Source of the DNA: a virus
Strand: one strand, 5' to 3'
Length of the DNA: 31,394 bases
Virus record (IMG/VR): IMGVR_UViG_3300049846_003025
Coordinates: 1-31,394 of that record
The notes below the pieces were generated by a model. It was not told the origin of the DNA, did not search any database, and was given only the letters and a program-made list of their open reading frames with translations. Shown one piece after another: positions 1 through 31,394 of this stretch (position 1 is the first letter of the stretch; each line of letters starts with the position of its first letter). The translations under genes were made by a program, and so were the position numbers.

Positions 1-175
1 GATCAACCCTAGGCTTTAGCTGCATCTGTCGATTGGCTTCACGGAACGATCTCCCAATTTTATCGGCATCAAAATCAAAGTTAAATTTTTGGTTTTTTAG
101 TGCAGCCAAATCTCTCTGCAATCCAGAAAGATCTAACTCAGTACCAATGCTTAGCGTGACTGCACTATCAACCAT
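1..175 (-). CDS. Tail tape measure protein, N-terminal 58 residues (partial)
   Basis: The reading frame opens with ATG at 175 and runs off the left edge without a stop. The peptide starts MVDSAVTLSIGTELD and continues as an amphipathic, charged sequence, which is how many phage tape measure proteins begin. The tape measure sets tail length and forms a helical rod inside the tail tube. The main support is position: it lies directly downstream of the frameshifting chaperone pair, the conserved tail gene order tube, chaperones, tape measure. The start is 5 bp beyond the preceding stop, so translation is probably coupled. Too little sequence is present for a homology-based call. Confidence 0.62.
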   Translation of the reverse strand, partial: MVDSAVTLSIGTELDLSGLQRDLAALKNQKFNFDFDADKIGRSFREANRQMQLKPRVD

Positions 176-179
176 GACA

Positions 180-797
180 TTATCTCCGTTCTAACGTTAA
201 ATCTCGACAGTATTGTTGTTCGTATTCCGGGGGAATAACAAACACTTCGTATTCTTTCCCTGAGTCAATATCCGTAAGCTTTTGCCACCCCCAAGCCGCT
301 TCGTTGAATATCGCAAAATCAGAATACAGTTTCTGACCGATATCAGGACAGAAAACCGCTATCCCTTTACCGATCAACATTCGATTTTTCTTGGGGTGAT
401 TGCCGTCCGTTTTCGCCTGTTTAAGAACATCAATCGGAGCGGCATGGACTACCCATGAAGGCATCAACCTATCTGTAATCAAGCTGAAAAACGCATTGGC
501 GATCGCCGGGTCTAAACTGTCGCTCTGGGCAAAGTAGAAAAAGTCCGACGGTTTCGCTGGTTTCCCTTTTTTGGGGTCACGATTGGCATTCACAAAGCAA
601 CTGGTTAACGTCGCAATACTTAGCTCATTTAAGTGAGCATCTTGACGGCGTAATCGTTGTCCTTGATCTAATGCTTGAAGTACCACGTCAATCGTTAAAT
701 CTCCAAAATTATCGGGGTGAAACATCGGATGCCCACCCCATAACCAGTTCACTTGCCAGAAGATTTCTACCCAGTCAGTTTGCGATCGCGTTAATCG
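180..797 (-). CDS. Tail assembly chaperone, -1 frameshift extension (GT-type T domain)
   Basis: This open frame lies -1 relative to the upstream chaperone gene and has no ATG near its beginning. Read from the slippery site at 797-803 it continues through the upstream stop without interruption for 205 residues (CGA TTA ACG and onward). The region near residue 10 to 25 of the extension is rich in Trp (TDWVEIFWQVNWLWGG), and the stop is 4 bp before the tape measure start. In lambda-like tails a minority G-T fusion made by frameshifting binds the tape measure and recruits tail tube subunits. The fusion here would be about 452 residues. Independent initiation at GTG 752 is possible but no ribosome binding site supports it. 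Confidence 0.72.
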   Translation of the reverse strand, partial: RLTRSQTDWVEIFWQVNWLWGGHPMFHPDNFGDLTIDVVLQALDQGQRLRRQDAHLNELSIATLTSCFVNANRDPKKGKPAKPSDFFYFAQSDSLDPAIANAFFSLITDRLMPSWVVHAAPIDVLKQAKTDGNHPKKNRMLIGKGIAVFCPDIGQKLYSDFAIFNEAAWGWQKLTDIDSGKEYEVFVIPPEYEQQYCRDLTLERR

Positions 798-1537
798 TTT
801 TTTAGGGTTTCCTCAGTCAGTGGTTCGGGTTCGGAATCGTCATCCCCTTGATCCCATCCGTTCATCTCCTTAGCGCAAAATTCCGCAAGGGCATTGATTA
901 CAGAAACAGGCATTTCTTCAGATGTTTGATCAATTGTCCAGTCATTTCCTGCAACCCGACGCACCATTGCCGTTGCCAACACAGCATTACGCATTGGTGC
1001 TAACTGAACAGACTCGCGCTGAAACTCCATCAGCTTCAGCATATATTTCTGCGTTACCTTGGATGCCACGCTGACATTACCAACGGTATTAGCCGGAATA
1101 TCATCGGCGATCGCCTCAACCATGACCTTATCTGTGGTCAACGTCGCATCTTCCTTTAGCACTACAAGATTGCCATCTGGAAGACGCACAATTGAGCCAG
1201 TCAACAAAATATGTCGAGTAGAGACAAACAGCGTTGTATCGCCTTTTTTTGCTGCCTTGGTAATCACGATAGTTGACGTTACAGAGCCAGAAGTTAACGC
1301 TTCAAAAGCCTCCCCTAACTCGATACCTTCAGCTTCGGAGATCTCAACAGCCAACAAAATCGCTTGCTGTTGCACATCGGGTAAATCCTTGGTATTTTCC
1401 CGAATAAAATGCGCCTCATTGATGGTCAGTGAGTTTTTGCGGGGGATTTCAAGCATCCCATGTTCGGCATCACCAACTTCAATAATTTGATCGGGCTTCG
1501 GGGCGACTTTCCAAGGCAGAGATTTTAGTTTAGGCAT
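791..1537 (-). CDS. Tail assembly chaperone, zero-frame product (G-type)
   Basis: 248 residues starting MPKLKSLPWKVAPKPD, with an acidic C terminus ending in LTEETLKND. It lies between the tail tube gene and the tape measure and carries the slippery site at its 3' end, so its role is taken as the tail assembly chaperone that keeps the tape measure soluble before tube polymerisation. Residues about 84-160 form a Thr/Val-rich insert with the motif KKGDTTLFV, also present in the tail tube protein. The flanks (residues 1-80 and 160-248) look helical, as usual in these chaperones. At 248 residues it is longer than the typical zero-frame chaperone, and the insert accounts for the excess. Confidence 0.75.
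   Translation of the reverse strand: MPKLKSLPWKVAPKPDQIIEVGDAEHGMLEIPRKNSLTINEAHFIRENTKDLPDVQQQAILLAVEISEAEGIELGEAFEALTSGSVTSTIVITKAAKKGDTTLFVSTRHILLTGSIVRLPDGNLVVLKEDATLTTDKVMVEAIADDIPANTVGNVSVASKVTQKYMLKLMEFQRESVQLAPMRNAVLATAMVRRVAGNDWTIDQTSEEMPVSVINALAEFCAKEMNGWDQGDDDSEPEPLTEETLKND
797..803 (-). promoter_or_regulatory. -1 programmed frameshift slippery heptamer
   Basis: On the minus strand the 3' end of the upstream chaperone gene reads CTA AAA AAC GAT TAA. This contains A AAA AAC in the X XXY YYZ phase needed for -1 slippage, two codons before the stop. The -1 frame is open across the junction and leads into the 190-codon frame downstream. The location, between tail tube and tape measure, is where tailed phages commonly use such a site. 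I did not identify a clear stimulatory pseudoknot; a HIP1 palindrome lies at 782-789, just downstream. Confidence 0.8.
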
Positions 1538-1594
1538 ATTAGGAAAACTGGCGCGTCCGCCAGTAAAAACGTGGACAAGAAATCAAACAAAAAA

Positions 1595-2284
1595 TTAAGC
1601 AGGGTAATCGAAGTTCGGAGTACCGCGACCTTTGAACGTACAAGAATAGGACAGCAAACCATCGGAGGGACGACTCATGTCAAAACCTTCAATAATGCAT
1701 GGGCCATGGTAAGTTCGCCCTGTGGTGAAGCCCGTCGGTGTAGGCGATTCGTGCCAGATGTAAATCTCTTGACCAGAGTTCGCGTTTCGGGCGTTGTATT
1801 CGATCATGTCGAACGTCGTATCATCCAAAAGTTCATTAGCCGACCATGAGATAGACCAATCGGAACCCGTGACCGCACCATCGGAGTAACCGCCCGGATC
1901 TTCAAAGATCAATACGTCGGTCGTGGTGTTACCAAGGGAAAGATCTGCCTGCGTACCGCCGAGCAATCGGGTTTTAGCAACAAATGCCATCGTTTCACCG
2001 ACTGCAACAGCCTTGGCAAGAGGACGAACAAATAATGTTGTGTCACCGATTGCTAAGTCCTGAGTAAGAACGATTTTTGCCCCACCACTGGTAACGAGGG
2101 GAGTTCCTTCGGCGATCGCAATCGTACTGGCATTGATACCTAAATCGACATCACCAATAATGCCAGCCCCACCGGAAGCGACCGTAAGTGTTCCGTTTAC
2201 GGGTGCGGTTCGACTACCTTTGGGCAGTAATGCAACAAAGACTTTTACCTTGTCACCTACGCCCGTTAAAAAAGCCTTTGTCAT
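1595..2284 (-). CDS. Major tail tube protein
   Basis: 229 residues, starting MTKAFLTGVGDKVKVFVALL. The sequence is mostly beta-prone with many Gly and Thr. It has a middle module GDTTLFVRPLAKAVAVGE (about residues 77-94) and a C-terminal part containing SDWSISWSANELLDD and SYSCTFKGRGTPNFDYPA. That ending is typical of siphovirus tail tube subunits of the TP901-1/lambda V type, which stack as hexamer rings around the tape measure. It lies 57 bp upstream of the chaperone gene in the expected order. No strong Shine-Dalgarno sequence precedes the ATG. The gene sits downstream of a terminator and diverges from an HTH gene, so it may need its own promoter in 2285-2361. Confidence 0.78.
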   Translation of the reverse strand: MTKAFLTGVGDKVKVFVALLPKGSRTAPVNGTLTVASGGAGIIGDVDLGINASTIAIAEGTPLVTSGGAKIVLTQDLAIGDTTLFVRPLAKAVAVGETMAFVAKTRLLGGTQADLSLGNTTTDVLIFEDPGGYSDGAVTGSDWSISWSANELLDDTTFDMIEYNARNANSGQEIYIWHESPTPTGFTTGRTYHGPCIIEGFDMSRPSDGLLSYSCTFKGRGTPNFDYPA

Positions 2285-2296
2285 GACTGAAGACCA

Positions 2297-2361
2297 TTAA
2301 CGTTTACGCCTACGATCTTGCGTCCGTGCTAGGATCTTCAACAAGGTTAACGGTAAACGGA
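2297..2361. promoter_or_regulatory. Divergent control region with inverted repeat
   Basis: Between the tail tube gene (minus) and the HTH gene (plus), CGTTTAC at 2301-2307 is mirrored by GTAAACG at 2353-2359. The second arm ends 2 bp before the HTH start codon. Two short direct copies of GATCTT lie between the arms. This fits an operator used by the adjacent regulator to control itself and possibly the tail genes. No clear sigma-70 boxes were found. Confidence 0.4.
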
Positions 2362-2667
2362 ATGGCGGATCATCCATTAAAAATAGCCCGTGAAAAACGC
2401 GGTATTTCTCAATGTAAATTAGGGATGCTGACGGGCGTTCATTCGAGCAAAATTAGTGACATAGAAAACTGGCGACGCTATCCCTGTGAGGCATGGAAGA
2501 CAAAGCTTAGCCAGTATTTCGGGATACCTGATTATGAGTTATTTCCTAAAACAGAAGATTTGCTCGATGTAATTCGCCAACTGACTGAAGAAAACACAAA
2601 ATTAAAAGCGATGATCTCTGGCAGAGGAACACCGCTTGCACATAGGGACAATACTCGTTTTCTATGA
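2362..2667 (+). CDS. XRE-family HTH regulator inserted in the virion operon
   Basis: 101 residues from ATG 2362; an upstream in-frame GTG at 2326 is a weaker alternative. Residues 1-55 form a Cro/CI-type helix-turn-helix: HPLKIAREKRGISQCKLGMLT and the recognition region HSSKISDIENWRR. They are followed by GIPDYELFPKTEDLL and a short predicted coiled coil (RQLTEENTKLKAM) that could dimerise it. It is the only plus-strand gene among the head and tail genes and is boxed by a divergent control region on one side and a terminator on the other. I infer a moron-like regulatory insertion that may repress or time the tail genes. Confidence 0.75.
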   Translation: MADHPLKIAREKRGISQCKLGMLTGVHSSKISDIENWRRYPCEAWKTKLSQYFGIPDYELFPKTEDLLDVIRQLTEENTKLKAMISGRGTPLAHRDNTRFL

Positions 2668-2692
2668 TTTGATTCTCACTATTTGTTCTCAA

Positions 2693-2714
2693 ACAAAAAG
2701 GGGCATCAGCCCCT
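2693..2714 (-). terminator. Rho-independent terminator of the head gene transcript
   Basis: On the minus strand the stem AGGGGC / GCCCCT closes on the loop TGAT and is followed by TTTTTGTTT. It lies 22 bp beyond the stop of the 59-residue gene, so it would end the leftward head transcript before the HTH insertion. The tail tube gene would then depend on readthrough or a separate promoter. Confidence 0.75.
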
Positions 2715-2735
2715 CCTATAACCATTACTTAAGTT

Positions 2736-2915
2736 TTACTCAGTTACCGATTCATTTGCGGTGTCGCTTGCTTTTTTTCGAGGTTGTTTAACTGGTTTCT
2801 CTTCAACTACCTGTGGCTCCATTGACCAGCCATCATCTAACCAAGCTTGCAACTCAGAAAGATAAACATTGTGGGCAATCTCGGAACCTTTATAGAGGAC
2901 TACAGGTTGAGGCAT
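2736..2915 (-). CDS. Small head-module protein, 59 residues
   Basis: ATG at 2915 opens a 59-codon frame starting MPQPVVLYKGSEIAHNV and ending at TAA 2736-2738. It contains LSELQAWLDDGW, then an acidic and basic tail (VEEKPVKQPRKK). It starts 9 bp after the preceding minus-strand stop, and GAGTGAACT before the ATG offers a weak ribosome binding site. Short proteins of this kind are common between capsid decoration and tail genes, but I do not recognise a family. The tight spacing and the terminator just downstream make it a believable last gene of the head operon. Confidence 0.62.
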   Translation of the reverse strand: MPQPVVLYKGSEIAHNVYLSELQAWLDDGWSMEPQVVEEKPVKQPRKKASDTANESVTE

Positions 2916-2924
2916 AGTTCACTC

Positions 2925-3353
2925 CTAGACGTTCACGACCCATGCCGCCATGGTCAAGTTGCCGGGCGATCCCGTTTTGGTTGCAGTCACCCGAAGATAG
3001 GTAGCTGTGGACAGAATATCGCTAACGCGATCGCCACCAAGTACCAGTTCGGTTTCCGCTGCCGCACCCGCAAAAGTAGCGGGGTCAAGGGTAGCCAGAG
3101 TCACATAGCCACTACCTAAGCTTGCGGAACCTTCAACAGTAATTGTCCATTGAGCCGTACCAGCAGCATAGCCAGTATAAGCAAGGTGTGCGATACAGAC
3201 TTTGAAAGCTTCGACCTTTGTGGGATAAAGTTGAATCCCAGTGGTTGAAGTCGTAGCGGATAAAGCCGCGTCGGTTAACTTGCGAAAAGTCAGAGCATCA
3301 TCTACCGTACCCCGGCGACGGGAATCCTTGTAGTCGGCGTAAAAAGTTGCCAT
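2925..3353 (-). CDS. Head decoration-type protein
   Basis: 142 residues from ATG 3353, chosen because AAAGGATTAATTTCT precedes it; a longer frame to 3401 has no such site and begins with an unlikely hydrophobic stretch. The N terminus is MATFYADYKDSRRRGTVDD. The rest is Thr/Ala/Gly-rich and beta-prone (AGTAQWTITVEGSASLGSG, TATYLRVTATKTGSPGNLT). It lies directly downstream of the major capsid gene, where capsid cement or head-fibre proteins are usually encoded. That placement is the main basis; it could also be a minor tail-joining protein. Confidence 0.5.
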   Translation of the reverse strand: MATFYADYKDSRRRGTVDDALTFRKLTDAALSATTSTTGIQLYPTKVEAFKVCIAHLAYTGYAAGTAQWTITVEGSASLGSGYVTLATLDPATFAGAAAETELVLGGDRVSDILSTATYLRVTATKTGSPGNLTMAAWVVNV

Positions 3354-3401
3354 AGAAATTAATCCTTTTGATGATTGGAACAAGAAAAAATAGACGATCA
3401 A

Positions 3402-4337
3402 TTAGGCAACAACAGCCCCATTTTTTACGCCGTAAAGACGTGCCATGCAACGCGGATTCATCGCCATAATGCCACAACCCCATTCAACACGGGTACGCAG
3501 TACAGGGCGATCAGAAAGTTCGCCTAAATCACGAACGTCAATCACACCATCTTGGATGCCCTGAAGCATCATTTCACGGAATGACACACAATAAATTGAG
3601 GTGGATTGATTTGTCCCACCACCGGGGGCAGCCTCAGTGAACGGTAAGATTTCATTGCGGTTGTTGTCTTCGCGGAGCGTGATGATTGGGAGTCCAGCAT
3701 AGCGGATAACCTCACGACCAAATTCATCCATCGAGTAGGTGATAAACCCACCGACAGAAGTATTTCGAGCCGCTGCCGTTAAACGCAGAGCCATCTCTTC
3801 ATTCATGATCCAATGCGTCGGGCTTTGAACTTGTCGCTTAGTGCGATCTAACGCAGTCAAACTAAGGACATCGCCACCGGAAGTCGAGCCATTCGCTACC
3901 AATTGAGAGCCAACAATACGCCGCTTAATCCCGTCAAATTCAAGGGGATTGGTTGAGCGATCGCCGTTAATAAACGTATTTGTCCATGCCAAGGAAAGGG
4001 AATCCACTTTTAGCATTTCTTGGGTAGCTCGGATGTCCTCACCAAAGTGCTGTAAAAGTTTCATGTCCACATCCAAATCACCCCCGGCGATCGCCAGAGT
4101 TTCGGTTTGTGGGTTCACGATCCCAGTTGATTCGGAGAATGCTTGGTTATATCCACGGAACCCGATGCCGGGCATGGTTTCCTGAACGTTGTAGGAGATG
4201 GAGTTGCCGGGGATAGTTTGGAAGGGGATATTCTCAAGGACACCGGAGCTTTCTGCATATTGCCGAATTACACCAGCTTGCTTGAAATTGCCTTCGGTTG
4301 CGGATAGTTTCGCCGCTTCCAACAGTGTTAAAGCCAT
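3402..4337 (-). CDS. Major capsid protein
   Basis: 311 residues, preceded by GCGAGGTTTTTT before ATG 4337. The start MALTLLEAAKLSATEG followed by GVIRQYAESSGVLENIPFQ matches the opening pattern of many HK97-fold capsid proteins. Later parts such as DFGEDIRATQ-like LQHFGEDIRATQEMLKV, THWIMNEEMALRL and the C-terminal VRDLGELSDRPVLRTRVEWGCGIMAMNPR are what phage capsid shells show. It follows the scaffold gene and precedes the decoration-type gene, which is the standard order. There is no N-terminal delta domain, consistent with a separate scaffold. Confidence 0.87.
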   Translation of the reverse strand: MALTLLEAAKLSATEGNFKQAGVIRQYAESSGVLENIPFQTIPGNSISYNVQETMPGIGFRGYNQAFSESTGIVNPQTETLAIAGGDLDVDMKLLQHFGEDIRATQEMLKVDSLSLAWTNTFINGDRSTNPLEFDGIKRRIVGSQLVANGSTSGGDVLSLTALDRTKRQVQSPTHWIMNEEMALRLTAAARNTSVGGFITYSMDEFGREVIRYAGLPIITLREDNNRNEILPFTEAAPGGGTNQSTSIYCVSFREMMLQGIQDGVIDVRDLGELSDRPVLRTRVEWGCGIMAMNPRCMARLYGVKNGAVVA

Positions 4338-4464
4338 TAAAAAACCTCGCTAATCGGGTGAAGTTACAAGGCATCACGCCAATTTCGAGGATGATTCCGT
4401 CGATGTGTTAAGGTCTTCCACAGTTATTAACATCGCGTTAACAACCCACATGATTTATTATAGG

Positions 4465-5253
4465 CTATTTTTTCTTGTTGCCAAGTCGAGCTAATTCTGC
4501 GGGACTTAAGTGTTTCAGATCATCCCATTCTAGAGATTGACGAGAACCCGCTCCATTGGTTGGTGGCGTTGTTCCGATTCCCTGTTTTTTCTGGGATAAA
4601 AATAGACTAGGTTTTTCTGTTTTGAGAGTAGAGGAAAGATATTCATCTACCGACATGGGTAAACCAGAATCATTTAGTAAGGCATCACCCGTGCGCGGAT
4701 TCAAAACTTCAACGGAACCCGTTTCCGAGTTGTACCCAAATACCCCTTGAGCCGTTAATGCAGTGTAGGCAAGGTCAAATAGTTCGGGATTGCCACTAAC
4801 GGCAGGTTTTGACCATGCAGATAGCACCGCATCCTTGATTTTTGACTGGGTTCGTTCCGTTTCAATTTCAGCAAGGCGACGCTCTTTTTCTTTGATCGTT
4901 TCTCGCAATTCTGCTTTTTCCCGTGCGGCTTTTTCATTTGCGAGCTTCATCAATTCTTCGTAGCGTCTTTGTTCCTCCAGTTCCTTTTGTTGTCGTTCTT
5001 GTTCCCGCTGCTCCGCCGCCTCTTTTTCCGCCTTGAGTTGGGCGTACTCTTCTGGGTCAATCGAATGGAGTTGCCCCTTTAGTCGCTTCACTTGTTTTTC
5101 TAGATCTTTTGCTCGTTCTCTCTCTTTTCTAAGGGCAATGAGGGCAGGATTTTCTTCTGTTGTTGTGGATTCAACGGAGTCTGATTCCGTGGGAACGCCA
5201 CCATCTACAACGGATTCAGGTTCATCATTTAACAGGAAATGCTTAACAAACAT
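4465..5253 (-). CDS. Capsid scaffolding protein
   Basis: 262 residues with a long, highly charged predicted coiled coil at about residues 35-140, full of Glu, Lys, Arg and Gln (for example QREQERQQKELEEQRRYEEL). It ends in a short basic C-terminal segment (LARLGNKKK). This is the architecture of scaffold proteins that template the procapsid and then leave. The gene lies just upstream of the major capsid gene. About 127 bp separates the two and contains near-palindromic GTTAAC motifs but no convincing gene. A protease role is unlikely, as no catalytic motif is visible. Confidence 0.82.
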   Translation of the reverse strand: MFVKHFLLNDEPESVVDGGVPTESDSVESTTTEENPALIALRKERERAKDLEKQVKRLKGQLHSIDPEEYAQLKAEKEAAEQREQERQQKELEEQRRYEELMKLANEKAAREKAELRETIKEKERRLAEIETERTQSKIKDAVLSAWSKPAVSGNPELFDLAYTALTAQGVFGYNSETGSVEVLNPRTGDALLNDSGLPMSVDEYLSSTLKTEKPSLFLSQKKQGIGTTPPTNGAGSRQSLEWDDLKHLSPAELARLGNKKK

Positions 5254-5296
5254 AGGTAATGGTTATTGATAGAAACAAGTTAATTTTAGCTTAATA

Positions 5297-5704
5297 CTAG
5301 GCATTCGCACGGGTGTTGAAGCTAATATATCGACTCGTAGAATCCCACTGCAACAGTCGAATGATAGTAGCTTCGCTTGCTCGTTTTTTGATTTCGTAAC
5401 CATCGTATTTAGATATCCCGCCGCGATCGCTATACTCGATTGAGTATTCCCCATCAACTCGCTGACTTTTTATTCCCAAGCTTGTATCGGTAGTCATTGC
5501 GGATTGTTTTGCACAGTTTGCCGATACCCAATCAAGGATCGCCGTCTGGACATCGCCAACAAAATCAGTGCCGTTTGTTGAGTCAAACAACTCCAGATCT
5601 TCGCACCGAGAACGAAGCAATGATCCTTCGGTGATTGCATCTGGGGACAATTTTAGGACAGTGATTAACTGGATATAATCTGTTTGTGTAAATGGTGCAG
5701 CCAT
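5297..5704 (-). CDS. Head-tail connector candidate
   Basis: 135 residues from ATG 5704, supported by TGAGG five bases upstream; an upstream start at 5746 would overlap the preceding gene. The sequence starts MAAPFTQTDYIQLITVLK and is mixed alpha/beta with LRSRCEDLELFDSTNGTDF and ILDWVSANCAKQ. Length and place, after the MuF-like gene and before the scaffold, suit a portal-ring adaptor or completion protein. No diagnostic motif is visible, so this is a positional assignment. Confidence 0.45.
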   Translation of the reverse strand: MAAPFTQTDYIQLITVLKLSPDAITEGSLLRSRCEDLELFDSTNGTDFVGDVQTAILDWVSANCAKQSAMTTDTSLGIKSQRVDGEYSIEYSDRGGISKYDGYEIKKRASEATIIRLLQWDSTSRYISFNTRANA

Positions 5705-5711
5705 AAAAACC

Positions 5712-6377
5712 TCAAAGACTAAAGGCGATTCGATCAAGGCGATCACTTAAATTCATTATCGGAGCAGTGTCTCCCATTTTGTAGTAAATAGAGCATCGAC
5801 AACGCCCCCCACATTGGCAAGCGTGACCGGGAACCACGACCATTTCAATCGGTAACCACTCCCCATTGGTCGAATAGCCAATGCAATCGGTACAATGTCG
5901 AGCCTGTGGGTCAAGATCTCGTTTTGCCAATTTCACCCCGGCGATCGCCCTCGACAATTGCTCACCCTTATAAAAACTTTTCCGGGTGGATGCCGCATAA
6001 CTACCCGCCCGACTCAATATCCGTTTTGGTGTTAGCTCACCCCTAGAAATTTGATTCGAGAATAAATGAAGGTATCTGTATTCTCTTCTGAGGCTTGCAC
6101 CGACAGCACCAAAGTGAGCGTTAGATACTCTATTCTTGCCACCAGCACCGAGCATGGTCATACGAATATGGGATTCCTTGATCGTTTCTGCCATTCGCTT
6201 TTCCCACTCGGACAGGCTGATTTTTTCGGATAACAATAATCGAGTATGCCCTTGCAACCGGACTTTCAATCGCGCTGATTCCGTATCGACTAATTTCAAA
6301 ACATCGGCACGGGAAACAAAACGCCCTGATTGAGTGTTCCGATATCTACCCGTTTTTGGATTGAAAGTAACCGACAT
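5712..6377 (-). CDS. MuF-like phage head morphogenesis protein
   Basis: 221 residues, with GAGGCTAAATA before ATG 6377. The C-terminal half carries the cysteine-rich signature of SPP1 gp7/MuF minor head proteins: HCTDC (Cys162, Cys165), then PIEMVVVPGHACQCGGRCRC (Cys187, 189, 193, 195). Related proteins show CxxC followed by HPNCRC. They bind portal and are carried in the head, sometimes leaving with DNA. The N-terminal part is helical and basic. The gene follows the portal gene by 36 bp, the usual place. No fused toxin domain is visible. Confidence 0.75.
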   Translation of the reverse strand: MSVTFNPKTGRYRNTQSGRFVSRADVLKLVDTESARLKVRLQGHTRLLLSEKISLSEWEKRMAETIKESHIRMTMLGAGGKNRVSNAHFGAVGASLRREYRYLHLFSNQISRGELTPKRILSRAGSYAASTRKSFYKGEQLSRAIAGVKLAKRDLDPQARHCTDCIGYSTNGEWLPIEMVVVPGHACQCGGRCRCSIYYKMGDTAPIMNLSDRLDRIAFSL

Positions 6378-6413
6378 TATTTAGCCTCAAGGAAAGGTCT
6401 TAATTCTCGGAAG

Positions 6414-7937
6414 CTACGATTCACCGCTGTCTTCGTATCCTGTTCCGTCACGTTGGCGATCGCCAGCAATTGCAGTTCGCTCATCGGTGGAGTCGTCGTC
6501 TGAAACTTCTCTGGGTTCGGTGTCGTTTTCTCCATTTTCAGTCTGTCCTAATCGTTCAAGTTCATCCTCTACCATCTCCCATGAAATCCCTTTCGGCAAG
6601 CTGTCGCTGCGATAGAGAATTTCATACATAAACGGCAAACTCATTTGACCCATTGCCACCGAGTTATTCAGTTGCTCAAGGGTCATCTGGGTTGTGGTTT
6701 TCAGTAGGGATTTGTTGACGGCGATCGCCCCCGCATCCTCTAACATCAACCCTTCGTACTCTGCAAAGATTGAGAACAAAGACTGTACAGCCGACTCTAA
6801 TTGCACAGCATAACCTGACAACGTAGCTTCACTTTGAGCCGCGTCTAATTCTACTTCTGTTGCTGTTTTTGTTGCGCCGCCACTAAAGAAAGAAACAACC
6901 ATTTTTTGCATCGTTGCCTCAATTAATGCAAGGCAATCTTTCTTTGGCAAGACGCCAGTGCCGACGGGTTCCATCCACCCTCCATCAAGGTTCCACAGGG
7001 TGACTCTAGCCCCGACTGTAACGGACTTATGGCGGCTTGGTTCATCTGGCGCATAAGGCTGTGGCTCCTTAAGCATTAATGTCGGTTCAAGATAATTGAT
7101 CGTGGTTCTGTAGCCACTCCAAACTTGATAATGGGCAAGGTTTAAGTCGGCAAAATCGACCAGTGGGGGAGTTGCCGTAAAGGGTGTGTGACTGTTGAGC
7201 GAAAGTCCGATCAATGGGATTTCTTGTAGCCCGTATTGCCCTTCACGAACCAGTTTCAAATCAACATTTAAAATCTCATCGGCACGGGTATTAATCTGAA
7301 AGCTTTTTCGTTTTTGCCGTTCGTAGATTTGGTAGTCGCCACCACGTCGCAACACAGTATATGTTTCCCACTCGCTTAAGCCAAAATCACCATCAGGCTT
7401 GAGTTCATCCTGTTTATAGACAACTAAATCCAACTCACTGCCATCAAATCGCCAATTGATAATCTGACTGCGTTCTAGAAGCAAAAAGTAAGGGGGTTGT
7501 TCAAGGTTTGGGCGATCCACCAGCACGAAAGACGAACCATCCCGAACCGCCAGACAAACCCATTGTTTTATGAATGACTTTAAATCGTTTCCCAAAAGAT
7601 CGACGTTATCGGTAAAGTCCTCAAACCAGTCTGCAGACTCTGTGAGGTCAAAATCAGTCAGCAATGAGGCAATATCTTTTTCAATGGCATCTCGGAAAAA
7701 ACGAACAAACACCGACTGGGATAGCTGCTCTAAATAACTGGCATTGTCCTGAGACTTGGCTTTAGGCAGGTATCGTAAGGCTTTCTCGCTATCAACAATT
7801 GTCCAATCATCTGCAATCCATCGCCGCCGCCCTTCGTACATATCCTTCAAATACTCTAGAGTTGGCTCGATCTCTCGATAATAAGGATGCCAATAATCAG
7901 GCTTTGAGGGATTGTTATGAAGTGCTTCGGTTGCCAT
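6414..7937 (-). CDS. Portal protein (DUF4055-like)
   Basis: 507 residues. The segment KPDYWHPYYREIEPTLEYLKDMYEG followed by YLEQLSQSVFVRFFRDAIEK, and the late VSFFSGGATKTATEVELDAAQSEATL region, match the general plan of the DUF4055 portal family. Portals form the twelve-membered DNA channel at one capsid vertex and dock the terminase. The gene lies between large terminase and the MuF-like gene. The C-terminal 40 residues are acidic and low complexity (EREPREVSDDD-type composition). The start lacks a clear Shine-Dalgarno sequence. Confidence 0.83.
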   Translation of the reverse strand: MATEALHNNPSKPDYWHPYYREIEPTLEYLKDMYEGRRRWIADDWTIVDSEKALRYLPKAKSQDNASYLEQLSQSVFVRFFRDAIEKDIASLLTDFDLTESADWFEDFTDNVDLLGNDLKSFIKQWVCLAVRDGSSFVLVDRPNLEQPPYFLLLERSQIINWRFDGSELDLVVYKQDELKPDGDFGLSEWETYTVLRRGGDYQIYERQKRKSFQINTRADEILNVDLKLVREGQYGLQEIPLIGLSLNSHTPFTATPPLVDFADLNLAHYQVWSGYRTTINYLEPTLMLKEPQPYAPDEPSRHKSVTVGARVTLWNLDGGWMEPVGTGVLPKKDCLALIEATMQKMVVSFFSGGATKTATEVELDAAQSEATLSGYAVQLESAVQSLFSIFAEYEGLMLEDAGAIAVNKSLLKTTTQMTLEQLNNSVAMGQMSLPFMYEILYRSDSLPKGISWEMVEDELERLGQTENGENDTEPREVSDDDSTDERTAIAGDRQRDGTGYEDSGES

Positions 7938-7978
7938 TTATTGTTAGGGCGATCGCCATTAAAGTCCTTTCCATTCTA

Positions 7979-9481
7979 CTACCTACGGTAAGAACCGATG
8001 GCAGCGGATGGGAGTACCTTCGCCGCCTCTTCTACCCATACCCATGTCACAGCAAACGCCATAACAGTATCGTCATTACCTTGCACAGCTTGACGGGTAC
8101 TAGCCAAGAATTGAGATGCTTCTGATGCCCGTTTTGTCGTGCCGTCGCTAAACTCTGAACAAAACTCCCAATCGGGGGGATAAATCACATCTCCGTTTTC
8201 AATGGCGATCGCCACCCTGTCCGTGTTGACCCGTTTCGATACTGAAGAATGGGAGACTTTTTCAACCCGCAGCCCCGGCATTTTTGTTTGTAGATGCTCA
8301 ATTAAAACGATGCCTCCACTATTCGACTCAATGCCTACCAATTGTGGTCTGTAGGCTTTGATAATCTCGATAATCTTGGCTTCGTAATAGGCGTTGGTTT
8401 TTTTGTTTTCCCGATACTGATGGACAAGTTTATAAGGGTATTGAGTCAAATCAAAAACGAGTGCTGTGTAATAGTCTGCACCGCCAAAACTAGGATCTAT
8501 GCCCATCAAATAACGATGGCGTGGTTGTGGGGATTCCCATTGGGCGATCGCCTGTTTTTTGACGCAATCCATGTCGAACAATGACCCGGATTCCTTGGGA
8601 ATCTCCAGATCATATTCTCGTCCTGTCTGTTCCTTGGTAAGTTTTTCTCGGTTCCGAACTACGTCTAAATAATCAGGAATCAAGCAATACATTGGGTGTG
8701 ATTTCCAATGGAGTAAGACCTTGCACCAGCCAGAATTGTCAATCCAGTAATCAACGCCCGCCCCGTACTCACCCCGACCTTCCCTCACCCTAGCAATCTT
8801 CTCTTCGATATCAATATTTGGTGGGCAATCGCCAACAAAAATCTGCCACCACAGAGTCAACGTCCCACCTTTGGGCATTGTTGAAATCAAAACCCTTTTA
8901 GCGCGATCTCCCAACATACTTTGTGATGGCGTAGACGATGCATACAGGCTTTCGAGATTATGGATAAATCCAGCTTCATCAAAGATTAGGCGATCAACGG
9001 ACGGAACACCACGGGCGGCATTTTCTGTTGGGGGATAAAAATATTGATCACCGCCATTGACCGCTTTTAGCCGTTGTCCCGACTGATACTCCCACTCAAA
9101 ACCCCTGAACTGAGGCATATTCCTTGCCCGGTCAGCTAATTTTGATGACTCCTTTTGCCCAATACTAAAAACGACACCTGTATAGGCTGGATTCTGCAAA
9201 GCCTCATGCATGGCATAACACACAGCCGTCTCTGATGCCCCCAATTGTCGCGTCTTGAACCAACAGTGCTTAGGGTATTTTCCCAGTAGCTCACCCAGCA
9301 AAATCTGATAATCGTACAGCTTGAACGGCACAAATTCAGAACCCGACTTGATCTGGCATTGCGCCGCGAACTCCACAAAGTCCGTCGGAATATCGATCTT
9401 TTGCTCTATGCCCCGTCCAATTGTCGGAAGTTTTGCGATCGCCGGAGCCGCAAACCGTGCCAACGTTCTATTTACTTTCAC
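7979..9481 (-). CDS. terL: Terminase large subunit
   Basis: 500 residues from GTG 9481, with AAGGTTTTCA upstream. The ATPase part has a Walker A-like KTRQLGASET (residues 76-85), Walker B RLIFDEA (164-170) and coupling motif STMPKG (200-205). The RNase H-like nuclease part has MGIDPSFGG (Asp329), GIESN (Glu385) and GNDDTVMA (Asp470/471). It cuts concatemers and pumps DNA through the portal. The first 16 residues (MKVNRTLARFAAPAIA) are encoded by a 48-bp sequence repeated 730 bp upstream. So the natural overlap with the upstream coiled-coil gene has been broken by an insertion, and this N terminus may be an added segment. Confidence 0.93.
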   Translation of the reverse strand: MKVNRTLARFAAPAIAKLPTIGRGIEQKIDIPTDFVEFAAQCQIKSGSEFVPFKLYDYQILLGELLGKYPKHCWFKTRQLGASETAVCYAMHEALQNPAYTGVVFSIGQKESSKLADRARNMPQFRGFEWEYQSGQRLKAVNGGDQYFYPPTENAARGVPSVDRLIFDEAGFIHNLESLYASSTPSQSMLGDRAKRVLISTMPKGGTLTLWWQIFVGDCPPNIDIEEKIARVREGRGEYGAGVDYWIDNSGWCKVLLHWKSHPMYCLIPDYLDVVRNREKLTKEQTGREYDLEIPKESGSLFDMDCVKKQAIAQWESPQPRHRYLMGIDPSFGGADYYTALVFDLTQYPYKLVHQYRENKKTNAYYEAKIIEIIKAYRPQLVGIESNSGGIVLIEHLQTKMPGLRVEKVSHSSVSKRVNTDRVAIAIENGDVIYPPDWEFCSEFSDGTTKRASEASQFLASTRQAVQGNDDTVMAFAVTWVWVEEAAKVLPSAAIGSYRR

Positions 9482-9482
9482 T
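9435..9482. repeat. 48-bp direct repeat, copy A (terminase 5' end)
   Basis: It begins with a HIP1 octamer GCGATCGC and ends with TTTACTTTCACT, covering the first 16 terminase codons on the minus strand. Copy B at 10165-10212 differs at two positions (9449 C/A and 9464 C/T), so 46 of 48 bases match. The similarity stops sharply on both sides. The two copies bracket 682 bp of plus-strand genes. Confidence 0.93.
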
Positions 9483-9539
9483 GAAAACCTTATATACCAA
9501 CACTTCTAGGATAGCAGCAAAAAACTTTTAACTAAATGA

Positions 9540-9568
9540 TTGACATCCCTATACGGGTTTGTTATATT
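9540..9568 (+). promoter_or_regulatory. Consensus-like sigma-70 promoter
   Basis: TTGACA at 9540-9545 and TATATT at 9563-9568 are separated by exactly 17 bp. The 67-residue plus-strand gene starts 36 bp after the -10 box, with GAGG at 9592-9595 as its ribosome binding site. This is the best promoter match I saw in the window. It points away from the terminase, so the cassette probably has independent expression, perhaps also in the lysogen. Confidence 0.75.
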
Positions 9569-9603
9569 AAATACATACCACACAAGACAAGCGAGGCAAA
9601 CAG

Positions 9604-9807
9604 ATGACTACTCAAGAAAAAGAAATCAACTTCAACACGGGTATTGTTACAAAAGCCGGAAAATGGGTAGAAAATTCACTTACAGGGGAAGTCCTATCTG
9701 CTTACTACGTTATTGACGAAAGCACGAGATTCAAAACTGACATCGCCTTGCGCGGATTTGACTTTGATTCTTACAGCCTAATTGGTAAGTTATTAGCCAA
9801 CTCTTAA
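9604..9807 (+). CDS. Cassette protein 1, unknown, 67 residues
   Basis: MTTQEKEINFNTGIVTKAGK starts at ATG 9604 with GAGG eight bases upstream and a strong promoter before that. The rest (NSLTGEVLSAYYVIDESTRF, then ALRGFDFDSYSLIGKLLANS) looks like a small compact soluble protein without membrane segments or cysteines. I recognise no family. It lies inside the insertion bounded by the terminase-start repeats and runs against all virion genes. Possible roles are a moron product, an antitoxin-like or an immunity protein; nothing in the sequence decides among these. Confidence 0.7.
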   Translation: MTTQEKEINFNTGIVTKAGKWVENSLTGEVLSAYYVIDESTRFKTDIALRGFDFDSYSLIGKLLANS

Positions 9808-9861
9808 CTCTTCTTTTTTTTACAATTAAAATTGTCTATACTCATGACCAAAGGAGCCACT

Positions 9862-10056
9862 ATGAAGTTAAGAATTTCACCGGAAGAAGCAATCGTTTTG
9901 AGTCAGTTTATTGATTCACTTCGGGAGCAAAATCTCTCAACTAGACAAAAAGAAGAAAAATTAATTGAATACCTAAATACTCACTTTTCTAAGTGTGGCA
10001 CTGTCGCTGAAGGCGACTTTTTCATTATTAACAACGAAAATCTTTTAATTGACTGA
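9862..10056 (+). CDS. Cassette protein 2, unknown, 64 residues
   Basis: ATG 9862 is chosen because AAGGAG at 9851-9856 lies five bases upstream; in-frame starts at 9832 and 9844 lack this. The product starts MKLRISPEEAIVLSQFIDSL and continues with a charged helix (LREQNLSTRQKEEKLIEYLN), then GTVAEGDFFIINNENLLID. It looks mainly helical and soluble. It follows cassette protein 1 by 54 bp and is probably on the same transcript. Its 3' end overlaps, in antisense, the chimeric frame 9981-10211. No family recognised. Confidence 0.65.
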   Translation: MKLRISPEEAIVLSQFIDSLREQNLSTRQKEEKLIEYLNTHFSKCGTVAEGDFFIINNENLLID

Positions 10057-10211
10057 CTGGCATTCTCTTGTAGGTCTGTTACTCGGATTACTTGTTCCGG
10101 GGTTAGATTTCCGCCTTTGATTAGTTTGTTTACCTCTGCATAAATCAATAGTGAGCTTTCAAAGGCGATCGCCGGAGCAGCAAACCGTGCCAATGTTCTA
10201 TTTACTTTCAC
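9981..10211 (-). pseudogene. Chimeric frame carrying a second terminase start
   Basis: The 76-codon frame starts with the same GTG and 16 residues as the large terminase (MKVNRTLARFAAPAIA). It then continues FESSLLIYAEVNKLIKGGNL and TPEQVIRVTDLQE, unlike any part of the terminase, before ending inside the antisense of cassette protein 2. The GTG overlaps the end of the coiled-coil gene by 14 bp, the arrangement expected of the original gene junction. It may be the decapitated start of the old terminase, fused to insert DNA, or a small real protein. I favour a relic, but the helical middle part is protein-like. Confidence 0.45.
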
Positions 10212-10212
10212 T
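10165..10212. repeat. 48-bp direct repeat, copy B
   Basis: This copy matches 9435-9482 in 46 of 48 bases and also begins exactly at a HIP1 octamer. It retains the overlap with the upstream coiled-coil gene (whose stop TAG is at 10198-10200), so it probably marks the ancestral position of the terminase start. Copy A would then be the part moved or duplicated by the insertion. Confidence 0.93.
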
Positions 10213-10599
10213 TACTTTAGGATCTTTAAATTCAGTCTGTTCGTATTCAGAAACAAGATCTATCACTCTCGTTTTCCTAAGTTTTTTGTTTAAGCAATCT
10301 CGCATACTGTCGTTATCTAGCTCTATCAAATGAACATGTCTCTCGATCGCCTTATTCAAAGACTCTACTCTTCTAAGCTGTTCTCTCAAGCCTTTATTTT
10401 GCTCCTCTAACTCAACAATCCTTTTTCTTGTTTCCCAAGATGCCGCATTTTGCTCCTCTAATTCACAAATAGCATCACAAACATCTCTAATGAACGCCAA
10501 ATAAAAACAGACATTGATTTCATTTAGATTTTTCCCCTGTGGCTGCTTTTTAATCTGTTCATCAGTCCACAAAACAAGTCGAAGTAATATTTCATTCAT
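10198..10599 (-). CDS. Coiled-coil protein between the terminase genes
   Basis: 133 residues, MNEILLRLVLWTDEQIKKQ at the start, then a predicted coiled coil from about residue 45 to 105 (KRIVELEEQNKGLREQLRRV). It overlaps the small terminase gene by 8 bp at its start and the duplicated terminase start by 14 bp at its end, so these were one translationally coupled operon. The role is unknown. An accessory packaging protein is plausible from position, but a regulator is not excluded. The ELEEQNAASWETRKR / ELEEQNKGLREQLRR pair looks like a short internal repeat. Confidence 0.7.
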   Translation of the reverse strand: MNEILLRLVLWTDEQIKKQPQGKNLNEINVCFYLAFIRDVCDAICELEEQNAASWETRKRIVELEEQNKGLREQLRRVESLNKAIERHVHLIELDNDSMRDCLNKKLRKTRVIDLVSEYEQTEFKDPKVSESK

Positions 10600-11104
10600 T
10601 TTTGCAGTTCATCTCTTCTAGAAGTTGAGTCACCCCCAACGCCGTCCCCTCAGTTGACTGTGAAGTTTCGGCAAGACGACTTACTAATCCTAGACCCCTG
10701 AACGCTTGATCAAGGGTCATTTTTGCTTTTGGATCTTCCTTGACTGCCAACGATGCTTCATTTACCAACAGTACGACAACCTCAAAAATGGCAGATCCGA
10801 GACGCTTGTTTCGGTCACGGTAAGCCTCTACGTCCTTTTCCCACTTGTCCCGTTTCGTTTTCTCCAAATACTCTAGTCGTCGCCGCTCTTCTTCGGCATC
10901 CCATTCCCGTATCCGTTCTGTCCAGTTAAATTTCCATGCCCATTGGTCTAACGTCTTTCTGTTATTTGTAGGAACCTCTTCGTCTCTCTCGCATTCTACG
11001 TATCTCTCTAAAAGGGCTTTGATCGTTCGACTTGTCCCCATGTCCCGAAAATCCTGAAACGCTTGCCATGCGCGGTCTGTCTCATTTGGGAGGCGATCGC
11101 CCAT
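10592..11104 (-). CDS. terS: Terminase small subunit candidate
   Basis: 170 residues with AGGAGAAAGTT before ATG 11104. Residues about 40-70 read TLDQWAWKFNWTERIREWDA, a W-rich motif common in small terminase or HTH-like proteins next to large terminases, where it follows the DNA-binding helices. A charged helix follows (EERRRLEYLEKTKRDKWEKD), then a C-terminal oligomerisation-like region. Small terminase recognises the packaging site and loads the large subunit. It lies first in the virion operon. The family is divergent, so the assignment rests on this motif plus position. Confidence 0.68.
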   Translation of the reverse strand: MGDRLPNETDRAWQAFQDFRDMGTSRTIKALLERYVECERDEEVPTNNRKTLDQWAWKFNWTERIREWDAEEERRRLEYLEKTKRDKWEKDVEAYRDRNKRLGSAIFEVVVLLVNEASLAVKEDPKAKMTLDQAFRGLGLVSRLAETSQSTEGTALGVTQLLEEMNCKNE

Positions 11105-11432
11105 AACTTTCTCCTAAATCTCTAAAACGCAACAATAACAATGATTCTAGTCTATCTATAGAGAAAAAAGGAAATTTCCCTCTAAAATTGACTTGGCAAC
11201 TCATCAAGGATTAAACCAAAAGATGCTGAGAGTATATCTAAGCCCGAATAGTTTGTATTTATCGGAGTCCTCCTCTCACCCAACAATAGGGGAATTAATG
11301 TCGGAAGGAAAATTAGTCGCAACATTTACCAACCCACCGCGTATCGCACGAATCCAATCAACAATTTTTCACCTGCTTTTCCCTGCCAAGCACCCGCCAT
11401 CCCGACAAATCAATAATTGCTGCGATAACAAC
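11105..11432. other. 328-bp stretch without a convincing gene
   Basis: This holds the leader of the small terminase gene (on the minus strand a Shine-Dalgarno AGGAGA and AT-rich TATAGAT and TAGAAT blocks that could be a -10). It also has a plus-strand open frame from TTG 11193 to 11450, whose translation is low in protein-like character and has no ribosome binding site. A plus-strand terminator lies 15 bp beyond that frame, so a short plus transcript is possible. Confidence 0.4.
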
Positions 11433-11861
11433 TCAGGGATAGATCTCTGATGAACCTGAAAACCCCTGCTCAATGGCAGGTTTTTTTGTGCCTTGGGGTT
11501 GAGATTGCTGTGGCGTTGGCGATGGTTGGCGATGAGTCAAAAGCCAAGTTAGTACACCAATGCACACCCAAGGAATAAACGTCTGAAGCCACCCAAAGAT
11601 CAATGCATACCCATGTTCCGACAATTTATCAGAGCGTTGCTGATATTCCGAGACGAACCGACTGGCATCACGGGCTTCCATCCGCAAATCGTCAATCTGC
11701 GACTGCATCTCGGCTATCTTCCTTTCCAATTCCGACACATTACCAGCTAGGTAGCTGAAACGCTCTTCAAGCCGTGCCAAATCCTTGCCGTGCTGATCCA
11801 CGGTAGTCGCCATGTATCGGGCGATCGCCTTCGTTTCGTTGTCCCGGTCTGAACTGAACAT
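11433..11861 (-). CDS. Coiled-coil protein with C-terminal membrane anchor
   Basis: 142 residues if started at ATG 11861 (MFSSDRDNETKAIARYM); an earlier in-frame start at 11915 adds 18 unlikely residues. A predicted coiled coil spans about residues 25-75 (ARLEERFSYLAGNVSELERK), followed by one membrane segment (FGWLQTFIPWVCIGVLTWLL) and a Pro/Gln-rich tail. A similar plan occurs in the protein at 14602-14979. Roles such as lysis accessory or membrane tether are possible; nothing proves either. The start region overlaps another frame for 95 bp (see 11767-11961), and the coding signal seems to change frame there. Confidence 0.6.
   Translation of the reverse strand: MFSSDRDNETKAIARYMATTVDQHGKDLARLEERFSYLAGNVSELERKIAEMQSQIDDLRMEARDASRFVSEYQQRSDKLSEHGYALIFGWLQTFIPWVCIGVLTWLLTHRQPSPTPQQSQPQGTKKPAIEQGFSGSSEIYP
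11465..11487 (+). terminator. Plus-strand terminator inside the end of a minus-strand gene
   Basis: CCTGC / GCAGG with loop TCAATG is followed by seven T. It lies within the last 20 codons of the minus-strand coiled-coil membrane gene, so it only makes sense for plus-strand RNA arriving from 11105-11450. It may end a small or antisense RNA. Confidence 0.55.
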
Positions 11862-11961
11862 CAGAAGTTTTCCATTCCCCAAAGAAACTTGCGGGATCAA
11901 AGTTATCGGAGTCAATATGCTCCAGAATTTGTTTGGTCGTAAACGCTTTGCGGTCGTCCAT
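11767..11961 (-). CDS. Overlapping upstream frame of the coiled-coil membrane gene
   Basis: The frame starts at ATG 11961 with MDDRKAFTTKQILEHIDSDN and FDPASFFGEWKTSD, which look like real protein. After about residue 35 it becomes Gly/Arg-rich and unlike protein, just where the +1 frame (SSDRDNETKAIARY) becomes convincing. Either the two are one gene with a +1 frameshift near 11855-11865, or a short protein is translated with a coupled start at 11861. I cannot separate these. Confidence 0.45.
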   Translation of the reverse strand: MDDRKAFTTKQILEHIDSDNFDPASFFGEWKTSDVQFRPGQRNEGDRPIHGDYRGSARQGFGTA

Positions 11962-12079
11962 TGGTAATGCCCACTCTACTATTTAATCCTAATCTGGGAG
12001 ATTAATGCTCTCAGTGAATTTACGCACCAAGAATCAAAACTTTGATCTCCGTATTGCTGATAGAAGTAGACGCTCATGC

Positions 12080-12095
12080 TGTGATCTGAGTCACA
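12080..12095. promoter_or_regulatory. CRP-type operator TGTGATCTGAGTCACA
   Basis: A perfect TGTGA-N6-TCACA palindrome, the recognition sequence of the cAMP receptor protein in E. coli and of SYCRP1-type proteins in cyanobacteria. It lies in the 281-bp gap between the leftward coiled-coil membrane gene and the rightward dCTP deaminase-like gene, 148 bp from the latter's start. AT-rich DNA (TTTATTTTATGCT) follows it and could contain a -10 box. This suggests that host cAMP influences at least one of the two flanking transcripts. Confidence 0.6.
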
Positions 12096-12218
12096 ACCCC
12101 TAGATTTATTTTATGCTTGTCTAGGAAAATTGTGTTTTTGTTTGCGTTTAAAAAACGAAAAGCGGAGTGAACAATCCCAGTGGTAAGATAAATTCATTCT
12201 CTCAACTAGACCCTTTTG

Positions 12219-12240
12219 TCCCCGCAATGGGGATTTTTTT
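12219..12240 (+). terminator. Terminator-like hairpin directly before the deaminase start
   Basis: TCCCC / GGGGA with loop GCAAT is followed by seven T, and the ATG comes two bases later at 12243. The only Shine-Dalgarno-like bases (GGGGA) are in the hairpin arm. It may be an attenuator, a translational switch that hides the ribosome site, or the end of an upstream transcript. Confidence 0.6.
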
Positions 12241-12242
12241 GT

Positions 12243-12812
12243 ATGATCCTGAACGATGTACAGACACAGCAACGGGCAATGATTTTGCCCTATGAACAAA
12301 GATTGCAAAATGGAGAAAGCTACGACCTAACTCTTGGTAAAACCATCAAAATCCGGCAGTTAATGCCGTGGTGGAAAATCGAGTCATGGGACATCTTCAC
12401 CCAACCCGACGGTTCAAAGTTTATAGCTAGAAAGGCTTCTTGGGAAACCATTGATATCGGCGGTACATCCCAATCAAAGCCATATTGGGTTAAGCCCGGT
12501 ATGCCATTCCTTGCCTGTAGCGAGCAATGGCTAAAGATGCCGAATGATCTAGTCGGAATTGGGTTTTTAAAATCCAGTCGGGCAAGAGAATTACTGGAAC
12601 ATCTACAAGCCGTTTTTGTTGATGCCACATTTGAAGGTGTCCTGACCTTTGAGTTTGTGAATATGGACGTTCAGCCCAAACCCATCTGGCAAGGTCAGCG
12701 AGTCATGCAGTTAGCGTTTGCAAAGACAACCCCGGCGATCGCTCCCTATAAGGAAAAAGGACACTACATGCTTGACGGTGACACTCAGGAATCAAAGGGG
12801 TATTTTGCATGA
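12243..12812 (+). CDS. dcd: dCTP deaminase / dUTPase-family protein
   Basis: 189 residues. The start MILNDVQ matches the MILSD opening of dCTP deaminases and fixes the ATG at 12243. Further family marks are SYDLTLG (about residue 28), LKSSRAREL (RSS-type motif), DATFEGVLTFEFVN (equivalent of the VDPGW.G..TLE.N block with the catalytic Glu) and QGQRVMQLAF. These trimeric enzymes make dUMP or dUTP from dCTP, or hydrolyse dUTP. Here it would tune the dNTP pool during phage replication. Lys replaces the usual Arg before SS. It overlaps the next gene by 4 bp (ATGA). Confidence 0.8.
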   Translation: MILNDVQTQQRAMILPYEQRLQNGESYDLTLGKTIKIRQLMPWWKIESWDIFTQPDGSKFIARKASWETIDIGGTSQSKPYWVKPGMPFLACSEQWLKMPNDLVGIGFLKSSRARELLEHLQAVFVDATFEGVLTFEFVNMDVQPKPIWQGQRVMQLAFAKTTPAIAPYKEKGHYMLDGDTQESKGYFA

Positions 12813-13117
12813 TTGAGCAGTATTTTTCTTTCGATACTGAGATCAACGATCAGGGGGGTGTTCAGTCGGAAAGCAAAACGGCATTTCACTTGATTCCGGC
12901 GATCACCCTATTCAAAGTCGCTGAGATTATGCACGTCGGAACAACAAAATATGGTGAAGATAACTGGCGTAAAATTCCGATCCGCGTTCACCTCGGTCGC
13001 GCCATTCAGCACATTTACGCATACCTTTTGAATGACCGCACCGAGGATCATTTGTCCCATGCATTGTGTCGGTTGTTTTTTGCTGCTGAGTTACACTACG
13101 GATCGAAGCCAGATTAA
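12809..13117 (+). CDS. dATP/dGTP diphosphohydrolase-like protein (DUF5664 type)
   Basis: 102 residues. The core FHLIPAITLFKVAEIMHVGT, TKYGEDNWRKIP and DHLSHALCRLFFAAEL follows the pattern of the phage N-terminal domain family DUF5664 (L.P...L...A.....G..KYG..NW, then H..HA..N..FL). Members are associated with dATP/dGTP diphosphohydrolases of phages that alter nucleotide pools. The overlap ATGA with the deaminase gene indicates coupled translation and a joint role in nucleotide supply. Only the single domain is present, so activity is not certain. A terminator follows 23 bp later. Confidence 0.68.
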   Translation: MIEQYFSFDTEINDQGGVQSESKTAFHLIPAITLFKVAEIMHVGTTKYGEDNWRKIPIRVHLGRAIQHIYAYLLNDRTEDHLSHALCRLFFAAELHYGSKPD

Positions 13118-13140
13118 AATGACTTTAACTTGAGACAAGG

Positions 13141-13175
13141 AACCGCAGGCTTGATGGATTGCTTGCGGTTTTTTC
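13141..13175 (+). terminator. Terminator of the nucleotide-metabolism pair
   Basis: AACCGCA at 13141-13147 pairs with TGCGGTT at 13164-13170, and a run of T follows to 13174. It ends the rightward deaminase transcript and lies just beyond the convergent minus-strand gene ending at 13182. Confidence 0.75.
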
Positions 13176-13181
13176 GTTGTT

Positions 13182-13472
13182 TTATTCATCAATACGCCCT
13201 TCGTCTCGAAGATGTTTTAGATACCGCGATTCATCGCAAAACAAAGAATAAATAGAATGAATTGTCCATCCCTCGTTCGAGGCATAACAGTCGATCACTT
13301 CGTGCGCAAGGTTTGCAGACCGAAGCATTTCCCAAGGCGATCGCCACGTTTGTGCCTCCATTTCCTCAGTTAACGCTTCCCAGAAATCTTCGCCGCCTCG
13401 AAAAAAAGAAAGCCACTCACTCAGTATCCTGAAAAAACCATAAAACCCAATCAGCCTTCTTTCTACGGTCAT
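13182..13472 (-). CDS. Hypothetical protein, 96 residues
   Basis: Start chosen at ATG 13472 because GAGAGG lies seven bases upstream; two earlier in-frame starts (13487, 13478) are closer to or before that site. The sequence starts MTVERRLIGFYGFFRILSEW and continues FWEALTEEMEAQTWRSPWEM and NLAHEVIDCYASNEGW. It is rich in aromatic residues and Glu, probably helical and soluble. I recognise no family. It is followed upstream by a second short minus-strand gene (13503-13730), and the two probably share a transcript. Confidence 0.6.
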   Translation of the reverse strand: MTVERRLIGFYGFFRILSEWLSFFRGGEDFWEALTEEMEAQTWRSPWEMLRSANLAHEVIDCYASNEGWTIHSIYSLFCDESRYLKHLRDEGRIDE

Positions 13473-13502
13473 CTTCATCCCTCTCAAGGTTACACAATTA
13501 TT

Positions 13503-13730
13503 TTACAGTCCCCACCCCTGCTTAACTTGCTCCTTGGCAAAATTCTCCATTCTCATCGCCTGCTCTAAGACTTGCAACGTCAATTCTATTTGGGGCATGA
13601 AGTCTTGGGAGTTGACCGGGCGACCTTCGATCCCAGCTCCGGCGATCGCGTTATTGGTAATTTCGATCAGCTTATCCCGGTGGATGCGTAAAGTTAGTTG
13701 CTGTTCAATCGTTAGCTTTGGTGTTTCCAT
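13503..13730 (-). CDS. Hypothetical protein, 75 residues
   Basis: The frame from ATG 13730 gives METPKLTIEQQLTLRIHRDK, then LIEITNNAIAGAGIEGRPVN and QIELTLQVLEQAMRMENFAK. It is predominantly helical, with no membrane segment. An extension to 13781 would start with an unlikely hydrophobic segment, so the internal ATG is preferred. It diverges from the membrane protein at 13793 across 62 bp. No family is recognised. Confidence 0.6.
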   Translation of the reverse strand: METPKLTIEQQLTLRIHRDKLIEITNNAIAGAGIEGRPVNSQDFMPQIELTLQVLEQAMRMENFAKEQVKQGWGL

Positions 13731-13792
13731 GTGTTTTCCCTTTTTCGCAATTATATCCACAGCGTAAAATAAAGAAAACATGAAGTCTGATT

Positions 13793-14605
13793 ATGCACCC
13801 GTCCCATGTCCTAGAGTTTCCAGAAGTCGGTATCGCCTTTTCCTATGGCTTTGTCGTGGTATTTTCAGCGATCACCACATGGGCAGCATGGAAGAAAAAA
13901 GTTTGTTTTTTGGCTTGGCTACTGCTGGCAATTGGGGCAATATTCTTTTTCTGTGACCTCAGCTATATCCTGACTGCTATGGGCGCACCCCAATCATGGA
14001 TAAGATTCGAGCATTATTTCGTTGCGTTGTTTGGGACGGTAACGGCTCTGTGCCTTGCCCCTCCATTGGCATTCCGATTTGTAGATTATATTTACGAAAT
14101 GAAAAGATCAGTGCTAATCCGAGATAAAACAGCAAATTTATCGGGGTTTTGCTCTGTGCTAATCCGTTGGGAGTCACAGTCAAAAGCCACTGTCATCACT
14201 GTAAATCAGTCAATGGTTCGCTGGTTCGTTCGGTACGCGATCGCCAGTGCCGAATCCGTCAAACCGGGGGCAAACTGGATTGAGCTACTCCCCCATGAAA
14301 CCGAATGGATTGAGCGGATACAGCAGACTGCCATCGGCGGAAAATCTTGGCGAAACATGGAAACAGCAGCAACGTTTGACGACCAATTAACAGGCTTTAG
14401 CTGGAATATGTTTTTGGTTGATGAAGCTGAAAAACTAATATTAATCGAATGGTACGATTCAACCGCGTTTGTCAGAGGCGTTGAACGGTTGAGATCGGAG
14501 CTAGACGTAGCCGTGGCAGATAACGAGAAACTGAGGGAGTCGAACGCCTCAATTCTCGCCAATCAATTAAAACTCTTGAAGTGTTCGATTTCCGAGGATA
14601 AATGA
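13793..14605 (+). CDS. Membrane protein with possible PAS-like cytosolic domain
   Basis: 270 residues. Three membrane segments are predicted at about residues 13-32 (IAFSYGFVVVFSAITTWAAW), 37-60 (VCFLAWLLLAIGAIFFFC) and 72-93 (YFVALFGTVTALCLAPPLAF). A soluble part at about 125-235 has alternating strands and helices (VITVNQSMVRWFVRY, SWRNMETAATFDDQLTGFSW, KLILIEWYDSTAFVRG) that resembles a PAS-type sensor fold, followed by a coiled coil (RLRSELDVAVADNEKLRES). The next gene overlaps by 4 bp (ATGA). The pair may form a membrane complex. Sensor or exclusion roles are inference only. Confidence 0.6.
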   Translation: MHPSHVLEFPEVGIAFSYGFVVVFSAITTWAAWKKKVCFLAWLLLAIGAIFFFCDLSYILTAMGAPQSWIRFEHYFVALFGTVTALCLAPPLAFRFVDYIYEMKRSVLIRDKTANLSGFCSVLIRWESQSKATVITVNQSMVRWFVRYAIASAESVKPGANWIELLPHETEWIERIQQTAIGGKSWRNMETAATFDDQLTGFSWNMFLVDEAEKLILIEWYDSTAFVRGVERLRSELDVAVADNEKLRESNASILANQLKLLKCSISEDK

Positions 14606-14979
14606 ACGATCAAACAGCTACGGAAATCTTGCATATTCTCACTCACTTAGCCGCTAAAGCCGACAAGACGGAATCGCAGCTAACTCACAACTCAAGCATC
14701 TTGAACAGACTGGAAGCCCTCGAAACACAGAACGAGACAGCGATCAACGAACTCCGCAACGACTTGTTCGAGATGAGAGAACAGATAGCGGATCTTAGCT
14801 CAAGAATTGACGGACTACAGGACGAAAAACAGGCAGCCACGGAGCGGATTGTCGCCACCCTTGCCTCTATTCCTTGGCAAAATTTAGCACTATTTGGGAT
14901 AGCGTTGGCGATCGCCGTTGGCGCAGTATCAATCCATGATGTTGTTGCGTTCGTCCGGTCATTGATAGGAGGGCAATAA
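14602..14979 (+). CDS. Coiled-coil protein with C-terminal membrane anchor
   Basis: 125 residues. A coiled coil runs from about residue 20 to 85 (NRLEALETQNETAINELRND, QIADLSSRIDGLQDEKQ). A membrane segment follows at about 95-115 (LALFGIALAIAVGAVSI) and a short end (VRSLIGGQ). It is translationally coupled to the membrane protein upstream through ATGA, whose C terminus is also a coiled coil, so the two probably bind each other. It has the same plan as the protein at 11433-11861. A terminator-type hairpin lies directly after the stop. Confidence 0.68.
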   Translation: MNDQTATEILHILTHLAAKADKTESQLTHNSSILNRLEALETQNETAINELRNDLFEMREQIADLSSRIDGLQDEKQAATERIVATLASIPWQNLALFGIALAIAVGAVSIHDVVAFVRSLIGGQ

Positions 14980-15003
14980 AAAAGCCACCTGTTACGGTGG
15001 CTT
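14977..15003 (-). terminator. Terminator between convergent genes
   Basis: AAGCCACC / GGTGGCTT with a six-base loop. On the minus strand six T follow, so it ends the leftward gene 15009-15362. On the plus strand only a weak T run follows, giving perhaps partial termination of the membrane pair. Confidence 0.75.
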
Positions 15004-15008
15004 GATCA

Positions 15009-15362
15009 TTACAAAAATTTTTTCATCTCTTCTTTTGCTCGATCCGCTCCGTGGCTTGCCGCCATTTGAGCAAAAAATAACAATACACCATCTCCAGAAA
15101 GCGCGGTAGATACGATTCCCACCAAAAAGTCTTTGTATTCAAAGATCTGCGGGTAAATACGCATACATTCCATTAACCGCTGACTAGAGCAATTAAATTC
15201 AGAAGAAAACAGGTGAACCCCTTTCGTAGACAGGGTAGAGTGTTCCCAGTACGCGTCATTCCAAACAAAGATAATCCCTCTAGCATCCTCCCAAATATCC
15301 CCCGGAACTAAGGGACTGTTAATGCCTCTTTCAGTTGGCTTGACCAAACTAATGATTTCCAT
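15009..15362 (-). CDS. Hypothetical protein with tail-fibre-like N-terminal motif
   Basis: 117 residues from ATG 15362 (MEIISLVKPTERGINSP); a longer start at 15419 is not supported. Residues about 8-40 contain VKPTERGINSPLVPGDIW and IIFVWNDAYWEHS, the same layout as VRPTVP...LVAGDRW...WWIWNGTYWIS in the fibre protein 24211-24906. The second half is helical and differs (SQRLMECMRIYPQIF, LVGIVSTALSGDG). It may be a small surface or fibre-derived protein. It is a single gene between a terminator and a ParB-like gene, and could be a relic of fibre gene shuffling. Confidence 0.58.
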   Translation of the reverse strand: MEIISLVKPTERGINSPLVPGDIWEDARGIIFVWNDAYWEHSTLSTKGVHLFSSEFNCSSQRLMECMRIYPQIFEYKDFLVGIVSTALSGDGVLLFFAQMAASHGADRAKEEMKKFL

Positions 15363-15443
15363 ATTCTCTCTCAAAGTAATTAGATGACTCCGGTTAACCT
15401 GCACCGGAAGGGTGAACATTACTTCTTGGGGTTAGCAATCTTT

Positions 15444-15740
15444 TTACCAACCCAACTGCTTGAGTACAATCGCTTCTGTTGCATCCGTGACGATGATGGC
15501 GGTGATACGCTCAATGTTGGAGTTAATCTCCATCGCCCGGTATGCGGCATGAAGCACATCACCACGGGCTACCGTTTCATAGCGTTCTTCAAAATCCACA
15601 ATACCCGTCATCTTAACTACGATAGGGTTTACGGTGTCACCGAGAGCGGCAATCAGTTGAGCCATTTCTTCAATCTGTGCAGCGGGAACAGTGGGAGCAG
15701 TAGCGGGGGTGATGGATTTGATATCGAGTAACTTGTGCAT
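15444..15740 (-). CDS. ParB/Srx-like N-terminal domain protein, short
   Basis: 98 residues. VNPIVVKMTG, then FEERYETVARGDVLHAAYRA and ITAIIVTDATEAIVLKQLGW, follow the pattern of ParB N-terminal domains (PIVVR..., YEVIAGHRRYLAA, A.V..). The catalytic GxxRxxA loop is altered to GDVLHAA, so the CTPase and nuclease residues are probably lost. No DNA-binding HTH domain follows. Short cyanobacterial proteins of this type are known as ParB-like; their function is unclear. The preceding N terminus TPATAPTVPAAQIEEMAQLI is an Ala-rich linker and helix. Confidence 0.58.
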   Translation of the reverse strand: MHKLLDIKSITPATAPTVPAAQIEEMAQLIAALGDTVNPIVVKMTGIVDFEERYETVARGDVLHAAYRAMEINSNIERITAIIVTDATEAIVLKQLGW

Positions 15741-15944
15741 GGTCGCTGCCTGTGTTTTGAAGTGTTGTTATTATTCAATAAACACGCATTTCGTTGTCGT
15801 GTCAATACCCTAGGTAAAATATTTTTTACGCCCCTAAAGACGGTTAGTTTCGTAATGCAGCTAAAGGCAGTCTTCGTCATTAATTTGGCAAAGTTCTCAA
15901 ACGGGTATAAATACTAGGCTTCATCCTGTTTGTAATTCCAAGGA

Positions 15945-16248
15945 TTACGGGAAAAGACAAGTCTCTTCCAGCCTGATTAATTGCCCAATAACCCTAGTCC
16001 CTTTGGGATTAATGACGAAAATCGGAAAAGCCCTGTAACTAGAGGGATAAGCACCATGCTCGAAACTCTCGGCAAATGGTTTCAATGCAGTGATGTTCCC
16101 AAGTCTTGATTTGCCCATTAACCGATGCTGTGAGTCGATGGGCATTTTCCGTAGCTAGGTGGATGTTCACCCCGAAACATTGAGCAGTCGATAAAATCTT
16201 TGTCCGATAGAAGTCGTTACGGGTCATGGCTTTATTTGTAATTGACAT
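15945..16248 (-). pseudogene. Small gene split by a +1 frame change
   Basis: From ATG 16248 the first frame gives MSITNKAMTRNDFYRTKILS and CFGVNIHLATENAHRLTASV, convincing up to about residue 50. The +1 frame then takes over with ITALKPFAESFEHGAYPSSY, AFPIFVINPKGTRVIGQLIR and ends at 15945. Joined near 16090-16110 they make about 100 residues. The first frame alone ends at 16039 in unlikely sequence. It may be a one-base mutation, a programmed +1 frameshift, or two coupled small genes (ATG at 16118 for the second). A hairpin lies immediately before the start. Confidence 0.5.
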
Positions 16249-16275
16249 TAAAATACCCCCGCAAGGGCGGGGGTA
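16249..16275 (-). terminator. Strong hairpin abutting the start of the split gene
   Basis: TACCCCCGC / GCGGGGGTA form a nine-base-pair perfect stem with loop AAGG, at 16254-16275. On the minus strand it is followed by TATTTTA and then the ATG at 16248. It would terminate or attenuate the leftward early transcript; no other ribosome site is seen for that gene. Confidence 0.7.
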
Positions 16276-16302
16276 GGCAACCCAGATAAATAAGGGTCAG
16301 TC

Positions 16303-16569
16303 TTATTCTATATCCTCTGTTGGCTGTAGTGCCTGTTGCATGATCTCAAGGAATCCCCCTGATATTACCTGCTGAATAACAAAAAGTTCTCTGTCTACAA
16401 GATCAGCCTGAGTTCCGTGGGATTGATCATCGGTAATAACGCAAAGCCTTTTGCTGTGTTCCGGTGTTTTTCTGTCACTTGGATTAATCACCCCCATGCA
16501 GATACATCCGTGATTACTGTCAAATGCATAGAGTTCTTTGCAGTCAGTTCGTCTTCTGTAACAGGGCAT
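16303..16569 (-). CDS. Hypothetical protein, 88 residues
   Basis: The frame opens at ATG 16569, sharing one base with the stop of the gene upstream (TAATG), typical of coupled translation. The sequence MPCYRRRTDCKELYAFDSNH, then GCICMGVINPSDRKTPEHSK and ELFVIQQVISGGFLEIMQQA, has four cysteines in the first 45 residues, not in a regular zinc pattern. No family is recognised. It is the last intact gene before the strong hairpin at 16249-16275. Confidence 0.62.
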   Translation of the reverse strand: MPCYRRRTDCKELYAFDSNHGCICMGVINPSDRKTPEHSKRLCVITDDQSHGTQADLVDRELFVIQQVISGGFLEIMQQALQPTEDIE

Positions 16570-17225
16570 TATTTAACAATCTCCTCAGTAATACAGGCAT
16601 TAAAGACTATGCTTTCCCATGGGGCTGGAAAAAGAACGATCTTGGGATCGACCCTGAAAAATTTAGGCTGCTCCAAAAAATCTTTTAGGTCAAAAGCTTG
16701 GTACTCCATCGAACCGTCGGGGTGATAGACCTCAATGATTGGCAGATATTCCCAACAGTTGACAGGGAGCTTTTGTAAACCCAGATGTTTCCGACAAAAC
16801 AAATAGCGACGGAACCACCAATAGGCAACGCATCCGTTCTCGCCTTGATTAACAATTTCGATTTGGTCACGGTAAAGGTCAACAAGATCGGGTTGGGAGA
16901 CGGTATTCAACCATTGCTGTTTAGCATCTTTGTTTGGGCAAACATCTAAAATCAACTCGCCTCGCTTAACGGTTGTTCCTTGGGGAGTCTCCCAAAATTG
17001 CCGTATCCAGAATTTGTCAATCCGGTATAAGTATAGGACGCGATCGCCGCATCGTTGCCACCATTCGTTAAGCAAAAGTTCAACGTTGTCGCGTTTAACG
17101 CCACGATACCAACCGTCCTTGTATTGCAACGGCACTTGCACAACATCAGGGATTGTCGTCTGTTGCTCAATGTCTTGAACAAGCTTTCTGATTTGTGCCG
17201 CTTGTCTGCGTTTCCCTTGTCCCAT
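16569..17225 (-). CDS. Hypothetical protein, 218 residues
   Basis: Start chosen at ATG 17225 (MGQGKRRQAAQIRKLVQDIE) since GAGG lies five bases upstream, within the end of the resolvase gene. The N-terminal 30 residues are a basic helix. The remainder is rich in Trp and Tyr (YKDGWYRGVKRDNVELLLNE, LYLYRIDKFWIRQFWETPQG, YWWFRRYLFCRKHLGLQKLP) and looks like a folded alpha/beta protein. I do not recognise it. It lies between the RusA-like resolvase and a small gene in the early operon, so DNA metabolism is a guess from context only. Confidence 0.65.
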   Translation of the reverse strand: MGQGKRRQAAQIRKLVQDIEQQTTIPDVVQVPLQYKDGWYRGVKRDNVELLLNEWWQRCGDRVLYLYRIDKFWIRQFWETPQGTTVKRGELILDVCPNKDAKQQWLNTVSQPDLVDLYRDQIEIVNQGENGCVAYWWFRRYLFCRKHLGLQKLPVNCWEYLPIIEVYHPDGSMEYQAFDLKDFLEQPKFFRVDPKIVLFPAPWESIVFNACITEEIVK

Positions 17226-17226
17226 G

Positions 17227-17703
17227 CTACCTCGCAACCAAATCATAAAAAGGTTTGTCTGAAATTCGCACCGTCACCCGCTTCTCTGTTGAAGAAGTCT
17301 TGATAAACCGATGAATGGGAATGATCGTCTCTTCAGACATTAATCCATTTCGCAAAACAACCGTTGTTCCCATCATGGATAGTTTGTCGTCAGCGATCAC
17401 TCCGGCTTTCACTAAGGCATCGTTAATATGCTTTGTTCCAGCAGAAACATTGTCAGCGTCCATTGTGAAAGGCACATACCAAATATATTCTGCGTACCAC
17501 TTGGTTAATGGTTTTTTGGGCTTGTCAAGAGAGCAAATAGCCGAAAGTATTTTTGTTTCCCAGTGTTTTTTGCAGCTATTTCGAGTAATAGGAGTTTGAA
17601 CCATTAATCGATTCAAAAAAGGAAAGTTTTTTATCTTACTAGGCTTCCCTGTTCTCCCCTTGATAGTAGTCGGCGTGCCAATCGTAAATTCAAGCAAATA
17701 CAT
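17227..17703 (-). CDS. RusA-like Holliday junction resolvase
   Basis: 158 residues. The core PFTMDADNVSAGTKHINDAL, VKAGVIADDKLSM matches the RusA signature: D-x-D-N (Asp82, Asp84, Asn85) followed some 20 residues on by a DD pair (Asp105, Asp106), which together bind catalytic metal. The preceding KKHWETKILSAI and following IPIHRF are also where RusA proteins have basic residues. RusA cuts four-way junctions and is widespread in prophages for resolving replication and recombination products before packaging. It lies within the early operon; the next gene starts 2 bp after its stop. Confidence 0.72.
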   Translation of the reverse strand: MYLLEFTIGTPTTIKGRTGKPSKIKNFPFLNRLMVQTPITRNSCKKHWETKILSAICSLDKPKKPLTKWYAEYIWYVPFTMDADNVSAGTKHINDALVKAGVIADDKLSMMGTTVVLRNGLMSEETIIPIHRFIKTSSTEKRVTVRISDKPFYDLVAR

Positions 17704-17919
17704 TTATTTAAACTCCTGAATCCGAATACCACGCACGTAATTGGGGGCTGAACTCTTGGCAAGTCTATGGGCATCCTCATAGTTATCGGAAGTATATTCG
17801 TTGCCTTGAAAATGAGTGACGAAACGTTCGCCAACTTGATAAATGAGGTACAACGCTCCCATTCGGTTTGTTCCACGAAAACGGAATAAAGGCTGGGTTT
17901 TTTCTTGAGGTTTTTTCAT
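17704..17919 (-). CDS. Hypothetical protein, 71 residues
   Basis: The frame from ATG 17919 gives MKKPQEKTQPLFRFRGTNRM, then GALYLIYQVGERFVTHFQGN and RLAKSSAPNYVRGIRIQEFK. It is basic, with short alternating strands, possibly a small beta-rich nucleic-acid-binding protein, though no motif proves that. It is packed between the GIY-YIG gene (10 bp upstream) and the resolvase gene (start right after its stop), which supports it as a real gene. Confidence 0.62.
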   Translation of the reverse strand: MKKPQEKTQPLFRFRGTNRMGALYLIYQVGERFVTHFQGNEYTSDNYEDAHRLAKSSAPNYVRGIRIQEFK

Positions 17920-17929
17920 TGATTTAATT

Positions 17930-18601
17930 CTACAAAATGTGCTGCTTTAATTCATCGTAACGCTGACTAATTAACTGATATTTTTGGGAACCACCTTTTT
18001 TAATGTTCAACAACTCTAAAACTTTGTTTTTGCTCAGTCCTTGGCGGATGCATTGAGTCAAAGTCGCAATATAAGAAGATGGAATTGGAGAAACTCCATT
18101 CCATTGTTCAGAGGGCAGTTTTATTTCCGCCCCCTTTACACCTTCATCTTTGTCACTGTATTCAAAAGATGTTGGAATTAACGCCAAATCTGGAAGAGCA
18201 ATCAATTCTTTTTCTGACTTAATTACAAACTCTTCAAGTCGCGCAACCTTGTTTTCTAATCGATCAACTTCTACAGCCATTGTCAAAGTATCGTTTAGTG
18301 CAGGGGATAAATCTTTAATTAACTGGTTTTCCCATTGAATCAAGACTTCATTGGAGACTCGCAACTCTAGCCAATGAATGTCGACAGCTAGACCAAGTTT
18401 TTCCAGTAAATTGATTTCTGGCTGCCGGTGGTGACTCTTCCATCGTTGAGAAAAATTCTTTGCTTTCCCAATATAAACAAGCTGAGGCTCAGGGGTATGA
18501 GCAACAACAAAATACAGCCCTGACACCTCTGGGAGAAAGTCTTTGTGTTGACACGGAAGTGATGGAAGCGTTAACACTCCGTCTATGCTAATATTAATCA
18601 T
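17930..18601 (-). CDS. GIY-YIG nuclease with C-terminal helical domain
   Basis: 223 residues; CAGG precedes the ATG by seven bases. The GIY-YIG domain covers about residues 20-105: GLYFV (28-32), LVYIGKAKNFSQRWKSHH with YIG at 43-45 and the conserved Arg53, IHWLEL, then WENQLIKDLSPALN with Glu91 and Asn103. Family members cut DNA (homing nucleases, UvrC, repair and restriction enzymes). After an acidic linker the C terminus has TQCIRQGLSKNKVLELLNIK, an HTH-like segment that may bind DNA. It may act in replication or repair, or on competing DNA. There is no intron context here. Confidence 0.83.
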   Translation of the reverse strand: MINISIDGVLTLPSLPCQHKDFLPEVSGLYFVVAHTPEPQLVYIGKAKNFSQRWKSHHRQPEINLLEKLGLAVDIHWLELRVSNEVLIQWENQLIKDLSPALNDTLTMAVEVDRLENKVARLEEFVIKSEKELIALPDLALIPTSFEYSDKDEGVKGAEIKLPSEQWNGVSPIPSSYIATLTQCIRQGLSKNKVLELLNIKKGGSQKYQLISQRYDELKQHIL

Positions 18602-18677
18602 GTAATTACCTGCCGATTAGGTGATTGCCACACCCCGAATGTTGACAGCATTGCGGGGATTTGTTTTGTCTATTTTA

Positions 18678-20072
18678 TCATTTAATAGACCATGTTTTAT
18701 CACAAGATTTGCATCGATAACGAACTGCTCCAGATGATGTTTTTCCATTTGTGCGCACATCTTTAGAACCGCATTCTGGGCAGTTTTTTGTGTGCATATG
18801 TGCGACGTGTGCCTCTGTGCATTCCAGTGATAGCAAGGATTCTAGCCGATCAACTGTGCTTTGTAGCTCTGTGGCGACAGGCTTTTCGCTTCCACTTTGC
18901 CACCCCGCCAAATTTGCCTTAGAAGGCTGTGTTTTTTTCCATTCACTGAGGTCTGGAACTTCGGCGGGAACAGCGGGGGAATCAGAGCTTAAGTCGCCAA
19001 CAAAAGCAGGGTATTTGACTGTCGAAATGTAACGGCAAACGTTAAGAGCTTGCTCGTAGGCATAAGTCCCTTTTTTTGATTTACTTAAGTTTTGCTCAGC
19101 ATAACTTTTGGCTTTGTTGGCAATCATTACCCATGTTAATTGTTCACGAATTTGCCCCTCACCTTCACAGCCCATCGCCTTAACTTCAGTGCCTTGAACA
19201 AGGGGGATTAAACGAATTTTGACTTTTCGGGCTTCACGCAACAGCTTAAAGGTAAATTCCTTTAGTCCGTCCGTGCCTGCCCATGCGTTAAATTCGTCAA
19301 GAATCACTACTATTTCAGGCTCGCTATCACCCACGAAATTTTGGTCATCATCAATTTGATAGCGACGGTTCATTTCGTGATACAAAGCCACCAAAAAAGC
19401 ACAGGCGGAAATGTTGTATTTCCCAGTTAAAATCTCGGCAAAACCTAGGTGCTTGTACTGTTCGTAATCCTCAACCGTTCCGTAGTTTCGCCCCCATGCC
19501 ACTACTAAATCGGCACTGGTAAATCCACCTTTTTTCCAGTGGGGAGAAACCGCTACAACGATGCCGTCAAAGCAACTCGCTAAATGCTCGGCAAGCCATG
19601 ATTTTCCACCACCTGTTTTACCAGCGATGCCGATATGAGGGAACGCATCGCGGTTTGTGCGGAACTCAGTCCAGTCAAAAGGGGTTACACCCTGTTGACT
19701 TTCGACATCTCCCCAGTCACTAGCCGTTTCGCCATTGCCCTCAGTTTGAGGCACTGGGGTGGCTTGCGGTGGTTGCTGGGGATAAACATGGGCTACCGCG
19801 TCTCTTGCTGTCGCCTCTGTCCAAACACGCTTGTGGTGGGCTTCGTATTTGAGAATTTGGCGATGGTCGTAGATGACCTTGGCGGAGATCGCCGCAGAAC
19901 TTAACGAAGCCACATTCAAAAGTAGTTTGCGCGTCCAGTGCTGGTTGCCATAACTGAAAACTTGAAGAGCGATCGCTACCCCAACAAATCCCCAAGAAAT
20001 GATTTTTGGCTTGTCAAAATCAATGTCATTTCGAGGATTAACAAGGATTTCCCTAGGCAAAGAAACCATCAA
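18678..20072 (-). CDS. Membrane-anchored HerA/FtsK-type ATPase with zinc ribbon
   Basis: 464 residues. Two membrane segments are predicted at about 23-41 and 48-66. The motor domain has Walker A GKTGGGKS (151-158) and Walker B VVILDEF (255-261), followed by VKIRLIPLVQGTEVKAMG (sensor-like region). The C terminus carries a four-cysteine zinc ribbon, CPEC (431/434) and CKSC (454/457), of the kind at the start of IS1-type InsA proteins. The layout resembles DNA translocases of conjugation, filamentous phages or membrane-containing phages. Its start overlaps the small membrane gene by 20 bp. A role in DNA movement across the membrane is inferred. Confidence 0.72.
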   Translation of the reverse strand: MMVSLPREILVNPRNDIDFDKPKIISWGFVGVAIALQVFSYGNQHWTRKLLLNVASLSSAAISAKVIYDHRQILKYEAHHKRVWTEATARDAVAHVYPQQPPQATPVPQTEGNGETASDWGDVESQQGVTPFDWTEFRTNRDAFPHIGIAGKTGGGKSWLAEHLASCFDGIVVAVSPHWKKGGFTSADLVVAWGRNYGTVEDYEQYKHLGFAEILTGKYNISACAFLVALYHEMNRRYQIDDDQNFVGDSEPEIVVILDEFNAWAGTDGLKEFTFKLLREARKVKIRLIPLVQGTEVKAMGCEGEGQIREQLTWVMIANKAKSYAEQNLSKSKKGTYAYEQALNVCRYISTVKYPAFVGDLSSDSPAVPAEVPDLSEWKKTQPSKANLAGWQSGSEKPVATELQSTVDRLESLLSLECTEAHVAHMHTKNCPECGSKDVRTNGKTSSGAVRYRCKSCDKTWSIK

Positions 20073-20295
20073 TCCCTCCTATCAACAAAAGTAGGGCAAT
20101 TGCTCCTAGCAGCATATTTCTATGGAAAGAAATCAATGGAGAAAGAAGCCATGCACTTATGCCAATTGTGGCGACGGCTGCGGCAATGGCTGCGAAGGGG
20201 GCAAAGGTTGCGTGGAAGCCGACCCAGATTGCTGCGAAGGCACGAAGTAATGCTGTCCCTGTTGCAACGGTAATGCCTGTATAGAGTCCGTACAT
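20053..20295 (-). CDS. Small membrane protein, 80 residues
   Basis: The sequence MYGLYTGITVATGTALLRAF continues as AAIAAAVATIGISAWLLSPL and MLLGAIALLLLIGGIDGFFA, giving two or three hydrophobic segments and very few charges. It overlaps the preceding 162-residue gene by 139 bp in another frame and the ATPase gene by 20 bp, so all three are tightly coupled. Size and hydrophobicity would suit a coat-like, holin-like or pore-forming subunit. No family is recognised. The long overlap means one of the two frames could be partly spurious, but the hydrophobic pattern argues this one is real. Confidence 0.6.
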   Translation of the reverse strand: MYGLYTGITVATGTALLRAFAAIWVGFHATFAPFAAIAAAVATIGISAWLLSPLISFHRNMLLGAIALLLLIGGIDGFFA

Positions 20296-20645
20296 GAAGT
20301 CAATTCCTCCATCAATGATTGAGCTTCGGGAGAGTTGAATCCGTGGTTTCTGGCTGCTGCGATCGCCCGATTAGTTGTTTTAATTGTCTGTCTTGCCGCT
20401 ATGTCAAAATATTTTTCTTCATAGCGGATTCGCTCGGTGTTTCTGACGACGTTCAGCCCTGCCCGGTGATATTCTTTTGCATTCAAGAGCAGGGCTTGGG
20501 ACTCCTTTTCGCGGTCGAGCATAGCGATGGTGTTTTCGTCAGAATAGACTTTGCGAAGGCGGGATAGTTCGGTATCGCATACGTTCTGCAAATACCCAGA
20601 CGGTGTAACCCACTTTATTAATTGAGTGGCAAGTTTTTGAAGCAT
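20157..20645 (-). CDS. Charged helical protein with proline-rich tail, 162 residues
   Basis: GGAG precedes ATG 20645 by seven bases. The sequence starts MLQKLATQLIKWVTPSGYLQ. Residues about 25-110 are a charged helix (RKVYSDENTIAMLDREKESQ, ERIRYEEKYFDIAARQTIKT), and the end is Pro/Gln/Ser-rich (PLPPSQPLPQPSPQLA). It lies between two membrane-protein genes upstream of the ATPase gene. The C-terminal tail overlaps the next gene. It could be a peripheral membrane scaffold for the ATPase complex; this is inference. Confidence 0.65.
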   Translation of the reverse strand: MLQKLATQLIKWVTPSGYLQNVCDTELSRLRKVYSDENTIAMLDREKESQALLLNAKEYHRAGLNVVRNTERIRYEEKYFDIAARQTIKTTNRAIAAARNHGFNSPEAQSLMEELTSCTDSIQALPLQQGQHYFVPSQQSGSASTQPLPPSQPLPQPSPQLA

Positions 20646-20672
20646 AAGTGTTCTCCGATGTTGCAGATAAAT

Positions 20673-20960
20673 TTAATTAAGTCCATAGGGATTTTTCTTG
20701 AAAGTTGTAGTCGCAAGCTTTTGCTCAAATCGATTGACAGCTTTTTGTGTGTCTTCCAATAATTCACAGATATCATCAGATTTATCCGCAATTACCGCTT
20801 TTTTGTTTCGCCGCCAACGTTGTTCAAGGATTGCAATAGGAGCATAGGCAGAAAATGGAATAAAGCAGTAAAATGCACGGTGCAAGGGTTGATTTAGCAA
20901 AATAGTCAAGAAAAAACTTACACTCGAAAACCCAAACAATACTTTTAATCCATTCATCAT
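20673..20960 (-). CDS. Small membrane protein, 95 residues
   Basis: The N terminus MMNGLKVLFGFSSVSFFLTI and FYCFIPFSAYAPIAILE give two membrane segments. A basic stretch (QRWRRNKK) and a charged C-terminal helix follow (ICELLEDTQKAVNRFEQKLA). The start overlaps the upstream gene as ATGA with GAGGTGAA as ribosome binding site. Such a hairpin membrane protein with a cytosolic helix fits as a partner of the neighbouring 162-residue protein or the ATPase. No family is recognised. Confidence 0.66.
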   Translation of the reverse strand: MMNGLKVLFGFSSVSFFLTILLNQPLHRAFYCFIPFSAYAPIAILEQRWRRNKKAVIADKSDDICELLEDTQKAVNRFEQKLATTTFKKNPYGLN

Positions 20961-21286
20961 TTCACCTCACAAACCGTTTTTTGAATAGAGTTGATTTGAG
21001 CCGTCAATGCCGCAATTTGCCCGGTCATTTCTGCGTTCTGCTGACTTAATTGCTCGTTAGGAGTTTGGAAGAAACCAACCCCTCGCAAACTTAGAAATAA
21101 ACCAGCCCCGCCAAGACCCAAGAAGACAACGAAAATGACAATCGCAAACACATCTAAAACTGTATCCTTTCGGCTGTTTGGCTGTGAATACTGACTTGGA
21201 CTATGCCCCCTCGGAACGGCGATCACATCATAGGCATCGCATCGATTTAAATAGTCAATTTGGTCTTGTAATTCTGGGTGTTCCAT
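20957..21286 (-). CDS. Single-span membrane protein with coiled-coil tail, 109 residues
   Basis: MEHPELQDQIDYLNRCDAYD is hydrophilic. One membrane segment is at about 45-67 (DVFAIVIFVVFLGLGGAGLF). The C terminus (NEQLSQQNAEMTGQIAALTA) is a predicted coiled coil. It is first of the four small genes leading to the ATPase. The start lacks a clear ribosome binding site. The combination of a cytosolic head, one span and a coiled coil suggests an oligomeric membrane complex component. Confidence 0.64.
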   Translation of the reverse strand: MEHPELQDQIDYLNRCDAYDVIAVPRGHSPSQYSQPNSRKDTVLDVFAIVIFVVFLGLGGAGLFLSLRGVGFFQTPNEQLSQQNAEMTGQIAALTAQINSIQKTVCEVK

Positions 21287-21321
21287 AATAAATAAATCAC
21301 ACTAAATATGGTTAGACGTAG

Positions 21322-21342
21322 AGGGGCTTTACGCCCCTTTTT
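21322..21342 (+). terminator. Plus-strand terminator without an obvious gene
   Basis: AGGGGC / GCCCCT with loop TTTAC and five T reads as a terminator only on the plus strand. No plus-strand gene precedes it. The stem is identical to the minus-strand terminator at 2693-2714. It may guard the early operon against antisense transcription or end an unseen RNA. Confidence 0.55.
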
Positions 21343-21430
21343 GCTTAAAGCATCACCCAACAATGAGCAGGAATAAGAGGTTGGGGCGCTGGCGAGATCG
21401 CCGTCAAAAAATCCAAAAAACGATACAGCA

Positions 21431-21892
21431 TTACTCTGTCACCTGTACGGATGATTCCAGCAACAAAGGGGCATTTTCGCCACCAAAAACGCTGTTAGTT
21501 GCAAACTCAAAAGCACCCATCATTGCCGTTTCTAGATCGTCCATTCTGTCCATCATGATAGAAGAACAAGTCCCATCCGAAAGGTCGGTCATGTACTGGT
21601 GCAGGGCTGCTTCTGCCGTCAAGTTTGTCATTTGACGACCCATCTTAAAGCCAACTTCTTTGGCTTTTTCAACTTGACGTTGAACAGCAGCATTGATCCC
21701 TTTCTGCGCCTTTTGTTGATGCGACTGACCTTGGGATTGAACAAGCTTGGCACAAGCCTCGTTGACCCCTAAACGGTCTTTTGTCATCGCCTGAACAACG
21801 GACTCAATACTAGCCTCGGAAGGCTCAATACCGTGACGAACAAGAGCATCAACGATGGATTGCTTGCGGCTTTCAGAAATTGCAGTAGGCAT
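21431..21892 (-). CDS. Hypothetical helical protein, 153 residues
   Basis: The sequence starts MPTAISESRKQSIVDALVRH and has a helical domain GIEPSEASIESVVQAMTKDR, LGVNEACAKLVQSQGQ that looks like a small regulatory or DNA-binding bundle. A long basic helix follows (KGINAAVQRQVEKAKEVGFK), then a Met-rich acidic part (MMDRMDDLETAMMGAFEFAT). It is second in the early operon, 6 bp after the HTH gene. No family is recognised. Position next to the HTH protein hints at a regulatory or DNA-bound role. Confidence 0.62.
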   Translation of the reverse strand: MPTAISESRKQSIVDALVRHGIEPSEASIESVVQAMTKDRLGVNEACAKLVQSQGQSHQQKAQKGINAAVQRQVEKAKEVGFKMGRQMTNLTAEAALHQYMTDLSDGTCSSIMMDRMDDLETAMMGAFEFATNSVFGGENAPLLLESSVQVTE

Positions 21893-21897
21893 AATTT

Positions 21898-22152
21898 TTA
21901 AATTCCTTTGATACGAATGTCTTCGATTGATTTACTTACAGAAACTTTTTGGTTGCGGAGTTCTGCCATCCTCTGATACACCCTCATTGATTGAGCAGAG
22001 ATGCTTTCCTCATAAGGTTCGTGATCAAATTCTTCAATGTTTGCGGCTCTTAATTTTTTCGCCCATCTACGAATTGTCGGCTTTGAATACCCAAGGGCTG
22101 ATGCCGCAAAATCAAGCGGATACCACTCAACCTCTACTCTTACTGCGGTCAC
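21898..22152 (-). CDS. MerR-like HTH protein, first gene of the early operon
   Basis: 84 residues from GTG 22152, fixed by an excellent Shine-Dalgarno GGAGGTGA at 22160-22167. The sequence EWYPLDFAASALGYSKPTIR RW is a winged-helix-turn-helix of MerR/excisionase type: helix, turn AASALGYS, recognition helix KPTIRRWAKKL. The C terminus is a charged helix (MRVYQRMAELRNQKVSVSKS). It starts the long leftward operon and faces the regulatory gene string across a 175-bp operator region. It may be a Cro- or Xis-like switch protein. Confidence 0.75.
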   Translation of the reverse strand: MTAVRVEVEWYPLDFAASALGYSKPTIRRWAKKLRAANIEEFDHEPYEESISAQSMRVYQRMAELRNQKVSVSKSIEDIRIKGI

Positions 22153-22289
22153 ACTTTAATCACCTCCAAATCAACTGATTAATTACTGACTCGATTGCGC
22201 TCATCAAGTGATTAACGCTTGATTGATTTAATCCTATTCAACTACCAAAAATGTGTAAATACCCCACTGGGGTAATAAAAATGCGTAAA
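22147..22289. promoter_or_regulatory. Divergent operator region (genetic switch candidate)
   Basis: Several nested repeats lie between the leftward and rightward operons. AATCA-AC-TGATT at 22169-22180 is a compact inverted repeat. ATCAAG at 22203-22208 and CTTGAT at 22218-22223 form another with a 9-bp spacer. TACCCC-ACT-GGGGTA occupies 22260-22274. AAAAATGYGTAAA occurs at 22247-22259 and 22277-22289, exactly 30 bp apart and flanking the last hairpin. TGATT is repeated further throughout. Together these look like binding sites for two or more of the adjacent DNA-binding proteins. Confidence 0.6.
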
Positions 22290-22327
22290 AAGCAGTACGA
22301 TCAGGAAAACCGTTGGAAAATAAACGC

Positions 22328-22600
22328 ATGAAGTTTCAGCAAGAGATTTTTAAATGCCCAAATTTAAGTCGAATGACCCAAGATGCCGCAGCGACAGCGA
22401 TCGCCACGGAGATCGAAAAAATAACGGACGGCAGCGCATCTCGGAAGACGATCCTCAATTGGATAAGGGGGGAGCGGACACCGACGGGGATAGCGTGGGA
22501 TGTGGCACTGAAGGCGTTGAGATCAGCGGAGCAAATACAAGCTCAAAAAGTGGTGAACTCTCCGCTCAACAAAAAGACCCCCTTGAGGCTCGGTCGGTAA
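22328..22600 (+). CDS. HTH-type regulator, 90 residues
   Basis: ATG 22328 is chosen (MKFQQEIFKCPNLSRMTQDA); a TTG at 22313 is an alternative. The middle, MTQDAAATAIATEIEKITDG and SASRKTILNWIRGERTPTGI AW, fits a helix-turn-helix with recognition helix around RKTILNWIRGERTP, similar in plan to XRE regulators. It is first gene of the rightward regulatory string, directly after the operator region. Repressor or activator of the switch is likely from position. The 3' half overlaps the next gene in another frame by about 106 bp. Confidence 0.65.
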   Translation: MKFQQEIFKCPNLSRMTQDAAATAIATEIEKITDGSASRKTILNWIRGERTPTGIAWDVALKALRSAEQIQAQKVVNSPLNKKTPLRLGR

Positions 22601-22719
22601 GCTTGCGGCGATCGCAGTGGCAGTGGCTTGATGAGTTGACCGTTGCCCATGCGATGAAGTCAGTGTCGGTGTTTTTAAGAGAATTGATTGATCGGATAAA
22701 AAAAGAATATGAAGAATAA
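22495..22719 (+). CDS. Ribbon-helix-helix protein, about 74 residues
   Basis: The C-terminal 45 residues, EARSVSLRRSQWQWLDELTV and VSVFLRELIDRIKKEYEE, show the ribbon-helix-helix pattern (beta strand with alternating residues, then two helices) of CopG/Arc-type regulators. A start at GTG 22495 preceded by GGGGA is proposed; the same frame is open back to ATG 22354, but that part is Asp/Gly/Arg-rich and only an out-of-frame copy of the HTH gene. It overlaps both neighbours (22600 and 22709). DNA binding as a dimer is expected. Confidence 0.6.
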   Translation: MGCGTEGVEISGANTSSKSGELSAQQKDPLEARSVSLRRSQWQWLDELTVAHAMKSVSVFLRELIDRIKKEYEE

Positions 22720-22984
22720 TTCGACTCAATTTGTGCAAAAAAAGATTCTTTTGCCCGTTGAATACCCGACCTTATTGCCGTGGCAATACATGGACTTAGC
22801 TGTGAATCATGGATTCACCCAAGAACAAGCAAAAGAGCTTTCTGGCTTTAACCGAGGGACATGGTTCAATTGGCTTTATAGTCAGCAGAAATGCCCTGAA
22901 AAGATCAATCGGGCAATGTTGGAAAAGCTACACAGGATTGCTTGTGACATGGGCTGGATCTCGAAATCTCGGAGCGTGGCGTAA
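22709..22984 (+). CDS. HTH-like protein, 91 residues
   Basis: The sequence MKNNSTQFVQKKILLPVEYP starts 11 bp before the end of the RHH gene. The core LPWQYMDLAVNHGFTQEQAK and ELSGFNRGTWFNWLYSQQK is consistent with a helix-turn-helix, with recognition helix NRGTWFNWLYSQ. The C terminus is basic and helical (RAMLEKLHRIACDMGW). It shares one base with the following start (TAATG). It is probably a third regulator of this string; no specific family is named. Confidence 0.62.
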   Translation: MKNNSTQFVQKKILLPVEYPTLLPWQYMDLAVNHGFTQEQAKELSGFNRGTWFNWLYSQQKCPEKINRAMLEKLHRIACDMGWISKSRSVA

Positions 22985-23562
22985 TGGGCAAGGCATGGAC
23001 ACAAGAAGAACTGGAGACGCTAGAATCTTTGCTTAGTGACTCCAACGGACATGACTTCCCTAAGAGATATCAGAATGCTTGTATTTCGAGGGGGTTTCCG
23101 AAGCGAACAGAAGCGGCAATTCGTTCTCAGGTTTCTATATTGAGAAAAAGAGCCAATCCTGTTGATGACAATTTTTCAGTTGCGTCATTGGCAAGGGTTT
23201 TAGGGCTTAACTCTTCAACTGTCGCAAATTGGGTATGGGACAAGAAAATTAAATTTACGAAAAGTGGGAAATATTGCAAAATCAAACGAGCGGATTTTGT
23301 TGAGTTTGCAAATCATCATCCAGCATTACTGCGAAAAGCTGATCGTGATGCCCTTGCTTATTTCTTGGGAGAAGAAAAAGCGGATTTGTTTAAGCAGATA
23401 GAAAGCCCAAACGACAGAAAACGATTGCGTTACCATGCCCCAGATGGGACAACCCGCGAGTTTGAATCAATATCAGAAGCCGCTCGACAATTGCACCTTA
23501 GTCAAGGCGGAATGAAGTACAGGATCCAAAGTCGCCCTAACGAGTGGGAGATTTTATCCTAA
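22984..23562 (+). CDS. Multi-domain DNA-binding protein (SANT-like, HTH, IENR-like)
   Basis: 192 residues with three segments. Residues 3-55 (WTQEELETLESLLSDS, ISRGFPKRTEAAIRSQVSIL) resemble a Myb/SANT-type domain. Residues 62-110 (FSVASLARVLGLNSSTVANW, KYCKIKRADFVEFANHHP) form an HTH. Residues 140-190 (RYHAPDGTTREFESISEAAR, LHLSQGGMKYRIQS) match the DNA-binding repeat found in phage homing nucleases (NUMOD1/IENR1 type). There is no nuclease motif. It ends the rightward regulatory string and may be a late activator or anti-repressor. Confidence 0.6.
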   Translation: MGKAWTQEELETLESLLSDSNGHDFPKRYQNACISRGFPKRTEAAIRSQVSILRKRANPVDDNFSVASLARVLGLNSSTVANWVWDKKIKFTKSGKYCKIKRADFVEFANHHPALLRKADRDALAYFLGEEKADLFKQIESPNDRKRLRYHAPDGTTREFESISEAARQLHLSQGGMKYRIQSRPNEWEILS

Positions 23563-23565
23563 ATA

Positions 23566-23754
23566 TCAATCTGGCAATAGCCGAAAGTTAGGCTCCATTC
23601 GTGCCATCGGCGATCGCCCAACAATATGACATCCCTCCAGTTCCTCTCTCTCAATTAGCAGTCGGTCAGTACTCCCAATCCCGACCATGACATTGCCTGA
23701 CTTGAACTCTTCATGGACATGATAGATGGTTCCGGTATAATGCTGGATTTTCAT
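23566..23754 (-). CDS. Hypothetical protein, 62 residues
   Basis: MKIQHYTGTIYHVHEEFKSG, VMVGIGSTDRLLIEREELEG and CHIVGRSPMARMEPNFRLL suggest a small beta-rich protein. The start shares one base with the stop of the gene upstream (TAATG), so it is the last gene of the fibre operon. No family is recognised. It converges with the regulatory string 3 bp away, with no clear terminator between them. Confidence 0.6.
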   Translation of the reverse strand: MKIQHYTGTIYHVHEEFKSGNVMVGIGSTDRLLIEREELEGCHIVGRSPMARMEPNFRLLPD

Positions 23755-24206
23755 TATTGACCTCTAATTGCTGACACAAAGTCACTGGGGAGATTAAGGC
23801 TTTCTGCTGTGTTAGCAAAAGCATTTCTGTGTTCGTTCGTAATTTGAGCAATGCCGCACCATACATTCCAAATATTGACAAACGCGTCAACTCCATTAGT
23901 CGCAATAAGAGCGTAGGCATCTAATAACGCTGAATTTAGATTCTTGTTAACTTCAAACACAACATTGCAATAGTTATTAAACGTTGCATCACTCAACATG
24001 AAAATATTAAATGCATTCCAGTTTGAAATTGGAGGCTCAATGATTGGCTCAGTGTCGGAAATGATTTTATAGTTTCCTGTCTCATAGGCAGCCAGAAGAA
24101 TTGATAAAGTAGGCTCAGTTACGTTATCAAACACAGGGTTGTTATCTTTCAATTCAACAATTAAAGTTGCCGAGTCAGTTTTTAACTCAATAAAAGTTTT
24201 CTGCAT
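23754..24206 (-). CDS. Fibre-operon protein, 150 residues
   Basis: ATG 24206 gives MQKTFIELKTDSATLIVELK, with a beta-rich beginning then a helical body (LSILLAAYETGNYKIISDTE, NAFNIFMLSDATFNNYCNVV, LLDAYALIATNGVDAFVNIW). It follows a fibre gene by 4 bp. Position suggests a fibre assembly chaperone, but no chaperone motif is seen. It contains a series of Asn and Phe residues; the C terminus NLPSDFVSAIRGQ is short and polar. Confidence 0.5.
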   Translation of the reverse strand: MQKTFIELKTDSATLIVELKDNNPVFDNVTEPTLSILLAAYETGNYKIISDTEPIIEPPISNWNAFNIFMLSDATFNNYCNVVFEVNKNLNSALLDAYALIATNGVDAFVNIWNVWCGIAQITNEHRNAFANTAESLNLPSDFVSAIRGQ

Positions 24207-24210
24207 TTTT

Positions 24211-24906
24211 TTATATTGGAGAAGCAGGGACAGGATGGACATAATGGCAAATGTAGTTATACATGATAGACAAACTTCCCGGAGTTCCTATCAAGGAAGT
24301 TACTGCACTGGGTACTGTGGCGAAGGAGTATGCACTCCCCCCAGTACTCAGAACCCTATTTATTTGGTGACTCCCATTCGCTGTTAAATTGTTGTTTATC
24401 GTAAAAACTCCTGTTTGCCAGTTTGATCCGACAACCGTCCCCGAACTAGGGACATAAGAACTTTGCGCAAACCCCAGCAACCAGTAATTGTTAGCATCTG
24501 CTGTTGCAGCTCTGTAAGAGTACAAAATTCGCGGAACCCAAACCAAAGCACTTGCGGCAGACCCGATATTGTTGCTGATATCAATTTGAAAACTCCACGG
24601 GGGGACAGGAAATGGCGTAGCAAGAGCTACCGTTCCATTTCCTGCATTAGTCCTACCTGTTAGAACATATCGTGCTTCAAAATAAACTTCAGATATCCAA
24701 TATGTCCCATTCCAGATCCACCATTTTCTCCCAGTCTCAATGAATCCGTTGTCTGTCGTTTTGTACCAGCGATCGCCAGCAACCAACGCACTCCCATTAA
24801 CTCTAGTAACAGGCACTGTTGGGCGCACAAAATGAGCGACTCCAGCAATAATTTGCCCATCGGAACTACTACTTAATTGCCTAAAATTAAAAGTTGTTTG
24901 CGGCAT
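24211..24906 (-). CDS. Tail fibre or receptor-binding protein, 231 residues
   Basis: AGGAGATCTT precedes ATG 24906. The N-terminal region VRPTVPVTRVNGSALVAGDR W and TGRKWWIWNGTYWISE forms the GDxW...WxWNGTYW motif seen in phage fibre and surface proteins. The rest is Ser/Thr/Asn-rich and beta-prone (NAGNGTVALATPFPVPPWSF, SSGTVVGSNWQTGVFTINNN), ending HYVHPVPASPI. It follows the long fibre gene and precedes its chaperone candidate. It may be the distal or host-binding tip. A similar motif occurs at 15009-15362. Confidence 0.6.
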   Translation of the reverse strand: MPQTTFNFRQLSSSSDGQIIAGVAHFVRPTVPVTRVNGSALVAGDRWYKTTDNGFIETGRKWWIWNGTYWISEVYFEARYVLTGRTNAGNGTVALATPFPVPPWSFQIDISNNIGSAASALVWVPRILYSYRAATADANNYWLLGFAQSSYVPSSGTVVGSNWQTGVFTINNNLTANGSHQINRVLSTGGSAYSFATVPSAVTSLIGTPGSLSIMYNYICHYVHPVPASPI

Positions 24907-24914
24907 AAGATCTC

Positions 24915-26780
24915 CTATCGATTAGGCTCAATACAAAGCACATAGCCTTGTGTAAAAGTAACTGTGTTTGCGGCATTTGCCTCATTCCATTGAAACGTCA
25001 CTGTTGTAGGCTGTTCGACTGTTGTATTGATCACAGCAACACCGCCGGATCCGGGATCGGCAGCAACGCTTGCCCCAAATTGAATCAAGCTATCAATTCT
25101 TGCCGTCCCACTAACTCCAGTGCTTCGGCAAGTTAAAGTAACTTTTAATTCAAAAGGTACGTTCGTCATAGTGACTGAGGCTGGAGTAACCAGAGTTTGA
25201 ACCGTGACTCCTGCGTATTTAATCCGAAAACTTCCAAAGGCAGCAGCGTTGTTTCGTTGGGAGATGAACCCTTTGATTGTAATCTCTTCGCACTTCCCAA
25301 CCTCTAAATAATTAGCTCCATGCTCTACGGTGGAGATCGCCCCACTCTCTGTCACGGTATTTGCGATGGTCAAATCAGAAGTCCGAATGTTTTCAGACAT
25401 GACCACGCCGCGCCGCTTCAGGAATTGGCTGAATTGAAGACCATTCCCAACTAGCTCAAATGTGCCTTGCTCGACAACGGCAAGGGGGGTGGGCTGTGAG
25501 GTTAATTTTATTGGTGCTGTGCCGGGTGCTGTTCCACCAGCATTGAAAACCAAAGAGCCGATCCCTGTGTCGCCAGCTTTGTTGATCTTTGTAGCAAGCA
25601 AAGCATTCAACCCATTGACGTTTCCAGAATCAATCGTTCCAGCGACATTTTGAGTTTTACCGTATTCAACCGTGATTAAGTCACCTGACAATGGGGCGGT
25701 GACAAACCGAAAAGTACCAGTGGCGGCGTTCAACTCAGTCCAATCTTCAGTTGTCCCTTGGGTCTGCAATTGCCCGTTTAGATAGACCTTGAGCTTCCCA
25801 CTGGGATAACTCCCAAGAGAAACCATGAAATCAGTATTTGAATCGTTAACCGAACCGATCAACGTGCCATACGTATCGGATACGCCGCCTGATTGGTCAA
25901 TCTGGATAGAAGAAAATGCATTGGCGATCAATGCGCCCGTTTCCGCTTCGGTGTAATATCGCCCATCATGAGTATGGAGGGTCGTATCGCCACCGTCGGT
26001 TAAGTCCGTGGCGTTTGCATCCGAAATATTATTGACTTCCGCCCCGACTTCAATCCCGTCTAACTTTGTTTCATCGGCAGTGGTGAAAGATGCTGTTGTG
26101 TTCGCTAGTACAGAAGAATACCCTTGTACCGTCACCCCAATGGTTCCGGGTTGTAACGCCGAATCCGCTTTTGCCCCTTGAGAGGCTGTCGCAAAATCCC
26201 CAACATTAGCAGCCGCTGCCGACCCTAGTGCTGGTTTATTTAGGATTAAAGCGTTTCCAGCGATGGCATTCCAATCTGCGTTTACATTGACTTCCGCACC
26301 AGCGGCAATGCCATCTAACTTTGCTTCATCAGCCGCAGTAAAAGAGGCGGTCGTATTTGTCAATACAACAGAATACCCCTGTACCGTCACGCCAATATTT
26401 CCGGGCTGAAGTGCTGAGTCTGCTTTTGCCCCTTGTGCTGCTGTCGCAAAATCCCCTGTGTTGGAAAAAGCCGCTGTCCCAAATATAGGCTTATTTAAAA
26501 TCAGAGCATTGCCTGAGACCGCATTCCAATCGGCATTAACATTGGGTTCAGCCCCTGCAACTATTCCAGCTAATTTTGTTTTTTCTGTTGGCAGGAATAA
26601 TCCAGCGTTCAACTCAGTTGCCGCTGGAATTGTTGCATCGGTTCCGGTGCTAGAAACTACGATCCCATCCGCAGGACTGGCAATATAGCTTAAATTCGTT
26701 TTCCCGCCGCCGCCGCCAGTGGTGATCGTAACCTGAATATTTTCTTCGTTATCGGTAATAGTTGCCGTGATCACACTCAT
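24915..26780 (-). CDS. Long tail fibre protein with tandem repeats
   Basis: 621 residues. The N-terminal section contains a glycine stretch, then GLFLPTEKTKLAGIVAGAEP NV. It is followed by two full 85-residue repeats (NADWNAVSGNALILNKP, FATAAQGAKADSALQPG, GYSVVLTNTTASFTAADE, KLDGIAAGAEVN) typical of fibre stalks. Then come a TLHTHDGRYYTEAETG segment of tail-collar type and a beta-rich part (GKLKVYLNGQLQTQGTTEDW, GTFRFVTAPLSGDLITVEYG). The C terminus may be a trimeric beta domain. It overlaps the preceding gene as ATGA. It probably forms a trimeric fibre. Confidence 0.82.
   Translation of the reverse strand: MSVITATITDNEENIQVTITTGGGGGKTNLSYIASPADGIVVSSTGTDATIPAATELNAGLFLPTEKTKLAGIVAGAEPNVNADWNAVSGNALILNKPIFGTAAFSNTGDFATAAQGAKADSALQPGNIGVTVQGYSVVLTNTTASFTAADEAKLDGIAAGAEVNVNADWNAIAGNALILNKPALGSAAAANVGDFATASQGAKADSALQPGTIGVTVQGYSSVLANTTASFTTADETKLDGIEVGAEVNNISDANATDLTDGGDTTLHTHDGRYYTEAETGALIANAFSSIQIDQSGGVSDTYGTLIGSVNDSNTDFMVSLGSYPSGKLKVYLNGQLQTQGTTEDWTELNAATGTFRFVTAPLSGDLITVEYGKTQNVAGTIDSGNVNGLNALLATKINKAGDTGIGSLVFNAGGTAPGTAPIKLTSQPTPLAVVEQGTFELVGNGLQFSQFLKRRGVVMSENIRTSDLTIANTVTESGAISTVEHGANYLEVGKCEEITIKGFISQRNNAAAFGSFRIKYAGVTVQTLVTPASVTMTNVPFELKVTLTCRSTGVSGTARIDSLIQFGASVAADPGSGGVAVINTTVEQPTTVTFQWNEANAANTVTFTQGYVLCIEPNR
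26028..26537. repeat. Two 255-bp tandem repeats in the fibre gene
   Basis: Residues 82-166 and 167-251 of the fibre are the same 85-residue unit (NADWNA[VI] to GAEVN), at 26283-26537 and 26028-26282 on the minus strand. A shorter degenerate copy lies before residue 82 (KTKLAGIVAGAEPNV). Copies differ at scattered codons, so the duplication is not very recent; variable copy number could change fibre length. Confidence 0.75.
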
Positions 26781-27136
26781 GGAGTCACCTTCGCTCTAAC
26801 GTGGACAACCCCGTGCATCACCCGATCTATTTGAGACTCAGCCCCGTGGGTAATTTTTAAATCATATTCGTAGTCACCTTGGGGCAAATCTAAAATATGT
26901 TCATCCCAAGTAAATTCGCCATTTACATCAACAGTAAAACCTGAAGTTTCAGAGCTATAGGTGTGCTTGACATAGCCGCATTGTTTCAACACCATTTCTA
27001 CTTTGGTGATTTCCATTGGGGTATCATCAATGGTCATCGCAAAATCTTTGGCACGGGTCGTACTCCCTTGCTGGATGTACCAATCCTTTTGGACTCCCCC
27101 CGTATCCGTATCACCCGTCAACGTAACTGTCGTCAT
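26777..27136 (-). CDS. Fibre adaptor / upper baseplate-type protein, 119 residues
   Basis: The frame from ATG 27136 gives MTTVTLTGDTDTGGVQKDWY, IQQGSTTRAKDFAMTIDDTP MEI and FTWDEHILDLPQGDYEYDLK. The pattern (I.QG.T......DD...I....V.......Y.Y.L) recalls the N-terminal domain of upper-baseplate proteins such as BppU, which join fibres to the tail. Beta-sandwich composition supports this. It overlaps the fibre start by 4 bp. A start at 27169 would add 11 residues without a ribosome binding site. Confidence 0.6.
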   Translation of the reverse strand: MTTVTLTGDTDTGGVQKDWYIQQGSTTRAKDFAMTIDDTPMEITKVEMVLKQCGYVKHTYSSETSGFTVDVNGEFTWDEHILDLPQGDYEYDLKITHGAESQIDRVMHGVVHVRAKVTP

Positions 27137-27243
27137 CGCCAAACCAAACGCTGTCTCTATTCTACCCACAACAGCGAACTTTCTTGATGACCGGGCTTAT
27201 CCCTACAAAAGTTTCTTCAAAAAAAAACCAATCCCAGAAAATC

Positions 27244-27501
27244 CTAGCGACGCGAAAGACTTGCGTAATGTGCCTCTATAATTGCCGCAATTTCAGCTTT
27301 TACTGTGCGAATCTCGATAGCGGAATGCTGACCAACCAGCGGAGCTATGACTTTTCCCGCAATTGACGTGATTTGGTTCCGGTTGTAAACAGGGGCAAGA
27401 TCGCACCAAATTCCCTTCAATCTCCCGATCACAACATCCTGAAGAATCGGATGAATACCCAGCTTGTCCATTGTTTGCTTCAGAGACGGAAAATCACGCA
27501 T
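27244..27501 (-). CDS. Hypothetical protein, 85 residues
   Basis: ATG 27501 (MRDFPSLKQTMDKLGIHPIL) overlaps the stop of the 38-residue gene by one base; GTG 27504 is another possible start. It is helical: QDVVIGRLKGIWCDLAPVYN, KVIAPLVGQHSAIEIRTVKA, IEAHYASLSRR. No membrane segment or family is recognised. It lies second in the fibre operon and is separated from the adaptor gene by 107 bp of AT-rich DNA without clear features. Confidence 0.6.
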   Translation of the reverse strand: MRDFPSLKQTMDKLGIHPILQDVVIGRLKGIWCDLAPVYNRNQITSIAGKVIAPLVGQHSAIEIRTVKAEIAAIIEAHYASLSRR

Positions 27502-27617
27502 CACTTTTTCTTCTCCTTCGGCTCAGGCTTTTGCCCATACTCAGGACGGATCGTATTGTTTCCCGGCAATGATTTTCCATCGCCGCCCATCGCGTAACTT
27601 GCTCGTATAAAACTCAT
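27501..27617 (-). CDS. Very small protein, 38 residues
   Basis: ATG 27617 follows GGAG by eight bases and opens MSFIRASYAMGGDGKSLPGN NTI..., ending in a charged tail (KPEPKEKKK). The good ribosome binding site and the one-base overlap with the next gene favour a real product, the first in the fibre operon. The Lys/Pro/Glu-rich end is unstructured. No family is recognised. The start lies 32 bp from the palindromic operator shared with the RHH gene. Confidence 0.55.
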   Translation of the reverse strand: MSFIRASYAMGGDGKSLPGNNTIRPEYGQKPEPKEKKK

Positions 27618-27648
27618 TGGTTTTTCTCCGTTAACATTATATTGCTGT

Positions 27649-27662
27649 ATGATATCATGATA
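27649..27662. promoter_or_regulatory. Overlapping palindromes, RHH operator candidate
   Basis: ATGATATCAT (27649-27658) and TATCATGATA (27653-27662) are both perfect 10-bp palindromes and overlap by 6 bp. They lie between the divergent RHH gene (start 27683) and fibre operon (start 27617). Arc/CopG-type proteins bind such closely spaced half-sites as pairs of dimers, so this may control both transcripts. Confidence 0.55.
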
Positions 27663-27682
27663 ACATAAGTTCAGTGAAAGCC

Positions 27683-27835
27683 ATGAAACAAAAAACGACA
27701 ACAATCCGTATTCCGGAAGCCTTGCTAGATGAGGTTGACAGAAAAGCCGCTGCTCTGGGCTATTCTCGAAACCAGTACATTGTCAACCTGCTGAAAACTG
27801 CAAACCTTAAGTTATCTGCCAAGGGGAGACGCTGA
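27683..27835 (+). CDS. Ribbon-helix-helix regulator, 50 residues
   Basis: ATG 27683 opens MKQKTTTIRIPEALLDEVDR KAAALGYSRNQYIVNLLKTA and ends LSAKGRR. It is a textbook Arc/MetJ-type ribbon-helix-helix: strand KTTTIRI, helix PEALLDEVDRKAAALG, turn YS, helix RNQYIVNLLK. Dimers bind DNA through the strand. It diverges from the fibre operon, with palindromes between, and is followed by a terminator. It may repress the fibre operon or itself; as an antitoxin it would lack a toxin partner here. Confidence 0.85.
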   Translation: MKQKTTTIRIPEALLDEVDRKAAALGYSRNQYIVNLLKTANLKLSAKGRR

Positions 27836-27855
27836 CAGTGCGACTGCTATATACT

Positions 27856-27895
27856 AAAAGCACCCCGTTAGATTTGCCGTCTAGGGGTGCTTTTA
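27856..27895. terminator. Bidirectional terminator after the RHH gene
   Basis: AAAAGCACCCC pairs with GGGGTGCTTTT across an 18-base loop. Both sides carry A/T runs, so it can end plus-strand RNA from the RHH gene, and leftward RNA if any arrives. It separates the RHH gene from the replication region. Confidence 0.75.
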
Positions 27896-27975
27896 GTTCA
27901 AATTATTCATGGGATTACTCCCACTACTTGTATGAAACCGATAAAAGGAATCGGATCTAACGAAGGAATCTCGAT

Positions 27976-28335
27976 ATGACACCAATTTTAGACCAAAATA
28001 ACGACGATATCAACCTTGAGCAGTATCTCTGCCTAGAGAGCAAGTCCAATGGGTTTGGTGAGAAGCCAGCGGTCAAGCCTCGGTTCCCGTGGATCGTTTT
28101 TCCGTCGTTTGTCCTTAATGACGATGGAATGGTGGTAGCCTACGGATATTTTGTCTTCCGAGGCAAAAATATAAAAAAGGCATTGCGAGTATTCAAAAAG
28201 GAAAATCCCAGAGCTTACCCCACGGTTAAAGAAATGGGGTATTACTGGCTTGTCGATAATGCTGAAGAACTAAAAGCAACAATTGAATATATCCGCGTTG
28301 TGGTTGATAGCCTGATCTTGGGCGAGGAGAATTAA
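27976..28335 (+). CDS. Hypothetical protein upstream of the replication gene, 119 residues
   Basis: ATG 27976 has AAGGA eight bases upstream. The sequence starts MTPILDQNNDDINLEQYLCL, then RFPWIVFPSFVLNDDGMVVA, YGYFVFRGKNIKKALRVFKK and ELKATIEYIRVVVDSLILGE. It is mixed alpha/beta with no known motif. It lies 1 bp before the start of the large replication gene and is almost certainly on the same transcript, so it may regulate or assist replication. Confidence 0.72.
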   Translation: MTPILDQNNDDINLEQYLCLESKSNGFGEKPAVKPRFPWIVFPSFVLNDDGMVVAYGYFVFRGKNIKKALRVFKKENPRAYPTVKEMGYYWLVDNAEELKATIEYIRVVVDSLILGEEN

Positions 28336-28336
28336 G

Positions 28337-31300
28337 ATGCAAACAAAAGCAAAAAACAATCTTCGCAATGCCGAGCTGCAGGCGATCGCCACGCTTAAAA
28401 CCCTAGGGTTCCGAGAAAATGAGCCATTCATGATTGGTGTTGCCAACTACGCCTTACAGGTAGAGATCAAAGAAGATTGCCTGCTGCTGTGGAAAACAAA
28501 CTGCCCAACAGTGCGGGGCGGAAATTGGACTATAGGGCATCCTATCATTGGGGGGTTTGATCATCTAAGACGTATCGGGGAAAGCGGGAAAAATATTTTC
28601 ATTTTCCCAAATAAGCTCGTCAACGGGATGAGCGATCGCCATGCAACAGAATTTAATACCGTATTCTTCGAGATTGACCCACCCAAGGGCAGCAATATCA
28701 CGGAACAATTGATCGCCAATCGGGAACGCATCAATGCAATTCAGGCACGGGGCTTGCGGTTATCCGCTCAAATCTATTCAGGGAATAAGTCGGATCACAA
28801 CTATTTCCGGTTGTCCTGTGGTGTAAGTTCCGATGTCCACTTAAATTTGCAACGAAAAGCGGCGATCGCCTTTGCGTCTGACCCGGCAATCGTAACCATC
28901 AGCCGTAAGATGCGTTTCCCATGGGTTCCCCGTCGCGTAGGAGATTCTATTCGGGAATGTAAGACAAGGCTCACGGACGCTGTTTACACGCCTTCTGAAC
29001 TTGAACAGTGGCTTGATACGCTGATCAAGGAGCGATACGGTGTACAACCGCCGGAACACATTTCAGAAAATCGATTCAAGGAATACAAGCGCAATTATTT
29101 TGCAGGGCTTGATGCCGAAGAAGTCTGCCATACACTCAACGCTGATGAATGGGAATTTGAGCCAAAACAAGATGACATTGATCTTTCTGACCTCCCCACT
29201 GAGATTTTGCACCCTATCGCCTTAAAGGCTGTGCAAACAATTCCTGAGTCGATCCCCGGTGAAGGCAGCTATGAGGAAATTTACCGTCGGATGTGCGGTG
29301 GACTTAAGCATATCTTTGGTGAGGAGATCGCCGTCCAAATAGCCGAACAACACAGCCCATTGCGAGAAGCCTCCAGTGTTGTGCGATCGCTGAAAGCCTA
29401 TAACGCTGCTTCATTATTCAAGGTAGCCCGTGAGCATGGGGGATTCGTTTGGGACAAAGAAGATGCAAAACGGTTACAGGATTATTTTCATGAAGACATT
29501 CTGCGGCTTTATGACGGATTCAAAGGCAAGGCATTGTCTATCGAATTAGCCCCATTTCGTAAAAAATTTCAGTTACTCGGATGCCCCGATCTTTACTGGA
29601 AAGAAGAGTGCAACGCGATCGCCGCTGAGATCAATGTGTCCCCTGTTTATGGTGCTGATGCAAATTGGTGGAAAGATTATGAGGAAAAGCGTGTCGGACT
29701 GGGGGGATATCGTGGTGAAGGCGAGATCAAAAATGCACCTGAATGGATACGCCAAAACCAGATTATTCCTTGGCTCAATCGCCTAAAAGAGCAAGGAAAA
29801 CGACTTTTTAGCTATGAGCAGGAAGTCAACAATCGCCAACGCATTACACCGGGCGAATTGGTTCATCACAATGGCACAGGTTACATCGTTGAATTTACCT
29901 CGGAACAAGAACGGTTTCGATTGGTCAAGGATGCGCCATCAATGGGCTACAAATGGGTTGTTGACATTTCTGGTACTGGCACGGGCAAAACTCACAATCT
30001 ATTGAGGTTTGGGGAAAAAGGATCAAGGGTTGTTCTGTTCCTGCCAAGCCATCGCAATCCCCATGTGCCGGAGTTGAAAGATTCATTTTTTGAGATGCCG
30101 ACCCGTCACTTGGGAATGTATCGCCACAGCGACAATACGATTCGCAGACATCCAGAAAAGGAAGGTCAGTTGACGATTGAGGATGCCAATTGCCACAAGG
30201 CGAACGAGTTTTTGGAGGCGGCGATCACTGGACGCAATTTAGAGATTGATAGTCCTTGCTTTACCTGTCAATTTCAGGACACCTGCGGTAAAGACCAACA
30301 AAATCGCCCCGCAGGGAGTGGCTTTTTGCGTCATCGATTTCACGCTTTTCAACAACCAAGAGTCAGAGGGCATTTATCACAGTTTGGCGGTGTACCAGAA
30401 GCATTACTAAAAGATCGGATTGCTATAGTTGACGAAGCGTTTTCCCAGATTCAGTCATTTAAAACGATGACCATCAGTATTGATGATGCATTCAAAAAAT
30501 TACGGTTTCTTGAGGCGTTAGACCCCGCAAAGGCTCACCTCATCAAGCCGTTTTTGACCCACATGGAAAAACTAAACAATGAATGCAAGTCGCCTTTCGG
30601 GGTTAGTCACGATGAATTATTTGAAAATGCCCCAAATTCAGACAAATGCCGTTGGGACGCAAAGGCATGGGCGAAGGGAGTGCTAACCGCTGTTGTTGAT
30701 GGCAAAATCAACTGGGATTACGCCAATGACACAGCCTTAGCTGAAGATGCTGGTCAGTCTACCCCATACGAACCCCTAAGCGACATGATCAAGATTTGGT
30801 GTGGCGACAAAGGCAGTATCTCGGTGAAGGATGGGATTGTAACTATCACAATGCCTGACTCTAGTCACATCAATATGCTCAAGAAATTTGAGTCACGATT
30901 GCTGATGGATGCAACGCCAAACTTAAAGCTGTTGGCTCAATCGGCAGGCTGCCAAGAATCTGAAATTTTGGTGATCACCCGTCCGATGCCCGACAACAGC
31001 CGATTGAGCATTACCGCCATCGAAACCCCCGGCACGGGAAGCAGACAAAACCTAAATGAGTCAAAACAGGCACAAGACCGGGTAATGTCTTTGATCGAAA
31101 AAATTAAAGTAGAGCGCGACGCAAACGCACGGGTTATCGGACTCAAGAACTGTCCTATCCCTCATGACGGATACTGGGGCAATCATAGCCGTGGAGATAA
31201 TAGCAATAGCGGCGTTCGTACCCTGATTGCCTACGGACTGCCATACCCCAATCTTGAACAGTCACGGGCTGAATGGAGGGCGATCGCCGGAACACTTGAT

Positions 31301-31394
31301 GGCTTTGAAGCTTACTACGGTCACAAGGTTGCCGCCGAAATTATTCAGGTAGCAGGACGACAACGGGCGCATCGGTACGATGGCGAGTTCAACT
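28337..31394 (+). CDS. Primase-helicase replication protein, CyRepA1-like (partial)
   Basis: ATG 28337, with GAGGAG eight bases upstream, opens a frame that stays open to the right edge (more than 1019 residues, 3' end missing). N-terminal primase-like marks are FFEID (110-114), SGNKSDH (148-154) and DPAIVTISRKMRFPW (from 182), similar to archaeo-eukaryotic primases of plasmid replication proteins. The helicase part has Walker A GTGTGKT (546-552), a DEAF box (699-702), MDATPN, and motif VI QVAGRQRAHR (from 1004). Four cysteines (619, 641, 644, 650) lie between Walker A and DEAF. It resembles cyanobacterial CyRepA1 plasmid replication proteins in plan; the name is provisional. Confidence 0.8.
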   Translation, partial: MQTKAKNNLRNAELQAIATLKTLGFRENEPFMIGVANYALQVEIKEDCLLLWKTNCPTVRGGNWTIGHPIIGGFDHLRRIGESGKNIFIFPNKLVNGMSDRHATEFNTVFFEIDPPKGSNITEQLIANRERINAIQARGLRLSAQIYSGNKSDHNYFRLSCGVSSDVHLNLQRKAAIAFASDPAIVTISRKMRFPWVPRRVGDSIRECKTRLTDAVYTPSELEQWLDTLIKERYGVQPPEHISENRFKEYKRNYFAGLDAEEVCHTLNADEWEFEPKQDDIDLSDLPTEILHPIALKAVQTIPESIPGEGSYEEIYRRMCGGLKHIFGEEIAVQIAEQHSPLREASSVVRSLKAYNAASLFKVAREHGGFVWDKEDAKRLQDYFHEDILRLYDGFKGKALSIELAPFRKKFQLLGCPDLYWKEECNAIAAEINVSPVYGADANWWKDYEEKRVGLGGYRGEGEIKNAPEWIRQNQIIPWLNRLKEQGKRLFSYEQEVNNRQRITPGELVHHNGTGYIVEFTSEQERFRLVKDAPSMGYKWVVDISGTGTGKTHNLLRFGEKGSRVVLFLPSHRNPHVPELKDSFFEMPTRHLGMYRHSDNTIRRHPEKEGQLTIEDANCHKANEFLEAAITGRNLEIDSPCFTCQFQDTCGKDQQNRPAGSGFLRHRFHAFQQPRVRGHLSQFGGVPEALLKDRIAIVDEAFSQIQSFKTMTISIDDAFKKLRFLEALDPAKAHLIKPFLTHMEKLNNECKSPFGVSHDELFENAPNSDKCRWDAKAWAKGVLTAVVDGKINWDYANDTALAEDAGQSTPYEPLSDMIKIWCGDKGSISVKDGIVTITMPDSSHINMLKKFESRLLMDATPNLKLLAQSAGCQESEILVITRPMPDNSRLSITAIETPGTGSRQNLNESKQAQDRVMSLIEKIKVERDANARVIGLKNCPIPHDGYWGNHSRGDNSNSGVRTLIAYGLPYPNLEQSRAEWRAIAGTLDGFEAYYGHKVAAEIIQVAGRQRAHRYDGEFN

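Follow-up and report, generated by a model that had tools for sequence, protein, structure and literature searches.

A Membrane Motor Cassette of Cyanobacterial Plasmid Type on a Candidate Phage-Plasmid: A Possible One-Motor DNA Transfer System

Why should a tailed phage encode a membrane-anchored ATPase directly behind a row of small membrane proteins? We examined this question for a locus on a 31,394-nucleotide stretch of viral DNA (IMG/VR record IMGVR_UViG_3300049846_003025, positions 1 to 31,394; the whole stretch is here called the window). An earlier note on this DNA had described four small genes that lead into an ATPase of the HerA/FtsK type. All five open reading frames were recovered at that place on the minus strand (109, 95, 162, 80 and 464 aa), and three of the small proteins contain hydrophobic spans. 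As a complete set these five genes are too few: judging from sequence comparison, the operon probably starts further upstream and takes in an 84-aa helix-turn-helix (HTH) protein (22152–21898) and a 153-aa protein (21892–21431), since homologues of both occur in the same order on plasmid L061. The cassette and the features around it are as follows.

21898–22152, minus strand: 84-aa HTH protein that opens the cassette, with a GTG start codon; weak HTH Pfam matches
21431–21892, minus strand: 153-aa soluble protein, second gene; its homologue occupies the matching place on plasmid L061 (1.8e-17, and 2.8e-15 in a separate search)
20957–21286, minus strand: 109-aa protein with one membrane span (residues 46–64, hydropathy 2.65) and a coiled-coil-like C-terminal segment
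20673–20960, minus strand: 95-aa protein with an N-terminal membrane span (hydropathy 1.86) and a basic/coiled tail
20157–20645, minus strand: 162-aa helical protein with a Pro-rich tail; positional counterparts on plasmids
20053–20295, minus strand: 80-aa polytopic membrane protein (hydropathy 2.23), directly upstream of the ATPase and overlapping it
18678–20069, minus strand: 463-aa membrane-anchored FtsK/HerA-type ATPase with N-terminal span(s); the longer reading frame starts at TTG 20072 (464 aa)
17930–18601, minus strand: GIY-YIG nuclease-like protein downstream of the ATPase (Pfam GIY-YIG, 1.8e-6)
7979–9481, minus strand: terminase large subunit, TerL (Terminase_6C, 4.3e-10), 39% identical to a Cylindrospermopsis phage TerL
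28337–31394, plus strand: large Rep-like protein of cyanobacterial plasmid type (tblastn), truncated by the contig end

The genes between 22152 and 18678 form a tight operon on the minus strand, in which small genes precede the N-terminally anchored ATPase as the final gene. As open reading frames, the 109- and 95-aa genes overlap by 4 bp, the 162- and 80-aa genes by 139 bp, and the 80-aa gene and the ATPase by 20 bp, in agreement with the earlier note. The last figure has to be corrected to 17 bp, and the ATPase to 463 residues, because a strong Shine–Dalgarno sequence (AGGAGG) lies 5 nt upstream of ATG 20069. Similarly, a strong Shine–Dalgarno sequence (GGAGGA) about 10 nt 5′ of ATG 20295 supports the 80-aa gene, although it shares 139 bp with the gene before it. 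Taking a mean hydropathy of at least 1.6 over 19 residues as the criterion, we detected spans in the 109-, 95- and 80-aa proteins and in the ATPase (approximately residues 23–42), and none in the 162-aa protein. The HTH protein, which has an equal-length homologue at the same place on L061 (E 1.6e-6 in a small search set), is a probable regulator. Family searches with the 153-aa protein gave no match, and a search with the 95-aa protein found no homologue. The GIY-YIG protein is probably accessory rather than part of the core, and its homologue on L061 (2.9e-27) is encoded about 3 kb from the cassette on the opposite strand. By eye its C-terminus appeared to resemble a tetrahelical HTH of the ATPase, but a comparison of the two was not significant.

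To which class does the motor belong? The ATPase contains a Walker A motif (GKTGGGKS, residues 150–157), a Walker B motif (VVILDE, 254–259), an R281...Q292 motif and an EGEG motif. Among 39 relatives, with residues numbered from the TTG start, K157 and E260 are conserved at 97%, R282 at 100% and Q293 at 92%. DUF87 matches 16 of 29 family members and FtsK_SpoIIIE 9 of 29; the window protein alone falls under the Pfam cut-off (DUF87, 17.7 vs 23.2). With a family profile, FtsK was the best match among solved DNA motors (1.4e-5). A wide profile (A6) had taken in a protein, L070, that is probably a genuine FtsK_SpoIIIE member; when rebuilt without it (A7), the profile still placed FtsK first among DNA motors (2.6e-10), while the multi-P-loop protein midasin outscores FtsK by summed sites. 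On these motifs and the family profile similarity we assign the ATPase to the FtsK/HerA superfamily, as the earlier note had proposed; on the features tested it is not a member of the TraB, VirD4 or packaging-ATPase families. Two AlphaFold predictions have low confidence (mean pLDDT 50.6 and 48.6), and in Foldseek searches with these models AAA+ proteins rank as high as FtsK; the models therefore carry no conclusion.

With FtsK and SpoIIIE the cassette motor shares the Walker A, Walker B and R...Q motifs, the N-terminal membrane anchor and a C-terminal DNA-binding domain past a linker. In contrast to these proteins it is much smaller, is plasmid-borne and has different end domains. In the window protein the C-terminus is a four-cysteine zinc ribbon (residues 429–461; NF050000, 39.6 bits against a cut-off of 28), and an FtsK-gamma domain is absent. 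Across the family, a zinc ribbon, a winged helix or a tetrahelical HTH interchange behind a flexible linker, the winged-helix-like ends of some relatives being recognized by inspection. In this exchangeability the terminus is like the end with which FtsK and TraB read DNA.

The phage possesses its own packaging motor in TerL, and a portal and a major head protein of tailed-phage type are encoded in its genome as well. This agrees with the earlier view that the module is dispensable for a tailed phage, and contradicts its likening to phage morphogenesis or packaging: the cassette is of cyanobacterial plasmid type and not a phage assembly module. The Rep-like protein has tblastn matches in 85 plasmid records, and the genera among those listed are cyanobacterial. 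No integrase was seen among the window proteins scanned. By gene content (TerL, portal and head protein together with a plasmid-type Rep), the virus is a candidate phage-plasmid; since the contig ends are missing, a complete phage-plasmid remains putative.

The earlier note had suggested looking for the gene set in cyanobacterial plasmids and phages. Relatives of the ATPase occur on 26 plasmid records, including pDU1 of Nostoc, usually next to a large Rep and a ParA or ParM gene, whereas none was found among 50,697 phage records. Those of the window protein include Annamia pANN4383.01 (35%, E 1e-51), Pseudanabaena and Allocoleopsis; the L061 protein as query reached 19 plasmid records and a further search 13, pDU1 among them. 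As a lone query, the window ATPase gave no match in IMG/VR or in the genome collection. An alignment-based search brought up five genome loci plus a single phage; a second alignment reached only L079, where the match lies within a 1,419-aa reading frame that we left out of the analysis. An exact 27-base pattern from the cassette is absent from all other IMG/VR records, and we found no published account of the module in the literature searched. Two chromosomal copies of the ATPase (L054 and L066) adjoin an integrase and a DUF3854 Rep, an arrangement like that of Streptomyces-type integrative elements. On pDU1, a replicon of 6.4 kb, the cassette is one of the largest operons, which suggests that even a minimal replicon benefits from it.

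The closest view of the cassette outside the window comes from L061, a 13,463-bp plasmid contig with overlapping ends, hence circular, which carries Rep and ParA and whose host may be unicellular. L061 keeps the gene order and has clear homologues of four genes (HTH, 153-aa, ATPase and GIY-YIG). Three further genes have counterparts by position: for the 109-aa protein, one-span proteins of 87 aa on L061 and 70 aa in Annamia; for the 162-aa protein, proteins of 162 aa (pANN4383.01), 164 aa (pANN4383.04) and 111 aa (L061), without significant sequence similarity; and for the 80-aa protein, genes that overlap the ATPase start by 10–11 bp on L061, pANN4383.01 and pANN4383.04. Between the small transmembrane proteins of the window and those of L061 and Annamia, sequence homology is undetectable. 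Within other ATPase subfamilies, unlike here, small genes are conserved. Three families, of 66 aa (10 loci), 49 aa (membrane/coiled-coil, 5 loci) and about 245 aa (polytopic, 6 loci), were found among the loci examined only upstream of the ATPase and in line with it.

We compared the four nearest co-directional upstream genes of each ATPase with those of other genes on these contigs that encode 200 aa or more. A small membrane protein is encoded upstream in 27 of 39 ATPase loci, which are not fully independent, as against 44 of 253 controls (odds ratio 10.7, p = 1.4e-10). This association supports the view of a coupled gene set. It does not match the outcome named beforehand as damaging to that view, namely an ATPase that always occurs alone with unconserved small genes; small genes accompany it across cyanobacterial plasmids.

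What might such a cassette do? By analogy, we give an even chance to a one-motor system for the transfer and spreading of double-stranded DNA, similar to TraB and Spd of Streptomyces and located on a phage-plasmid. DNA transfer and a nested element, both named in the earlier note, are thereby kept as candidates. On this view, the segment 22152–18678 is a cyanobacterial plasmid module aboard a tailed phage whose genome would replicate in plasmid form. Its motor would anchor in the inner membrane by the N-terminus, form a hexameric ring and pump the double-stranded DNA of the element. The exchangeable C-terminal domain, here a zinc ribbon, would probably read a site on the element, as in FtsK and TraB, and the small membrane proteins, translated just ahead of the motor, would either make up a channel in the membrane or septum or recruit one. 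Most likely the system would serve to carry element copies between cells or along the filament, with neither a relaxase nor type IV secretion.

Primary transfer requires no protein besides TraB, which acts on double-stranded DNA and operates on plasmids of roughly 10 kb; the Spd proteins vary widely and are in part embedded in the membrane (PMC5365140, PMC4170104). Like the systems of pIJ101, pSVH1 and pSAM2, the cassette joins one membrane motor of the FtsK class, borne by small plasmids or integrative elements, to several small, diverse and partly membrane-embedded gene products, adjoining Rep and integrase genes, no relaxase or type IV secretion system, and multicellular hosts. The small Spd-type genes are matched by the upstream association and the three conserved small families described above. 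The likeness is one of features and not established orthology. TraB reads TRS repeats (clt) through a C-terminal winged helix (FtsK-gamma), whereas the window protein ends in a zinc ribbon, and a repeat search near the cassette revealed no convincing clt-like array. The cassette also differs in its Gram-negative cyanobacterial hosts and in the position of its small genes ahead of the motor. A second comparison is TdtA, the transjugation ATPase of Thermus ICETh1, likewise a membrane ATPase of the FtsK/HerA superfamily on a mobile element, which is required for donating DNA without a type IV secretion system (PMC5365140). TdtA differs in its length (568 aa), its HerA-like character and its NurA-family neighbor; no NurA neighbor was seen beside the window ATPase. 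Another parallel lies in pDU1 and other CyRepA/DUF3854 cyanobacterial plasmids: their motors belong to this family and follow small genes. Virion genes are not annotated on these plasmids; the window has, in addition, the structural genes of a tailed phage.

None of the 26 carrier plasmids is typed as mobilizable or conjugative, in contrast to 72 of 230 CyRepA1 plasmids (p = 1e-4; p = 0.04 after collapse to 9 genera), in records that are non-independent (10 of 26 from Planktothrix) and uncontrolled for plasmid size. With the same restrictions, the carrier records all come from genera that we take to be filamentous.

A rather unlikely alternative to transfer is a membrane-tethered segregation or stability module that positions or distributes the plasmid, or clears it through the closing septum at division, without intercellular transfer. 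Such a role would suit pDU1, whose annotation contains no ParA or ParM, and FtsK-class motors do carry DNA across septa; spdA2 of pIJ101 also influences stability (PMC4170104). However, many carrier elements have their own ParA or ParM, so that they would have no need of another partition motor.

We consider it improbable that the cassette serves surface or entry exclusion or defense, with a HerA-type ATPase, membrane effectors and, in the window, the GIY-YIG nuclease blocking competing elements or phages. HerA-like ATPases are frequent in defense systems, the nuclease gene lies downstream of the ATPase, and the PADLOC models mad8 and mad1 of the MADS system match the ATPase (3.3e-8, through shared P-loop motifs) and, weakly, the HTH protein (0.0024). 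The mad8 model, however, is unspecific: it matches all 208 genomes tested (194/194 cyanobacterial genomes at E ≤ 1e-10 and 14/14 control genomes). The neighbors tested include no further MADS component and form no MADS operon, and we rejected this assignment. Moreover, the nuclease is unlinked to the ATPase on L061, and the N-terminal anchor, Rep/Par neighborhood and swapped DNA-binding ends suit a motor for the element's own DNA.

Similarly hard to credit is a coupling role, in which the motor, instead of working by itself, would pass DNA on to type IV secretion or pilus machinery of the host or a co-resident element. One relative bears the annotation "type IV conjugative transfer family protein", and the widest family profile matches TcpA (1.8e-7), the FtsK-like membrane motor of the conjugative plasmid pCW3 of Clostridium perfringens. 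TcpA, however, serves a T4SS-like system (PMC5365140), and none is annotated on the carrier plasmids. Coupling of the VirD4/TcpA type goes with a relaxase and VirB4 on the same element, and neither is annotated on the carrier plasmids examined, all typed non-mobilizable; the genome in the window is itself incomplete.

A phage-specific role (the packaging ATPase of a membrane-containing virus, which replaces terminase alongside such capsid genes, a DNA ejection aid, or a lysis cassette with the 80-aa protein as holin and the 109-aa protein as spanin) is very unlikely. The cassette does sit within a phage genome and includes a protein of holin-like size and a weak Rz-like spanin match (0.001, judged non-specific), but the genome has tailed-phage TerL and head genes, the operon contains no endolysin, the set is found on plasmids without annotated virion genes or lysins and in none of the phage records, and seven plasmids with a related TerL yielded no ATPase member with a five-sequence profile.

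More tentatively than for TraB-like transfer as such, we propose that cyanobacteria have a one-motor route for double-stranded DNA that is free of relaxase and type IV secretion and distinct in detail from TraB. It would be encoded by a modular cassette on many plasmids classed as "non-mobilizable", including pDU1, and would spread elements between cells or along filaments; by taking up this cassette, a tailed phage-plasmid would have gained a second, capsid-free route. Even if the function is plasmid stability, the cassette is still a conserved backbone module of these plasmids. If TraB-like transfer is true, pDU1 in Nostoc or Anabaena allows direct testing. Such transfer would account for the so far unexplained movement of small relaxase-free cyanobacterial plasmids, one-motor conjugation would reach beyond Actinobacteria and Thermus, and a virus could also spread through a filamentous host as a self-transferring plasmid.

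The five leftward ORFs that the earlier note had grouped as a module in the window are real, and two further genes upstream belong to the same set:

22152-21898, minus strand: HTH gene (84 aa)
21892-21431, minus strand: 153-aa gene

The 80-aa gene overlaps the 162-aa gene by 139 bp, and is supported as a real gene because GGAGGA lies about 10 nt ahead of its ATG at 20295. The ATPase starts at ATG 20069, as judged from AGGAGG 5 nt ahead. The 109-, 95- and 80-aa proteins are predicted to span the membrane, and so is the N-terminus of the ATPase.

The proposal that small genes of this kind accompany the ATPase was borne out. At 27 of 39 ATPase loci, a small membrane protein is encoded by one of the four closest upstream genes that share the orientation of the ATPase; the corresponding figure for control genes is 44 of 253 (p = 1.4e-10; the loci are not independent of one another). 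When all reading frames of the loci were searched, the small-gene families matched solely ahead of the ATPase and in its orientation. The families comprise a 66-aa protein (10 loci), a 49-aa membrane/coiled-coil protein (5) and a polytopic protein (6), counts that include some sequences used for building the models. Sequence comparison detected no similarity among membrane proteins of different subfamilies, as has been reported for the Spd proteins of Streptomyces (PMC4170104).

The ATPase contains the Walker A (GKTGGGKS), Walker B (VVILDE) and R...Q motifs of the FtsK/HerA superfamily, and four key residues are 92-100% conserved among 39 relatives. With a five-sequence profile the best solved structure was FtsK (1.4e-5), and FtsK was still the best DNA motor (2.6e-10) for a 20-sequence profile that included no strong FtsK member. 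Among 29 family members, 16 matched DUF87 (HerA) and 9 matched FtsK_SpoIIIE. AlphaFold models were poor and form no part of the evidence. The protein ends in a four-cysteine zinc ribbon, which scores above the NCBIfam cut-off. In relatives, inspection instead shows a Pro/Gln-rich linker followed by either a tetrahelical HTH or a domain resembling a winged helix; a model of the tetrahelical HTH derived from 11 tails recovered this domain at the ends of further ATPases outside the building set. Two ATPases on plasmids pANN4383.01 and pANN4383.04 of Annamia dubia have near-identical N- and C-termini and strongly different motor cores:

AP025631, 23751-25154: Annamia dubia plasmid ATPase
AP025634, 1886-3253: Annamia dubia plasmid ATPase, ends like the former, core unlike

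This pair is direct evidence that modules are exchanged, and suggests that the exchange of domains takes place between co-resident plasmids.

The record is a whole IMG/VR entry of 31,394 bases in the linear class, which often denotes a fragment. Its G+C content is even throughout and gives no hint of chimerism or of recently inserted foreign DNA, though either may still be present. A minus-strand structural block of a tailed phage occupies the left part, and RusA-like resolvase and nucleotide-metabolism genes the middle:

9481-7979, minus strand: TerL (Terminase_6C match)
7937-6414, minus strand: portal
4337-3402, minus strand: major head protein
28337 onward, right end: large Rep-like protein, matched in 85 plasmid records (genera listed are cyanobacterial)

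The nearest relatives of TerL are from phages of Cylindrospermopsis (39%) and Nodularia (30%). Full-length relatives of TerL also occur on seven cyanobacterial plasmids of 13.8-26.8 kb (L081-L087: AP018286, NC_014535, NC_019679, AP018305, NZ_CP026691, AP018215 and AP018306). These carry a large Rep-like gene and no annotated capsid genes, and three of the seven encode a telomere resolvase or protelomerase. They have the appearance of plasmid satellites that might be packaged by a phage. Elsewhere in the window we noted a 270-aa protein that matches no family and seems to cross the membrane several times (13793-14605), a 192-aa protein in which an excisionase-like HTH is joined to NUMOD/homing-endonuclease DNA-binding repeats and no nuclease domain was found (22984-23562), and a large repeat-containing protein that by eye resembles a tail fibre (about 24-27 kb).

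By tblastn, the ATPase family occurs on 26 cyanobacterial plasmid records, with carriers including Annamia, Pseudanabaena, Allocoleopsis, Planktothrix, Tolypothrix, Calothrix, Moorena, Leptolyngbya and Nostoc PCC 7524. The Nostoc carrier is pDU1 (6,361 bp), the classic replicon of shuttle vectors. At 5862-6350 of pDU1, TTGTCTATA-type repeats cluster around a small gene for a 117-aa protein, a possible partition or motor-reading site. The family is present in 20 of 386 sampled cyanobacterial genomes, mostly on plasmid-sized contigs, and gave no match in 50,697 phage records. One further virus contig from IMG/VR (L011, IMGVR_UViG_3300037504_000611) encodes an actin-like (ParM-type) protein, a 98-aa protein and an ATPase relative at 8056-10891, adjoining tail genes; with actin-like and tail labels assigned by inspecting the sequences, it seems to be a second phage-plasmid equipped with a motor of this sort. 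The organization closest to that of the window is found on L061, a 13,463-bp contig with overlapping ends, in the order HTH, 153-aa homologue, single-span protein, helical protein, 80-aa polytopic protein and ATPase. Its polytopic gene overlaps the ATPase gene by 10 bp, the ATPase ends in the window-type zinc ribbon, and GIY-YIG, Rep and ParA genes are located elsewhere on the plasmid. In two chromosomal copies (L054 and L066) an integrase and a DUF3854 Rep adjoin the ATPase. Rep, small genes, ATPase and tyrosine integrase are grouped together there (655-10314 in L054), an arrangement that resembles actinobacterial integrative conjugative elements.

Not one of the 26 plasmid records with the family has been typed as mobilizable or conjugative, compared to 72 of 230 CyRepA1 plasmids (p = 1e-4; p = 0.04 with carriers collapsed to nine genera). 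The named carrier genera are filamentous, whereas unicellular genera account for at least 53 of the 230 records in the background set. These mobility and filament statistics are suggestive only as support for a role in transfer.

The best explanation of the cassette is a membrane pump for dsDNA, specific to the element that carries it: an FtsK-class motor anchored by its N-terminus comes with a DNA-binding end that can be exchanged and with membrane proteins of its own, on small plasmids most of which already encode Rep and Par. Plasmid segregation is the main rival role, and we consider it rather unlikely. A T4SS coupling protein was rejected since neither relaxase nor VirB4 is annotated on the carrier plasmids examined, and a packaging ATPase was also rejected as the identity of the motor. 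A link to MADS defence through a PADLOC mad8 match (3.3e-8) was dismissed because this model (PDLC04140) is unspecific for P-loop ATPases, matching 194 of 194 cyanobacterial and 14 of 14 control genomes.

For a dsDNA pump there are precedents. In Streptomyces the single FtsK-type protein TraB suffices for primary transfer, plasmids near 10 kb are transferred, and Spd proteins are needed along with TraB for spread across septa (PMC5365140, PMC4170104). Thermus TdtA is a second donor motor that works without a T4SS (PMC5365140). We found nothing relevant on TraB/FtsK-type transfer by cyanobacterial plasmids in the literature covered, subscription papers lying mostly outside it. Since the C-terminal domain of the window ATPase differs from that of TraB and clt repeats were not found, we do not file the cassette as TraB. 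Instead, we propose that it would work similarly to TraB-Spd, and from this analysis we see about an even chance that it transfers the DNA of its element.

Follow-up and report, generated by a model that had tools for sequence, protein, structure and literature searches.

A CyRepX-type primase-helicase gene beside head and tail genes suggests a plasmid-like replicon in a temperate cyanophage

Results

Gene content and boundaries of the viral contig

The window analyzed here is the whole of virus record IMGVR_UViG_3300049846_003025, a stretch of 31,394 bp. The following phage-related genes were recognized outside its right-hand replication block.

1595-2284, minus strand: major tail protein (phrog_1407, 4e-8)
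2326-2667, plus strand: Cro/CI-type transcriptional repressor-like protein
3402-4337, minus strand: major capsid protein (phrog_212, 5e-69)
6414-7937, minus strand: portal protein (phrog_145, 9e-58)
7979-9481, minus strand: terminase large subunit, TerL
17227-17703, minus strand: RusA-like Holliday junction resolvase (phrog_1682, 8e-8)
18678-20072, minus strand: HerA/FtsK-like ATPase with a C-terminal zinc ribbon (weak HerA/FtsK-type matches)

The window also encodes a MuF-like protein and repressor-like proteins, and no DNA polymerase was recognized in it. With its terminase, portal, major capsid and tail genes, the part outside the replication block is a tailed phage. Its TerL and major capsid protein have their nearest counterparts in cyanophages, namely Cylindrospermopsis phage Cr-LKS4 (39%) and Microcystis phage Mwe-JY26 (48%), respectively. 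The repressor-like gene at 2326-2667 is consistent with a temperate phage. A separate genome contig (G283:C75) has capsid, portal and tail genes in common with the window, but no CyRepX gene (see below).

Two further genes had been put forward in the original prediction as signs of extrachromosomal lysogeny. The proposed membrane translocase (18678-20072) gave no better than weak HerA/FtsK-type profile matches, but this ATPase does have a clear homologue on a circular 31.5-kb plasmid of Annamia dubia (E 1e-51), its best plasmid match. The proposed ParB-like fragment (15444-15740) matched no Pfam or PHROG family and is unsupported. Neither ParA nor ParB was recognized in the window, whose right end is cut where partition genes often sit in CyRepX plasmids.

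No terminal repeats were found in the 31,394 bp. Positions 1-12602 have a 99.3-99.4% identical counterpart in another contig, L023, which runs on leftward into a tape-measure-like gene; since the replication gene is in turn open at the right, both ends of the window are cut off. A comparison of the exact DNA of the right end with other contigs revealed no overlap, and no independent contig spanning 12.6-31.4 kb was found, L023 alone covering the left end. As predicted, no integrase was visible: profiles of tyrosine and serine recombinases (PF00589 and PF00239) had no match in the window. This lack carries little weight, because both contig ends are missing.

Several minor features of the phage region were also seen. 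The portal open reading frame (ORF) is broken in L023 (4664-6149) into a 356-aa product and a second ORF, and the interruption falls at the gap between two blocks aligned with the window. A 48-bp direct repeat (9435-9482 and 10165-10212; 95.8% identical), common to the window and L023, brackets about 680 bp without a long ORF; this stretch separates the terminase start from the ORF upstream of it. It matched no Rfam family and has the appearance of an insertion by which the beginning of the terminase gene was duplicated. Adjoining genes for dCTP deaminase-like and dATP/dGTP diphosphohydrolase-like proteins occupy 12216-13117 on the strand opposite the head genes, and a tail-fibre-like gene contains a 255-bp tandem duplication (26031-26544; 73% matches).

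HIP1 sites and the host

The cyanobacterial palindrome HIP1 (GCGATCGC) occurs at 36 sites in the window versus 0.34 expected, and this abundance points to a HIP1-rich cyanobacterium as the likely host. Sites cluster in the genes for head and packaging functions and in the replication gene, and are few at 24.8-28.4 kb. The overall density, 11.5 per 10 kb, resembles that of CyRepX plasmids from HIP1-rich hosts (7-13.5 per 10 kb in four plasmids, though 0 in two others) and is higher than in four cyanophages isolated from fresh or brackish water (0, 1, 4 and 0 per 10 kb, 50 kb each). Such a density would fit a long stay of the phage in its host, of which it is no proof; as proof of lysogeny, HIP1 density is weakened by Nodularia phage 2AV2, which has 20 sites in 50 kb.

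A fused primase-helicase at the right end

The right end of the window, beyond tail-fibre genes of the opposite strand, has the following organization.

27683-27835, plus strand: 50-aa ribbon-helix-helix (RHH) protein of the CopG/Arc type (RHH_1, E 1e-4; phrog_4738, 5e-8)
27853-27897, no strand assigned: perfect 14-bp inverted repeat with a 17-nt loop (folding z -5.4 versus shuffles)
27976-28335, plus strand: 119-aa ORF directly upstream of the replication gene, its stop nearly touching the next start
28337-31394, plus strand: candidate replication protein (Rep), a fusion of an AEP primase and an SF2 helicase, 1019 aa, C-terminus cut by the contig end

The predicted protein of more than 1000 residues is indeed present as an ORF (28337-31393, plus strand; 1019 aa) that is open at its 3' end. 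Pfam and PHROG searches with it recognized no family. The two domains proposed for it are nevertheless apparent from its motifs.

The N-terminal half, about residues 1-380, carries the three AEP motifs: ExD at 112-114 (E112, D114, within FEID), SxH at 152-154 (S152, H154) and RxMR at 190-193 (R190, R193). All are invariant in the five aligned AEP-type members (5/5). A profile of these members matched the PrimPol AEP structure 6zp9 (1.3e-17) and, at 6e-4, the plasmid 'Replication protein B' 3h25. By motif and homology, this half is assigned to the AEP primases, as had been suggested.

The SF2 helicase occupies about residues 500-1015, with Walker A at 548-551, DE at 699-700 and Q..GRxR at 1004-1010. 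Four cysteines (C619, C641, C644 and C650) follow Walker A and precede the DE box (Walker B), and the catalytic and cysteine positions are kept in 35-36 of 37 aligned sequences. XPD and DinG helicases carry an iron-sulphur cluster at a four-cysteine site between Walker A and Walker B. Fold searches with a predicted model likewise placed XPD and DinG on top (Z 12.4 to 11.8), with SecA and RecQ folds less than 1 Z away; this fold assignment comes from a full-length model of low confidence, with a mean pLDDT of 46 and values mostly of 65-89 in the helicase core. The SF2 assignment of the original prediction thus holds, and the fold together with the four cysteines indicates a helicase of the XPD/DinG type.

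Relatives of the Rep candidate

The protein had been likened to CyRepA1 (Slr7037, pSYSA), a primase-helicase of about the same length that is encoded by a cyanobacterial plasmid [PMC9978351]. Membership in that family was ruled out: the BLASTP E-value is 0.78, and DUF3854, which belongs to CyRepA1, was not found in the window protein. The broader idea of a plasmid-type cyanobacterial Rep stands, with a different relative. CyRepX1 (Slr6031) and CyRepX2 (Slr6090), the Reps of Synechocystis 6803 plasmid pSYSX, were identified through their ability to replicate autonomously when placed in Synechococcus 7942 [PMC10899382]; we matched them to the two loci on pSYSX from their position and order. The Rep candidate aligned with CyRepX1 (BLASTP E 5e-21) and CyRepX2 (6e-20) in the SF2 helicase half, which, judged by this similarity, belongs with the two proteins. 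The four cysteines and the C-terminal motifs are shared as well. Unlike the window protein, CyRepX1 starts with a cysteine motif and has no AEP motifs, and neither CyRepX gene sits in a phage.

A tblastn search for relatives of the Rep candidate gave matches to 85 plasmid records of cyanobacteria and to none of the 50,697 phage records. The closest full-length relative is the 1218-aa BAZ71355.1 of Fischerella sp. NIES-4106 plasmid5, a circular 24.5-kb plasmid; both halves match, with 33% identity over residues 73-368 (AEP) and 26% over 537-1013 (helicase). Unlike the window, plasmid5 has ParA-like and integrase genes and no annotated phage structural genes. Identity of the candidate to any Rep is only about 25-28%. 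A maximum-likelihood tree built on the helicase places it next to a Euhalothece plasmid Rep, within a weak group with CyRepX1 and CyRepX2 (support 51), so that it is no recent capture from any of the plasmids sampled.

CyRepX-type matches were present in 35 of 386 cyanobacterial genomes. Most of the fetched regions lay on contigs the size of plasmids, and in many cases a gene for ParA, ParB, ParM or a relaxase stood no more than 10 kb away. Integrase genes are present on many CyRepX plasmids. A few homologues among these regions lie in contigs of 3.7-6.9 Mb, and therefore chromosomal copies exist. A set of best matches confined to primases of chromosomal prophages, the result that would have refuted a phage-plasmid, was accordingly not what we observed.

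Across the family, the N-terminal modules differ while the helicase stays the same. An AEP module is found in the window, Fischerella, Gloeocapsa and Cylindrospermopsis members, a PriCT-2 module in the Picosynechococcus and Calothrix Reps, a Prim-Pol (PF09250) module in the Rep of a virus record described below, and a cysteine-motif start in CyRepX1 and others.

A circular virus record with a CyRepX-type Rep

When the window Rep alone served as the pattern for scanning viral and genome contigs, nothing matched, and an alignment-based scan of viral contigs identified no viral relative. With the plasmid Reps as queries, the viral contigs yielded a single record, IMGVR_UViG_3300013027_000041 (L027; 14,220 bp), which has an exact 55-bp terminal repeat and is therefore circular. 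It encodes a CyRepX-type Rep with Prim-Pol PF09250, an RHH-like gene upstream of it, ParA, large and small terminase subunits and a 1300-aa tape-measure protein. Thus, a CyRepX-type Rep, phage packaging and tail genes and a partition gene share one small circle. Portal and capsid genes were not recognized in its 14,220 bp, and L027 could represent a satellite or a small remnant of a phage-plasmid. It resembles the window in combining a CyRepX-type helicase and a primase domain, an upstream RHH-like gene, a terminase and a tail gene on one element, but differs in its primase module, its ParA and its terminase family.

The region upstream of Rep

Iterons had been expected near 27840-27975. None were seen there, the only repeat being the perfect 14-bp inverted repeat at 27853-27897, a candidate terminator-like or regulatory/origin element; nor were iterons or tandem repeats found elsewhere near Rep. 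The RHH protein is a possible regulator of copy number or lysogeny. Several plasmid CyRepX genes also have RHH genes upstream, a pairing that is suggestive only, as the RHH profile search did not recover such a gene at every CyRepX locus. The 119-aa ORF had no Pfam or PHROG match, and no plasmid homologue of it was found. The junction between the fibre genes and Rep showed neither a tRNA nor an integrase, and no repeat there clearly resembled an att site.

Discussion

Packaging, capsid and tail genes occur in the window together with a plasmid replication gene, two of the features expected of a phage-plasmid, with an assembly caveat at the junction. A primase-helicase beside head and tail genes, with plasmid Reps as its relatives, makes a phage-plasmid the best reading, and the kinship with proven Synechocystis plasmid Reps suggests that the virus probably persists in its host as a free-standing DNA element and not within the chromosome. 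We therefore favor, with some confidence, a temperate tailed cyanophage that has its own plasmid-type replicon and whose lysogeny is extrachromosomal. The original prediction of a phage-plasmid is retained on these grounds, although the support it drew from CyRepA1 and ParB has fallen away.

In such an episomal prophage, the Rep candidate would act as the replication initiator. Its XPD/DinG-like helicase would open an origin in or next to 27505-28337, the AEP domain would lay primers, and a host polymerase would elongate them. The small upstream RHH protein may set copy number, and the ParA/ParB partition genes typical of the neighborhood of plasmid CyRepX genes would sit in the missing right part.

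Episomal persistence is supported by the occurrence of homologues on plasmid records and in no phage record, by the relationship of the helicase to the autonomously replicating CyRepX1 and CyRepX2, by a best full-length relative on a circular plasmid, by the predominance of plasmid-sized contigs in the family, and by L027, where a Rep of this family occurs together with ParA and with terminase and tape-measure genes. The phage genes, HIP1 density, the repressor-like gene and the lack of a recombinase in the window agree with the wider reading of a temperate phage that has its own replicon. This reading is weakened by the truncated ends, by the lack of a terminal repeat and of recognized ParA/ParB, by the low Rep identity and poorly supported tree position, by homologues in chromosome-size contigs, by the integrases of many CyRepX plasmids, and by the isolated phage in which HIP1 also reaches 4 sites per 10 kb.

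Other explanations assign the Rep gene a different role or origin. Phages often have their own primase-helicase, and the gene could serve lytic replication only, any lysogeny proceeding by chromosomal integration with the integrase encoded in the missing sequence. The relationship of the AEP domain to the PrimPol AEP structure and the loss of both contig ends agree with this possibility; however, relatives are abundant on plasmids and absent from isolated phages, L027 joins a CyRepX-type Rep to ParA, and the window has no integrase, so that we regard a purely lytic role as unlikely. Because Rep lies at the contig edge beyond oppositely transcribed tail-fibre genes, the phage and plasmid parts could also have distinct sources, either as a prophage within a plasmid or as a chimeric join.

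In the former case, the block from 27505 to the end would be cyanobacterial plasmid DNA flanking a plasmid-integrated prophage, and Rep would not be the phage's own. Plasmid Reps of the CyRepX type are common enough for this, but the junction lacks the tRNA, integrase or att-like repeat sought there, a prophage ending at this point would separate the fibre genes from the tail module, and L027 has such a Rep and phage genes on one small circle; we judge this explanation rather improbable. In the latter case, metagenome assembly would have joined a phage contig to a plasmid contig. Mis-assembly at the junction between the fibre genes and Rep is conceivable because no second contig crosses it, and none spans 12.6-31.4 kb, but G+C is even across the junction and HIP1 sites are frequent in the head/packaging region as well as in the Rep gene, despite being few at 24.8-28.4 kb. 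A chimera is accordingly the least probable of these explanations, and a very improbable one.

The phage-plasmid proposed here resembles Microcystis phage Mic1 and phage-plasmids of the P1/N15 type in being a tailed phage with proposed or known extrachromosomal persistence, but those elements have other replication and partition genes. HIP1 was absent from the 50 kb of Mic1 that were checked. Mic1 was proposed to be extrachromosomal with ParABS [PMC7156551], and there are also proposals of cyanobacterial phage-plasmids with different genes in Microcystis NIES-298 (P1) [PMC12510456] and from glacier viromes [PMC4490671]. Our literature search on CyRepX returned PMC10899382 only, in which the word 'phage' is absent. 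Phage-plasmids are thus already known, and one driven by a CyRepX-type Rep appears to be unreported.

Freshwater and filamentous cyanobacteria have many plasmids and few described temperate phages. If prophages of these organisms do replicate by CyRepX-type Reps, this would explain lysogeny without integration, and would join research on plasmid Reps and on cyanophages, which have so far been separate. Rep and its upstream region would constitute a directly testable replicon. More tentatively, CyRepX-type replicons may be common to cyanobacterial plasmids and to unrecognized phage-plasmids or small satellite-like circles, with one XPD/DinG-like helicase and interchangeable primase modules (AEP, Prim-Pol, PriCT-2, zinc or other) driving both ordinary plasmids and episomal phages.

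Cyanobacterial plasmids bearing terminase genes were considered as a missing link between the two groups and ruled out, as their large replication proteins are not CyRepX. Seven such small plasmids (13.8-26.8 kb; AP018286, NC_014535, AP018305, NC_019679, NZ_CP026691, AP018215 and AP018306; L016-L022) have a terminase about 30% identical to that of the window. Protelomerase or telomere resolvase genes are annotated in three of them and two of the records are linear; these plasmids could be linear phage-plasmids or packaging satellites.
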